A stretch of DNA of 64,000 bases. Source: Ectothiorhodospira shaposhnikovii (GTDB lineage: Bacteria; Pseudomonadota; Gammaproteobacteria; Ectothiorhodospirales; Ectothiorhodospiraceae). Of this stretch, positions 1 to 64,000 are shown piece by piece (position 1 is the stretch's first letter; every line of letters starts with the position of its first letter). Where the stretch lies: positions 1-64,000 of the forward strand of contig NZ_JAJMLZ010000002.1 of NCBI RefSeq assembly GCF_022227765.1. The letters are read 5' to 3'. The notes beneath the pieces were generated by a model, which did not search any database, was not told the origin of the DNA, and worked only from the letters and a program-made list of their open reading frames with translations. The position numbers and the translations under genes were made by a program.

Positions 1-74
1 CCAACTTTTCAAGCACTTAAAAAAACAACCCGACAGCACGCAAGCCCGGACACTCCCTTCCCCACTCTCTCCAA

Positions 75-99
75 CCCCTCTCCCGCAAGGGGAGAGGGG
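75..99. repeat. Palindrome downstream of the prenyltransferase gene
   Basis: A perfect 10-bp inverted repeat (cccctctccc / gggagagggg) encloses a 5-nt loop. It lies just beyond the minus-strand prenyltransferase stop. No T-run follows on the minus strand, so it may be an interspersed palindrome rather than an intrinsic terminator. Confidence 0.6.
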
Positions 100-110
100 C
101 TGGCAAACCG

Positions 111-1004
111 CTACAGCGCAAGCTCCAGCACGAAGGCGCACAGGAACAGCAGGGCAAATACCGCAAACAGCTTTCCGGTCAACGGTGGCAGATCGCTGCG
201 ATCGGCTTGGCGGTTCACAACCTTCATCAACGGCACAAAGGCCAGGGGTAACGAAAAAAGAAGCTGCCACACCCAGGGCAGCAAACCAGCCAACCATAAT
301 CCCAAACTGACCAGGTAAGCACCCACCAGCATGGCCACATACAGATATCGTCCCGCATCGAGCCCAATCCTCACCGTCAATGTCCCCAGACCATGGCGGC
401 GATCTTCCTCATGATCCCGGATCTCGTTCGCCAGCAGCACCAAGGACGTAAGCAGACTGAACGGGATGCTTACCGCCAGCATGGACAGGGTCATCGGCGC
501 CCCCATGGCCATGGCCGATCCGCCCACCAGCAGGACGCCCATGAACCAGAACACCAGCACCACGCCAAGCCCCCGGCGCTTGTAGTGGACAGGCTCCGCG
601 GAATAGAAATACCCCCCCAGCAGACCCAGGATGATGATCACCAACAGGGGCCAACCCTGCATCAGAACAAGCCCCAGCCCGATCAACAGGGACACGCCGA
701 AGAAGATCATTCCCAGGGCGTGATAACGCCGAACATGCTCGATGGCCTCCGCCCACTCCCGGCGCGCCTCCCCTTCCGCGGCCTGTAAACAGGATTCCAG
801 CACCGGTAGGTCGGCATGATCGTTGATCAGGTTCACTGCCGCCTGAATGAGCACCCCCGCCCCGATGATCAGCAGCGCCAGCCAGAGATTACCGTATCCC
901 TGCTGCAGCGCCAGCACCGTGCCCAGACCGCAGGCGGCGATCGCCACGGTGTAGGAAAAGGGCCGGATGGCTCGTCTGAATCGATACGCCCCAGCAGGCT
1001 TCAT
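111..1004 (-). CDS. UbiA/MenA-family prenyltransferase
   Basis: Integral membrane prenyltransferase, 297 aa from the chosen start. The first Asp-rich motif is NLINDHADL and the second is NEIRDHEEDRRHG, matching the diphosphate/Mg-binding motifs of the UbiA superfamily. The stretch YFYSAEPVHYKRRGLG resembles the MenA (1,4-dihydroxy-2-naphthoate prenyltransferase) subgroup. About eight or nine hydrophobic segments are visible. The frame stays open to 1133, but ATG at 1004 follows GGGAGAGATTC, a good ribosome site, and avoids overlapping the upstream gene. It lies downstream of a SAM hydrolase-like gene on the same strand, possibly cotranscribed. The family is firm; the quinone substrate is inferred only. 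Confidence 0.85.
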   Translation of the reverse strand: MKPAGAYRFRRAIRPFSYTVAIAACGLGTVLALQQGYGNLWLALLIIGAGVLIQAAVNLINDHADLPVLESCLQAAEGEARREWAEAIEHVRRYHALGMIFFGVSLLIGLGLVLMQGWPLLVIIILGLLGGYFYSAEPVHYKRRGLGVVLVFWFMGVLLVGGSAMAMGAPMTLSMLAVSIPFSLLTSLVLLANEIRDHEEDRRHGLGTLTVRIGLDAGRYLYVAMLVGAYLVSLGLWLAGLLPWVWQLLFSLPLAFVPLMKVVNRQADRSDLPPLTGKLFAVFALLFLCAFVLELAL

Positions 1005-1098
1005 GAATCTCTCCCGGAAATGACCAAACGGATCAGGATATACGCGATCCACGCCAAGGCGAAAGAATGCCCCGACCCCACCCGCGGGTAGAACACCG

Positions 1099-1827
1099 TC
1101 ATTCCGCGCACTCAATGGGGCTACCGACCCCAAGCCCCAGTCGCTGAGCGGCGCTGCCCTGATTCATGGCAATCTCCACCAGGCCGATGGAATTGCGGTA
1201 CCAAAACAGCCCCCCCGGACCCACCTCCCCAAAAACCCGTCGATAGGGAATGTGCCTACCCGCCAGATTGAACACCACGGCATCACTCAGCGAGCCGGCC
1301 GGGATCCCGGTCATCGCATTGCCGTAGACATCCACATAGACCACCTCCCACAGGGCCGTCGGCCAGTCCCAGCCTTGCAACGCATCCGGCTGGACCGGAT
1401 CACCCGGGACGATTTCCCCATTGGCCAGCATGGCCGCCACCGGCGCAAACAGATCCCGACCATGAAAACTTTGGGAAAGGAACGGCGGTTCCCAGCGGAT
1501 GACCCATGCCTCCATCGCACCCAGGCGACGGGCCGCCGGCAGCAGCAAGCCATTGTCAGGCCCGACAAACCAGTGCGTGCCGGCATGCAGCATCAGGGGA
1601 CGACGGGGCGTCCCCACCCCCGGATCCACCACGCACAAAAATACACACCCCGACGGAAAAGGCGCCAGCAGTGCCTGCAGCAGATAGGCGGCGGCACGGG
1701 GGCGGAAGGCCGGCGCGTCGCTCTGCAGGTGAATCACCCGGGAACGCGGCGCCCGATGAGCCAGCACGGCCTCCATCTGCCCCAGATAGGGGCCCTCCCC
1801 GCCAAAATCGGTGAAGGTCACGATCAC
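1099..1827 (-). CDS. SAM hydroxide adenosyltransferase / SAM hydrolase-like protein (DUF62 family)
   Basis: 242 aa. The N-terminus MIVTFTDFGG and the later VVDPGVGTPRRPL and VGPDNGLLLP match the family that splits S-adenosylmethionine with water (or halide, in the halogenase branch) to adenosine and methionine. The conserved early Asp of TDFG and the PDNG loop are both present. The start is GTG after AAGGGGGGTGGG. Homologues are common as single cytoplasmic genes of unclear physiological role. It is transcribed away from the rplQ terminator and leads into the prenyltransferase. Hydrolase is more likely than halogenase by prevalence, which is inference. Confidence 0.88.
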   Translation of the reverse strand: MIVTFTDFGGEGPYLGQMEAVLAHRAPRSRVIHLQSDAPAFRPRAAAYLLQALLAPFPSGCVFLCVVDPGVGTPRRPLMLHAGTHWFVGPDNGLLLPAARRLGAMEAWVIRWEPPFLSQSFHGRDLFAPVAAMLANGEIVPGDPVQPDALQGWDWPTALWEVVYVDVYGNAMTGIPAGSLSDAVVFNLAGRHIPYRRVFGEVGPGGLFWYRNSIGLVEIAMNQGSAAQRLGLGVGSPIECAE

Positions 1828-1875
1828 AAACCCACCCCCCTTTCAGAGTCTTGCATGGCCCCGATACCACAGACA

Positions 1876-1907
1876 CGAAAAAGCCGGCACTAAGGCCGGC
1901 TTTTTCG
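1876..1907 (-). terminator. Intrinsic terminator of the ribosomal protein operon
   Basis: The stem aaaaagccggc / gccggcttttt has a 6-nt loop. Its flanking A and T runs make it work in both directions. It lies 34 nt past the rplQ stop on the minus strand and separates that operon from the SAM hydrolase-like gene. Confidence 0.9.
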
Positions 1908-1941
1908 GAACAGCGTGAACAGCAGATGATGCCGAGAAAGA

Positions 1942-2328
1942 TTACTCGGCGGCCTCCGCAGCCGCAGGCTCCGGACGATCCACCAGTTCCACGTAAGCCA
2001 TCGGTGCGTTGTCTCCCTTACGGAAACCGCACTTCAGGATACGCAGGTAACCACCCGGACGCGCCTGGTAACGAGGGCCCAGTTCATTGAACAGCTTGCC
2101 CACGATCTCGTCGTCCCGCAGACGTGCAAAGGCAAGACGGCGAGTGTGAACGCTGTCTTCCTTGGCCAAGGTGATCAAGGGCTCAGCCACCCGGCGCAGT
2201 TCCTTCGCCTTGGGCAGCGTCGTCTTGATCGCTTCGTGGCGGAACAGCGACAGCGCCAGGCTCTGCATGGTGGCCTTGCGGTGTGAACTGTTGCGATTAA
2301 GTTGCCTACCCGAGTGACGGTGACGCAT
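1942..2328 (-). CDS. rplQ: 50S ribosomal protein L17
   Basis: 128 aa, starting [19 protein letters not shown], the classic L17 N-terminus that lines the polypeptide exit tunnel. The core ending in [15 protein letters not shown] is complete. It has a short Ala/Glu-rich tail. It is the last gene of the alpha operon, after rpoA, followed directly by a strong terminator. Confidence 0.98.
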
Positions 2329-2369
2329 GGCTTATATTCCTTAAGTCAAAATCTGCGAGACGACCGGGA

Positions 2370-3374
2370 TTAACCGGCGCTCTTCTTTTCGTGTTCTTTA
2401 AGGCCCGGCGGCGGCCAGTTCTCAAGACGCATACCCATGGACAGGCCATGGGAGGCCAGCACGTCCTTGATCTCGGTCAGGGACTTCTTGCCCAGGTTCG
2501 GGGTCTTGAGCAACTCCACTTCGGTTCTCTGAATCAGATCACCGATGTAGTAGATGTTCTCCGCCTTCAGGCAGTTGGCCGAACGCACCGTCAACTCCAG
2601 ATCATCCACCGGCCGCAACAGAATCGGGTCGATGTCCATGGACTTGCTTTCCTGGGTCACGGTCTCGTCACCCCGCAGTTCCACAAATGCCATCAACTGA
2701 CTCTGCAGGATGGTGGCCGCCTGGCGAATGGCGTCGTCCGGTGACACGGTGCCGTTGGTCTCCAGTTCGATGACCAGACGGTCCATGTCGGTGCGCTGTT
2801 CCACACGGGCACTTTCCACGTTGTAGGCCACACGACGGATCGGGCTGAAGCTGGCATCCAGCATCAGGCGGCCGATCGGGCGATCCTCGCCATCGGCCTG
2901 ACGACGGGCGGAGACCGGCTGATAGCCGCGACCCTTGCCCACCTTCAGGGTCATGTTCAGCTCACCGCTCTTGGTGAGATGAGCAATGACATGCTCCGGA
3001 TTCACCACTTCCACGTCATGATCCAGGGTGATGTCACCGGCCGTGACCACTCCCGGTCCCTTCTTCTTCAGGACCAGAGTGGCTTCGTCCCGGGCGGTCA
3101 TGCGCAGTGCGATGCCCTTCAGGTTCAGCAACACGTCGACGACGTCTTCCTGAACCCCTTCGAGGGTGGTGTACTCATGCAGCACACCTTCGATCTCCGC
3201 CTCCACCACGGCGGCGCCGGGGATGGAGGACAGCAGAATACGGCGAAGTGCGTTGCCGAGCGTATGACCGAAACCCCGCTCAAGCGGCTCCAGCACCACC
3301 TTGGACACATTGTCCGTGATGGACTGGACCTCGATATGCCGAGGCTTGAGGAGTTCGTTGACCTTGGTCTGCAT
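2370..3374 (-). CDS. rpoA: DNA-directed RNA polymerase subunit alpha
   Basis: 334 aa, against about 329 in E. coli. The N-terminal dimerisation domain (roughly 1-235) contains [18 protein letters not shown], which contacts beta and beta'. A linker and the C-terminal domain follow; its motif [17 protein letters not shown] holds the UP-element/activator-binding helix. A TTG precedes the ATG, but ATG at 3374 sits 7 nt after GAGG and is preferred. It lies between rpsD and rplQ in the standard alpha operon order rpsM-rpsK-rpsD-rpoA-rplQ. Confidence 0.98.
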
Positions 3375-3392
3375 CAAAGACCTCGTAACTGA

Positions 3393-4013
3393 TTACTTGG
3401 AGTAGAGCTCGACCACCAGGGATTCGTTGATATCCGCCGGCAGGTCGCTGCGCTCAGGAGCGTTCTTGAACACGCCTTCCATTTTCTTGGTGTCCACGTC
3501 CACCCACTCGGGGAAGCCGAACTGCTCGGCCAGCGCCAGGGAATCCTGGATGCGGACCTGCTTGCGGGACTTCTCGCGAATGGAGATCACGTCCGTGGGC
3601 TTGACCTGGTAGGAAGGGATGTTCACGGTGCGACCGTTCACCTGGATGGCCTTGTGGCTCACCAGCTGACGGGCTTCCGCGCGGGTGCTGCCGAAGCCCA
3701 TCCGGTACACCACGTTGTCCAGCCGGCATTCCAGCAGACGCAGCAGGTTGTCACCGGTGGAGCCCTTCAGGCGGCTCGCTTCCTTATAGTAGTTGCGGAA
3801 CTGACGCTCCAGAACTCCATAGATACGGCGCAGCTTCTGCTTTTCACGCAGCTGCACACCGTAGTCGGACAGACGGGTACGGCGATCGCCGTGCTGCCCA
3901 GGAGCCTTGTCCAGCTTGCACTTGGAATCCAGTGCGCGGACGCGGCTCTTCAGGGACAAGTCGGTGCCTTCGCGGCGACTCAGCTTGCACTTGGGACCAA
4001 TATAACGTGCCAT
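3393..4013 (-). CDS. rpsD: 30S ribosomal protein S4
   Basis: 206 aa, the same length as the E. coli protein. It begins [16 protein letters not shown]. An S4 RNA-binding domain in the second half includes [11 protein letters not shown] and [12 protein letters not shown]4 nucleates 30S assembly. In enterics it also represses its own operon by binding rpsM mRNA; whether that holds here cannot be told by eye. Confidence 0.98.
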
Positions 4014-4028
4014 GGTGCTCCTCCGGGA

Positions 4029-4418
4029 CTATACGCGCCGCTTCTTCGGCGGACGGCAACCATTGTGGGGAATCGGCGTGATGTCGCTGATGTTCGTGAT
4101 CTTGAAGCCCACGTTGTTCAGGGCGCGAACCGCCGACTCCCGCCCCGGGCCAGGACCCTTGACGAGCACTTCCAGATTCTTGAGACCATATTCCTGAGCA
4201 GCCGTACCGGCACGCTCGGCAGCCACCTGGGCGGCGAACGGCGTGCTCTTGCGGGAGCCGCGGAACCCGGAACCACCGGCCGTGGCCCAGGACAGGGTGT
4301 TGCCCTGGCGGTCGGTGATCGTCACGATCGTGTTGTTGAAGGACGCATAGACATGCGCCACACCGTCGGAGACGGACTTCTTGACCTTCTTACGGGTCCG
4401 GGTGGGGGCCTGTGCCAT
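4029..4418 (-). CDS. rpsK: 30S ribosomal protein S11
   Basis: 129 aa, the same length as E. coli S11. A basic N-terminus precedes the S11 core, with [19 protein letters not shown] and the C-terminal [13 protein letters not shown] that interacts with 16S rRNA in the platform. The ATG start follows a Gly-rich ribosome site in the rpsM-rpsK gap of 24 nt. Confidence 0.98.
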
Positions 4419-4442
4419 ACCTGTTTCCTGTAATCCTGATAA

Positions 4443-4799
4443 TTACTTGCGGATGGGGCGACGCGGTCCCTTGCGGGTGCGCGCATTCGTGCGGGTACGC
4501 TGACCGCGCAGAGGCAGGCCGCGACGGTGGCGCAAGCCCCGGTAGCAACCCAGATCCATCAAGCGCTTGATGTTCATGGAGGTCTCACGACGGAGGTCAC
4601 CCTCGACCGTGAAACGACCCACTTCCGTACGCACCTTCTCCACTTCGTCTTCGGAGAGTTCGCGGATCTTGATGTCCGGACGAATCCCAGCTGCCTCGCA
4701 GATTTTCTGGGCACGGGTTTTACCAACACCATAAATTGCCTGAAGGGCAATCACGGCATGTTTGTGGTCCGGAATATTGACACCTGCTACACGAGCCAT
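4443..4799 (-). CDS. rpsM: 30S ribosomal protein S13
   Basis: 118 aa from [13 protein letters not shown]. The frame opens six codons earlier, but this start follows GGAG at 9 nt and matches the family N-terminus. The helix-two-turn-helix and the basic C-terminal tail ([18 protein letters not shown]) that reaches the P-site tRNA are present. First gene of the alpha operon segment, right after rpmJ. Confidence 0.97.
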
Positions 4800-4866
4800 C
4801 CAGCTATCTCCAAGCACCGGCGGAAAAGCCGGGTATTCTAACCAGTGAACGCCGCCGAATCAACGG

Positions 4867-4980
4867 TTAACCCTGCCGCTGTTTGTGACGGGGATCCGAG
4901 CAGATCACACGCACCACACCATTGCGGCGGATGATCTTGCAGTTGCGGCAAATCTTTTTTACAGACGCACGTACTTTCAT
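4867..4980 (-). CDS. rpmJ: 50S ribosomal protein L36
   Basis: 37 aa, starting [15 protein letters not shown]. It is the zinc-ribbon (C+) version, with CxxC, a later Cys in VRVICSD and a His in PRHKQ. It lies in the secY-rpsM gap, the normal place for the last gene of the spc operon. By contrast, S14 in this window is the zinc-free type. Confidence 0.96.
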
Positions 4981-5004
4981 CTCAATTTCCTCTAGCTGGG
5001 CCTG

Positions 5005-6360
5005 CTATCGCAGCATGCCCGACTTGCCATAGCCTTTCAGGTTGGCCTTGCGCATCAATCCCTCGTACTGATGGGACACCAGGTGCGCCTGCAACTGCGC
5101 CATGAAATCCATCACCACGATCACGATGATCAGCAGGGACGCACCACCGAAGTAGAAGGGCACGTTCCAGTACAGGATCAGGAACTCGGGCATCAGACAC
5201 ACGGCGGTGATGTAGATGGCACCCACCGCCGTCAGACGGGTCATGACACCATCGATATACCGCTCGGTCTGCGCCCCCGGCCGGATACCTGGAATGAAGG
5301 CACCTGACTTTTTCAGGTTTTCCGCCGTCTCCCGGGCATTGAACACCAACGCCGTATAGAAGAAGCAGAAGAATACGATTGCCGCACCATAAAGCATCAC
5401 GTAGAGCGGCTGTCCCGGGCCCAAGGCCGTCGACAGATCCCGCAACCAGGTCATGCCCTCCGCCTGCCCGAACCAGGTCCCCAGGGTAGCGGGGAACAGG
5501 ATGATGCTGGAGGCGAAGATGGCCGGAATCACACCCGCCATGTTCAGCTTCAGGGGCAGATGACTGCTCTGACCGCCGAAGACCTTACGCCCTACCTGGC
5601 GCTTGGCATAGTTGACCGTGATACGACGCTGACCACGTTCCACGAAGACGATGAAACCGATCACCGCCATGCCCATGGTCATGAGCAGGATCACGAAGGC
5701 AGGAGACAGCTCACCGGTGCTGGCCAGTTCCAGAGTCCCTCCCAGGGCACCCGGCAGACCGGCAACGATACCGGCGAAGATGATGATGGAGATACCGTTG
5801 CCGATACCCCGCTCAGTCACCTGTTCACCCAACCACATCAGAAACACCGTACCGGTCACCAGAGAGACCACTGTGGTGAAGATGAAACCGATACCCGGAT
5901 TCACCGCCACCGTAGTGTCGCCGATCACCTGCTGATTCAGGGCGATGGCGATACCGATACTCTGGATCAGGGCCAGGAACACCGTGCCGTAGCGGGTGTA
6001 CTGGGTGATTTTTCGCCTACCCGGCTCCCCTTCCTTCTTGATCTGTTGCAGGGCCGGCACCGTTGCAGCCAGAAGCTGCATGATGATGGCCGCCGAGATG
6101 TACGGCATCACCCCGAGGGCAAACAGACTCAGACGCTCAAGGGCCCCACCCGCAAACATGTTGAACATGTCCAGAATGGTTCCCGACTGAGCGTCGTAGA
6201 ACTGCGCCATTGCAATGGGATCGATCCCCGGCACCGGGATGAAGGTCCCGATGCGGTAGACCACCAACGCCATCAGCACAAACAAAAGGCGCTGGCGAAG
6301 TTCAGTGAACCTCCCCAGCCCGCCTAGTGTTGCGCCCCCTGCTGTATTGGAAGCGGCCAC
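5005..6360 (-). CDS. secY: Protein translocase subunit SecY
   Basis: 451 aa with about ten membrane segments, forming the central channel of the Sec translocon. Recognisable stretches include [13 protein letters not shown] near the N-terminus, SALGIMPYI-type sequence ([18 protein letters not shown] region) and [13 protein letters not shown] before the cytoplasmic loop for ribosome/SecA docking. The start is GTG, placed immediately after the rplO TAA with AGGA 5 nt upstream inside rplO, so the two are translationally coupled. SecE is encoded at 31.5 kb. Confidence 0.98.
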
Positions 6361-6792
6361 TTAGTCCTCGATTTGCCCGCCGGCGGCCTCGATGGCAGCC
6401 CGCGCGCCCTTGGTTACGGCCACGCCCTTGAGGCTCACGGCCTTGTCAATGGAACCCGAAGCAATCACCTTGGCCTTGACGGTCTGTTCCGGCACGATGC
6501 CGGCGGCCTTCAGGGCAGCCAGATCGATCACGCCTTCCAGACCGGCCAGCTCGTGCAGACGCACCTCGGCATTGCCGGCACTGGTACGGGAACGGAAACC
6601 CACCTTCGGCAGGCGGCGCTGCAGGGGCATCTGACCGCCCTCGAAGCCCACCTTGTGATAACCGCCAGCACGGGACTTCTGACCCTTGTGACCACGGCCA
6701 CCGGTCTTGCCCAGACCGGAACCGATACCACGGCCAAGACGCTTGGCGTCGGGACGGCTACCCGGTGCGGGACTCAGATTGTTCAGTCTCAT
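6361..6792 (-). CDS. rplO: 50S ribosomal protein L15
   Basis: 143 aa from [22 protein letters not shown], the family N-terminus, preceded by GAGGAGG at 6 nt. The frame opens five codons earlier but lacks a ribosome site there. The Gly/Lys-rich N-terminal extension ([18 protein letters not shown]) penetrates the 23S rRNA. Its stop abuts the secY GTG. Confidence 0.97.
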
Positions 6793-6793
6793 C

Positions 6794-6982
6794 TCAAACC
6801 TCCTCAACCTTCAGGAGATAGGATACCTTGTTGATCATCCCCCGATTTTCCGGCGTATCCTTGACGACCACCGGATTGTGGATACGACGGATGCCGAGGC
6901 CGCGCAGGCAGGCCTGGTGGCTCTTCAGCCGCCCATGCTTGCTGCGGATCAGCGTCACCTTGAGTTCGTTCGCGGCTGCCAT
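6794..6982 (-). CDS. rpmD: 50S ribosomal protein L30
   Basis: 62 aa. [31 protein letters not shown] is the L30/L7e fold and ends in a short acidic tail. It sits between rpsE and rplO with 1-2 nt gaps, so translation is probably coupled. Confidence 0.97.
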
Positions 6983-6984
6983 GA

Positions 6985-7488
6985 TTACCCCACGATCTCT
7001 TCGAGTTTCTTGCCACGCTTGGCGGCGATGAGCTTCGGATCATGCACGGCGGTCAAGCCATTCAGGGTCGCGCGCACCACATTAATGGGGTTGCGCGAGC
7101 CAATGCACTTGGCCAGCACGTTACGCACACCCGCCACTTCGAAGACGGCACGCATGGCACCACCGGCAATGATACCGGTACCTTCGGAAGCCGGCTGCAT
7201 GAAGACCTTCGCGGCGCCGTGACGGGAACTCACGGAGTAATGCAGCGTGCCATCGTTCAGGGGGACGGAGCGCATGTTCTTGCGCGCGGATTCCATCGCC
7301 TTCTGGATGGCCAGGGGCACTTCACGGGCCTTGCCGTAGCCAAAGCCGACCTTGCCGTTGCCGTCACCGACCACGGTCAGGGCAGTAAAACGAAACTGGC
7401 GTCCACCCTTGACCACCTTGGCCACGCGGTTGACGGAGATGAGCTTCTCCTGAAGGCCGTCGTTCTCGCTCGCATTCACACTTGCCAT
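6985..7488 (-). CDS. rpsE: 30S ribosomal protein S5
   Basis: 167 aa, equal to E. coli S5, from [11 protein letters not shown]; the frame is open 15 codons further upstream. The double-stranded RNA-binding-like N-domain ([19 protein letters not shown], where fidelity and spectinomycin mutations cluster in enterics) and the C-domain ([17 protein letters not shown]) are intact. Ribosome site AAGGGTG at 7 nt. Confidence 0.97.
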
Positions 7489-7501
7489 TGCATCACCCTT
7501 G

Positions 7502-7855
7502 TCAGAATTCCAGGCCACCTTCGCGGGCGGCATCGGCCAGCGCCTTCACACGGCCGTGATACTTGAACCCCGAGCGGTCGAACGCCACCTTCTTGATACC
7601 CTTGGCGACCGCACGCTCGGCAATCAGACGGCCCACGGCGGCAGCCGCTTCGATGTTGCCGGTGGACTTCAGGCCACCGCGCACATCGGCTTCCACGGTG
7701 GAGGCGCAGGTCAGCACCTCGGAACCGGAGGGCGCGATGATCTGCGCGTACACATGCCGCGGCGTGCGGTGCACGCAGAGACGATGGGCGCCGAGTTCAC
7801 GGATTTTGTACCGGGCCCGCTTGGAGCGCCGGAGTCGAGCTTCTTTCTTATCCAT
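7502..7855 (-). CDS. rplR: 50S ribosomal protein L18
   Basis: 117 aa from [17 protein letters not shown], a basic N-terminus that binds 5S rRNA. The core ends with [26 protein letters not shown]. Start at 7855 follows AGGTGA; three extra upstream codons are excluded on that ground. Confidence 0.97.
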
Positions 7856-7869
7856 TGCGGTCACCTAGC

Positions 7870-8403
7870 CTACTTCTTCTTCGCTTCCTTGCGGATGATC
7901 TGTTCATTCGCATACCGGATACCCTTGCCCTTGTAGGGCTCCGGCGGACGGTAGCGGCGAATCTCGGAGGCAACCTGCCCCACCTTCTGCTTGTCGACAC
8001 CCTTCACCAGGATTTCGGTCTGGCTGGGGGTCTCAATGCTGATGCCTTCCGGCACCGGGTATTCCACCGGGTGGGACAGACCGAGAGTCAGGTTCAGCTT
8101 GTTACCCTGTGCCTGGGCACGATAGCCCACGCCCACGAGTTCCAGCTTGCGCTGGAAACCTTCGCTCACACCCACCACCATGTTGTTCACAACGGCGCGC
8201 ATTGTACCCGCCATGGCGTTGTGACGGGTATCATTATTGGCAGGCTTGAAGGTAAGCACACCTTCTTCCTGGGCAATCTCGACGTTCGGGTTGGCCGGGA
8301 AGGCAATGTTTCCCTTCGGCCCCTTCACGGAGATCGACTCATTGCTGATAGACACATCGACGCCCTTGGGCAGTGCGATGGGGTTTTTCGCTACTCGGGA
8401 CAT
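7870..8403 (-). CDS. rplF: 50S ribosomal protein L6
   Basis: 177 aa, E. coli length. Two tandem L6 domains: the first carries [11 protein letters not shown] and the second [24 protein letters not shown], with [11 protein letters not shown] near the C-terminus. It lies near the sarcin-ricin loop in the ribosome. Gap to rpsH is 13 nt. Confidence 0.98.
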
Positions 8404-8416
8404 GGCTTCAATCCGA

Positions 8417-8812
8417 TTAGGAGACGATGCAGAGTACTTCGCCGCCCTGACCCTGGGCGCGGGCCTGGCGATCGGTCATCACACCCTTGGAGGTGGAGAC
8501 GATGGCGACACCCAGTCCGCCGATCACCTTGGGCAGTTCATCCTTGCTACGGTAGATCCGCAGACCAGGCCGGCTGACGCGACGGATGGTCTCGATGACC
8601 GGGCGGCCCTGGAAGTACTTCAGCTTCACCGTCATGACGGGTTTCTTGTCCTGCTCGCTCACCACCACATCGGCGACGTAGCCTTCGTCCTTGAGGACGT
8701 TGGCGATGGCCACCTTCAGCTTGGAAGACGGCAGGCTGATTTCGGTCTTGGCAGCGCGCTGGCCATTGCGGATGCGGGTCAGCAGATCTGCCACGGGATC
8801 GGTCATGCTCAT
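8417..8812 (-). CDS. rpsH: 30S ribosomal protein S8
   Basis: 131 aa from [18 protein letters not shown]. The frame is open 37 codons upstream into the rpsN end, but those residues do not resemble S8. S8 binds 16S helix 21 and in enterics represses the spc operon through rplE mRNA. The C-terminal [18 protein letters not shown] and [13 protein letters not shown] are canonical. Confidence 0.97.
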
Positions 8813-8828
8813 ATCAGGTGTTTCCCTC

Positions 8829-9134
8829 TTACCAGCTCGACTTGACCAGGCCGGGGACATCCCCGCGCATGGCCGCCTCGCGCAGCTTGTTGCGACCCAG
8901 GCCAAATTTCCGATAGTACCCATGGGGACGACCGGTCAGGTGGCAGCGATTGCGCTGACGCACAGGACTGGAATCACGGGGCAGCTTCTGCAGCTTCATC
9001 ACTGCAGCCATGCGATCCTCGTGGCTCGTCTCCGGGTTCTGGATGAGCGCCTTCAGCTCCGCGCGCTTCGCCGAGTACTGCTTAACCAACTGGGCGCGCT
9101 TGAGTTCGCGCATCATCATGGAAGTTTTGGCCAT
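8829..9134 (-). CDS. rpsN: 30S ribosomal protein S14, zinc-independent form
   Basis: 101 aa, the long form without the CxxC...CxxC zinc knuckle of the 61-residue type. The C-terminal [24 protein letters not shown] is the family signature. It lies in standard spc order between rplE and rpsH. Confidence 0.98.
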
Positions 9135-9149
9135 AGCTCTATAAACCTC

Positions 9150-9689
9150 TTATTGCTTGAACGGGAAGCGGAACGCTTCCAGCAGCGCCCGGCCTTCCTC
9201 GTCGGTCTTGGCCGTGGTGGTGATGGTGATGTCCATGCCACGCAGGGCGTCGATCTTGTCGTAGTCCACTTCAGGGAAGATGATCTGTTCCCGAATGCCC
9301 ATGTTGAAGTTGCCGCGACCGTCGAAGGACTTGCCGGAGATACCACGGAAGTCACGCACACGGGGCAGCGCCACGTTCACCAGACGATCGAGGAATTCGT
9401 ACATCCGCTCCCGGCGCAGGGTCACCTTGCAGCCAATGGGGTAGTCATCACGGATCTTGAAGCCGGCGATGGACTTGCGGGCACGGGTCACCACGGGCTT
9501 CTGACCAGCGATGGCGGTCATGTCGCCCAGGGCGTGCTCGATGATCTTCTTGTCGGCCACCGCCTCACCCAGACCCATGTTCAGGGTGATCTTGGTGATG
9601 CGCGGTACCTCCATGACGTTGGAATAGTTGAAGCGCTCCATGAGCTGCTTCACCACCGTCTCCTGATAAAATGCTTTCAGCCTGGCCAT
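9150..9689 (-). CDS. rplE: 50S ribosomal protein L5
   Basis: 179 aa, E. coli length, from [12 protein letters not shown]. It contains [16 protein letters not shown] and the C-terminal [16 protein letters not shown]. It binds 5S rRNA and contacts P-site tRNA. Three upstream codons (MDQ) are possible but not family-like. Confidence 0.97.
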
Positions 9690-9699
9690 CTGATCCACC

Positions 9700-10020
9700 T
9701 TAAGACGCGTCGACGACTTCGTTGTTGGACTTGTAGACGCGCACCTTACGGCCGTCCTCCAGAGTCCTGAACCCGACGCGGTCGCCCTTGCCGGACGCAG
9801 GGTTGTACAGCATCACGTTGGAGATGTGCAAGGGCATCTCCTTGTCGATGATGCCGCCACTCACGCCCGCGTAGGGGTTTGGCTTCTGGTGTTTTTTCAC
9901 CATGTTGATGTTCTGGACCAGCACCCGATCATTTTCGAGCACCTTCAGAACGGTACCGCGGCGGCCCTTGTCTTTGCCGGCGATGACTACCACGTCATCA
10001 CCCTGTCGAATTCTGCGCAT
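9700..10020 (-). CDS. rplX: 50S ribosomal protein L24
   Basis: 106 aa with an N-terminal KOW motif ([20 protein letters not shown]). It is an early assembly protein of the large subunit near the tunnel exit. It is followed 10 nt later by rplE. Confidence 0.97.
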
Positions 10021-10037
10021 CGTCTCTTACCTCAGCC

Positions 10038-10406
10038 TTACAGGACTTCCGGCGCCAGTGAAATAATCTTCATGAACCGCTCGCCGCGCAGTTCGCGGGT
10101 CACGGGTCCGAAGATACGGGTGCCGATGGGCTGGAGCTGGTTGTTGAGCAGAACGGCCGCGTTGCGGTCAAAGCGCACCACCGAACCATCCGGACGACGC
10201 ACGCCCTTGGCCGTCCGCACCACCACGGCGTTATACACCTCGCCCTTCTTCACCTTGCCGCGGGGGATGGCGTCCTTGACGCTCACCTTGATGATGTCAC
10301 CCACGCCGGCATAGCGGCGATGAGAGCCGCCGAGCACCTTGATGCACTGGACCCGGCGCGCCCCGCTGTTGTCCGCTGCATCCAAAACCGTCTGCATCTG
10401 AATCAT
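10038..10406 (-). CDS. rplN: 50S ribosomal protein L14
   Basis: 122 aa, starting [21 protein letters not shown], the L14 signature. The later [19 protein letters not shown] is also typical. It forms the intersubunit bridge with 16S helix 14. Start of the spc operon segment after rpsQ. Confidence 0.98.
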
Positions 10407-10446
10407 GTTCTGATCTCACTTCCTATCGGTGGTCACTTGCACCGGC

Positions 10447-10713
10447 TTACTCAGGCGCGCGCTCAACGACCTTAAGCAGACGGAACGTCTTGGTCCGGGA
10501 CATGGGACGGCACTCCTTCACCAGGACCTTGTCGCCCATCCGGGAATCATTGTTCTCGTCGTGCACATGGAGCTTCGTGGAGCGACGCATGTACTTACCG
10601 TACAGCGGATGCTTGACCCGGCGCTCGATGAGCACGGTACGGGTCTTGTCCATCTTGTCGCTCACCACACGGCCGGTGATCGCACGCTGTTCTTTCTGTT
10701 CCTGTTCGCTCAT
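10447..10713 (-). CDS. rpsQ: 30S ribosomal protein S17
   Basis: 88 aa, slightly longer than E. coli S17 because of an acidic N-terminus (MSEQEQKEQ). The OB-fold core [20 protein letters not shown] and [20 protein letters not shown] are clear. Last gene of the S10 segment. Confidence 0.97.
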
Positions 10714-10717
10714 GACT

Positions 10718-10915
10718 TCACTCGCCTGCCATCGAACGCTGATTCAGCACGGTCTTGATGCGGGCAATGTCCTTACGGATCTTGCCGAAGCGGTCAGGAC
10801 GCGGCGACTGGCCGGTGCCCTTCTGCATGCGCATTTTGAACTGCTCGCGATAGAGCTCCAGCAGTTCGCCCCGCAGCTCGTCGCTGCCCTTTTCACGTAC
10901 TTCGCTTACCTTCAT
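10718..10915 (-). CDS. rpmC: 50S ribosomal protein L29
   Basis: 65 aa of two helices with [19 protein letters not shown]. The ATG shares one base with the rplP stop (TGATG), indicating coupling; a GTG one codon upstream could also serve. L29 lies at the tunnel exit by L23 and contributes to chaperone docking. Confidence 0.96.
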
Positions 10916-11328
10916 CACATCACCTGCCGAGTCACAAATGCGGTCTTGATGGGCAGCTTGGCGGCGGCCAGGCGGAAGGCCTCGCGTGCCACTTCCTCAC
11001 TGACGCCTTCCATCTCGTAGAGCACGCGACCGGGCTGAATCTTGCACACCCAGTATTCCACGTTGCCCTTACCCTTACCCATGCGCACTTCAACGGGCTT
11101 TTTGGTGACCGGCACATCCGGGAACACCCGGATCCAGATCTTGCCGCCACGCTTGATGTGACGGGTCATGGCACGACGGGCCGCCTCGATCTGGCGCGCC
11201 GTGATCCGGCCCCGGTCCATGGACTTCAGGGCGTATTCACCGAAACTGACCTTTTCGCCGGAGGTGGCGAGACCGCGGTTCTTGCCCTTGAACTGCTTGC
11301 GGAATTTGGTCCTCTTGGGCTGCAGCAT
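10915..11328 (-). CDS. rplP: 50S ribosomal protein L16
   Basis: 137 aa, starting [19 protein letters not shown]. The conserved [25 protein letters not shown] region near the peptidyl transferase centre is intact. It overlaps rpmC by one base. Confidence 0.98.
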
Positions 11329-11339
11329 CTTTCAACTCC

Positions 11340-12026
11340 TCAGTTAACCGCGGCCTTGCCATCCTGGGGAGCGTCCGTCTTGCTATCGAAGTCGAACACC
11401 TCACCCTTGAACACCCACACCTTGACGCCGATGATGCCGTACGTGGTGCGAGCTTCGGCAAACCCATAATCAATGTCAGCGCGCAACGTATGCAGCGGCA
11501 CGCGGCCTTCCCGGTACCACTCGCTGCGGGCGATTTCCGCACCGTTCAAGCGACCGGACACATGAACCTTCACACCCAGCGCGCCCAGGCGCATCGCGTT
11601 GCCCACGGCGCGCTTCATGGCGCGGCGGAACATGATGCGGCGCTCCAGCTGCTGGGCGATCCCTTCGGCGACCAACTGCGCGTCGGTCTCCGGCTTGCGG
11701 ATCTCTTCAATGTTGATCTTGACGTTGGGGACAGCCAGACCCAGTCGACCCGCCACTTCCTTGCGCAGGGACTCGATGTCTTCGCCCTTCTTGCCGATGA
11801 CGATACCCGGACGCGCCGTGTGGATCGTAATGAACGCCTGGCGCGCAGGCCTGGCGATCTGGATCCGGCTGACAGAGGCCTGGGCCAGTTTCTGCTTCAG
11901 GAACTGACGAATTTCCAGGTCCTTGTGCAGGTTATCCGCATAATCCCGTCCGTCGGCGTACCAGGTTGACGCCCAGTCGGCGGAGATCCCAAGGCGGAAG
12001 CCGATCGGATTTACTTTCTGACCCAT
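11340..12026 (-). CDS. rpsC: 30S ribosomal protein S3
   Basis: 228 aa, starting [17 protein letters not shown] domain with GxxG-like [11 protein letters not shown] follows, then the C-terminal S3 domain with [32 protein letters not shown]. It lines the mRNA entry channel. Confidence 0.98.
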
Positions 12027-12041
12027 CTCAGACCCCTAACT

Positions 12042-12374
12042 TTACTCAGCGCTCACGGCCACAGTGATATGGCTCGTGCGTTTCGTGATCCGGTTGGCAC
12101 GGCCTTTCGCCCGTGCCGCGATGCGCTTGAGAACCGGCCCCTGGTCCACGCAAATGCGTGATACCTTGAGCTCGTCCACATCAGCGCCGTCATTGTGTTC
12201 TGCGTTGGCAATGGCCGACTCGAGAACCTTCTTCACCAGGTGAGCACCCTTCTTGGGGCTGAAGCTCAGCACCTGGAGAGCCCGCTCGACGGGCAGTCCC
12301 CGAATCTGATCCGCCACCAGGCGGCATTTCTGCGGCGATATACGCGCAAATCGCAGTTGAGCCATGGTTTCCAT
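12042..12374 (-). CDS. rplV: 50S ribosomal protein L22
   Basis: 110 aa, E. coli length. The N-terminal [22 protein letters not shown] and the beta-hairpin residues near [20 protein letters not shown], which extend into the exit tunnel, are present. ATG could also be three codons later (MAQL). Confidence 0.97.
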
Positions 12375-12383
12375 GATGATCCT

Positions 12384-12656
12384 CTACCTAGCCTTCTTGT
12401 CGGCCACATGGCCCTTGAAGGTGCGCGTTGCCGCGAACTCCCCGAGCTTGTGACCCACCATATTCTCGCTGACCAGCACGGGCACGTGCTGCCGACCGTT
12501 ATGCACGGCGATGGTCAAGCCCACCATTTGCGGAATGACCATCGACCGGCGGGACCAGGTCTTGACCGGACGCCGGTCATTGTTGGCGGCGGCGGTTTCG
12601 ACCTTCTTCAGCAGATGATGATCGACAAAAGGACCTTTCTTGAGCGAACGCGGCAC
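12384..12656 (-). CDS. rpsS: 30S ribosomal protein S19
   Basis: 90 aa from a GTG start giving (M)[19 protein letters not shown], the family N-terminus. Upstream codons in the same frame overlap rplB and do not look like S19. GAGGGG precedes the GTG by about 10 nt. S19 pairs with S13 at the 30S head. Confidence 0.95.
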
Positions 12657-12670
12657 TGACCTATCCCCTC

Positions 12671-13495
12671 TTACTTCGCTTTGCGACGGCGAACAATCAT
12701 GTTGTCCGTACGCTTGTTCTTGCGGGTCTTGTAACCCTTGGTCGGCACACCCCACGGGGTGACCGGATGCAGACCGAAGTTCCGGCCCTCACCACCACCA
12801 TGGGGGTGGTCCACCGGGTTCATGGCCGTACCGCGAACGGTGGGACGGATACCCAGCCAGCGCTTCGCACCGGCCTTGCCGAACTTGCGCAGACTGTGTT
12901 CCTGGTTACCCACTTCGCCGATGGTGGCGCGGCAGTCGACATGCACCTTACGCATCTCGCCGGAGCGCAGACGCAGGGTTGCATACTGACCTTCACGGGC
13001 CACCAGCTGGACGCCGGCGCCGGCACTGCGAGCCAGCTGGGCGCCCTTGCCGGGACGCATCTCGATGCAATGCACCACGGTACCCAGCGGAATGTTCCGC
13101 AGGGGCAGCGCGCTGCCCGGCTTGATCGGAGCATGGACGCCGGAGACGATCGGATCGCCCGCCTTGACGCCGCGGGGCGCAATGATATACCGCCGCTCGC
13201 CGTCTGCATACAGGACCAGCGCAAGATGCGCGGTGCGGTTCGGATCATATTCCAGGCGCTCGACCTTGCCCGGGATGTCATCCTTGTTCCGCTTGAAGTC
13301 CACGATGCGGTAGTGCTGCTTGTGTCCGCCGCCCACGTGCCGCACAGTCACACGGCCCTGGTTGTTACGACCACCCGACCGGCGCTTCTTTTCCAGCAGA
13401 GGACCGAAGGGCTCGCCCTTATGCAGATCGGGCGTCACCACCCGGACCACAAAACGACGGCCCGCGGAGGTGGGTTTCGACTTGACGATCGCCAT
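12671..13495 (-). CDS. rplB: 50S ribosomal protein L2
   Basis: 274 aa, starting [17 protein letters not shown]. It has an OB domain, an SH3-like domain, and the conserved [14 protein letters not shown] loop with the histidine required for peptidyl transfer in assembled 50S. The C-terminal [16 protein letters not shown] is normal. Confidence 0.98.
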
Positions 13496-13513
13496 CTCGC
13501 GTTACCTTTCCGA

Positions 13514-13810
13514 TTACTCGTTGCCGGCCAATTGAATGTCGTGCCCTGCTTCCAGGGTCACGTAGGCCTTTTTCCAATGCTTGCGGCGTCCGGCGTGGAC
13601 ACCCATGCGCTTGCGCTTACCCTGCTGGTTCAGCATGCGCACAGAGTTGACCTTGACGTCGAACAAGGACTCAACCGCCTTCTTCACCTCGACGCGGGTC
13701 GCGTCGACGGCCACTTTGAACACGTGCTGATTGTTCAGCTCAGCCAGCATGGTGCCCTTTTCGGACACATGCGGGGCCACCAGGACCTTGAGCAGTCTTT
13801 CCTCGTTCAT
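13514..13810 (-). CDS. rplW: 50S ribosomal protein L23
   Basis: 98 aa from [22 protein letters not shown]. The ATG overlaps the rplD TGA (ATGA), implying translational coupling. L23 is the exit-tunnel dock for trigger factor and [26 protein letters not shown] is the conserved loop. Confidence 0.97.
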
Positions 13811-14412
13811 GACAGCCACCCTTCAACTTGCTTCAGCGCCGGCACGGTGATGACCACCTTGTCGAAGCCCACCAGAGCCACCGGATTCAGATCCACCACT
13901 TCGCACACACCCACGCGGAGCAGGTTGCGGGCAGACAGATAGAGATTGATATCCGCCTCGCTGGTGACGATCAGGGCACCCTCGAGATTCATGCCGTCCA
14001 GCTTGGCCTTCAGGTCACGGGTCTTGGGGGCATCGACACTGAATGCATCCACCACCACCAGGCGATCCTGACGGACCAGCTCGGAGAAGATGCTGGCCAT
14101 GGCGGCGCGATACATCTTCTTGTTCAGCTTCTGGGAATAATCCCGGGGACGCGCCGCAAAGGTCACACCACCCCCACGCCACAGCGGACTGCGGATGGTA
14201 CCGGCACGGGCACGACCACTCCCCTTCTGACGCCAGGGCTTGGCACCGCCGCCACGCACATCACTGCGGCTCTTCTGCGCCTTGGTACCGGCACGACCGC
14301 CTGCCATGTAGGCAACCACGGCCTGGTGCACCAGGGCCTCGTTAAAATCCCGACCGAACGCGCGATCAGAGACCTCGACGTCCTGCTGGGTGTCTTGAAC
14401 CTGAAGCTTCAT
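13807..14412 (-). CDS. rplD: 50S ribosomal protein L4
   Basis: 201 aa, E. coli length, from ATG at 14412 (AAGG 9 nt upstream); a TTG three codons earlier overlaps the rplC stop. The tunnel loop [19 protein letters not shown] is intact. In E. coli, L4 also represses the S10 operon through a leader upstream of rpsJ; that leader is absent here, so that loop is probably not used. Confidence 0.97.
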
Positions 14413-14417
14413 GAGAT

Positions 14418-15062
14418 TCAACCTTTCGCCTTAACAGCGGGACGCACCAGCACGTCACCACCGGTGGAACCCGGCACCGCACCATGAATCAGGAGCAGAT
14501 TGCGCTCGACATCAACCCGGACCACTTCCAGGTTCTGCACGGTGCAGCGCTCATTCCCCATCTGGCCGGCCATCTTCTTACCCTTGAATACGCGACCCGG
14601 AGTCTGGTTTTGACCGATCGAGCCCGGCGCCCGGTGAGAGCGCGAGTTACCGTGAGTGGCATCCTGCATGCTGAAATTATGACGCTTGATGACACCCTGG
14701 AAGCCCTTACCCTTGCTGGTCCCGGTGACATCCACCTTCTGACCCGCGGAAAAGACTTCCACATTGAGGCTGGCACCCGCTTCGATGCCTTCACCTTCTC
14801 CGTCTTCAAGACGGAATTCCCAAAGCCCGCGACCGGCTTCCACACCGGCCTTGGCCAGGTGGCCCGCCTGGGGCTTGGAAACACGACTTGCCTTGCGGCT
14901 GCCCACCGCGACCTGCACGGCCCGATAACCATCCCGGTCGCTGGTCTTAACCTGCGCCACCCGGTTAGGCTCAACCTCGATGACAGACACCGGCAGGGAG
15001 ACCCCGTCTTCAGTGAAGACACGAGTCATGCCCACCTTGCGACCGACCAGTCCGATTGCCAT
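14418..15062 (-). CDS. rplC: 50S ribosomal protein L3
   Basis: 214 aa, starting [20 protein letters not shown]. The loop that reaches the peptidyl transferase centre contains [20 protein letters not shown], including the Gln methylated by PrmB in E. coli. It lies 132 nt after rpsJ, an unusually wide gap inside the operon (see the hairpin there). Confidence 0.98.
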
Positions 15063-15129
15063 GACACTACCTCTTGCTTCCGCCCCGAAACGGAGCGCCG
15101 AAGAAATTATTCTGCGTTCTGAAAATCAC

Positions 15130-15159
15130 GGCCCGGCACAAGTTACCCTGCACCGGGCC
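15130..15159 (-). promoter_or_regulatory. Hairpin in the rpsJ-rplC gap
   Basis: ggcccgg and ccgggcc form a 7-bp GC stem around a 16-nt loop, inside the 132-nt space between rpsJ and rplC. No T-run follows on the minus strand. It could be an mRNA processing or stability element, or a relict regulator site. The function is inferred only. Confidence 0.45.
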
Positions 15160-15194
15160 ATGGAAAGCCAACAATTATGCCACAACTAATGCGG

Positions 15195-15509
15195 CTAGTT
15201 AAGCTTTATTTGCACATCCACGCCGGCGGCCAGATCCAGCTTCATCAGGGCGTCCACGGTCTTGTCCGTGGGGTCCATGATATCCATCAGGCGCTTGTGG
15301 GTACGGATTTCGTACTGATCACGGGCATCCTTGTTGACGTGCGGAGAAATCAGCACGGTAAAGCTTTCCATCTTGGTCGGCAGCGGGATCGGACCCTTCA
15401 CACGGGCACCGGTCCGCTTCGCGGTTTCCACGATCTCACTGGCGGAACGATCAATCAGACGATGATCGAAGGCCTTGAGGCGAATACGGATTCTCTGCTT
15501 GGCTGCCAT
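15195..15509 (-). CDS. rpsJ: 30S ribosomal protein S10
   Basis: 104 aa, starting [20 protein letters not shown]. It is a 30S head protein and also the NusE partner of NusB/NusG in antitermination. Its start lies only 5 nt after the tuf stop, so the S10 operon has no leader of its own and is an extension of the str operon. Confidence 0.98.
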
Positions 15510-15514
15510 GATGC

Positions 15515-16705
<1,191 letters not shown>

Positions 16706-16758
16706 CTTGTATTACCCCTTCAATATTCGAATCTGGTGACGTCCGATCAGGCCGATCT

Positions 16759-18858
<2,100 letters not shown>

Positions 18859-18900
18859 TTGAATTACCTCGAAAAGTCTTGTTTCCGACCGCCGGTTGCC

Positions 18901-19377
<477 letters not shown>

Positions 19378-19388
19378 TCAACGAGCCC

Positions 19389-19766
19389 TTAGGCCTTCTT
19401 GGGACGCTTGGCGCCGTACTTGGAGCGAGCCTGCTTACGGTTCTGTACACCCTGGGTATCCAGGCTGCCACGGACCGTGTGATAGCGCACACCCGGCAAA
19501 TCCTTGACACGACCACCACGAATGAGCACCACCGAGTGTTCCTGAAGGTTGTGACCTTCACCACCGATGTAGCTGGAGACCTCGTAACCGTTCGTCAGGC
19601 GCACACGAGCGACCTTACGCAGCGCGGAGTTCGGCTTCTTCGGCGTGGTGGTATAGACACGTGTACACACGCCACGCTTCTGCGGGCAGGCCTCCAGGGC
19701 CGGCACGTTGCTCTTTTCCGTCGGGCGCTTGCGCGGCTTGCGCACTAACTGGTTAATTGTTGCCAT
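19389..19766 (-). CDS. rpsL: 30S ribosomal protein S12
   Basis: 125 aa. The decoding-centre loops [12 protein letters not shown] and [13 protein letters not shown] are wild type, with Lys at both positions where streptomycin resistance changes occur. The Asp of KDLPGV is the methylthiolation site in E. coli. First gene after the promoter at 19.84 kb. Confidence 0.98.
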
Positions 19767-19794
19767 GAAAGCGTTTCTCCTAGCCCAAAAACAA

Positions 19795-19821
19795 CGACAG
19801 GCCGGACCTACCGGCCTGTCG
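19795..19821 (-). terminator. Terminator-like hairpin in the rpsL leader
   Basis: A perfect 11-bp stem (cgacaggccgg / ccggcctgtcg) with a 5-nt loop. On the minus strand it is followed by TTGTTTTTGG. It lies after rpoC and just downstream of the rpsL promoter, so transcripts from that promoter would begin with it. It may end rpoBC transcription, attenuate the str operon, or protect the 5' end. Confidence 0.75.
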
Positions 19822-19831
19822 AGGGTGCGAT

Positions 19832-19860
19832 ATGTTAGGCAGAGGGCCCGTCAGTGTCAA
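19832..19860 (-). promoter_or_regulatory. Promoter of the str-S10-spc-alpha operon
   Basis: On the minus strand TTGACA (19855-19860) is separated by 17 nt from TAACAT (19832-19837): a perfect -35 and a 4/6 -10 at ideal spacing, about 65 nt upstream of rpsL. The expected start site is near 19825. Confidence 0.8.
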
Positions 19861-19877
19861 GACATGACGGACCCTCT
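19841..19877 (-). terminator. Imperfect hairpin after rpoC
   Basis: agagggcccgtca pairs with tgacggaccctct across an 11-nt loop, 22 nt past the rpoC stop. It overlaps the -35 and spacer of the rpsL promoter. It may weakly terminate or process rpoC mRNA. No clear T-run follows. Confidence 0.5.
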
Positions 19878-19898
19878 CACCACCAAAAGACTGCTGCA

Positions 19899-24125
<4,227 letters not shown>

Positions 24126-24170
24126 CGATTCACCTCGATTGAGTCGGAGCGGACACGTCCTGATTGCCCG

Positions 24171-24198
24171 ACGGGGCGGACGGAAGGTCCGCCCCCGT
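24171..24198 (-). promoter_or_regulatory. Hairpin between rpoB and rpoC
   Basis: A GC-rich stem (acggggcggac with gtccgcccccgt, one bulged base) fills much of the 87-nt rpoB-rpoC gap. There is no T-run, so it is more likely an mRNA stability or processing element than a terminator. Confidence 0.45.
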
Positions 24199-24212
24199 CA
24201 TGTGGTCCTGGC

Positions 24213-28295
<4,083 letters not shown>

Positions 28296-28367
28296 TGTGA
28301 TTCCTCACACTAGAATCGACACGCCACCCTTGTGTGCGGGGTGAAGTGGAGCAAGCAGCAAGAGGCC

Positions 28368-28384
28368 GGCGGTGCATCACCGCC
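28368..28384 (-). promoter_or_regulatory. Hairpin in the rplL-rpoB gap
   Basis: ggcggtg / caccgcc with a 3-nt loop lies in the 141-nt gap. In E. coli the same gap holds an attenuator and RNase III site that lower rpoBC expression relative to rplJL. The position is matched here; the function is inferred. Confidence 0.45.
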
Positions 28385-28436
28385 AGCCCCCGGGTGTCAC
28401 GCGACCAGGTCGCGAAACAAAGACCAGACCAACGCC

Positions 28437-28814
28437 TTACTTGAGTTCGACGCTGGCGCCGGCTTCTTCCAGTTCCTTCTTGATCTTTTCGGCTTCTTCC
28501 TTGTTCACGCCTTCCTTCACGGTGGCGGGAGCGGATTCGACCATGTCCTTGGCTTCCTTCAGACCCAGACCGGTCAGGCCGCGGATGACCTTGATCACGT
28601 TGACCTTGTTGGCGCCGAAGCTGGTCATGACGACGTCGAACTCGTCCTTGACCTCGGCAGCGGCTTCGCCACCGGCGGCGGCGACGGGGGCGGCGGCCAC
28701 GGCAGCGGCAGCGCTCACGCCGAACTTCTCTTCCATCGCGGAAATCAGATCAACGATTTCCAGGACGGTCATGTTGGAAATGGTTTCCAGGATTTCTTCT
28801 TTCGAAACAGCCAT
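28437..28814 (-). CDS. rplL: 50S ribosomal protein L7/L12
   Basis: 125 aa. An N-terminal dimerisation helix pair ([20 protein letters not shown]) precedes an Ala/Gly/Val-rich hinge around residues 35-55. The C-terminal factor-binding domain contains [20 protein letters not shown]. It forms the stalk on L10 that recruits EF-Tu and EF-G. Confidence 0.98.
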
Positions 28815-28862
28815 GGTTAACTCCTAAGAGGGTGTGATACCCGATTCGGTTCAAAAATGTAC

Positions 28863-29393
28863 TCAGGCAGCCGCCTGTTTCTGGTCGCGAATGGCGGCCA
28901 CAGTGCGAACGAACTTGCCCGGGACTTCGTTGAGGGTGCGCGCGAACTTGTCGAGCGGCGCCTTCATGACAGCCATGAGCAGGCTGATGGCCTGATCGCG
29001 GGTCGGCATGCTGGCCAGACGATCCAGTTCGCCCGGACCCAGCAGCTGTCCACCCACGGACACCATCTTGCACTCCAGCTTCGCGTGGTTCTTGGCAAAG
29101 TCCTTGACCAGTCTTGCAGCGGCACCCGGATCTTCCTGGGAGAAGGCCAGGACCAGAGGTCCGACCATGCCTTCCTGCATGCACTGGAAATCGGTCCCCT
29201 CGACCGCACGACGGGCAAGGGAGTTCTTCACCACCCGCAGGTAGACGCCGGACTCACGCGCTTTCTTGCGCAGTTCGGTCATCTCGCCCACGGAGAGCCC
29301 GCGATATTCGGCCGCAACGGCCGAATGAGCGCTGGCGGCCACCGCAGCGACCTCAGAGACAATCGCCTTCTTGTCTTCGAGATTCAGTGCCAC
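28863..29393 (-). CDS. rplJ: 50S ribosomal protein L10
   Basis: 176 aa from a GTG start 7 nt after a perfect AGGAGG. It begins (M)ALNLEDKKAIVSEVAAVA; the core has SVGEMTELRKKARESGVYLRVVKN and a C-terminal helix that binds L12 dimers. The L10-L12 complex represses rplJL through the leader just upstream. Confidence 0.98.
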   Translation of the reverse strand: MALNLEDKKAIVSEVAAVAASAHSAVAAEYRGLSVGEMTELRKKARESGVYLRVVKNSLARRAVEGTDFQCMQEGMVGPLVLAFSQEDPGAAARLVKDFAKNHAKLECKMVSVGGQLLGPGELDRLASMPTRDQAISLLMAVMKAPLDKFARTLNEVPGKFVRTVAAIRDQKQAAA

Positions 29394-29419
29394 GGATATA
29401 CCTCCTGTTTGACGTCAAG

Positions 29420-29600
29420 GGCATGCGCCGATGACGCTGAGTGATAAAGCCGGAGGCCGGGCCTCCGACTACCTTTACGGCGTACCCTCAGCAGGAAGAA
29501 CCTGAATCGGGAGACACCGTCTGCGCAGGCGGACCTGAAACTTCCATTAAGTCCCGGCAACCGGGACGCCTGCGGTCTTGGACGGATACCGGCTTGCGCC
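29420..29600 (-). promoter_or_regulatory. L10 (rplJ) mRNA leader
   Basis: The 279-nt rplA-rplJ gap contains on the minus strand CTTAATGG followed by CCTGCGCAGACGGTG, closely matching the conserved core of gammaproteobacterial L10 leaders. Several stems are visible: ccggc/gccgg (29589-29602), cccgg/ccggg (29553-29566) and ggaggcc/ggcctcc (29452-29466). The exact boundaries are approximate. Confidence 0.7.
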
Positions 29601-29632
29601 GGCAGTCCCACCCAAACTTAAACATTTAAACG

Positions 29633-29657
29633 CCCTCCCCCCCCCCCGCGGGGGGAG
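29633..29657 (-). terminator. Poly-C/poly-G hairpin after rplA
   Basis: A run of 11 C (29637-29647), then gc, then 6 G, forms a very GC-rich palindrome 16 nt past the rplA stop. It may attenuate or process transcription between rplKA and rplJL. There is no proper T-run, so an intrinsic terminator is uncertain. Confidence 0.45.
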
Positions 29658-29672
29658 AAGGACTTGAAGCCA

Positions 29673-30368
29673 TTACAGCGCCAGCGAACCCTGATCCACC
29701 GGCACGCCGGGGCCCATGGTGGTGGAAACGGTCACCCGCTTCATGTACACACCCTTGGCGGCGGACGGCTTGGCCTTCATCAGGTCACCCAGCAACGCCA
29801 TCAGGTTTTCTTCCAGCGCCTTGGGCTCAAAGCTCACGTTGCCGATGGTGCAGTGGATGATGCCGCCCTTGTCGGTGCGATAGCGCACCTGACCGGCCTT
29901 GGCATTCTTCACCGCGCCGGCCACGTCGGCGGCCACCGTCCCCACCTTGGGGTTCGGCATCAGGCCGCGGGGGCCCAGGATCTGGCCCAGCTGGCCCACC
30001 ACGCGCATGGCGTCGGGGCTGGCGATCACCACGTCAAAGTTCAGATTGCCGGCCTTCACCTCGGCGGCCAGATCATCCATGCCCACGATGTCGGCACCGG
30101 CTTCGCGGGCGGCATCGGCATTGGCACCCTGGGTGAACACGGCCACGCGCACGGTCTTGCCGGTGCCGTTGGGCAGCACGGTGGAACCACGCACCACCTG
30201 GTCGGACTTACGCGGGTCCACACCCAGGTTCACGGCCACGTCCACGGATTCACTGAACTTGGCGGAAGCCGTGTCCTTCAGCAGTTGAAGGGCTTCGGAC
30301 ACCGGATACATCTTGCCCGGCTCGACCTTCTCGCGGATCGCCCGCATGCGCTTGCTCAGCTTTGCCAT
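29673..30368 (-). CDS. rplA: 50S ribosomal protein L1
   Basis: 231 aa from [19 protein letters not shown]; 13 upstream codons in frame overlap rplK and are excluded. The two-domain L1 fold includes [21 protein letters not shown]1 forms the mobile stalk at the E site and represses rplKA in enterics. It starts one base after the rplK stop. Confidence 0.97.
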
Positions 30369-30369
30369 C

Positions 30370-30801
30370 TCACACGCCCTCCACGTCAAGACCCATACTG
30401 CGCGCACTGCCGGCGATGGAACGCACGGCGGCGTCCAGATCCGCGGCGGTCAGGTCGGGCATCTTGGTACGGGCAACCTCTTCCACCTGCTCACGGGTCA
30501 CCTTGCCCACCTTGACGGTGTTGGGGGTGGCGGAACCCTTGGGTACACCGGCGGCCTTGCGCAGCAGCACGGAAGCCGGCGGGGTCTTGGTGATAAAGGT
30601 GAAGGAACGGTCGGAATAGACGGTGATCACCACGGGAATCGGCAGACCCGGCTCCAGATTCTGGGTCTGGGCATTAAAGGCCTTACAGAATTCCATGATG
30701 TTCACACCGCGCTGACCCAGCGCGGGGCCGACGGGCGGACTGGGGTTGGCCTTACCAGCGGCCACCTGAAGCTTGATGTAAGCTTCGATCTTCTTAGCCA
30801 T
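30370..30801 (-). CDS. rplK: 50S ribosomal protein L11
   Basis: 143 aa with [20 protein letters not shown] and the C-terminal RNA-binding [12 protein letters not shown]. It sits at the GTPase centre with L10/L12 and is required for RelA activation in enterics. Confidence 0.98.
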
Positions 30802-30850
30802 GACATGAACTCCTGAGTGTGGGTGCTAGCGCCTTTCGGCTCCCCTGAGG

Positions 30851-30888
30851 AAAAGCGGCAGGACTCGGGGCTCCCCGGGTCCTGCCGC
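30851..30888 (-). terminator. Strong hairpin with T-tail between nusG and rplK
   Basis: A 10-bp stem gcggcaggac / gtcctgccgc encloses a 14-nt loop that can itself fold. On the minus strand it is followed by TTTTCC. It probably partly ends secE-nusG transcription before rplK. No clear separate rplK promoter was recognised in the gap, so it may act as an attenuator. Confidence 0.7.
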
Positions 30889-30909
30889 GATTCGGTGCTT
30901 CCAACAGAC

Positions 30910-31443
30910 CTAGACTTTCTCGACCTGATGAAACTCCAGCTCCACGGGCGTGGAGCGGCCAAAAATCTGCACAGCCACCAGCAGGCGGTTCTTGTCGTAG
31001 TTCACCTCTTCGACGACGGCATTGAAGTCGTTGAAGGGGCCGTCGGTCACCCGGACCACTTCTCCGGGCTCGAACAAGACCTTGGGACGCGGCTTCTCCG
31101 CGCCCTCCTGCATGCGCTGCAGAATGACATCGGCTTCCTTGTCGGAAATGGGCGTGGGACGATCGGCATTGGCGCCGATGAAACCCAGCACCTTGGGCAC
31201 GCTCTTCACGAGGTGCCAGGTGTCTTCGTCCATCTCCATCTGGACCAGGACATACCCGGGGAAGAACTTGCGCTCACTCTTGCGCTTTTGTCCGTCGCGC
31301 ATCTCCACCACTTCCTCGGTGGGCACGAGGATGTCCCCGAACTTGTCCTGCATGTCGAAACGGGCAATGCGCTCCTTGAGGGAGCGCTTCACCTGATTCT
31401 CGAAACCGGAATATGCATGCACGACATACCAACGCAGGGCCAT
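30910..31443 (-). CDS. nusG: Transcription antitermination factor NusG
   Basis: 177 aa. The N-terminal NGN domain begins [22 protein letters not shown], with the RNAP-binding patch. The C-terminal KOW domain contains [19 protein letters not shown]. It couples RNA polymerase to Rho or to S10 in the ribosome. It lies 17 nt after secE. Confidence 0.98.
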
Positions 31444-31460
31444 CTTGACTTCCTAATTGC

Positions 31461-31829
31461 TCAGCGGATGAATTCGCGAATCGACCACCCCAGCAGCATG
31501 TCGATCAGCCACAGCATGATCGCCACGAGGATAGTCACAGCCAGGACGACCAGAGAGGTCTGCAGGGTCTCGACCCGGGTGGGCCAGACCATTTTGCGCA
31601 CTTCCGTGCGCGAATCCTGGAGGAACCCAGCCAGCGCCCGACCCTTGGCGGTAGTGAACACGATGCCCACCGCCACCCCGCTGATTGCCAGCAGGCCAAG
31701 AACGCGGAAGAGCGTCGACCCGTCCGAGAACCAATAAAAGCCGATGACGCCCGCCACCAGCAGCCCAACGGCTACCAGCAGCTTGACGGTGTCGAAACCG
31801 GCACCTTCTACTTCCGCTTTACCTGCCAT
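31461..31829 (-). CDS. secE: Preprotein translocase subunit SecE
   Basis: 122 aa from MAGKAEVEGAGFDTVK, similar to the 127-residue E. coli three-helix form. The conserved amphipathic hinge ends in RTEVRKMVWPTRVETLQT, followed by the final membrane helix. The open frame extends upstream through the tRNA-Trp gene and is ignored. It clamps SecY (5.0-6.4 kb). Confidence 0.96.
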   Translation of the reverse strand: MAGKAEVEGAGFDTVKLLVAVGLLVAGVIGFYWFSDGSTLFRVLGLLAISGVAVGIVFTTAKGRALAGFLQDSRTEVRKMVWPTRVETLQTSLVVLAVTILVAIMLWLIDMLLGWSIREFIR

Positions 31830-31874
31830 GGGATAGAACTTGACCCGGTTGCAATCGCAACTGCCTGCGAGAGA

Positions 31875-31950
<76 letters not shown>

Positions 31951-31959
31951 GTAACAACC

Positions 31960-31988
31960 GATACAAACGAATTGCTTTTTCGATTCAA
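31960..31988 (-). promoter_or_regulatory. Possible promoter of tRNA-Trp-secE-nusG
   Basis: TTGAAT (31983-31988) and TGTATC (31960-31965) are separated by 17 nt, about 9 nt from the tRNA 5' end. The -10 match is weak, so a low-to-moderate call. Confidence 0.4.
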
Positions 31989-31990
31989 AC

Positions 31991-32014
31991 CCGGCGCCTG
32001 ATTTCAGGCGCCGG
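31991..32014 (-). terminator. Hairpin after tuf copy 2
   Basis: A perfect 10-bp stem ccggcgcctg / caggcgccgg with a 4-nt loop lies 68 nt past the tuf stop, with a weak T-tail (GTTTG). Probably a terminator or processing point separating tuf from tRNA-Trp. Confidence 0.55.
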
Positions 32015-32081
32015 ACTCAAGCCGATGCAGCCAGACGATTGTATCGCCTCGGCGGATGATTCCGCCAGTACTTCTTACTGC

Positions 32082-33272
<1,191 letters not shown>

Positions 33273-33321
33273 GGTCTAGCACCCCGGTTGAAGTTCTTGC
33301 TTTACACAAAAAGACATACGT

Positions 33322-33397
<76 letters not shown>

Positions 33398-33418
33398 CGG
33401 ACTCATTCACTATGCTGT

Positions 33419-33492
<74 letters not shown>

Positions 33493-33648
33493 GGAACCCC
33501 GCACTGCCGGTAGCGCCACTCAGTCGCCTTGCCGGCACCCGCCCGCTCGAAGCGGCACACGGGACGCCAAGTAAAACACCTCACCTTCCCTGACTCAGGA
33601 AGGAATCCCGGCGCTCACATTTTCGGTTGAACGCCGGAACCAGAAATC

Positions 33649-33733
<85 letters not shown>

Positions 33734-33750
33734 AGGGGTGAAAGCCGGTG

Positions 33751-33779
33751 ATTATTCGCATGCGAGACCCTTCTGTCAA
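33751..33779 (-). promoter_or_regulatory. Strong promoter of tRNA-Tyr-Gly-Thr-tuf operon
   Basis: TTGACA (33774-33779), a 17-nt spacer and AATAAT (33751-33756): a perfect -35 and a 5/6 -10. A GC-rich discriminator (CACCGGC) follows before the tRNA-Tyr 5' end at 33733, which is typical of stringently controlled stable-RNA promoters. Confidence 0.9.
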
Positions 33780-33885
33780 GCATTAATTTCGATTGAAGTG
33801 AAATTCCCGCAATGGCGGTGAATGTCCCGGGGAAGTGGCGCGGGGAAGGGAGCGCTTCCTTAATGAAGTCATCACGGGCCTTTGC

Positions 33886-33891
33886 TACGAT
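33886..33891 (+). promoter_or_regulatory. Possible extended -10 for the UDP-glucose dehydrogenase gene
   Basis: TACGAT preceded by TGC lies 46 nt upstream of the gene. No good -35 is visible. Weak call. Confidence 0.3.
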
Positions 33892-33937
33892 GCCCGTTTC
33901 ATCCAGCAAGATCCATCATCAGGGGATATCGCACGAC

Positions 33938-35275
33938 ATGAAGGTCACCATTTACGGCTCCGGCTACGTAGGACTGGTCACGGGCGCCTGCCTGGCGGAA
34001 GTGGGCAACCACGTCCTGTGCGTGGACATCGACCCCGACAAGATCGAACGCCTCAAGCGCGGCGAGATCCCCATCTACGAGCCCGGCCTGGATGACCTGG
34101 TGGCCGAAAACGCCGCCACCGGCCGCCTCGCCTTCACCCTGGACCCGGCGGAAGGCGTCAAACACGGCCTGTTCCAATTCATCGCCGTGGGCACCCCGCC
34201 CGACGAGGACGGCTCCGCCGACCTGAGCCATGTACTGGCCGTGGCCCGCGCCATCGCCGACAACATGAGCGAATACCGCATCGTGGTGAACAAGTCCACC
34301 GTCCCCGTGGGCACCGCCGACAAGGTCAAGGCAGCCATCACCGACACCCTGGCCCAACGCGGCTCCCAGGTGGACTTCGACGTGGTCTCCAACCCGGAAT
34401 TCCTCAAGGAAGGGGCCGCCATCGACGACTTCATGAAGCCCGACCGCATCATCGTCGGCACCGACAACCCGCGCACCGCCGAACTCATGCGCGCCCTCTA
34501 TGCCCCCTTCAACCGCAACCATGACCGGGTCATGGCCATGGACATCCGCTCGGCGGAACTCACCAAATACGCCGCCAACGCCATGCTGGCCACCAAGATC
34601 AGCTTCATGAACGAACTGGCCAACCTGGCGGAAAAACTGGGCGCCGACATCGAGCATGTGCGCCAGGGTATCGGCTCCGACCCGCGCATCGGCTACCACT
34701 TCATCTATCCCGGCTGCGGCTACGGCGGCTCCTGCTTTCCCAAGGACGTGAAGGCCCTGGAACGCACCGCCCGCCAAGTGGGTTTCAAGGCCCAGCTGCT
34801 GGCCGCCGTGGAGGATGTGAACGAGCGCCAGAAGGAACGCCTGTTCGACAAGATCCGCACCCACTTCAACGGCGACCTCAAGGGCCGCACCATCGCCCTG
34901 TGGGGCCTTTCCTTCAAGCCCAACACGGACGACATGCGCGAGGCCTCCAGCCGTACCCTGATGGAAGCCCTGTGGGATGCCGGCGTCCATGTCCGTGCCC
35001 ATGATCCGGTGGCCATGGAGGAATGCACCCGCCTCTACGGCGAGCGCCCGGACCTGACCCTGTACGAAGATCACGAAGAAGCCCTGGCGGGCGCCGACGC
35101 CCTGGCCATCGTCACCGAGTGGAATGTGTTCCGCAGCCCGGACTTCGACCTGATCCGCAAGCAGCTCAAGACCCCGACCATCTTTGACGGTCGCAACCTC
35201 TACGAGCCGCGACACCTGGAAGACATGGGGTTTGCCTATTACGCCATCGGCCGAGGCCGGTCCATCCAGGCCTGA
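33938..35275 (+). CDS. ugd: UDP-glucose 6-dehydrogenase
   Basis: 445 aa from [21 protein letters not shown], an N-terminal Rossmann fold with GxGxxG. Oxidises UDP-glucose to UDP-glucuronate with two NAD+. The catalytic Cys motif [16 protein letters not shown] is intact; the C-terminal domain includes [18 protein letters not shown]. The frame is open 42 codons upstream but without family resemblance. It is the first gene after the housekeeping block and is paired with galE 15 nt downstream, supplying acidic sugar nucleotides for polysaccharide. Confidence 0.96.
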
Positions 35276-35290
35276 GCCCGAGGGATCACC

Positions 35291-36274
35291 ATGTCAAACA
35301 AACCCATCCTGGTCACCGGCGGCGCCGGCTACATCGGCAGCCACACCGCCCTGATGCTGGCCGAGGCCGGTGAACGCGTCATCGTCCTGGACAACCTCTC
35401 CACCGGCTTCGCCGACGCCGTCACCCAGGGCGAACTGATCATCGGCGACGTCGCCGACAAGGCGCTGGTCAGCCGCATCCTGCACGAGCATGACATCGAC
35501 ACCGTTATGCACTTCGCCGCCCACACCATCGTCCCCGAATCCGTCGCCGACCCGCTCAAGTACTACGGCAACAACACCTGCGGCACCCGCAACCTGCTGG
35601 AATGCTGCGCCCGGGCCGGCGTCAAGCATTTTGTCTTCTCCTCCACCGCCGCCGTCTACGGCATCCCCCACGACGGCATCGCCCGGGAAGACAGCCCTAC
35701 CGCCCCCATCAACCCCTACGGCACTTCCAAGCTCATGAGCGAATGGATGCTCAGGGATCTCTCCGCCGCCGGCGAAATGCGCCACGTCATCCTGCGCTAC
35801 TTCAATGTCGCCGGCTCCGACCCGCAAGGTCGCATCGGCCAGTCCACCGCAAAGGCCACCCTGCTGGTCAAGGTGGCCTGCGAAGCCGCCGTGGGCAAGC
35901 GTGCCCATGTCTCCATCTTCGGTACCGACTACCCCACCCCCGACGGCACCGGCGTGCGCGACTACATCCACGTCAGCGATCTGGCGGCCGCCCACCTCAA
36001 GGCCCTGGAACACCTCCGCGCCGGAGGCGAATCAGACACCTTCAACGTGGGCTACGGCCACGGCCTGAGCGTCAGGGAAGTGCTGGATGCGGTGGAGCGC
36101 CTGAACGGCAAGCCGCTGGACATCCGGGAAGAACCGCGCCGCCCCGGCGACCCGCCCAGCCTGGTGGCCGCGGCGGACCGAATCCGCGCCACACTGGGCT
36201 GGACCCCGCGGCACGACGACCTGGCGTTCATCGTTCGCACCTCGCTGGAGTGGGAACGGGCGCCGCGCTACTAA
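35291..36274 (+). CDS. galE: UDP-glucose 4-epimerase
   Basis: 327 aa short-chain dehydrogenase fold. NAD-binding TGGAGYIGSHTALML is at the N-terminus. The catalytic YxxxK is NPYGTSKLMSE with Ser/Thr in FSSTAAVYG. DGTGVRDYIHVSDLAAAH is the GalE signature. Interconverts UDP-glucose and UDP-galactose. Ribosome site GAGGGATCACC; operon with ugd. Confidence 0.95.
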   Translation: MSNKPILVTGGAGYIGSHTALMLAEAGERVIVLDNLSTGFADAVTQGELIIGDVADKALVSRILHEHDIDTVMHFAAHTIVPESVADPLKYYGNNTCGTRNLLECCARAGVKHFVFSSTAAVYGIPHDGIAREDSPTAPINPYGTSKLMSEWMLRDLSAAGEMRHVILRYFNVAGSDPQGRIGQSTAKATLLVKVACEAAVGKRAHVSIFGTDYPTPDGTGVRDYIHVSDLAAAHLKALEHLRAGGESDTFNVGYGHGLSVREVLDAVERLNGKPLDIREEPRRPGDPPSLVAAADRIRATLGWTPRHDDLAFIVRTSLEWERAPRY

Positions 36275-36282
36275 GAAGAAAC

Positions 36283-36305
36283 AGGCCCGGCGATGAACCG
36301 GGCCT
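36283..36305 (-). terminator. Terminator between convergent galE and nucleotidyltransferase gene
   Basis: An 8-bp stem aggcccgg / ccgggcct with a 7-nt loop. On the minus strand it is followed by GTTTCTTCTTAG, making it best suited to end the minus-strand operon; it starts at that gene's stop codon. It may also slow galE readthrough. Confidence 0.65.
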
Positions 36306-37393
36306 CAGGACTGCCGAACAAAGGCCTTCCTGCCCAGGTGCATCACCAACAAATGAGGGGGCATTTTCTGCCAGTGCCCCCGAATGATCAGCAACCACTC
36401 ACTCAAACGCCGATGGACACCCCGATCCAGGGTGTCCGAAGGGGACAGGGACATCCTCAACCCCCAGTCCAGCACCGCCCCTCCGAACCCCACTGGATAA
36501 CGGCGCCGCGCCAGATCCAGCACATCTCCCGGGACAGGGGTACCCACCAGACGATCCAGGTAATGCAGCGCCATGAAAAGGGGACGCTCAAGCCCGATCT
36601 CGGCCGCCCGCAGCAGCAGGCGCCGCCAGTCCTCGTCACCCGAAAAACCCCGGATCATCCCGTCCAGATCCAACAGATCCCGGAGCCCACCGGCCATCTC
36701 GCCCTCGGAAAAGAACAGATGCGTCGCGCTGTGCAGCACCCGGTCCTCCGGCGCCAGCACCCTGAAGAAACAGCCGTCGAGGGTCATCGCGGCATCCATC
36801 AGCAAGTCCGGACGGGTCTTCAGACGGGCCGTGGGCGGCAGGATCGAATGATGGACGTCAAGGGTCGTGCCGCGACGGATATGCTGCAGCGGCGGCAATT
36901 CATGCATCCATTCACGGTAATAGCGCTGATCGTAGTCGTCATGATGACTGTTCACCCAGCCCTTGAGCATCAGCGCCGCCTCCACCCGAGGCAACGCCTC
37001 CGGCGCCACCATGATGTCGATATCACCAAACAGGCGCCCTCCGGCAAACGCCAGATCGGCCACATGGTAGGCCGCGCCCTTGAGCAGAATGACCGGCACA
37101 TCCAGCCCGGACAGCGCCTCCTCGATACAGGAAAGCTCCCACCGCAGCTCCTCTGCCTGGGTATTCACCCGGGCAATGGCCCATTCCAGATGCTGACGAG
37201 GACCGATGGGCACGGACGCCAGTAATCCGCACGCCTCAAGCCCCACCGCCAACCGGCCAAGCAATCGACTCAGGCGGGCCTGCCTGATCAATACGTCCCA
37301 CTGGCCGGGAGAAAGGGTCCCCAGGGATACGGGATCCAGCACCCCGGACACGAGCAGTTCCCTTGCCGAACCACGCGCGTCAGGCAGCGGCAT
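36305..37393 (-). CDS. Nucleotidyltransferase family protein of the HPr-rel-A type operon
   Basis: 362 aa from MPLPDARGSARELLVSG. The centre holds VILLKGAAYHVAD followed by GGRLFGDIDIMVAPE, which fits the LKG...D-I-D active-site pattern of the large uncharacterised nucleotidyltransferase family (NTP_transf_5 type). A helical C-terminal half follows. The ATG overlaps the kinase stop by 14 nt. It presumably adds a nucleotide to a small molecule or protein; the substrate is unknown. Last gene of the four-gene operon, closed by a terminator. Confidence 0.85.
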   Translation of the reverse strand: MPLPDARGSARELLVSGVLDPVSLGTLSPGQWDVLIRQARLSRLLGRLAVGLEACGLLASVPIGPRQHLEWAIARVNTQAEELRWELSCIEEALSGLDVPVILLKGAAYHVADLAFAGGRLFGDIDIMVAPEALPRVEAALMLKGWVNSHHDDYDQRYYREWMHELPPLQHIRRGTTLDVHHSILPPTARLKTRPDLLMDAAMTLDGCFFRVLAPEDRVLHSATHLFFSEGEMAGGLRDLLDLDGMIRGFSGDEDWRRLLLRAAEIGLERPLFMALHYLDRLVGTPVPGDVLDLARRRYPVGFGGAVLDWGLRMSLSPSDTLDRGVHRRLSEWLLIIRGHWQKMPPHLLVMHLGRKAFVRQS

Positions 37394-38282
37394 GGATGTC
37401 CTCCACCAGCCGCATGCCCTCATCCAGGCTACCGTAGCCGATTTCGTGGCACCCGCAACGCTCCACAAGATCCGCCAACGCTTCAAAACCTTGCCGACGC
37501 AGGGCTGAAAAATTGAAGGCGCTCTCCATCAGCAGTGCAAATGCGGCAGCCTGCCCCACCCCACGATGCACGGGCCGGGCACCACGGGTGAACTTCGGAA
37601 AGATCACCGCCACCGGGGCGGCCGGACGCCGCACGGCCAGCACGCTCTCACGGGGCGGGCGCATGAGCGCCACCGAACCCTTCACGGTGTCCCGCACCGT
37701 CCCACTGAACGCATCCTCCCCCGCCAGCCCCTTGATCAGGTCGATGGAGTCATTCTTCAGACTGATCGGGCGCGCCAGCCCTTCGATGCTGAGTGCATCC
37801 AGGGCCAGTGGCGCCAGCTCATCCGACAGCAACCGCCAACCGTGATGCACCAAGCCTGCCACCAGAGTGCTCTTGCCGGAACCCGGCGGCGCGGGAATCA
37901 ACAGAGCCTTGCCGCCCTTTTCCACCACGGCGGCATGCAGAATCAGGCAATCCTTCACGGCGTCATGCACGCACCAGTTAAGCCCCCATTCCAGCAACGG
38001 AAAGGCCTGCGCATGGGGCAAGGGGAAGAAAGACGAACTGCCATCCACATGGAATTCAAGCTGCCTGCCGAACCATCGCCGCAGATTGCGAGGTGGTCTC
38101 ACCTCCACGTGGAAGTCGGCGAACCCTTCCAGGCTCACCGGGTGATGCCGATACATCCGCTGGACTTCATCGGCCAGGTGTTCAACGGGGGAACTCAGGC
38201 GAAAGGAAAAGCGCCCGAAATGGATAATGGCACCGGCACCGGCCACCAGCGCTCTGAAGTCACGGGCGGGGATGGCACCCAC
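37380..38282 (-). CDS. HprK-related kinase A
   Basis: About 300 aa. Walker A PAPPGSGKSTL lies at about residues 131-141 and is followed by LLSDELAPL, the Walker B-like segment of HPr kinase/phosphorylase relatives. The N-terminal half (FGRFSFRLSSPVEHLADEV) matches the lineage-specific part of the HPr-rel-A family. Start is uncertain: GTG at 38282 and TTG at 38291 fit the family length; ATG at 38381 would overlap the PqqD-like gene by 76 nt. It likely phosphorylates a protein partner, inferred from HprK. No canonical HPr gene is in the window. Confidence 0.85.
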   Translation of the reverse strand: MGAIPARDFRALVAGAGAIIHFGRFSFRLSSPVEHLADEVQRMYRHHPVSLEGFADFHVEVRPPRNLRRWFGRQLEFHVDGSSSFFPLPHAQAFPLLEWGLNWCVHDAVKDCLILHAAVVEKGGKALLIPAPPGSGKSTLVAGLVHHGWRLLSDELAPLALDALSIEGLARPISLKNDSIDLIKGLAGEDAFSGTVRDTVKGSVALMRPPRESVLAVRRPAAPVAVIFPKFTRGARPVHRGVGQAAAFALLMESAFNFSALRRQGFEALADLVERCGCHEIGYGSLDEGMRLVEDIHAAA

Positions 38283-38305
38283 CTCAACCAACGGGAGGGA
38301 GGCCT

Positions 38306-38620
38306 TTATGCCGTCCGCTCCACCAACTGCATCCCCTCCAGGGTGGACATGACCTGATACAACGCTTCCTGGGTTTTGCATCGGAGATCTTCGGATCCGG
38401 AAGTTTCGGTGTCGGGGGTGCAGGACCGCAGTAATGCCATGAAATCGCCGCGCCCAGCCGCCAGATGCTCCAGCACCTCACCGTGAAAACGGGACAGCAC
38501 AAAGACATCACCCGAACCCTGATGAAAGACGGCCACGCCATCATCCAGGGTTCGAACGATCACGCCCGCAGGGTGCAACCGCCAAGTGATCGCGTCTGCC
38601 CCGTCAATATCCAATGTCAA
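38306..38620 (-). CDS. PqqD-like peptide chaperone of the HPr-rel-A type system
   Basis: 104 aa. ITWRLHPAGVIVRTLDDGVAVFHQGSG followed by FVLSRFHGEVLEHLAAG fits the small winged-helix PqqD/RRE fold that binds leader peptides in ribosomal peptide modification. The TTG start overlaps the upstream TGA (TTGA). It sits between a putative exported protein and the kinase, so it may present a peptide substrate to the kinase; that is inference. Confidence 0.8.
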   Translation of the reverse strand: MTLDIDGADAITWRLHPAGVIVRTLDDGVAVFHQGSGDVFVLSRFHGEVLEHLAAGRGDFMALLRSCTPDTETSGSEDLRCKTQEALYQVMSTLEGMQLVERTA

Positions 38621-39345
38621 TCCGGAGAGCCGTCCGAGACATCGAAAAACTCGTCGGCATCATCAATCCAGACAGTCCTTTCGTAGGTTGATTCAAGATA
38701 TTGCTTCACGCGGACTTTATCCCAGAAAACCCCGGGCCTGACCTCATACCGACCAGTCGCTTCAAGCTCAGTCCACATCGATATCACTTGGACCGGAGTC
38801 AAGGGATAAGTGCCTGAAAATGTAACGGCATTCATGTATGCGGCCACAAACGCACGCGCAAGGTTGTCGGGATCACGAAACGACAGCTTCTTATGCTGAT
38901 GCCTGGATACAACATCCCGGAGAGTCAACGCCTCAACCCTTGAATTCACGTCAAGAACGCTCCCTACAACCTGAAAATGCCCTGCGGATCCGAATACCTC
39001 GACAAAGAGCCTATCCAACTCGGGTGAAGACGCCCCCCTAACCCCGGCAGCATTCCCCCAGTATCCGGGGGATTTTCCACACTGCAAGTTTTCCCGATCC
39101 CCCTTGCGACCACTGGCCTTCAGCGAATCAAACCCGGAGGGTGTATCGGCGACACAGGTCCAAGCTCCCAAGGCCGGCCTGTTGACCAAGGCGAAGAGGA
39201 CGGAGGTTGAGCCGGCAGCCAGAGCAAACCGTCTTCGACTGGACTGCACCCCCTGAGAGCATGAGATTCCCGAAGCCTCACCGTCAGAAGGAGGCAACAT
39301 GCGGGAACGCTCATCACCGGTATCGGGTATGTTTTTGTCAGCCAT
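38617..39345 (-). CDS. Unrecognised exported protein with Tat-like signal, first gene of the HPr-rel-A type operon
   Basis: 242 aa from MADKNIPDTGDERSR, with GAGG 10 nt upstream. A hydrophilic N-terminus of about 35 residues precedes SRRRFALAAGSTSVLFALV, resembling a twin-arginine signal with an Ala-x-Ala-like cleavage region at PALGA. A short Cys segment (AWTC, then QCGKSPGYWGN around 89-98) follows, and then a helical domain ending in an Asp-rich tail (DDADEFFDVSDGSPD). The CGKSPGYW piece resembles the C-x-x-(T/S)PGYW motif of some surface proteins. It could be the target of the operon. No function can be assigned. Confidence 0.75.
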   Translation of the reverse strand: MADKNIPDTGDERSRMLPPSDGEASGISCSQGVQSSRRRFALAAGSTSVLFALVNRPALGAWTCVADTPSGFDSLKASGRKGDRENLQCGKSPGYWGNAAGVRGASSPELDRLFVEVFGSAGHFQVVGSVLDVNSRVEALTLRDVVSRHQHKKLSFRDPDNLARAFVAAYMNAVTFSGTYPLTPVQVISMWTELEATGRYEVRPGVFWDKVRVKQYLESTYERTVWIDDADEFFDVSDGSPD

Positions 39346-40024
39346 CACAACCAGCCTCGCAATAGGTGGGAATTCATGGCAGCAAGGCAACAAGACGCTT
39401 CAGCCGGAAGCTACCGGGAAGGGCCAGTACCCCTCTCACTCGGACCGGCAGCATTCAGAACAACCACAACTGCGCAAGCTTACCAGAAACCTGTCCGGGC
39501 GCACCCAGGATATGGTGTCAAGCCCTACAACAAAACAATGCAACAATAAAGCCAACCCGCTCAAGCCCCGGAATCGCAGGGATATTGGGCGCAATGTAAC
39601 GTGACAACACTCACAAAATCAACCTGACTTTGTAAACCAAGCCGACACCTGAATTGACGATAAACAACCGACATCACCCACATCCATGATAATGCCCACC
39701 CAAACCATAGCGGCTAACAAAAACATCATCATCGACCGTGGCGGAAAAGCATTCACTCACATCCAGCATGTAAAAAAAACCGACAAAACATCAACGCTTC
39801 ACACCTAGGCTACCCAGCCAACCGGAATATCGGATTCAACTCATGGCCTACCATTGAAAACAACCCACCAGGGTCAATGCAAATCAGACTCCATGATGGT
39901 CCCATGAGAGCAGCAAAGCCCGCTTGATGCGGAAGTCCCGTCGAACCGCAAAATGCCGGCTGCTTGCTAGACTCTGAAGTTGGAGCCACCTCACCAACTC
40001 AACCCAACACAACAGGACCGGAAC
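39346..40024. other. Intergenic stretch without a recognisable gene
   Basis: About 680 nt, richer in A+T than its surroundings, especially 39600-39850. It separates the divergent HPr-rel-A operon and the small membrane protein gene, so it should hold promoters for both. No convincing -35/-10 pair, RNA gene or repeat was identified by eye. Short open frames here lack ribosome sites and family resemblance. Confidence 0.6.
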
Positions 40025-40225
40025 ATGGAAAAAATCCTGGACTTCGCTGGCACCCTCATCGCTCTGCTGGGCATTGCCACCTGTCTTGCCAGCGCCGGTA
40101 CCTGGCTGATGGGTGATTACTACCTGCTCGGACTGGAGTTGATCGTTATTCTCACCGGCGGCATCGGCCTGCTGGTGACCGCCATCCTGTTCAAGGTGCA
40201 GGTGCTGGTCATGCGATCGTTTTAA
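40025..40225 (+). CDS. Small two-helix membrane protein, unrecognised
   Basis: 66 aa from MEKILDFAGTLIALLG, with AGGA 7 nt upstream of the ATG. Two hydrophobic segments (about residues 7-25 and 32-57) are joined by a short loop GDYYLLGLE. It stands alone in front of an interspersed repeat. No family recognised; the clear ribosome site and helices support a real gene. Confidence 0.65.
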   Translation: MEKILDFAGTLIALLGIATCLASAGTWLMGDYYLLGLELIVILTGGIGLLVTAILFKVQVLVMRSF

Positions 40226-40227
40226 AC

Positions 40228-40352
40228 CTACCCCGTCACTCCCGAGCCTGCCTCATCACGTCAGCTCCTACCCCGTCACTCCCGCGAAAGCGGGAGTCCA
40301 GGACGGACACTCCAACCGCGACTGGATTCCCGCGTTCGCGGGAATGACGGGG
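40228..40352. repeat. Inverted pair of short palindromic repeats (REP/MITE-like)
   Basis: taccccgtcactcccgcgaaagcgggagtcca (40269-40300, itself palindromic around gcgaaagc) is answered by the inverted copy tggattcccgcgttcgcgggaatgacggg at 40323-40351. A truncated third copy of the first 17 nt lies at 40228-40244. It resembles the widespread 'cccgtcattcccgcg' interspersed repeats of proteobacteria and lies between convergent genes. Confidence 0.85.
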
Positions 40353-40372
40353 AAGAATCGGAATGACCCATT

Positions 40373-41182
40373 CTAAGGCGTCAGATCCGCCTGCCGTAAC
40401 AGATCCCGGATGTAGTTCCCGGGGATGGCATAACTGATGCCGCTGGGCCGATCCAGCGCCCGCTCCCGCCCCTCCTTCACAAATACCATGTTCAACACCC
40501 CCACCACCTCGCCGGTCGCGGGCCGGTACAGGGGGCTGCCGCTGTTACCGGGGTAAGCCGTGGCATCCAGCTGAAACACTGCATAGGGATCACGCAGGCG
40601 CCGGATCACCCGGGGATCCAACTGCTGGGTGGAATGCATGGGCATGGCAACCGGCGTGATGGCGGAAACAATCCCCACATGAGTGGCCGGCACCAGCCCC
40701 AGCATGGCGCCGATGGGAAAACCGGTGAGCGCCACCGTCTCGCCTTCCCGCAGGCGGTCGGAGTTACCCAGGCGCAATGCGGGCAGAGGCGCCCCCTCGA
40801 TTCTCAACAACACCAGATCCCGCAACGGGTCAGAAGCCACCCGCTCCGCCCGACGCATTTCGCCGGAATCCCCCGAACCGGGAATGAAAACCGCCAGATG
40901 CTCCCGGTTGGCCGTATCGATGGTCAGGGGAATCACATGGTCATTGGTGATCACATGACGCCCGTCGGCCACCGCAAATCCCGTCCCCATCAGATTGGCC
41001 CGGGGCGAACGGGTCGGCTGGAAAGTCCCCACCCCCACCACGGAGGGCTTGACCCGGGCGATGGCATCGGCCAACTCCGATGCCGCCACCGACAGGGGCA
41101 TCACCAGCAAGAGAACCAGAATCCACCAGCCGAGAGGGCGAGAACGCGGGGATGAGCGATGATTCGTCGACAGGTTTTTCAC
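40373..41182 (-). CDS. Trypsin-like serine protease, exported
   Basis: 269 aa from GTG (GGAG 8 nt upstream). An N-terminal signal sequence (hydrophobic 18-34, ending SVAASELA) precedes a chymotrypsin-like domain. The triad is complete: His82 in ITNDH, Asp122 in RDLVLLRI and Ser214 in YPGNSGSPLY. There is no PDZ domain, unlike DegP. Probably periplasmic. It is divergent from the exosortase A-associated acyl ligase gene, and such proteases are common in these loci; the target is unknown. Confidence 0.88.
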   Translation of the reverse strand: MKNLSTNHRSSPRSRPLGWWILVLLLVMPLSVAASELADAIARVKPSVVGVGTFQPTRSPRANLMGTGFAVADGRHVITNDHVIPLTIDTANREHLAVFIPGSGDSGEMRRAERVASDPLRDLVLLRIEGAPLPALRLGNSDRLREGETVALTGFPIGAMLGLVPATHVGIVSAITPVAMPMHSTQQLDPRVIRRLRDPYAVFQLDATAYPGNSGSPLYRPATGEVVGVLNMVFVKEGRERALDRPSGISYAIPGNYIRDLLRQADLTP

Positions 41183-41259
41183 AGCGTCCGCTCCATGATT
41201 GCGCTTGGCTTTGATTATAGACCTCCTGCAGAATGCCTGAAAAACAGCGCGAGGCCCCC

Positions 41260-42867
41260 ATGGACAGCACCTACCTCCTGCACCATCTTCCCTTCGCCGC
41301 CGGCGAACGCAACCCGGAAGCCCCCGCCCTCACCCACGGCGACACCACCCGGACCTACGGGCACACCACCCAGGCCATCCGGGATTTTGCCGCCGCGCTG
41401 GCCTCCATCGGCCTCACTCGCGGAGAACGGGTGGCCGTCTACCTGGAAAAACGCCTGGAAACCGTCACCGGCATCTTCGGCACCAGCGCGGCGGGGGGCG
41501 TCTTCGTGCCGGTGAACCCGATTCTCAAGCCCGACCAGGTGGCCTACATCCTGCGCAACTGCAACGTGCGCATCCTGATCACCTCGCCCGCCCGCCTCGG
41601 CGGCCTGCGGGAAGCCCTGGCGGACTGCCACGATCTGCGCCACATCATCCTGACCGAAGCCCCCGGCGACATGCCCGACCTGCCCGGCGTCGCCCTCCAT
41701 GGCTGGCCCGAACCGGGCGGCCACGCCGACTACCGGGAGCCGCGCATCATCGACACCGACATGGCCGCCATCCTCTACACCTCCGGCAGCACCGGCGGCC
41801 CGAAGGGGGTGGTCCTGTCCCATCGCAACATGGTCATGGGCGCCAAAAGCGTGGCCCAATACCTGGAAAACCACGCCGACGACACCCTGCTGGCCGCTCT
41901 GCCCCTGTCCTTCGACGCGGGATTTTCCCAACTCACCACCGCCTTCCATGCCGGCGCCCGAGTGGTCCTGCTCAACTATCTACTGCCCCGGGACGTACTC
42001 AAGGCCCTGGTCCGGGAACGGGTGACCGGCCTGACCGCCGTACCGCCCCTGTGGATTCAGCTCACCCAGCAGGACTGGCCCGAGGGCATCGACGAACACC
42101 TGCGCTACATCGCCAACACCGGCGGGCGCATGCCCCTGGCCACCCTGCGTCGACTGCGGGATACCCTGCCCCGCACACGCCCCTATTTAATGTATGGCCT
42201 CACCGAAGCCTTCCGCGCCACCTACCTGCCGCCGGAAGAGGTGGATCGACGCCCCGATTCCATCGGCAAGGCCATCCCCAATGCCGAAGTCCTGGTCCTG
42301 CGGGAAGACGGCAGCCCTTGCGCCCCCAACGAACCGGGAGAACTGGTCCAGCGGGGCGCCCTGGTGGCCCAGGGCTACTGGAACGACCCAGACAAGACCG
42401 CCCGCCACTTCAGGCCCCTGCCCGCCCTGGCCCCGGGCCGCGAGTCTGGTCTGGTTCTGCCCGAGATCGCCGTCTTCTCCGGCGACACGGTGCGATACGA
42501 CGAAGACGGCTACCTCTACTTCATCGGCCGTCGGGACGAGATGATCAAGACCTCGGGCTACCGGGTCAGTCCCACGGAAGTGGAAGAAATCCTCTACGCC
42601 ACCCGGCTGGTAGGCGAATGCGTGGCCTTCGGCATCCCCGACGACACCCTGGGCCAGATCATCGCCGTCATCGCCACGCCGCCGACGGCGGACACGACCC
42701 TGGATGTGGACGCCCTGCTGGCCCAATGCAAGGCCCGCATGCCCGCCTACATGGTCCCGGCCCGCATCCACGCCCATGACGGCCCCCTCCCCCGCAACCC
42801 CAACGGCAAGCTGGACCGCAAGGCGCTGGCCGGCGCATGGTCTGCGAAGGCATCGGACAACAAATGA
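41260..42867 (+). CDS. Acyl-CoA ligase (AMP-forming), exosortase A system-associated
   Basis: 535 aa ANL-superfamily adenylating enzyme. ATP motif YTSGSTGGPKGVVLSH is near residue 175; YGLTEAFRATYLPPEEV and the hinge motif YFIGRRDEMIKTSGYRVSP follow; the catalytic Lys is in NPNGKLDRKAL near the end. ATG at 41260 has GAGG 6 nt upstream. It would activate a carboxylic acid as acyl-AMP, perhaps loading the ACP encoded at 49.1 kb. It overlaps the next gene by 4 nt. Assigned from sequence memory to the exosortase A-associated ligase family. Confidence 0.9.
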   Translation: MDSTYLLHHLPFAAGERNPEAPALTHGDTTRTYGHTTQAIRDFAAALASIGLTRGERVAVYLEKRLETVTGIFGTSAAGGVFVPVNPILKPDQVAYILRNCNVRILITSPARLGGLREALADCHDLRHIILTEAPGDMPDLPGVALHGWPEPGGHADYREPRIIDTDMAAILYTSGSTGGPKGVVLSHRNMVMGAKSVAQYLENHADDTLLAALPLSFDAGFSQLTTAFHAGARVVLLNYLLPRDVLKALVRERVTGLTAVPPLWIQLTQQDWPEGIDEHLRYIANTGGRMPLATLRRLRDTLPRTRPYLMYGLTEAFRATYLPPEEVDRRPDSIGKAIPNAEVLVLREDGSPCAPNEPGELVQRGALVAQGYWNDPDKTARHFRPLPALAPGRESGLVLPEIAVFSGDTVRYDEDGYLYFIGRRDEMIKTSGYRVSPTEVEEILYATRLVGECVAFGIPDDTLGQIIAVIATPPTADTTLDVDALLAQCKARMPAYMVPARIHAHDGPLPRNPNGKLDRKALAGAWSAKASDNK

Positions 42868-44099
42868 ACAAACCCGCCCCCACCCACACCCCCATGACCC
42901 AGTTCCCCGTCCGTGACGGCGAACTCACCATCGGCGGCATGCCGCTCACCCGGCTGGCCGCCCGTGTGGGGCAGACGCCCTTCTACGCCCATGACCGCGG
43001 CCTGCTCACCCGGCGCGTGGCGCAACTGCGGGAACAACTCCCCCGGGGTATCCAGCTTCACTACGCCATGAAGGCCAACCCCATGCCCGCCCTGGTCTGC
43101 CACATGGCCGGCCTGGTGGACGGCATCGACGTGGCCTCGGCCGGAGAACTCAAGGTGGCCCTGGACGCCGGCGCCGATCCCGCCGACATCAGCTTTGCCG
43201 GCCCCGGCAAACAGCCGCTGGAACTGCAACAGGCCGTGGCCGCCGGCATCCTGGTCAACATCGAATCCTTCCGGGAAATCCCCCTCCTGGCCCAGGCATC
43301 GGAACAGCTGGGCCTGCCCGCCCGGGTAGCGGTTCGGGTCAACCCGGACTTCGAACTCAAGAGTTCCGGCATGAAGATGGGCGGCGGCCCCAAACAGTTC
43401 GGCGTGGATGCCGAGCAGGTGCCGGACCTGCTCCAGGCCATCGGCAACGCCGGGCTGCACTTTGAAGGCTTTCACCTGTTTGCCGGCTCCCAGAACCTGC
43501 AAGCCGGCGCCATCGTCGAGGCCCAGCAAAAAAGCTTTGAACTGGCCTGCCGACTGGCCGAACACGCCCCGGCACCGATCCGGTTCCTCAACCTGGGGGG
43601 CGGCTTCGGCATCCCCTACTTCCCCGGAGAACGCCCCCTGGATCCGGCCCCCATCGGCGACAACCTGGCCACGCTCCAGGCAGAAGCGGCCCGCCGCCTG
43701 CCGGAGGCGGCACTGGTGATCGAACTGGGGCGCTACTTCGTGGGCGAGGCGGGGGTCTACGTCTGCCGCATCCTGGATCGCAAGCTCTCCCGCGGCCACC
43801 CCTACCTGGTCACCGACGGCGGCCTGCACCAGCACCTGGCGGCCTCGGGCAACTTCGGCCAGATCATCCGCAAGAACTACCCGGTGGCCATCGGCAACCG
43901 CATGGACGAAACGGAGATGGAAACCGCCTCGGTAGTCGGCCCCCTGTGTACCCCTCTGGACCTACTGGCCGACCGCATGACCCTGCCCAAGGCCCAACCC
44001 GGTGATCTGGTGGTCATCTTTCAGTCAGGGGCCTACGGCCTGACGGCCAGCCCGGAAAAATTCCTCGGGCATCCGACCATTCCGGAAATCCTGGTCTGA
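42864..44099 (+). CDS. PLP-dependent decarboxylase, exosortase A system-associated
   Basis: 411 aa fold-type III (alanine racemase-like barrel) decarboxylase related to diaminopimelate and ornithine decarboxylases. The Schiff-base Lys70 is in HYAMKANP. GGGFGIPYF binds the phosphate. ELGRYFVGEAG and the C-terminal GAYGLTASPEKFLGH complete the active site of the dimer. Its ATGA overlap with the ligase indicates coupled expression. An amino acid or aminoacyl substrate is likely; its identity is unknown. Confidence 0.92.
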   Translation: MNKPAPTHTPMTQFPVRDGELTIGGMPLTRLAARVGQTPFYAHDRGLLTRRVAQLREQLPRGIQLHYAMKANPMPALVCHMAGLVDGIDVASAGELKVALDAGADPADISFAGPGKQPLELQQAVAAGILVNIESFREIPLLAQASEQLGLPARVAVRVNPDFELKSSGMKMGGGPKQFGVDAEQVPDLLQAIGNAGLHFEGFHLFAGSQNLQAGAIVEAQQKSFELACRLAEHAPAPIRFLNLGGGFGIPYFPGERPLDPAPIGDNLATLQAEAARRLPEAALVIELGRYFVGEAGVYVCRILDRKLSRGHPYLVTDGGLHQHLAASGNFGQIIRKNYPVAIGNRMDETEMETASVVGPLCTPLDLLADRMTLPKAQPGDLVVIFQSGAYGLTASPEKFLGHPTIPEILV

Positions 44100-44111
44100 C
44101 CAGGCAACCAA

Positions 44112-44192
44112 CATGGGGAAGCACCATGGTTCTATGAAACCCTTAAGGATACGCAACACCTGCTGGAACAGCTCAATGCCCGCAATCAATAA
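44112..44192 (+). pseudogene. C-terminal remnant of a HEPN-type partner protein
   Basis: The frame ending at TAA 44190-44192 reads ...APWFYETLKDTQHLLEQLNARNQ, which resembles the C-terminus of HI0074-family HEPN proteins that pair with minimal nucleotidyltransferases. No start or N-terminal domain remains, since the decarboxylase gene ends just upstream. The overlap with the next ATG (44176) is the usual arrangement of such pairs. Confidence 0.6.
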
Positions 44193-44688
44193 GCCTCCCA
44201 TCGACATCGAGCCCCGTCACTGGGCAATCGTGTCCGACATCCTTTGCCGGCACCTGCCGGACACGGAAGTCAGGGCCTTCGGTTCCAGGGTCACCGGCAG
44301 GACCAAACCCTATTCGGACCTGGATCTACTCATCATGCCCAGAACGCCCATAAGCCTGCGACACCTGGGCTTGCTCCAGGAGGCCTTCAGCGAATCCGAG
44401 TTGCCCTGGAAGGTTGACCTTGTGGACGGCTCCACCATCAGCGACACATTCAGACTCGCCATCGTCCCCCAGTCCATCCGGATTCACCCCCCCGAACAAA
44501 CCCCGGATCCGGTGGCTCAATCCCTGGAAAATCCGTCACCGGCCTCACTGAACGAGGGCGCTCCGGGGCAGGATAATCCCGAATCCCCCGCAAGCCCCAC
44601 CAGACCGCCCCACAGGCCTGCCAGCCCACCCAAGCCGCCGCCGCCGCAATCCAGACACTTGTGGGATCCGGCCTCAGCCCCGCCATGA
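44176..44688 (+). CDS. Minimal nucleotidyltransferase (MntA/antitoxin-like), with aberrant C-terminal tail
   Basis: 170 aa as read. The first 107 residues carry AFGSRVTGRTKPYSDLDLLI, the GSx10DxD active site of MNT-type nucleotidyltransferases, and end like the family at about RIHPPE. The remaining 63 residues are Pro/Ser-rich and run antisense to the VanZ-like gene, so the natural stop was probably lost by a deletion. Its HEPN partner is only a remnant. In intact pairs the enzyme AMPylates or neutralises the HEPN RNase. Probably a decaying toxin-antitoxin pair. Confidence 0.65.
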   Translation: MPAINKPPIDIEPRHWAIVSDILCRHLPDTEVRAFGSRVTGRTKPYSDLDLLIMPRTPISLRHLGLLQEAFSESELPWKVDLVDGSTISDTFRLAIVPQSIRIHPPEQTPDPVAQSLENPSPASLNEGAPGQDNPESPASPTRPPHRPASPPKPPPPQSRHLWDPASAPP

Positions 44689-45931
44689 ACAGCTTGCCCG
44701 ACTCCATCACGACGGCCAGCGTCATCGCCAACGCAACAGCGACCCATGGACCACCCAAGGGTGTGACGCCCCACGGCCCCCAACGCCACAGCCACATCAT
44801 GATGCCCACGGGGGCATACATCATCAGATGCAGCAGTACACTGCCGATTGCCACCGCCTCGGGCACCACATAGTGATACCAGAACGGCAAGAATCGCATC
44901 GATTCCAGCTTGGCCGATACCTCCCCCGCCTCCAGAACAAACCCCTTTCCGCCCAGATTGAGCAACACCATGAGCGCCAGGTAAGGGATCAACGAAAGCA
45001 TCACCACCGGCCGCGCCCGATGGCGCAGCCGGCCCGGACTGAAATGACCGCGCCACACAAACAGCCCGATCCCCAGAAGCACCCCCAGCGCCCTGGAAAG
45101 TGCAGACCCACCCTCGGCAATGCCGGAAATCGTCAGAAACTGCCCGATTTCCACCCACACGCCAAACATCATTGCGGCAACCACGGACAGGAAGAATCTC
45201 CCCCAGCCCGAGACAGCCGCAAAATGCTCCCTCATCCACCACCCCACCAAGATACCGACAGGCAGGGTCATCACCACAATCATGCTCCGCAGCACCCACC
45301 AGCGCAGGCCAGCATCCTCAGAGACGGGCGCCCGCCAAAGCCCCCAGCCATTGGATTCCAGCTTACCCACCCACTCCTGCCAGGAAACGATGAAATCCAG
45401 CGGCAACCAGGCAAACAGCACATAGGCCACCCCATAGATCACCAACCCTCTTCGCAACGCGGTCAACCCACCCTGGCGCAGCGTCGCCAACCACCGGCGT
45501 CCCGGCCCCGACAATCCATACCATGCCAGCACGCCCACCACGCCACCAATGAAGTTGCCGCTCATATCCAGCAGGGACGGCTCTCGCCGGGGCAACCAGA
45601 ACTGCAGGAACTCCACCATCGCCGTGGTCGCCAGGGCCAGCAGGACCACGAACAGCCCCACCAGGCAACGCCCCAGGAAACCGCGCACATAACCGGACAA
45701 CCAGGCCGTCCAGAACAGCCCCAGAGGCACAAACATCAGGATGTTGGCCACCCACTGCTGCCGCGCCGAGGCACGCATTTGCGGGACATCCAGACTGGTG
45801 AAATGTGCCCAGGCCTGGGCAACACTCTGGTTACCGAAATCAAACGGCATCAAGGTGGCATAGAGCACCGCCAGGAGTGACAACCAGGCAGCCACCGCAA
45901 AATTAACTCCCTTTCGAGGCACATCAGCCAA
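44450..45931 (-). CDS. Large VanZ-like membrane protein
   Basis: 493 aa with many hydrophobic helices. VanZ-type signatures occur three times: MPFDF with VEFLQF...LDMSGNFIGG (28-135), LPLDF with VEIGQF...ALGVLLG (176-287), and a third with MESGKLF...(410-436). The last 40 residues (from about RDYPAPERPRS) are Pro-rich, lie opposite the tail of the nucleotidyltransferase and may not be native. VanZ-family genes are frequent in exosortase/polysaccharide loci; the biochemical role is unknown. Confidence 0.8.
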   Translation of the reverse strand: MADVPRKGVNFAVAAWLSLLAVLYATLMPFDFGNQSVAQAWAHFTSLDVPQMRASARQQWVANILMFVPLGLFWTAWLSGYVRGFLGRCLVGLFVVLLALATTAMVEFLQFWLPRREPSLLDMSGNFIGGVVGVLAWYGLSGPGRRWLATLRQGGLTALRRGLVIYGVAYVLFAWLPLDFIVSWQEWVGKLESNGWGLWRAPVSEDAGLRWWVLRSMIVVMTLPVGILVGWWMREHFAAVSGWGRFFLSVVAAMMFGVWVEIGQFLTISGIAEGGSALSRALGVLLGIGLFVWRGHFSPGRLRHRARPVVMLSLIPYLALMVLLNLGGKGFVLEAGEVSAKLESMRFLPFWYHYVVPEAVAIGSVLLHLMMYAPVGIMMWLWRWGPWGVTPLGGPWVAVALAMTLAVVMESGKLFMAGLRPDPTSVWIAAAAAWVGWQACGAVWWGLRGIRDYPAPERPRSVRPVTDFPGIEPPDPGFVRGGESGWTGGRWRV

Positions 45932-46227
45932 TGGAGATCTCCATCCAAAATATCATGATCGGGCGGTCGTCCGAATATATGGCAGAACATCCCATATCCG
46001 TTTACGCTGAACCTGTTGTTCCGAATCGACAGGCCACCCAACCAGTGGCACTTTTCTCATCTGGAGCATAATTACAAATTCAGCCCAAGACAGCGACCTG
46101 CCTACAGCGCACCCAGCTAAGGACCACCGCCCGTCGCCGAAAAATCCCTGTCGGGTTAAGCTACCATCCTTGCGCCATGGGACATCTCGAACTGCCTGAC
46201 CCGGGCGCCCAAAGCCAAGGAGACCTC

Positions 46228-47358
46228 ATGTCGTCCATCCGCCCCATCCTCTGCGTCGTCGGCGCCCGCCCCAATTTCATGAAGATCGCCCCCATCATGC
46301 GGGCCTTCGCCGCGGCAGAGATACCGGCCCTGCTCCTGCATACCGGTCAGCACTACGATGCCGACATGAATGACGCCTTCTTCCGCGATCTGGGCATCCC
46401 CCACCCGGACATCAACCTGGAAGTCGGCTCGGGCACCCACGCCCAGCAGACCGCGGAGATCATGCGTCGGGTGGAACCGGTCCTGGATCAGCATCAGCCC
46501 GCCGCCATCCTGGTGGTGGGTGATGTCAACTCCACCATCGCCTGCGCCCTGGTAGCCGCCAAGAAAGGTGTCCCCGTCATCCACGTGGAGGCCGGGCTGC
46601 GCAGCCGGGATCGCACCATGCCCGAAGAAATCAACCGAGTTCTGACCGACCAGATCTCCGACCTGCTATTCACCACCGAGCGCAGCGCCCTGGACAACCT
46701 AAAACAAGAAAGCATTGACCCGGAGCGGGTGCACTTCGTCGGCAACGTGATGATCGACACCCTGCACTACAACCTGCGCCAGGCCATACCGGCGTCAGAC
46801 ACCCTAAAGGCCCAGGGCCTGGATGCCGGACTCATCGACTCACCCGCGGGCTATGCCCTACTCACCCTGCACCGCCCCTCCAATGTGGATGACCGGACCG
46901 TGCTGACCGGCATCACGGACTGCATCAACCGCATCGCCCGTGATCTGCCCATCATCTTCCCCATTCACCCGCGCACCCGTGGCCGTCTGATGGAATTCGG
47001 CCTGCTGGACACCCTGGCCCCGCGTCGCGTCCTGTGCACTCCGCCCCTGGGATATCTGCAACTGCTGGGCCTGATGCGGGAGGCCCGCCTGGTCCTCACC
47101 GACTCCGGCGGCATACAGGAAGAAACCACCGCCCTGGGCATTCCCTGCATCACCCTGCGCCACAACACCGAGCGGCCCATCACCGTCACGGAGGGCACCA
47201 ACACCCTGGTGGGCAACCAACCGGAAGCCATCATGGGAGCCGTCACCCAGGCGCTGGCACAACCGGCAAAGTCCGGACGCATCCCCGAATACTGGGACGG
47301 CAAGGCCGCGGAACGTATCGCCGCCGTACTCAAGGGGTGGTCGCCGGATCGGACGTAG
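46228..47358 (+). CDS. wecB: UDP-N-acetylglucosamine 2-epimerase (non-hydrolysing)
   Basis: 376 aa from MSSIRPILCVVGARPNFMKIAP, with AAGGAG 6 nt upstream. GT-B fold with VVGDVNSTIA, HVEAGLRSRDRTMPEEINR and TDSGGIQEETTALG, all characteristic of the enzyme that makes UDP-ManNAc from UDP-GlcNAc. Supplies a sugar for the surface polysaccharide. Its 3' end overlaps the convergent hydrolase gene by 29 nt. Confidence 0.93.
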   Translation: MSSIRPILCVVGARPNFMKIAPIMRAFAAAEIPALLLHTGQHYDADMNDAFFRDLGIPHPDINLEVGSGTHAQQTAEIMRRVEPVLDQHQPAAILVVGDVNSTIACALVAAKKGVPVIHVEAGLRSRDRTMPEEINRVLTDQISDLLFTTERSALDNLKQESIDPERVHFVGNVMIDTLHYNLRQAIPASDTLKAQGLDAGLIDSPAGYALLTLHRPSNVDDRTVLTGITDCINRIARDLPIIFPIHPRTRGRLMEFGLLDTLAPRRVLCTPPLGYLQLLGLMREARLVLTDSGGIQEETTALGIPCITLRHNTERPITVTEGTNTLVGNQPEAIMGAVTQALAQPAKSGRIPEYWDGKAAERIAAVLKGWSPDRT

Positions 47359-48229
47359 GCACACGCGCTGCCGGGGGCGGCGGCGGATCCTGCAGGGCAT
47401 GCAGCCAGCGCAGGGTGCTTGCCGCCACCTGATCCCGCCACTGCGCGCGGGAAAACGTGTGATCGGCCCCCTCGATGTTCATCACCTGCCCCTGCCGCAG
47501 CAATGAAGACCAAACCGGGTCCTGTTCAACGGTCCGCTCAAACCGGCGGGCCACCAGATCACGGCCACTGAGCAACCACAGTACCGGCCGCTTCGACCGC
47601 AACACGGCGTCCCGCAGTTGCCCGGACAGGGAAGCACCGGTTTCTACCCCATCACCGCGTCTGAACACACGCAGACACAGGCCCAGCAACTCACCACCGG
47701 ATCGGTGCCAGGACACTCGCCCACGCCACACCTTGCGCCAGAATCCCCGATCAAGAAAACGCCCCAGGTAATAGTGCTTCAACACCACACCGGCATCCTC
47801 CCCCACCTCACCCAGCCAGGGATTCAGCAACACCAGCCCGGCTACCCGGGCATCCTTGGGGGCATAGACACCCGCTGCCCAGGCACCATCACACAACCCC
47901 CAGAGCACCACCCGCCGTACCCGCGGCACCGCCTTCAGCAAGGCATCCACCGCGGCCCGGATATCGTCGTCCACCGACTCAAACCCGGGCGACTCGCCCG
48001 TAGCATCCCCACAGCCACGAAAATCAAAGCGCAGACAGGCAAACCCGGCACCGGCCAGATACCGGGACAACAATAGAAACTGGCGATGACTCCCCACCCG
48101 ATACTGGGGGCCACCCACCACCACGATCACCCCCACATCGCCGACCGGCCCATCCGGCACCGCCGCCACCCCCAGCAACTCATCATCACCGCAGGGAAAA
48201 CACAGCGCCCGCTCGGTAAACGTACTCAC
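47330..48229 (-). CDS. Exosortase A system-associated hydrolase 1 (alpha/beta fold, Cys nucleophile)
   Basis: 299 aa alpha/beta-hydrolase. FRGCGDATGES matches the oxyanion region. The nucleophile elbow is LWGLCDGAWA, with Cys instead of Ser as in dienelactone hydrolase-like enzymes. The acid is probably Asp in SGRDLVARR and the base His in GADHTFS. Its ATG shares 4 nt with the stop of hydrolase 2 (ATGA). A Pro-rich tail ends it. The ACP-hydrolase 2-hydrolase 1 gene order points to thioester chemistry on an ACP-bound group; the substrate is unknown. Confidence 0.9.
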   Translation of the reverse strand: MSTFTERALCFPCGDDELLGVAAVPDGPVGDVGVIVVVGGPQYRVGSHRQFLLLSRYLAGAGFACLRFDFRGCGDATGESPGFESVDDDIRAAVDALLKAVPRVRRVVLWGLCDGAWAAGVYAPKDARVAGLVLLNPWLGEVGEDAGVVLKHYYLGRFLDRGFWRKVWRGRVSWHRSGGELLGLCLRVFRRGDGVETGASLSGQLRDAVLRSKRPVLWLLSGRDLVARRFERTVEQDPVWSSLLRQGQVMNIEGADHTFSRAQWRDQVAASTLRWLHALQDPPPPPAARVPTSDPATTP

Positions 48230-49044
48230 CGGACTGCCTCCAGCGACTTCAGAAAATCCAGAGACCCATCACACAAGGCGGGTGCCACCATGATCTCCCG
48301 TGACTGCCAGAACCGTGGGCCATCCACTGCCGACACCCATACCGGCACCTCCAGCGCCCGCCATGCCTGCGCCAGACGCTGGACACCTCGCCCCGGCACG
48401 CCGCCGGCGGCCACCTCCAACAACCCCACCGGAGCCTGAAACCCCTCCGGTAGCACCAACTCGGCAGCCGACAGCCCCGCCGCCAGCGCCGGCCCAAGAG
48501 AATATCCCGCCACTTCCACCCCCTCACCAGTTTCCAGCGCCAGCCTGAGCGACTCAACCACTCCCGAGGCCTCTCCGCCCTCCAGCATCCCGGCCATGGC
48601 CCTGAGCCGCAAGAACTCGTTCAACTGCCGCTGCCCCTGCGTCACCGGTTGCCAGAAAAGCAAAGGCACCGATCTCTCGGTGCCCTTCAACCAGTCCGCC
48701 ACCAGCAATGCGCCCGCCCGCAAGGACCACAACACCCGGGGACCGGCACAGTCCGCGTCCATCCACGCCCAGGCCCTGTCCAGATCCTCAAGCCAGGAAT
48801 CCCAGTGTGCCTCCCCGAAGTCTCCGGCACTGTCGCCGCAGCCATGGAGATCCATCTGCAGGACCACCCAACCTGCTCGGGCAAAGGACCGTGCCGCCAG
48901 ACCGATCATGCGGCGGGATGTATTCAGTTCCTCGGCAAAGGCCGGGACATGAATGATCCCGCCAACAGGACACCCCTCGGGTCGGGTCACCAGACAAAAG
49001 CGCCGTCCGGTACCGTGCCCCAGAAAAAAGGCCTCCCGCTGCAT
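48226..49044 (-). CDS. Exosortase A system-associated hydrolase 2 (probable non-catalytic alpha/beta fold)
   Basis: 272 aa from MQREAFFLGHGTGRRF (GAGGG about 9-10 nt upstream). IIHVPAFAEELNTSRRM and MDLHGCGDSAGDFGEAHW show the alpha/beta-hydrolase frame and family. The elbow reads LWSLRAGALL, placing Arg where the nucleophile should be; the C-terminal region lacks a clear catalytic His. Likely a partner or scaffold of hydrolase 1. It overlaps the ACP stop region upstream by none and hydrolase 1 by 4 nt. Confidence 0.88.
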   Translation of the reverse strand: MQREAFFLGHGTGRRFCLVTRPEGCPVGGIIHVPAFAEELNTSRRMIGLAARSFARAGWVVLQMDLHGCGDSAGDFGEAHWDSWLEDLDRAWAWMDADCAGPRVLWSLRAGALLVADWLKGTERSVPLLFWQPVTQGQRQLNEFLRLRAMAGMLEGGEASGVVESLRLALETGEGVEVAGYSLGPALAAGLSAAELVLPEGFQAPVGLLEVAAGGVPGRGVQRLAQAWRALEVPVWVSAVDGPRFWQSREIMVAPALCDGSLDFLKSLEAVR

Positions 49045-49060
49045 GGCCAACACCCTCACA

Positions 49061-49318
49061 TCAAGCGGAATCCGCGAGTTTTGCCTCGACAAAGTTCACC
49101 AAAGAACCAACCGTCTCAAAGGTCTCTCCCTCGATTTCATCATCGGTAATGAAAAAATCGAAGCGCGTCTCCAGTCCATTGATCAGATTCACCACCGCCA
49201 TGGAATCAAACTCCGGCAATGCCCCCAACAACCGGCTATCCGCGTCGAAGGTCATCGCCCGTCCACCAAGACTGAGCACTTCATCAATCACCGCCAGGAC
49301 TTCTTTCTGGGTATCCAA
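49061..49318 (-). CDS. Acyl carrier protein of the exosortase A-associated cluster
   Basis: 85 aa. Four-helix ACP with the phosphopantetheine Ser in EFDSMAVVNLING. A TTG start at 49318 is preferred because GGAG lies 8 nt upstream and the following LDTQKEVLAVIDEV is the first helix; an earlier TTG at 49357 lacks a site. It heads the ACP-hydrolase 2-hydrolase 1 operon. Probable carrier for the acid activated by the ligase at 41.3 kb. Confidence 0.87.
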   Translation of the reverse strand: MDTQKEVLAVIDEVLSLGGRAMTFDADSRLLGALPEFDSMAVVNLINGLETRFDFFITDDEIEGETFETVGSLVNFVEAKLADSA

Positions 49319-49410
49319 GGACAACGCTCCATGGTCTAGAGTCAGGATCAACAACAAAAAGGAATGCTAACATAGCCAAGGCCCTGCTCAGCCCCCCGGA
49401 AACCCAACCC

Positions 49411-50697
49411 GTGGCCAGACCGCACCCATCCCGGCGCATCCTCATGATTGCCTATCACTTCCCGCCCCTGACGGGCAGTAGCGGCATCCAGAGAACCCTG
49501 CAGTTCGTGCGTCACCTGCCCGAGTTCGGCTGGGAACCCATCGTGCTCACCGTCCATCCTCGCGCCTACCCGAACACCAACCCCGACCTGCTCCGTGACA
49601 TCCCCGCACACGTCCCGGTCATCCGAGCCCAAGCCTTCGACAGCGCTCGACATTTCGCCCTGGCGGGACGCTATCCTGCCTGCCTGGCCCGTCCGGATCG
49701 CTGGATCAGTTGGCTTCCCGCCGCCCTCCATCGCGGCCGACAACTCATTCGGACCTATCGCCCCCGGATCATCTGGAGCACCTACCCCATCGCCACCGCC
49801 CATGCCATCGGCTACCGGCTGCACCGGGCCAGCGGCCTGCCCTGGATCGCCGACTTCCGGGACCCCATGGCCCACGAGGGCTACCCCGAAGATCCAGCCA
49901 CCTGGGCCGCCTTCAAGCGCATCGAAGAACAGGTATTCAGTGCCGCCGCCGGCGTCAGCTTCACCACGCCGGGCGCCCTGGACTTCTACCGGGATCGCTA
50001 CCCCCGTTACCCGGGTGAATCATTCAAACTGATCGAAAACGGCTACGCCGAAGAAAACTTCGCCGGACTCGATGAACAGGCTGCCGCCAAGGGCCCCCTG
50101 CACCCCGGCCGAATCACCCTCCTGCACAGCGGCATCGTCTACCGCAACGAGCGCGACCCCACCCACCTGTTCCAGGCGTTGCAGACCCTCCGCCAACAGG
50201 ACCTCCTCCACCCGGACCGATTCATCCTGCGTCTGCGGGCTCACCATAACGGCGACCACCTGCGAACACTGATCGACCGTTACCAACTGCAACCCCTGGT
50301 GGAACTGGCGCCCCCACTGCCCTACCGGGAGGCCCTGGAAGAAATGCTGCGGGCCGACGGTCTGCTCATCCTGCAGGCGGCCAACTGCAACCAGCAGATA
50401 CCGGCCAAACTCTATGAATACCTCCGGGCCAGGCGCCCGCTGCTGGGGCTGACGGACCCGGCAGGCGACACCGCCCGGACCCTGAAAGACATGGGCTACC
50501 GGCACCTGGCCCCCCTGGACCAGCCCGAGCAGATTGCTCCGACACTGCTGACCCTGCTGAAGGATATGGATGCCGGACTCCCGCCCGGCCCGGATTCGGA
50601 GGTCATTCGTCGGTATTCCCGGCGTCAACTCACCCGAACTCTGGCATCATGGCTGGACAACCTATCCGAGCCACCCGAAACGCTCCCGCCCCCATGA
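49411..50697 (+). CDS. GT4-like glycosyltransferase
   Basis: 428 aa GT-B protein. ILMIAYHFPPLTGSSGIQRT near the N-terminus is the donor-fold loop typical of WcaI/GT4-type enzymes. IADFRDPMAHEG is in the linker; ITLLHSGIVYRNERDPTHL opens the second domain, and IPAKLYEYLRARRPLLGL the nucleotide-sugar-binding end. GTG start at 49411 (weak ribosome site); ATG at 49444 is an alternative. Likely forms a repeat-unit linkage; the sugar is unknown. Confidence 0.87.
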   Translation: MARPHPSRRILMIAYHFPPLTGSSGIQRTLQFVRHLPEFGWEPIVLTVHPRAYPNTNPDLLRDIPAHVPVIRAQAFDSARHFALAGRYPACLARPDRWISWLPAALHRGRQLIRTYRPRIIWSTYPIATAHAIGYRLHRASGLPWIADFRDPMAHEGYPEDPATWAAFKRIEEQVFSAAAGVSFTTPGALDFYRDRYPRYPGESFKLIENGYAEENFAGLDEQAAAKGPLHPGRITLLHSGIVYRNERDPTHLFQALQTLRQQDLLHPDRFILRLRAHHNGDHLRTLIDRYQLQPLVELAPPLPYREALEEMLRADGLLILQAANCNQQIPAKLYEYLRARRPLLGLTDPAGDTARTLKDMGYRHLAPLDQPEQIAPTLLTLLKDMDAGLPPGPDSEVIRRYSRRQLTRTLASWLDNLSEPPETLPPP

Positions 50698-50710
50698 CTC
50701 CGACATAGCC

Positions 50711-52144
50711 ATGCGCGACATACTGCTACTCATCATCATCGGCGGGTCCTTGCCCTTCATCCTGTTCATGCCCTGGATCGGGGTACTCATGTGGTACTGG
50801 ATCGGGCTCATGAACCCCCACCGACTCGGCTGGACCTTCATCACCGACATGCCGGTAGCCATGATGGTGGGGGTGGTCACCCTCGCGGCCCTGGTCCTCA
50901 CAAGGGACCGCAAACCCCTGCCCTTCACCCGCGAGATCGTCGTCCTGGTGATCTTCACCGGCTACATCACCATGACCACCTACTTCGCCTGGAGCCACAT
51001 GGCCTGGGTCCAGTGGGACACGGTGATGAAAGTCCTGCTCATGACCTTCGTCACCCCCATGCTGATCTACGGCCGGACCCGCACCCTGCTGCTGATCCTG
51101 GTGGTGGCCGGCTCCATTGGCTTCTACGGCTTCAAGGGAGGATTGTTTTCCATCCTCACTGGAGGGGCTCACATGGTATTGGGGCCACAGAGAAGCTTCA
51201 TCGCGGGCAACACGGACCTGGGTCTAGCGATGATCATGGTCCTGCCCATGCTGCTGATCATCGCCCGCATGTTCCGGGAAAACTGGGTGGATCTGGGCAT
51301 CCTGTCCCGCTCCCCCAAGATCGCCGGCTATGCCGCCTACAGCGTATTCTGGCTGACGGCGGCCGCCATCATCTTCACCTACTCCCGGGGTGCCCTGCTG
51401 GGCCTCCTGGCCATCGCCCCGTTCATGTTCCTCAAGATGAGAAGAAAGGGCAGCCTGATCCTGGCAGCGGTCCTGGCCGTCACCGTCATCGGCGTGACCC
51501 TGCCCGAGCGGCTCGTCAGCCGCTGGCAGACCATCCAGACCTATGAAGAAGACCATTCCGCCATGCAGCGGGTCCAGGCCTGGGGCGTCAACTGGAACAT
51601 GGCGGTGGAGCGGCCTCTGCTGGGCGCCGGCTTCAACAACGTCTATATCCCCAACAGCGTCTGGATGAGCTACGCCAATTTTGAAGGACCATGGCACCCC
51701 AACACCGCCCGCGTGGCCCATAGCCTGTATTTCCAGGTTATCGGGCACCACGGATTCGGGGGATTCGCGGTCTTCATGACCATGATCCTATTCACCCTGC
51801 TCACCCTGAACCGGATACGCAGGCAATCCCGGCATATCCCCGGCAAGGAGTGGATGGGCCAGTTTGCCTGGGCCATGCAGGTAGGATTGTTCGGATACCT
51901 GGTAGCCGGCGCCTTCCTGGACCGTGCCTACTTCGACCTGATGTTCGCCATGGTGGCCATCACTATCATCCTGCGCCGGGAACTGGACACCGTGGAGGCG
52001 CCGGCCCCGCAACAGGTTGGCACCGAAAACCCGGGCCACGAATCCTCATCGCCCGCGCCCAGGGATTTCGTCAGGACGCCGGAAAACGTCCAGGCCAGCC
52101 ACGCCGCAACAACCGACCGCCCCATGTCGCGACACGCTCCCTGA
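50711..52144 (+). CDS. O-antigen ligase-like membrane protein, exosortase A-associated
   Basis: 477 aa with about ten membrane helices. MPWIGVLMWYWIGLMNPHRLGW at the N-terminus and the big periplasmic loop with RVQAWGVNWNMAVERPLLGAGF and AHSLYFQVIGHHG are the Wzy_C/O-ligase features and match the exosortase A-associated O-glycosylation ligase family. It would transfer a polysaccharide from lipid carrier to an acceptor. Start 50711 overlaps no gene; the last 74 nt overlap the convergent GNAT gene. Confidence 0.9.
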   Translation: MRDILLLIIIGGSLPFILFMPWIGVLMWYWIGLMNPHRLGWTFITDMPVAMMVGVVTLAALVLTRDRKPLPFTREIVVLVIFTGYITMTTYFAWSHMAWVQWDTVMKVLLMTFVTPMLIYGRTRTLLLILVVAGSIGFYGFKGGLFSILTGGAHMVLGPQRSFIAGNTDLGLAMIMVLPMLLIIARMFRENWVDLGILSRSPKIAGYAAYSVFWLTAAAIIFTYSRGALLGLLAIAPFMFLKMRRKGSLILAAVLAVTVIGVTLPERLVSRWQTIQTYEEDHSAMQRVQAWGVNWNMAVERPLLGAGFNNVYIPNSVWMSYANFEGPWHPNTARVAHSLYFQVIGHHGFGGFAVFMTMILFTLLTLNRIRRQSRHIPGKEWMGQFAWAMQVGLFGYLVAGAFLDRAYFDLMFAMVAITIILRRELDTVEAPAPQQVGTENPGHESSSPAPRDFVRTPENVQASHAATTDRPMSRHAP

Positions 52145-53174
52145 GCATCAGCAAGGCACCCCGCCAGGTACGCACATTCAGGGCCAGGATGCCCCACTGC
52201 TCCCGGCGGTGGGGCATCCAGTCCGCTTTGTAAGGGTCATCCCCGGTCATAAAATCCACTTCACTCACCCGTTCATCATCCAGCATGCGCTCCATCATGA
52301 GCGCCGTCAGCAGAGTACCGGGGGAAAAGGCCTCAAAGCGCGGATCATGGGCCAGCTTGTAGATATGGGCACGCCCCTGATGACGCAGCCAGAGCTGAAC
52401 AGCCACCGGGGCCTCGTCCACCGTCAACACCCCCAGGCGCAGCATTCCCGTCCGCGCGGCCATGTGGATCAAGCCCGGCATGAAATCGGGGAAAGGTTCA
52501 GGCCGTTTCCAGCTCACGGCATACACGGACTCGTAGGCGGCAACCGCCACCGGCACGTCATCCACCTGCCGGTACAGATGAAACGCCACCCCATGCAGAC
52601 GCCGAAGTCGCCGCCCCTTGCGCTGCAGGGTGCTGCGCAGGTGCCCGGGCCGGCCGGCCAGATAGGTAACCCAGTCCATGCCCATGGTGGGAAGATACCG
52701 ATTGCCGAAACGAAAATAGGGCTTCACGAAGAAACCCTCGTCCCGTAACGCCTGCTCCACCCGCCCCATCATCGGCCCCTGGAGGCACAGGGGTCCCAGG
52801 TCCAGCCCCTCACACAGCCCGGGCGTCGAACGCAGATGACGGACAATCGCCCGCAAGCCCTGTTCGCCGCGTGATCCCGCCGCCATCACCGGCCCATACA
52901 TGGGGGCATAGTAATTCTGTAACGCCCGCCAGCGCCGCGGCCGCGCCCGGGACACCAGACACGGCAACACGCAGACAGGCTGCCCTCCGGCATCGAAGGC
53001 CACCGGGAAGCGGGGCGCGTCATCGGGATTGAGTCCATGGGCGATCAGGCACTCAAACCATGCCCAGGTACAGAAGGGATGACGGCACTCAGCCTGCTCG
53101 AACAATGCCCGGCACGCCACGGGCAGGGCCGCCAGACTCTCGAAGACCCGCACCCGGCTCATTGGGGCATCCAT
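52071..53174 (-). CDS. GNAT-family acetyltransferase (BioF2/CelD-like)
   Basis: 367 aa. Two GNAT-like halves; FCTWAWFECLIAHGL early and AHIYKLAHDPRFEAFSPGTLL then SEVDFMTGDDPYKADWM late are typical of Acetyltransf_6 proteins in cellulose and other polysaccharide clusters. The ATG shares a base with the preceding glycosyltransferase stop (TGATG). Likely acylates a sugar or peptide; the substrate is unknown. Confidence 0.85.
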   Translation of the reverse strand: MDAPMSRVRVFESLAALPVACRALFEQAECRHPFCTWAWFECLIAHGLNPDDAPRFPVAFDAGGQPVCVLPCLVSRARPRRWRALQNYYAPMYGPVMAAGSRGEQGLRAIVRHLRSTPGLCEGLDLGPLCLQGPMMGRVEQALRDEGFFVKPYFRFGNRYLPTMGMDWVTYLAGRPGHLRSTLQRKGRRLRRLHGVAFHLYRQVDDVPVAVAAYESVYAVSWKRPEPFPDFMPGLIHMAARTGMLRLGVLTVDEAPVAVQLWLRHQGRAHIYKLAHDPRFEAFSPGTLLTALMMERMLDDERVSEVDFMTGDDPYKADWMPHRREQWGILALNVRTWRGALLMLRERVATWGGRLLRRGWPGRFPAS

Positions 53175-54598
53175 CAGCGAGGTCCGCCGGCCGCCACCTG
53201 TTCCAGCACCCGCGCCAGACGCGTCACCAGATGGCGCCGCTCAAATCCCCGCACATAGTCCTGGTCCGGATCAAACACCCCGTCTTCGGCATCCAGTATC
53301 CGGGCCAGACGTGCCTGGATGCCCGCCACATCCCCCGGGCGCTCCACCCATCCCAGTCGCCCCCGGCGGATGATCTCCGGGGTGGCGCCTTCCTCGGCCA
53401 CGCACAGGATGGGTCGCCCGGCGGCGATATACTCAAACAACTTGCCGGGGATGACCCCTGAAGTGGTTTCGCCCCCATCCACGATCAGCAGCAACACATC
53501 CGCCCCTTTCTGCAGAGCCTTGGAGCGACGGTAAGGGACATCGGGAAAGAACCGGAACACCGGCTCCAGCCCATGCCGCGTCACCAGTTCATCCATGCGC
53601 GCCACGATCTCCGGCGCCCGCCCGCCGTAATATTCAAACTGGAAACGTCCCGCCAGATCGGGCCGCTCCCGCAACAGTCCCCCGGCCGCTTCCAGCAATT
53701 CATAGCCCCGCCGGTTCTTGAACAAACGCCCGGCATAGACGATGCGCAACACACCTGGCGTCTGCCCTTCCGGCTCGACCTCATCGAACTCCTCCGGATC
53801 ATACCCATTGGTGATGGTCACCAGGGCCTCATCCGGCAATCGGGGCAGGCGACCGCGCATCACCTCGGTCTTGGGGCCGGACACCGTCACCACCGCCCCT
53901 GCCGTGGACACCAACCGCCGCTCCAGGGCCAGTTCCAGCCGTTGGCGCCAGGCAGGCACCCAGGCCCGCAACACATCCCCGGTCCACAGGTCCCGGTAAT
54001 CCGCCACCCAGGGCACTCCCGTCCGTCGGGACAGATGTGCCCCCACAATCAAGGACGTGAAGTGAGGGGCCGTGGCCAGAATCACGTCGGGCCGAAACTC
54101 ATCCACGATCCTGACACCCTGCCGGACCGCCGGCGGCCACCACAGCACCAGATCATCGGGGATCTGCACATGCCGATGGATAAAACGATCCATCCAGGCA
54201 ACCCCTCGCTTGACGGAGGAGATCAGCCCGGAAGCCGACACCGCATGGGTGCCCGGCCCCGGCACAGAGTCGTTCCCCGGCACCGTCCCGGTCGCCTCCG
54301 CATCCACTGGTCGGCCAAGCCCCAGCAAACGCTTGACGGCCAGCACCAGGCGCTCCCGGGGGCGGGGCAACGGCACCCGGAACACCCGGGTGCCATCGGG
54401 GATTTCATCCAGGGTGGTCCGGTCCACCGGCTGCATGCCCCCTTCCGTCAGGGTCAACACGGCCGTCTCCCACCCCAGCGCCTGCAAATGTTGACAGAAC
54501 TTGAGTGGCCGCAACCGGCCGATTCCCTTCACCGGTGGAAACTCCACCGCCACGATCAACACCCGGCGATGCGGCCTGGCAGTCATGAGCACACTCAC
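53174..54598 (-). CDS. GT4-like glycosyltransferase
   Basis: 474 aa GT-B. VLIVAVEFPPVKGIGRLRP at the N-terminus, WVADYRDLWTGDVLRAW in the middle, RIVYAGRLFKNRRGYELL at the start of domain 2, and GVIPGKLFEYIAAGRPILCV in the donor site. A variable Gly/Pro insert lies at about residues 100-125. GTG start overlaps the upstream TGA by 4 nt (GTGA). Member of a four-gene minus-strand operon. Confidence 0.88.
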   Translation of the reverse strand: MSVLMTARPHRRVLIVAVEFPPVKGIGRLRPLKFCQHLQALGWETAVLTLTEGGMQPVDRTTLDEIPDGTRVFRVPLPRPRERLVLAVKRLLGLGRPVDAEATGTVPGNDSVPGPGTHAVSASGLISSVKRGVAWMDRFIHRHVQIPDDLVLWWPPAVRQGVRIVDEFRPDVILATAPHFTSLIVGAHLSRRTGVPWVADYRDLWTGDVLRAWVPAWRQRLELALERRLVSTAGAVVTVSGPKTEVMRGRLPRLPDEALVTITNGYDPEEFDEVEPEGQTPGVLRIVYAGRLFKNRRGYELLEAAGGLLRERPDLAGRFQFEYYGGRAPEIVARMDELVTRHGLEPVFRFFPDVPYRRSKALQKGADVLLLIVDGGETTSGVIPGKLFEYIAAGRPILCVAEEGATPEIIRRGRLGWVERPGDVAGIQARLARILDAEDGVFDPDQDYVRGFERRHLVTRLARVLEQVAAGGPR

Positions 54599-55830
54599 CC
54601 CAAATAAAGATTCAAGGAAAAATCCGGTGTCAGCAATTCATCGAACACGGCCTGGATCAGACCCGCATGGCGCTGAACCGAATACTTGCGCGCCACTTCC
54701 TTCATAGCCGCCCGTCCCATCCGGGTCCGCAGGTCGGTATCGCCCAGTACCCGGTTGAGTACCTCCGCCAGGGCCATGGGCTGACCGGGCGCCACCAGGA
54801 AACCGGTTTTACCGTCACGAATGATCTCCGGCGGCGCGCCGATGTCCGTGGCCAGGATCGGCGTGCCCATGGCCATGGCCTCGATCACCACCCGACCGAA
54901 CGGCTCCGGCGATACCGACCCATGCACCACCGCATCCGCGGCCTGCATGAACAGCGGCACGTCGTCCTGATACCCGGCAAAACATACTGCGTTCGCCAGA
55001 CCCATCTCGTTCACCTGCTGCTGCAAGGCGCGTAGATAGTCATCGCGCCCGGGGGGCGCTTCACCGATCAGGACGAAACGGGCGCGGGGATGGACGGCCA
55101 GGACACTGGGCACAGCCTGGATCAGCACATGCTGTCCCTTCCAGTCCATGATCATGCCGGCCATCACCACCATCGGATCTTCCGGCCCCACGCCCAACCG
55201 CTCCCGCAGAGCCTTCACCTGAGCGGCATCCCTGGCGGCATAGCGGGCCAGATCCAGCCCCTCAGGCACCATGGTGATTCGTTCGGGCGCCACGCCCAGA
55301 TCCAGCAACCCCTGACGGACAGGACCGGAAATGGCCAGGAAACGGCTGACCCAGCGGGTGAGAAACACCGCCAGCCGGGAATCCGGGCTGGGAATATTGC
55401 GTTCGTGGAGCACCACCGGGCATCCGGCCAGACGGCCCGCTATCACACCGGCCATGTTGGCGATGAAATCATTATTCAGATAAATGAGATCCGCCCGCTC
55501 GGTGCGGGCAATACGGGCCAGGTGGTGGGCATAGCGGAATATCTCCGCATCCAGCCGTTGCCAAAGGGGGCGCCGACGGCCACTCCCAATGCGGTGTCGT
55601 CGCGGTAGATGGATCGTTTTCACCGCCGGGGGGAAAGAGGCAAACTTGGCATCATCCAGAGAATGCACCACCACGGAACGAAAACACGCCTCGTCCAGGT
55701 GTTCCAGACAGGTACGCAGGCTGATCACCGCCCCGCCGAACCCCACGCCGGTCTCCAGATACAGGATCGTCGCGGGGCGCTTGGGAATCAGGTTGACCGG
55801 TCGGCCCCGGACCCAGTGCACGGATTCCAT
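54595..55830 (-). CDS. GT4 family glycosyltransferase
   Basis: 411 aa. ILYLETGVGFGGAVISLRT is the acceptor-side glycine loop. ISGPVRQGLLDLGVAPERIT, AGMIMDWKGQHVLIQAV and the E-x7-E motif EPFGRVVIEAMAMGTPILAT identify a retaining GT4 enzyme. Starts 4 nt after the upstream stop, with no strong ribosome site, so translation is probably coupled. Confidence 0.9.
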   Translation of the reverse strand: MESVHWVRGRPVNLIPKRPATILYLETGVGFGGAVISLRTCLEHLDEACFRSVVVHSLDDAKFASFPPAVKTIHLPRRHRIGSGRRRPLWQRLDAEIFRYAHHLARIARTERADLIYLNNDFIANMAGVIAGRLAGCPVVLHERNIPSPDSRLAVFLTRWVSRFLAISGPVRQGLLDLGVAPERITMVPEGLDLARYAARDAAQVKALRERLGVGPEDPMVVMAGMIMDWKGQHVLIQAVPSVLAVHPRARFVLIGEAPPGRDDYLRALQQQVNEMGLANAVCFAGYQDDVPLFMQAADAVVHGSVSPEPFGRVVIEAMAMGTPILATDIGAPPEIIRDGKTGFLVAPGQPMALAEVLNRVLGDTDLRTRMGRAAMKEVARKYSVQRHAGLIQAVFDELLTPDFSLNLYLG

Positions 55831-55834
55831 GGGC

Positions 55835-57022
55835 TCAGGACCAGTCGGCGTCGGTGGACAGTATGGCGGGGCGTCCAGAACCGGCCAGGATGGATTCTTC
55901 CATCATCAAGGCATCGGCAAAGAACTTCGCGGCCCAGTTGGGATACTGCCAGGGATGGTAGCCACCATTGATGGGATGGGAGCCCTTGATCCCACCGCGC
56001 TCATCCGGGATGCCGCCGTGAAGGCGCTGAGTCCGACGGGTAAAGCCATTCACCCGGCTGACCGCCTCCCGGAACCGCTCCTCGCCGGTGAGTTGGTGCA
56101 GGCGCCCCCAGTTGATGGCGATCTGGGCATTGCCCGTCAGGCAGGACCAGGTCACCGTCGGTTGCCAGCGGGCATCGTATCGTCCCGGTAAAAAGCCATC
56201 CGGCGGCAAGGAGGCCAGCACCGCGTTCCCCATGGTGACGGCCTGGTGCAGGAAATCCTCGCGCTGTGCGTAGGCCCCCACTTCCAGGAATCCGCGCATG
56301 GCATAGGCAATGGTATGCAGGAAGGGTTGGGCGTCGTCCTGCAGGCAGTTGTGGGGTAACCAGCCATTGTCATGGCGCTGGGACAGCGCCCATTCCAGAT
56401 TGCGCACCGCCGCCGCCAGAAAACGCGGTTCCTGAGTGATGCGATGGACCCGGGCCAGGCCCCAGGCAGAGCGAGTGTTATAGGTATTCATGGACGTGGT
56501 CGTGAACGGCGACCCGAAACGCCGCCAGCAGCCGTCCTCATCCTGTACATCGCAAAGCCAGGCAGCCGCCTTGAGGGCCGCCTCCCGATAGCGTTCCTCG
56601 CCTTCCTCCTCAAATGCCCGCACCCAGCCAAACAGCACCTGGCCGGTGTTGAAGATGGTGGGTTGATCCGAACTGCCCAGTGCACCGGCCAGCACACCGC
56701 CTTCCGGCAACTGGATCTCGCATTCCCAGTCGGCCATGGCCCGGGCACGGCCGCGGGCATCCATATCCCCGGTCAGGTGAGCAAAGCGGTAGAAAGTGGG
56801 CAGGATGTAGCCCGTGGTCTCGGGGTAGGACGGCGCCCAGCGGCGGGAGCGCACCAACCAAGTCTGGGCCACACCGGCATCGGGCGTCGCATCCTGGGCG
56901 CGCTTGAGCCAATCCATTGCCCCCCGCAGGTGATCCCGAATCTCTCCCGGGGCATGCAGCCCCATGCCCAGCCTGTCTCCCATCACACGGCCGTATTGAC
57001 GCAATGTATCCGTAATCGCCAT
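55835..57022 (-). CDS. Alpha/alpha-toroid protein of a polysaccharide locus, function unknown
   Basis: 395 aa from MAITDTLRQYGRVMGDRLG, with AGGG 8 nt upstream. Repeating helical hairpins such as NTGQVLFGWVRAF, DGCWRRFGSPFTTTSMNTYNTRSAWGL and HTIAYAMRGFLEVG resemble the six-hairpin glycosidase/epimerase toroid fold. Trp/Asp-rich loops could be a sugar-binding site. It might trim or epimerise the polysaccharide or an intermediate. No specific function can be assigned; first gene of the four-gene operon. Confidence 0.75.
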   Translation of the reverse strand: MAITDTLRQYGRVMGDRLGMGLHAPGEIRDHLRGAMDWLKRAQDATPDAGVAQTWLVRSRRWAPSYPETTGYILPTFYRFAHLTGDMDARGRARAMADWECEIQLPEGGVLAGALGSSDQPTIFNTGQVLFGWVRAFEEEGEERYREAALKAAAWLCDVQDEDGCWRRFGSPFTTTSMNTYNTRSAWGLARVHRITQEPRFLAAAVRNLEWALSQRHDNGWLPHNCLQDDAQPFLHTIAYAMRGFLEVGAYAQREDFLHQAVTMGNAVLASLPPDGFLPGRYDARWQPTVTWSCLTGNAQIAINWGRLHQLTGEERFREAVSRVNGFTRRTQRLHGGIPDERGGIKGSHPINGGYHPWQYPNWAAKFFADALMMEESILAGSGRPAILSTDADWS

Positions 57023-57149
57023 ATCCACACCCTGGCTTGTCTGGGGCACCGGCGGCACCGATGCGTTACCGGTTCATGGGCTCAAGAGGCGCCCTGGAAA
57101 CCGGTTATTGTGCTGCCCTGCGGGGAGCAGCGCAAAAAAAACTGCGGAA

Positions 57150-57989
57150 TCATTGCGGTGAATCGAAAAAATGCCGTCCGGTAGCCACCATATGGTCCAC
57201 CACCTCCGTCATGGCCCGGCAATCCAGCAGGCCAAGCCGGGTATTGCCCACCCGTCGGCGCTTCAACACCCCCTCTTTGAGCAGTTCTGCCTCCAGAAGG
57301 TCATCCCGACGCAGGCGATTGGCAGTGGCGCTGAGCACCTTGACAGGCACCTTGCGAGCCACACCCTCGTAATCAATCACCGTTCCTTCCATGGGTTCAG
57401 GCTCGTACAATGGAACCGGTAGCGTCTGCGCAATCCGATCTTCAAGGAAATGGGTAAAGGTCACGGTGGAAAAAGGGGCATCAATGGTGAGGATCTTGCC
57501 GTTCCACTCCAGCAGACGGCCAAAGGGCGATTGCGGCCCGAAAGGGACCAGGGCCTCGTCATGACCCACCAGAAATTCTTCGGCGCGATGCCCCCATGCC
57601 AGCAGTGGGTGTGTTGGACTCAGGCTCCTGCGCACGCCCTTGCCTCGACGAAACACTTCGGACAACAGTCCCATCTGGGAAGGGCTGCGTCGGACATCCA
57701 TTGCTACGTTGCGGATGAGAAACTCCTTAGAACTTTCATTCTGATAAATTAGAGAAGGGAAAACCAACAAGCCATTTATCCCAACAACATCCCTAAGCGT
57801 TGCGATCATGTCGGTCGGTCGCCCTACAAAACCGTTGTTAGTGCGCCATGATGAATGAATCATCACCACATCATCTCGCCGCAACCCGAGTTGCGAAATC
57901 GCTTCAGAAAAACCTCCACTCTGATAACTCAAAAAACACTTAACAAACCACCACCTTAAATCAAATTTTGACCCATGAATAATTCTCAT
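57150..57989 (-). CDS. AAC(3)-family N-acetyltransferase
   Basis: 279 aa. VMIHSSWRTNNGFVGRPTDMI and SLSPTHPLLAWGHRAEEFL with FGPQSPFGRLLEWNGKIL are the acetyl-CoA and substrate motifs of the aminoglycoside 3-N-acetyltransferase fold. In polysaccharide clusters such genes acetylate amino sugars, which is more likely here than antibiotic resistance. AAGG 8 nt upstream. Base composition becomes more A/T-rich within this gene toward its 5' end. Confidence 0.85.
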   Translation of the reverse strand: MRIIHGSKFDLRWWFVKCFLSYQSGGFSEAISQLGLRRDDVVMIHSSWRTNNGFVGRPTDMIATLRDVVGINGLLVFPSLIYQNESSKEFLIRNVAMDVRRSPSQMGLLSEVFRRGKGVRRSLSPTHPLLAWGHRAEEFLVGHDEALVPFGPQSPFGRLLEWNGKILTIDAPFSTVTFTHFLEDRIAQTLPVPLYEPEPMEGTVIDYEGVARKVPVKVLSATANRLRRDDLLEAELLKEGVLKRRRVGNTRLGLLDCRAMTEVVDHMVATGRHFFDSPQ

Positions 57990-58205
57990 AAAGAGCCCTT
58001 TAGCAATCCGCCACCAGACTAAGCTCCTGCAACCGCATCAAAACAAAAACCCGCATACGACTCTCTTGTCAAACAACTGTCTAACTCGCCCTTCACCAAA
58101 GCTCTCCATCACCAAACCTAAAGCACTAATATTCCTGGCGAGCGCCCATCAGATTGAGAGGCTTGGGGCATGACATACCTTCGAGGATATTTTTTATGGA
58201 ACCCT

Positions 58206-58916
58206 TTAAATGGACCCACAATCACCACGCCTAAGTCTTCTTGGCAACCAATATTCTCCCCCACCTAGACGACTAATTTTGAAACGCCAGAAAATCGCCT
58301 CATAAATATACACTGGCAACCTAGCCAACACGTATCTAATGGGATAATTTGAACATAAAAAAATTTGCGCATTATTCGAGACCCACGGCATTTCCCAACT
58401 CAATGGGTAAATCGCAAATTTCATCACCCACTCAAACAACCTAGCGCGTCGAAACCCATGTGACATAAATTTAGCCGCCCAATATTCTTTGAATTGGCAA
58501 TTCACATGCCCTGTTCCACCCTGCCCGACCTGCGCAGCTGTAAAAAAAATTACTTCACTCGCGTGTCTTGTCAGGCTTTCCACAAAGAGGGCTGCCTTAC
58601 ACTCTGGAAGGTGCTCTGCAACCTCAATAGATATCACAAGATCAAATCTCTTGCCCAAATCCACAGGCTCCGATAGGTCAAGAGGTAAGATCTTAACCTG
58701 AGCTGAAGATTGAGCAGCATTGGATGACTCAATCCCGATTACATCCACCCCAAAAGACTTCAAGAAAAATAGAGTTCTACCTATTCCACAACCAAAATCC
58801 ACGGCAGACTTTGGCCTAAAAACATCAAAAAGAAACCCAGCTATAAAGGGGTAGCCTTTTCGCATTCGATGCTGATCATAAAACTGCTCATCATAAATCT
58901 CAGACTCATGACTCAT
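58206..58916 (-). CDS. Class I SAM-dependent methyltransferase
   Basis: 236 aa. SAM motif I is AVDFGCGIGRTLFFL, the acidic residue follows at VDVIGIESSN, and motif IV is FDLVISIEVAEHLPE. C-terminal hydrophobic and aromatic residues suggest membrane association. Codon use and A+T content are unlike the flanking 40-57 kb genes, suggesting transfer. Probably methylates a sugar or lipid intermediate. Confidence 0.85.
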   Translation of the reverse strand: MSHESEIYDEQFYDQHRMRKGYPFIAGFLFDVFRPKSAVDFGCGIGRTLFFLKSFGVDVIGIESSNAAQSSAQVKILPLDLSEPVDLGKRFDLVISIEVAEHLPECKAALFVESLTRHASEVIFFTAAQVGQGGTGHVNCQFKEYWAAKFMSHGFRRARLFEWVMKFAIYPLSWEMPWVSNNAQIFLCSNYPIRYVLARLPVYIYEAIFWRFKISRLGGGEYWLPRRLRRGDCGSI

Positions 58917-59040
58917 GACCTCGCCCCTTACACCACTAGTTCAAGATGGCATTTACAATATAAGCAAAACCCGCTGACCAGACCCGGTGAATATCTTACC
59001 AAATCCCAAAGCTAACTGAGCCACATGCGTAATCAGATAG

Positions 59041-59946
59041 CTACTTAATTACTGGATCAATAGAACTAGGATGTCTCCATACCGCATCAGGTCTTAGCCC
59101 ATAAGAAAAAGCGAATCGCACCCCGGAAAAAACCTCTGAAAACCCTTCCTTGAATCCCGCCCTACGGAGACTCCAATACCAATGACGCAAATACATACTT
59201 CTGGCCGGGGCATACAAACAGTATTTCATCATACAGGCTCCTCTACCCAGGGAATGACCGCTCCGCAGACGTTTTTCAGCTTCATCAGTGCGCCGTTGAT
59301 GATGATGATATACGACCAGCCCCGGCTCATAGATTCCATCAAAACCCGCTATCGACATCCGACGAAACATATCCGTATCCTCTCCTGAACAGAATCGCGT
59401 TCCAGCACCTAGGCGCTCATCAAAGCCCCTCAAGCCTACAATTGCCTCACGCTTGAAAGCCATATTCGCACCCAAAATCAAACCTGCCCCAACAAACTGG
59501 CCAGCAGGTATTTTCTGCTTATCCTCAGATTCCTGAATGGACACTCTGCGATCCAAGGGATCATAAAGCAGCAGACGGCCACCACAATAATCAACATCTT
59601 CTTGTAAAAAACATTTATATATCATGGATAGCCAACCTGGATCTGGGTAGCAATCATCATCCGTAAAGGCAAGGAATGCTCCCTTACCATGAGTGATCCC
59701 CCGATTACGGGCTTTCGACAAACCGGCAGCAGGCTCAAATACGGCCCGGATAGAAATCCTTGTCTTCGCCATAAAATTTTGGATGACTTGATCCGTATCA
59801 TCCGTTGAACCGTTATCCACGACAATCAATTCCCAGGGATGCTGAAAATCCTGCCTTTCCAGACTGGCCAACGTCCCGAGGAGTTGCGTCGACCGGTTCC
59901 GGGTACAAAGGATCACCGAGATCATCAAACTGGATACTTCCCCCAT
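59041..59946 (-). CDS. GT2 family glycosyltransferase
   Basis: 301 aa from MGEVSSLMISVILCTRNRS, after a very strong AGGAGG 6 nt upstream. GT-A fold with WELIVVDNGSTDDT, the DxD-like AFTDDDCYPDPGWL and the later EDTDMFRRMSIAGFDG. The frame is open 30 codons upstream without resemblance. Likely adds a sugar in repeat-unit assembly. Confidence 0.9.
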   Translation of the reverse strand: MGEVSSLMISVILCTRNRSTQLLGTLASLERQDFQHPWELIVVDNGSTDDTDQVIQNFMAKTRISIRAVFEPAAGLSKARNRGITHGKGAFLAFTDDDCYPDPGWLSMIYKCFLQEDVDYCGGRLLLYDPLDRRVSIQESEDKQKIPAGQFVGAGLILGANMAFKREAIVGLRGFDERLGAGTRFCSGEDTDMFRRMSIAGFDGIYEPGLVVYHHHQRRTDEAEKRLRSGHSLGRGACMMKYCLYAPARSMYLRHWYWSLRRAGFKEGFSEVFSGVRFAFSYGLRPDAVWRHPSSIDPVIK

Positions 59947-60206
59947 GACTACCTCCTGTTTAATCGATTGAGAGGTATCGAAACAGCATGGTACTTTAAC
60001 TCGACCAGCCGTGCATGTACCTGCCCAAGGCGGCATCAGATACCGATCTTGGGCAGTAGCCAGCCCTTATGCGACCTTAAAACCGCCCATTGCCGTGATT
60101 GCATCCCCATGCGGACCCATGCAAAATGCTAATCAGATCACGTTTTTGCCCCAAAAGTATTGACCGCACGCAAATCACGCCACCCATCCACCATCCAGAA
60201 GACCCC

Positions 60207-61082
60207 ATGCCCAAATATGGCCATGCCGACACGGACAGCAGAAAGATGAACGAACCAGCACCACCTCACCGCACCGTGATTGAACCCCATACCGGCTGGA
60301 AGCTGATCAACTGGAGGGAACTCAGAGAATACAAGGACCTTTTCCTGTTTTTGATATGGAGAAACATCAAGGTAAGATATGCACAAAGTGCCATCGGCAT
60401 CGGCTGGGCAGTAGTCCAGCCGGTTGCAACCATGATCGTATTCACCATCATTTTCGGCCGGCTGATGGGAGTTGAGTCGGACGGAGCACCCTATGCGGTA
60501 TTCGCCTTTGTCGCGCTGGTTCCATGGACCTACTTTTCCAATTGCCTTACAGACGGCACGGCCAGCATGATCACAAACGCTCAGATCATCAGTAAAATTT
60601 ATTTCCCCCGACTCATTTTGCCCATGGCAATTATCGGCGCCCGCCTCGTAGACTTCCTCATTGCCTTCGTAATTCTCTGTTTACTCTTGGCTGCCTACCG
60701 AATCATGCCCACATCAGACGTACTATTTCTTCCCCTTTTGGTGCTGATCATGACGCTTTCCGCTGCTGGATTGGGCTTATGGCTCACAGCCTTGGCCATT
60801 CAGTACAGGGACATTAATTACGGTATGAGCTTTGGCGTTCAATTACTCATGTATGCAGCCCCTGTAGTCTACCCAGCCAGCGCCATTCCTGAAGCCTACC
60901 GTCTCCTGTATGCCTTGAATCCGATGGTAGGTGTCATTGAAGGTTTTCGTGCAGCCCTACTCGGTACTCGGGCATTACCTTGGGATTTTATCCTCATCGG
61001 CTTGACCACCTCCGTCCTCATGTTCATTTCAGGAGTCATGTATTTCCGCCGTAAGGAGCACGTCTTTGCAGATGTTGCCTGA
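60207..61082 (+). CDS. Polysaccharide ABC exporter permease (Wzm/ABC-2 type)
   Basis: 291 aa. LREYKDLFLFLIWRNIKVRYAQS before six predicted membrane helices is the classic start of the RfbD/KpsM-like permease family. ALNPMVGVIEGFRAALLG is near the end. Paired with the ATPase 75 nt downstream. Start is ambiguous: 60207 or 60246 (MNEPAPPHRT). Confidence 0.92.
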   Translation: MPKYGHADTDSRKMNEPAPPHRTVIEPHTGWKLINWRELREYKDLFLFLIWRNIKVRYAQSAIGIGWAVVQPVATMIVFTIIFGRLMGVESDGAPYAVFAFVALVPWTYFSNCLTDGTASMITNAQIISKIYFPRLILPMAIIGARLVDFLIAFVILCLLLAAYRIMPTSDVLFLPLLVLIMTLSAAGLGLWLTALAIQYRDINYGMSFGVQLLMYAAPVVYPASAIPEAYRLLYALNPMVGVIEGFRAALLGTRALPWDFILIGLTTSVLMFISGVMYFRRKEHVFADVA

Positions 61083-61156
61083 ATCCCAAAAGCAAAAGAA
61101 TTCAACTGGAATCTTCTAATTTTCGCCTACACGCACCCCGGAGAAACAGCCTTCTC

Positions 61157-62488
61157 ATGAAGGATATCGTCATCAAGATTGAGGGATTAAGCAAAGCTTA
61201 CCGCCTTGGCTCCCAGGCAGAACGTCCTGAAACCCTGGTCCAGGCGACCACCGCTCTTATTAAAGCCCCTCTGAAAAATTTGCGTCGCCTAAGACGTCTG
61301 GATACATTCACGACAGACAATACATCGGATGACATCCTGTGGGCACTTAAAGACATTAACTTAGAAGTCCAATCAGGAGAAGTCATCGGCTTTGTGGGGA
61401 GAAATGGCGCAGGCAAGTCGACACTGCTCAAGATATTGTCCCGCATTACTGACCCCACCAGAGGCCGCATTGAAATCCACGGACGTGTCTCAAGCCTACT
61501 TGAGGTTGGCACCGGCTTCCACCCGGAGCTTACCGGACGGGAAAACATTTACATGAACGGCACTATCCTGGGAATGAAAAAACGGGAAATAGATGAAAAA
61601 TTCGAGCAAATCGTAGATTTCTCCGGAGTCAGCCGCTTCTTAGACACACCCGTCAAGCGTTACTCATCCGGCATGAAGGTTAGGCTAGCCTTTTCCGTGG
61701 CAGCGCATCTGGAACCGGAAATACTTATCATTGACGAAGTTTTGGCCGTAGGAGACGCCGAATTTCAGAGAAAGTGCTTGGGAAAAATGCAGGATGTTGC
61801 GGGCAGCGGACGCACCGTGCTATTCGTAAGCCATAATATGGCTGCCGTCCAAAACCTCTGCTCCAGAGCCATTGCACTCAGGAATGGAGAACTCATTGAT
61901 GAAGGAAATACCAAGGAAGTTATTGGACGGTATCTTTCAAGCCTGATGTCAAGTAGTGCTAATGCCTTTTCTAATGAAAACACCGAGCGTCAGCAAAGCG
62001 GCCCCTTGCGATTGACATCGGGCTACCTTCTGAATGGCCAAGGCAGTCGGACTGAGTCACTCATCGCGGGGGAGTCCGCCACACTATGTTTCGAGTATGA
62101 CTCCAGCGAAAACCTGGATGATCTGTCACTCACCTTCACCATCTACAATGATACCGGCACTGCCATCACCAGCGTGAGCACTGGGCTCAAAAATTTCTCA
62201 ATACGCCAAACCGGCACCCAGGGCATCCTTAGCTGCCACATCCCCAGATGCCCGCTACCACTGGGAGAATACCGGGTAGCAATTCGTGTCGCCTCACATG
62301 GCAGGGCACTGGATCAGATTGGGAACGCACTGCGCTTCACGGTCGAAGACTCGGTATTCTTCGGGACGACAAAAGTACCTGATCGTCAATATTGTACAGT
62401 GTACATTGACCATGAATGGAATTTAAAAAAAACCATACTAAAGAAACATCCGAACCCTCAATATCAGCCACACAAAAACCCTTCCTAG
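61157..62488 (+). CDS. Polysaccharide ABC exporter ATPase (Wzt) with C-terminal carbohydrate-binding domain
   Basis: 443 aa. Walker A GRNGAGKSTLLK, signature RYSSGMKVRLAF, Walker B LIIDEVLAVGD and His-loop FVSHN. The N-terminal part has the extension typical of RfbE/TagH-type ATPases. From about residue 285 a beta-rich Wzt C-terminal domain (LTFTIYNDTGTAITSVST and LPLGEYRVAIRV) recognises the finished O-polysaccharide before export. Confidence 0.93.
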   Translation: MKDIVIKIEGLSKAYRLGSQAERPETLVQATTALIKAPLKNLRRLRRLDTFTTDNTSDDILWALKDINLEVQSGEVIGFVGRNGAGKSTLLKILSRITDPTRGRIEIHGRVSSLLEVGTGFHPELTGRENIYMNGTILGMKKREIDEKFEQIVDFSGVSRFLDTPVKRYSSGMKVRLAFSVAAHLEPEILIIDEVLAVGDAEFQRKCLGKMQDVAGSGRTVLFVSHNMAAVQNLCSRAIALRNGELIDEGNTKEVIGRYLSSLMSSSANAFSNENTERQQSGPLRLTSGYLLNGQGSRTESLIAGESATLCFEYDSSENLDDLSLTFTIYNDTGTAITSVSTGLKNFSIRQTGTQGILSCHIPRCPLPLGEYRVAIRVASHGRALDQIGNALRFTVEDSVFFGTTKVPDRQYCTVYIDHEWNLKKTILKKHPNPQYQPHKNPS

Positions 62489-62617
62489 TGCTTCAATTAC
62501 CTAAAAGTCACGACCTATAAAGCAAAACGGTGAAGCGCATGAGATGGCAGGGTCATCCTAAAAATCGACGAAACTCGAGCCCACAGCAGCGCACTCGCAC
62601 TAATCATAGAGGCTGAC

Positions 62618-63706
62618 ATGGATCGCTTGTCGCACTCCACTCCCGAGATCAGCGTGTCTAACTCATCAGATAACTTCGAATCCACTACCGCCCTTGGATC
62701 TCAAGCACTAAAGTATGCCGCACTGGTGCATGACATTCTGGACCCGCTGATAGCCCACGGCTCTCCCGTAGCGCTGTTCGATTTTCCAAATTATTCAAAT
62801 GTTGGTGATAGCGCAATCTGGCTGGGGGAAGAGGCCTTTTTAAGCAAGCGTCCCGATCTTCATACGGTCGCGGTGGAAGACTGCGGCATCCGGCACTATG
62901 GCCTTCCTGACTTGCCAGACTCAGCGATCATACTCATACAAGGCGGTGGCAATCTGGGGGATCTCTGGCCCCATCATCAGGCCCTGCGGGAAAAGCTCAT
63001 CGGACATTACCGGCAACACCGTATTATCCAACTGCCTCAGTCCATTCATTTCAGGGATGCAACCAACGCGGATCAGTGCCGAGACACCTTCAGCGGCCAC
63101 CCGGATTTTCACTTGCTGGTTCGTGATCATGACAGTCTGGAGCAGGGGCAACGACTTCATCAAGGCCCCACTTATCTGTGTCCGGATATGGCTCTCTGCC
63201 TCGGCCACCTGCCTCGTACCACCCCCTCACGCTACCCCGTGGTTGGATTGCTGAGAACGGACAAGGAAGCAATCAACGACGAAGCTTTTCCAGCACCACT
63301 GGGAGATACCCTTATTGTCGACTGGATCGACGAATCGCCATCCCGTACCCAGCAGATCACAAAAGTCATCGAAAGAATACAAATTCAATATCCGCGTCGA
63401 TCATCCATACTCTATGGTATCAAGCGTCGGCTTTACCATCAGTTGGCCAAGGAACGCCTCAAGCGTGGTTGCGACATTCTGAGTTCGGGCCATGTTGTCA
63501 TTACAGACCGACTACATGCACACATTCTCTGCACCTTAATGGGTATTCCCCATGTGGTTCTAGATAATAACTATCGTAAGATCGGCAATTTCCGTGATGC
63601 TTGGCATACAGGAGAAAACATATGTGCCTCGGCATCAACCCTCGCTGAAGCCAAGGATAAAGCTGAGGAATTATTCAACACCTTTCAGGCATCTGGGCCG
63701 AAATAA
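62618..63706 (+). CDS. Polysaccharide pyruvyltransferase family protein
   Basis: 362 aa. FDFPNYSNVGDSAIWLGEEAFL, ILIQGGGNLGDLWPHHQALRE, LCPDMALCLGH and ITDRLHAHILCTLMGIPHVVLDN are the conserved blocks of GumL/CsaB/ExoV-type ketal pyruvyltransferases using PEP. GAGG 5 nt upstream. Adds acidic pyruvyl groups to the polysaccharide, judging by family. Confidence 0.9.
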   Translation: MDRLSHSTPEISVSNSSDNFESTTALGSQALKYAALVHDILDPLIAHGSPVALFDFPNYSNVGDSAIWLGEEAFLSKRPDLHTVAVEDCGIRHYGLPDLPDSAIILIQGGGNLGDLWPHHQALREKLIGHYRQHRIIQLPQSIHFRDATNADQCRDTFSGHPDFHLLVRDHDSLEQGQRLHQGPTYLCPDMALCLGHLPRTTPSRYPVVGLLRTDKEAINDEAFPAPLGDTLIVDWIDESPSRTQQITKVIERIQIQYPRRSSILYGIKRRLYHQLAKERLKRGCDILSSGHVVITDRLHAHILCTLMGIPHVVLDNNYRKIGNFRDAWHTGENICASASTLAEAKDKAEELFNTFQASGPK

Positions 63707-63741
63707 CCGATCACGTCCACTTTCTGAGAGAGACTCAGTTC

Positions 63742-64000
63742 ATGACAGATAAGACCATAAGACTTTCAAGTAGTGGAGTGACCACGGAATCGGGCTGGTC
63801 GAAAGTAAACTGGACGCTTAAGGGGTTGGAGCCGGATGATTTCATTCTCAGCCATGAAATACCCGAGCAAGACCAGAACCTATTGAGTGATCCGCAGTGT
63901 GGCGATCATGCATTATGTGCCATCCTGTTGAAAGCGATGGAGCAGAAGGACGACATCGTTGTGGAAGGAAAGGTCTCCCCGAAGTTACTTGACGGACTGG
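63742..64000 (+). CDS. Unrecognised protein, cut by the window end
   Basis: Begins MTDKTIRLSSSGVTTESGWS and stays open to the edge (86 complete codons plus one base). The visible part is soluble, with DIVVEGKVSPKLLDGL last. GAGAG lies upstream and it follows the pyruvyltransferase by 35 nt, so it is probably in the same operon. No family recognised from this fragment. Confidence 0.6.
   Translation, partial: MTDKTIRLSSSGVTTESGWSKVNWTLKGLEPDDFILSHEIPEQDQNLLSDPQCGDHALCAILLKAMEQKDDIVVEGKVSPKLLDGL

Follow-up and report, generated by a model that had tools for sequence, protein, structure and literature searches.

Phosphorylated peptides are known from several gene clusters that pair an HprK-type kinase with a nucleotidyltransferase, among them the linear polyphosphorylated peptides (LPPs) of Bacillota, encoded by lppAKBSDN (PMC13381572, 2026). 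In LPPs the serine just past the leader cleavage site, S3 of the core, is phosphorylated, and capsular polysaccharide loci are frequent neighbors of the clusters (PMC13381572). Precedents from related systems include phosphorylation of a precursor serine by the HprK-type kinase and addition of a hexose to that phosphate in dependence on the nucleotidyltransferase (PMC13381572, PMC9266682, PMC8498205); deletion of the LPP nucleotidyltransferase gene changed nothing detectable in a heterologous host (PMC13381572). For the HPr-rel-A system, our literature search, which left most subscription journals outside, found no paper that names it, and no substrate is named in the sources searched.

We analyzed a 64,000-nucleotide stretch of the Ectothiorhodospira shaposhnikovii genome (hereafter the window), in which a sequence-only reading had picked out four overlapping or tightly spaced minus-strand genes. 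All four lie where that reading had placed them (Table 1). The kinase most likely starts 15-24 nt past the stop of the PqqD-like gene, which encodes a putative RiPP recognition element (RRE), and an in-frame ATG at 38381 is also present.

Table 1. Positions of the operon genes, of segments within gene 1 and of a recurrent neighbor in the window
Feature	Position	Strand	Remarks
Gene 1 (candidate substrate/precursor)	38617..39345 (39345-38617)	-	ATG start; 242 aa; contains CGKSPGYWGN; Tat-like leader, flexible linker and folded C-terminal domain (predicted)
Gene 1 leader, residues 36-60 (SRRRF...NRPALG)	39166..39240	-	Export signal and segment for RRE recognition (both predicted); ends at predicted -1 residue
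Gene 1 post-cleavage motif, residues 64-78 (C64 ... PSGFDSLKAS)	39112..39156	-	S70 and S74 are candidate modification sites
Gene 1 C-terminal folded domain, residues 89-220	38686..39081	-	Contains CGKSPGYWGN; predicted model
PqqD-like discrete RRE gene	38306..38620	-	TTG start; 104 aa; 4-nt overlap with gene 1
HprK-related kinase A gene	37380..38291	-	Start TTG 38291 or GTG 38282; TIGR04352, 331 bits
NTP_transf_5 nucleotidyltransferase gene	36305..37393	-	ATG start; 14-nt overlap with kinase gene; PF14907
Trypsin_2 (trypsin-like) protease	40373..41182	-	PF13365, 90.3 bits; recurrent neighbor, possible accessory, outside core

The identities that had been proposed for the three enzyme-like genes were borne out by profile searches. 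The kinase matches TIGR04352 (HprK-related kinase A) with 331 bits (cut-off 200) and the nucleotidyltransferase matches PF14907 (NTP_transf_5) with 191.8 bits (cut-off 31.2), while the PqqD-like protein reaches 33.2 bits with TIGR04353, its sole match, which is just short of the cut-off of 35 and agrees with its fold and position. Compared with the PDB by sequence profile, this protein gave only weak matches, headed by designed proteins and followed by TfuB1 (E 0.055) and TbiB1 (0.14). Its predicted model (pLDDT 85.2) has six fold matches at E <= 0.001, all of them the lasso-peptide B1 RREs TbiB1/TfuB1 solved with leader peptides (E 2.2e-5 to 9.5e-4, probability 1.00). On the strength of this predicted fold, and without binding data, the PqqD-like protein is an RRE.

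Four residues of the kinase are invariant in 44 aligned members: H125, the P-loop lysine K146, D163 and E164 (numbering from 38309). The Asp-Glu pair falls where, by an inferred correspondence, the His-Lys-Asp-Asp motif of the lasso kinases would end. The earlier description of the enzyme as HprK-like holds as a statement of kinship only: the P-loop region aligns weakly to HprK of 1jb1/2qmh (E 0.013), and the enzyme reaches only 18.6 bits with TIGR00679, the model of true HPr kinases (cut-off 240). It is that alignment which would favor a regulatory kinase resembling HPr kinase, with a soluble carrier as phosphoacceptor and an operon that ties secretion to metabolism; we regard this as highly improbable, given the TIGR00679 score and the constant pairing of the kinase with an RRE and gene 1.

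This pairing was followed across three sets of genomes, and the co-occurrence of gene 1 with the kinase and PqqD-like genes, which had been set beforehand as the test that could refute the sequence-only reading, was upheld in each. In each of the 80 best kinase loci (80/80), a gene 1 homologue directly precedes the PqqD-like, kinase and NTP_transf_5 genes. The operon arrangement is not a product of chance, since 80/80 related loci have the four families in the same order on a single strand. A separate draw of 276 sampled genomes of the same class contained 28 with the kinase over cut-off, and gene 1 or its leader is directly upstream of the kinase set in 27/28 (window included); two of the 27 (L162, L169) rest on weak profile scores, and in the 28th genome the locus is cut by a contig end. 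A second, more distant draw had the kinase over cut-off in 44/299 genomes, and 36 of the 40 loci fetched have a twin-arginine leader ORF ahead of the kinase, 21 by profile at E <= 0.001 and 15 by weaker scores or reading; the remaining four had neither a leader nor a PqqD hit. Five leader-bearing loci of this draw are also without a PqqD hit. No kinase of either later draw is >= 90% identical to any of the first 80. In the converse test, 25 of the 32 gene 1 matches in the 276 genomes fall inside the operon, three lie beside a sub-cut-off HprK-like kinase, three hit the C-terminal domain only, and one, with a leader, lies apart from the operon in a genome that has it as well. Gene fusions were found as well: kinase and nucleotidyltransferase form one 708-aa ORF in L227, and RRE and a sub-cut-off HprK-like kinase are joined in single ORFs of L174, L200 and L202 (RRE part E 2e-3, 2e-3 and 8e-4). 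The same gene set recurs in many Proteobacteria, and gene 1 is a constant fourth member of the HPr-rel-A gene set.

Gene 1 had been called unrecognized and remains so, the window protein having no match in Pfam or NCBIfam. Its 66 aligned members together gave none in NCBIfam at E <= 0.01 and a single marginal one, for one member, in Pfam; the PDB held no match by profile, nor by predicted fold for the C-terminal domain at E <= 0.001. That domain is predicted with mean pLDDT > 80 in 12/13 ten-residue blocks from residue 91 to 220, and a related domain forms the end of another exported protein without the gene 1 leader (L133). Only four alignment columns are invariant in the 66 members: R37 and R38 of the leader, and S70 (codon 39138-39136) and S74 (39126-39124) behind it; C64 is kept in 64/66. 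Residues 65-84 have pLDDT < 50 in the predicted model and are probably flexible. Judged from the alignment, gene 1 is built like a precursor: the leader is conserved, two invariant serines follow it, and the rest is diverse. Invariance of S70 and S74 is restricted to class-1 substrates; class-2 relatives instead have a serine ahead of the first cysteine (33/35 by script, with at least two rows mis-anchored). A first motif count missed 3/81 rows through an anchoring or start-codon fault, and by reading these rows carry PSGHDS, SGMASGN and PSGSLSG.

The leader (SRRRFALAAGSTSVLFALVNRPALG in the window) meets the criteria of a Tat signal, having a twin arginine, a hydrophobic stretch and A or G at the presumed -1 position; all 66 members have A or G at residue 60, and the cleavage site was judged by eye, without SignalP. 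The Tat model TIGR01409 gave four matches in the window's own genome at E <= 0.001, the window leader not among them. TatC is present in 28/28 kinase genomes but also in 11/14 controls. The leader is more conserved than the mature part in 1666/1775 divergent pairs of gene 1 proteins, with 43% identity versus 23.5%. The RRE-binding motif of lasso and LPP leaders, [Y/W]xxPx[LVIAF], is absent from the window leader; its Tyr position is never aromatic in the 66 members, and position 48 is proline in only 24. A YxxP motif as the RRE-binding site of this leader was dropped for its absence there and stays a lead. Where an HprK-like kinase scores under cut-off, the short Tat-like peptides next to it do carry a YxxP-type motif: under a motif-blind filter, [YWF]xxPx[VILMAFY] occurs in 8/15 near-kinase candidates (seven with Y/W) versus 3/27 candidates elsewhere in the same loci. 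These 15 include out-of-frame noise, and the filter lost L177, L185, L189 and L200, which were read by eye. A stricter filter left the motif in 6/8 ([YWF]; five with Y/W); L197, among these six, does not resemble a signal peptide. Ordinary Tat signals have the motif in 0/30 by Y/W and 1/30 by F.

The reading we favor, and consider probable without regarding it as secure, is that the operon is a leader-guided protein modification system. The Tat-like export signal of gene 1 would double as the leader for the PqqD-like RRE, which would hand the protein to the HprK-related kinase. The kinase may then phosphorylate, perhaps repeatedly, S70 and/or S74, in the flexible stretch 10-14 residues past the predicted cleavage site, and the NTP_transf_5 enzyme might extend the phosphate with a nucleotidyl or sugar moiety, which is the least certain step. 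The modified protein would leave by the general Tat pathway and be cut by an ordinary signal peptidase; a dedicated transporter or peptidase would therefore not be required. Computed support comes from the constant order and joint presence of the genes, their fusions, the RRE fold, and the invariant twin arginine and two serines. The earlier suggestion that the set modifies a ribosomal product, with gene 1 as substrate, gains support from co-occurrence, RRE fold and precursor anatomy, although binding, phosphorylation or any other modification has not been shown.

The genomic surroundings allow two other readings. TIGR03098, the exosortase-A ligase, exceeds its cut-off in 13/28 kinase genomes versus 34/276 overall (Fisher p = 1.6e-6), and asparagine-synthase and glycosyltransferase neighbors occur in 16/67 and 12/67 loci. 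The kinase, RRE and nucleotidyltransferase could then act on another substrate, such as a small peptide provided in trans or, from the neighboring exosortase-A cluster, an exopolysaccharide or lipid, gene 1 being merely a co-regulated exported partner. We think this unlikely: no such ligase is over cut-off in 15/28 kinase genomes, whereas 27/28 possess gene 1 or its leader; within gene 1, conservation is highest in the leader; and the expected ligand of an RRE is a peptide leader. An exosortase as obligate partner is ruled out by those same 15 genomes, in which the ligase is under cut-off or missing; within the flanks examined, the window's exosortase-A ligase has relatives in 7/80 loci and its decarboxylase in 3/80. 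Relatives of the neighboring protease occur in 15/80 loci, and a cluster named by its resemblance to the protease in 20/67. The exosortase/EPS neighborhood, the folded domain on the substrate and the dependence of hexose addition to the pseudomycoidin phosphoserine on a nucleotidyltransferase (PMC9266682) would also suit an anchoring device for exported proteins, in which phosphoserine is only an intermediate, its phosphate being joined to a glycan or lipid of the cell surface by the nucleotidyltransferase or by an enzyme encoded elsewhere. This we hold to be quite unlikely: we met no anchor chemistry for any relative in the literature consulted, and some genomes with class-1 or class-2 substrates have no exosortase-A ligase over cut-off (e.g. 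G151, G078).

A wider form of the leader-guided reading is tentative, and we rather doubt it at present. One RRE-kinase-nucleotidyltransferase machine might label the N-termini of otherwise unrelated exported proteins of Proteobacteria before export, with the Tat-like signal as RRE leader, and so define an unnamed, widespread class of secreted phospho- (perhaps phosphoglyco-) proteins, possibly joined to surface polysaccharide of a neighboring locus. The kinds of protein in question are GYW-domain proteins, CEIPVPDPGRAG proteins (from f187 genomes, outside the class) and short GS-rich peptides beside related kinases.

The data point to a substrate, gene 1, and two candidate residues for the orphan HPr-rel-A system, and these make a system present in 28/276 sampled genomes of the class testable. 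If the favored reading is true, RRE-guided phosphorylation extends beyond the short peptides of Bacillota to exported, folded proteins in Proteobacteria, and an export signal acts as the enzyme leader for a kinase.

Among known systems, the window kinase is a member of the NCBIfam HPr-rel-A system (TIGR04352, TIGR04353), so the operon represents the same system, for which NCBIfam has no family covering gene 1 and the family names examined state no substrate. LPP clusters share with the operon a discrete RRE, an HprK-like kinase and an NTP transferase beside a precursor gene. They are found in Bacillota rather than Proteobacteria, and their precursors have a conserved N-terminus, a variable C-terminus and 35-200 aa, whereas the window substrate has 242 aa and a folded domain. 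The LPP leader motif YxxPxVLxHQxIxFETxxS (PMC13381572) is missing from the Tat-like leader of the window, none of 66 rows having an aromatic residue at its Tyr position. LPP clusters also include a signal-peptidase-I-like peptidase and an MsbA-like transporter, and the operon has neither: the genome's only Peptidase_S26 match is on contig C22 and its full MsbA match on contig C1, the window containing only an ATPase-domain match (61337-61924) more than 20 kb from the operon. Phosphorylated lasso peptides of the paeninodin/pseudomycoidin type resemble the system in the B1-type RRE fold, the HprK-like kinase and the nucleotidyltransferase, which is needed there for the hexose on the phosphate. 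They differ in having a macrolactam cyclase and B2 peptidase, neither among the four operon genes, and in a C-terminal serine target, where gene 1 ends in ...DGSPD and an internal serine is proposed. They may also differ in the kinase motif His-Lys-Asp-Asp, since Glu164 of the window kinase, present in all 44 rows, would by an inferred correspondence stand at its last position. As far as the accessible part of their description goes, bufferins and other MNIO-modified RiPPs (PMC12452194) use a Sec signal and an MNIO oxidase with a DUF2063-type partner, in contrast to the Tat-like signal, kinase, RRE and nucleotidyltransferase of the window operon; to the same extent, they share with it an export signal in place of a RiPP leader and the consideration of protein-length substrates.

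The sequence-only reading described a minus-strand set of four genes, and all four were found as described. The identities proposed for three of them were borne out by family searches, with matches to TIGR04352 for the kinase (331 bits), to TIGR04353 for the PqqD-like protein (33.2 bits, below the cut-off of 35) and to PF14907 for the nucleotidyltransferase (191.8 bits), while gene 1, said to be unrecognised, indeed had no match in these searches. The kinase shares 98% identity with its counterpart in E. shaposhnikovii DSM 243.

Features of the operon and its surroundings in the window
Position	Feature	Remark
36305-37393 (-)	NTP_transf_5 nucleotidyltransferase	
37380-38291 (-), or starting at 38282	HprK-related kinase	
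38306-38620 (-)	PqqD-like protein (by predicted fold a RiPP recognition element, RRE)	
38617-39345 (-)	gene 1, candidate substrate, 242 aa	
40373-41182	trypsin-like protease	near the operon in other loci
41233-44099	exosortase-A acyl ligase and PLP decarboxylase	family search
44450-64000	VanZ-like protein, then apparent glycosyltransferase, ABC-2 transport and other polysaccharide genes	names after 45931 given by reading, not search

The predicted co-occurrence of gene 1 with the kinase and PqqD-like genes held in 80 of 80 loci, taken with flanks around the 80 top matches among 268 kinase relatives in genome contigs. A gene-1 profile seeded from 45 upstream ORFs with PGYW, leaving at least 35 loci outside the seed, found exactly one homologue per locus (weakest E = 4.3e-10), always with the PqqD-like gene next downstream; the profile for the latter was built up iteratively from 7 initial hits with kinase-proximal ORFs. 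All four families shared one strand and an identical order in every locus. Separate draws were then considered. Kinases over the TIGR04352 cut-off (200 bits) were present in 28 of 276 genomes of the class, and 27 of these 28 neighborhoods, window included, had gene 1 or its leader immediately before the PqqD-like gene; the profile scored only weakly (E 0.002-0.01) in two of the 27 (L162, L169), and a contig end truncates the remaining neighborhood (L165). Phylum-wide, 44 of 299 genomes had such a kinase, two of them already in the first samples; of the remaining 42 loci, 40 were retrieved. A twin-arginine leader ORF lay upstream in 36 of the 40, 21 identified by profile at E <= 0.001 and 15 by weaker scores or reading alone; four loci (L224, L225, L229, L240) had neither leader ORF nor PqqD hit, and five (L238, L239, L241-L243) had the leader yet no PqqD hit. 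These draws do not repeat the first 80 loci, since none of their kinases is ≥90% identical to those, and identity stays below 60% for 25 of 27 kinases in the class draw and 39 of 40 in the phylum draw.

Conversely, gene 1 as query matched 32 times across 29 of the 276 genomes, and 25 of these matches belong to the operon. Another three (two in G086, one in G166) are short leader peptides adjoining an HprK-like kinase below the cut-off, and three (G013, G069 and the second match of G219, the last assigned from query range only) cover the C-terminal domain alone, for which no Pfam model matched within the gene-1 family. In L133 (G013:C37) and L134 (G069) this domain ends longer proteins without a leader. 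The remaining match (L142, G260:C20) has a complete leader and is unlinked to the operon, which that genome also contains; this second copy, a possible in-trans substrate, carries a CTLSGMMSGN motif.

An alignment of 66 gene-1 proteins, from the window and from 65 of the 80 loci, is invariant at four columns only (R37, R38, S70 and S74). C64 is shared by 64 of the 66 rows, and the presumed -1 residue (position 60) is always A or G. The pattern S[GAW]xxS was found in 78 of 81 gene-1 proteins by simple search and in the other three by reading. Across 1775 pairs less than 35% identical, mean identity was 43% in the leader (36-60), 41.5% in residues 61-80 and 21% in the remainder, the leader exceeding the mature part in 1666 pairs. 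The structural model has a low-confidence N-terminal third containing both serines and a confident, mainly helical domain (about residues 90-220) without a fold match in the PDB, from which the serine segment is probably flexible and lies between export signal and folded domain.

The predicted PqqD-like structure (pLDDT 85) had as its six best hits among 350,542 PDB chains TbiB1 and TfuB1, lasso-peptide RREs solved together with leaders. The kinase retains His125, Lys146 and Asp163, with Glu164 where HprK (1jb1) has Asp; a His-Lys-Asp-Asp motif is described for lasso kinases (PMC9266682). Natural fusions tie the operon parts together: kinase and nucleotidyltransferase form a single 708-aa ORF in L227 (5462-7585), and RRE and sub-cut-off kinase share an ORF in L174, L200 and L202 (RRE E-values 2e-3, 2e-3 and 8e-4) and, with a weaker RRE match, in L173, the RRE being C-terminal in L202 and N-terminal in the others. 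In L076 (4614-10023), a single gene-1 homologue separates two tandem copies of the kinase and nucleotidyltransferase genes.

Both draws contain a second type of substrate, whose leaders mostly read xxPx[VILM]x[TS]L (21 of the 25 different ones that were typed) and in which a script placed Ser ahead of the first Cys for 33 of 35 (at least 2 rows mis-anchored); it includes a C[EQ]IPVP... set in eight f187-family genomes outside the class (L244-L251). Short peptides such as SRRSFIKKAAYIAPVVLTLKASPSMA... adjoin lower-scoring HprK-like kinases and carry in their hydrophobic part YxxPx[VIL], the RRE motif of lasso peptides and of the linear polyphosphorylated peptides (LPP) of Bacillota. None of 30 background Tat signals had this motif with Y/W, and the motif tyrosine is absent from the window gene-1 leader. 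Tat-like leaders with [YWF]xxPx[VILM] occur in short proteins near sub-cut-off kinases (L174, L176, L177, L179 twice, L180, L181, L185, L189, L196, L200, L202), several with GS motifs right behind the leader; they probably represent a further group of precursors phosphorylated under RRE guidance.

The operon adjoins an EPS/exosortase region. Of the 28 kinase genomes, 13 have an exosortase-A ligase over cut-off, compared with 34 among all 276 (p = 1.6e-6), and this link is real, not obligatory. Relatives of the trypsin-like protease, which could process the exported product, are found close to the operon at 15 of 80 loci, with a similar cluster in 20 of 67; they occur beside it in other genera.

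In the literature searched, no paper was found with "HprK-related kinase", TIGR04352, TIGR04353, HprK_rel_A, HPr-rel-A or PqqD_rel_X, and queries on PqqD with HPr kinase, RiPP with twin-arginine signal, and HprK-like kinase returned, judging by titles and abstracts, only lasso/LPP or unrelated papers. According to PMC13381572, LPP clusters comprise an RRE, HprK-like kinase, NTP transferase, signal-peptidase-like leader peptidase and transporter, often near capsule loci, and the kinase puts several phosphates on core Ser3; for pseudomycoidin, PMC9266682 and PMC8498205 describe the nucleotidyltransferase as necessary for decorating the phosphate with one or two hexoses. The window operon likewise has the RRE-kinase-nucleotidyltransferase trio adjoining a leader-bearing protein, a parallel that speaks for S70/S74 undergoing the same chemistry, still to be shown. 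Unlike LPP clusters, it lacks a dedicated peptidase and exporter, as the genome's single Peptidase_S26 gene is on a different contig and no full MsbA-like gene matched within the window. The modified, folded protein would instead be exported via Tat, inferred to be the simplest route because the gene-1 leader is an export signal, although the Tat model TIGR01409 did not report it. Defining features of both LPP and phosphorylated lasso peptides were tested and are lacking in the operon; pending demonstration of the chemistry, its enzymes may nonetheless act like theirs, which would make it a variant of the LPP/phosphorylated-lasso kind.
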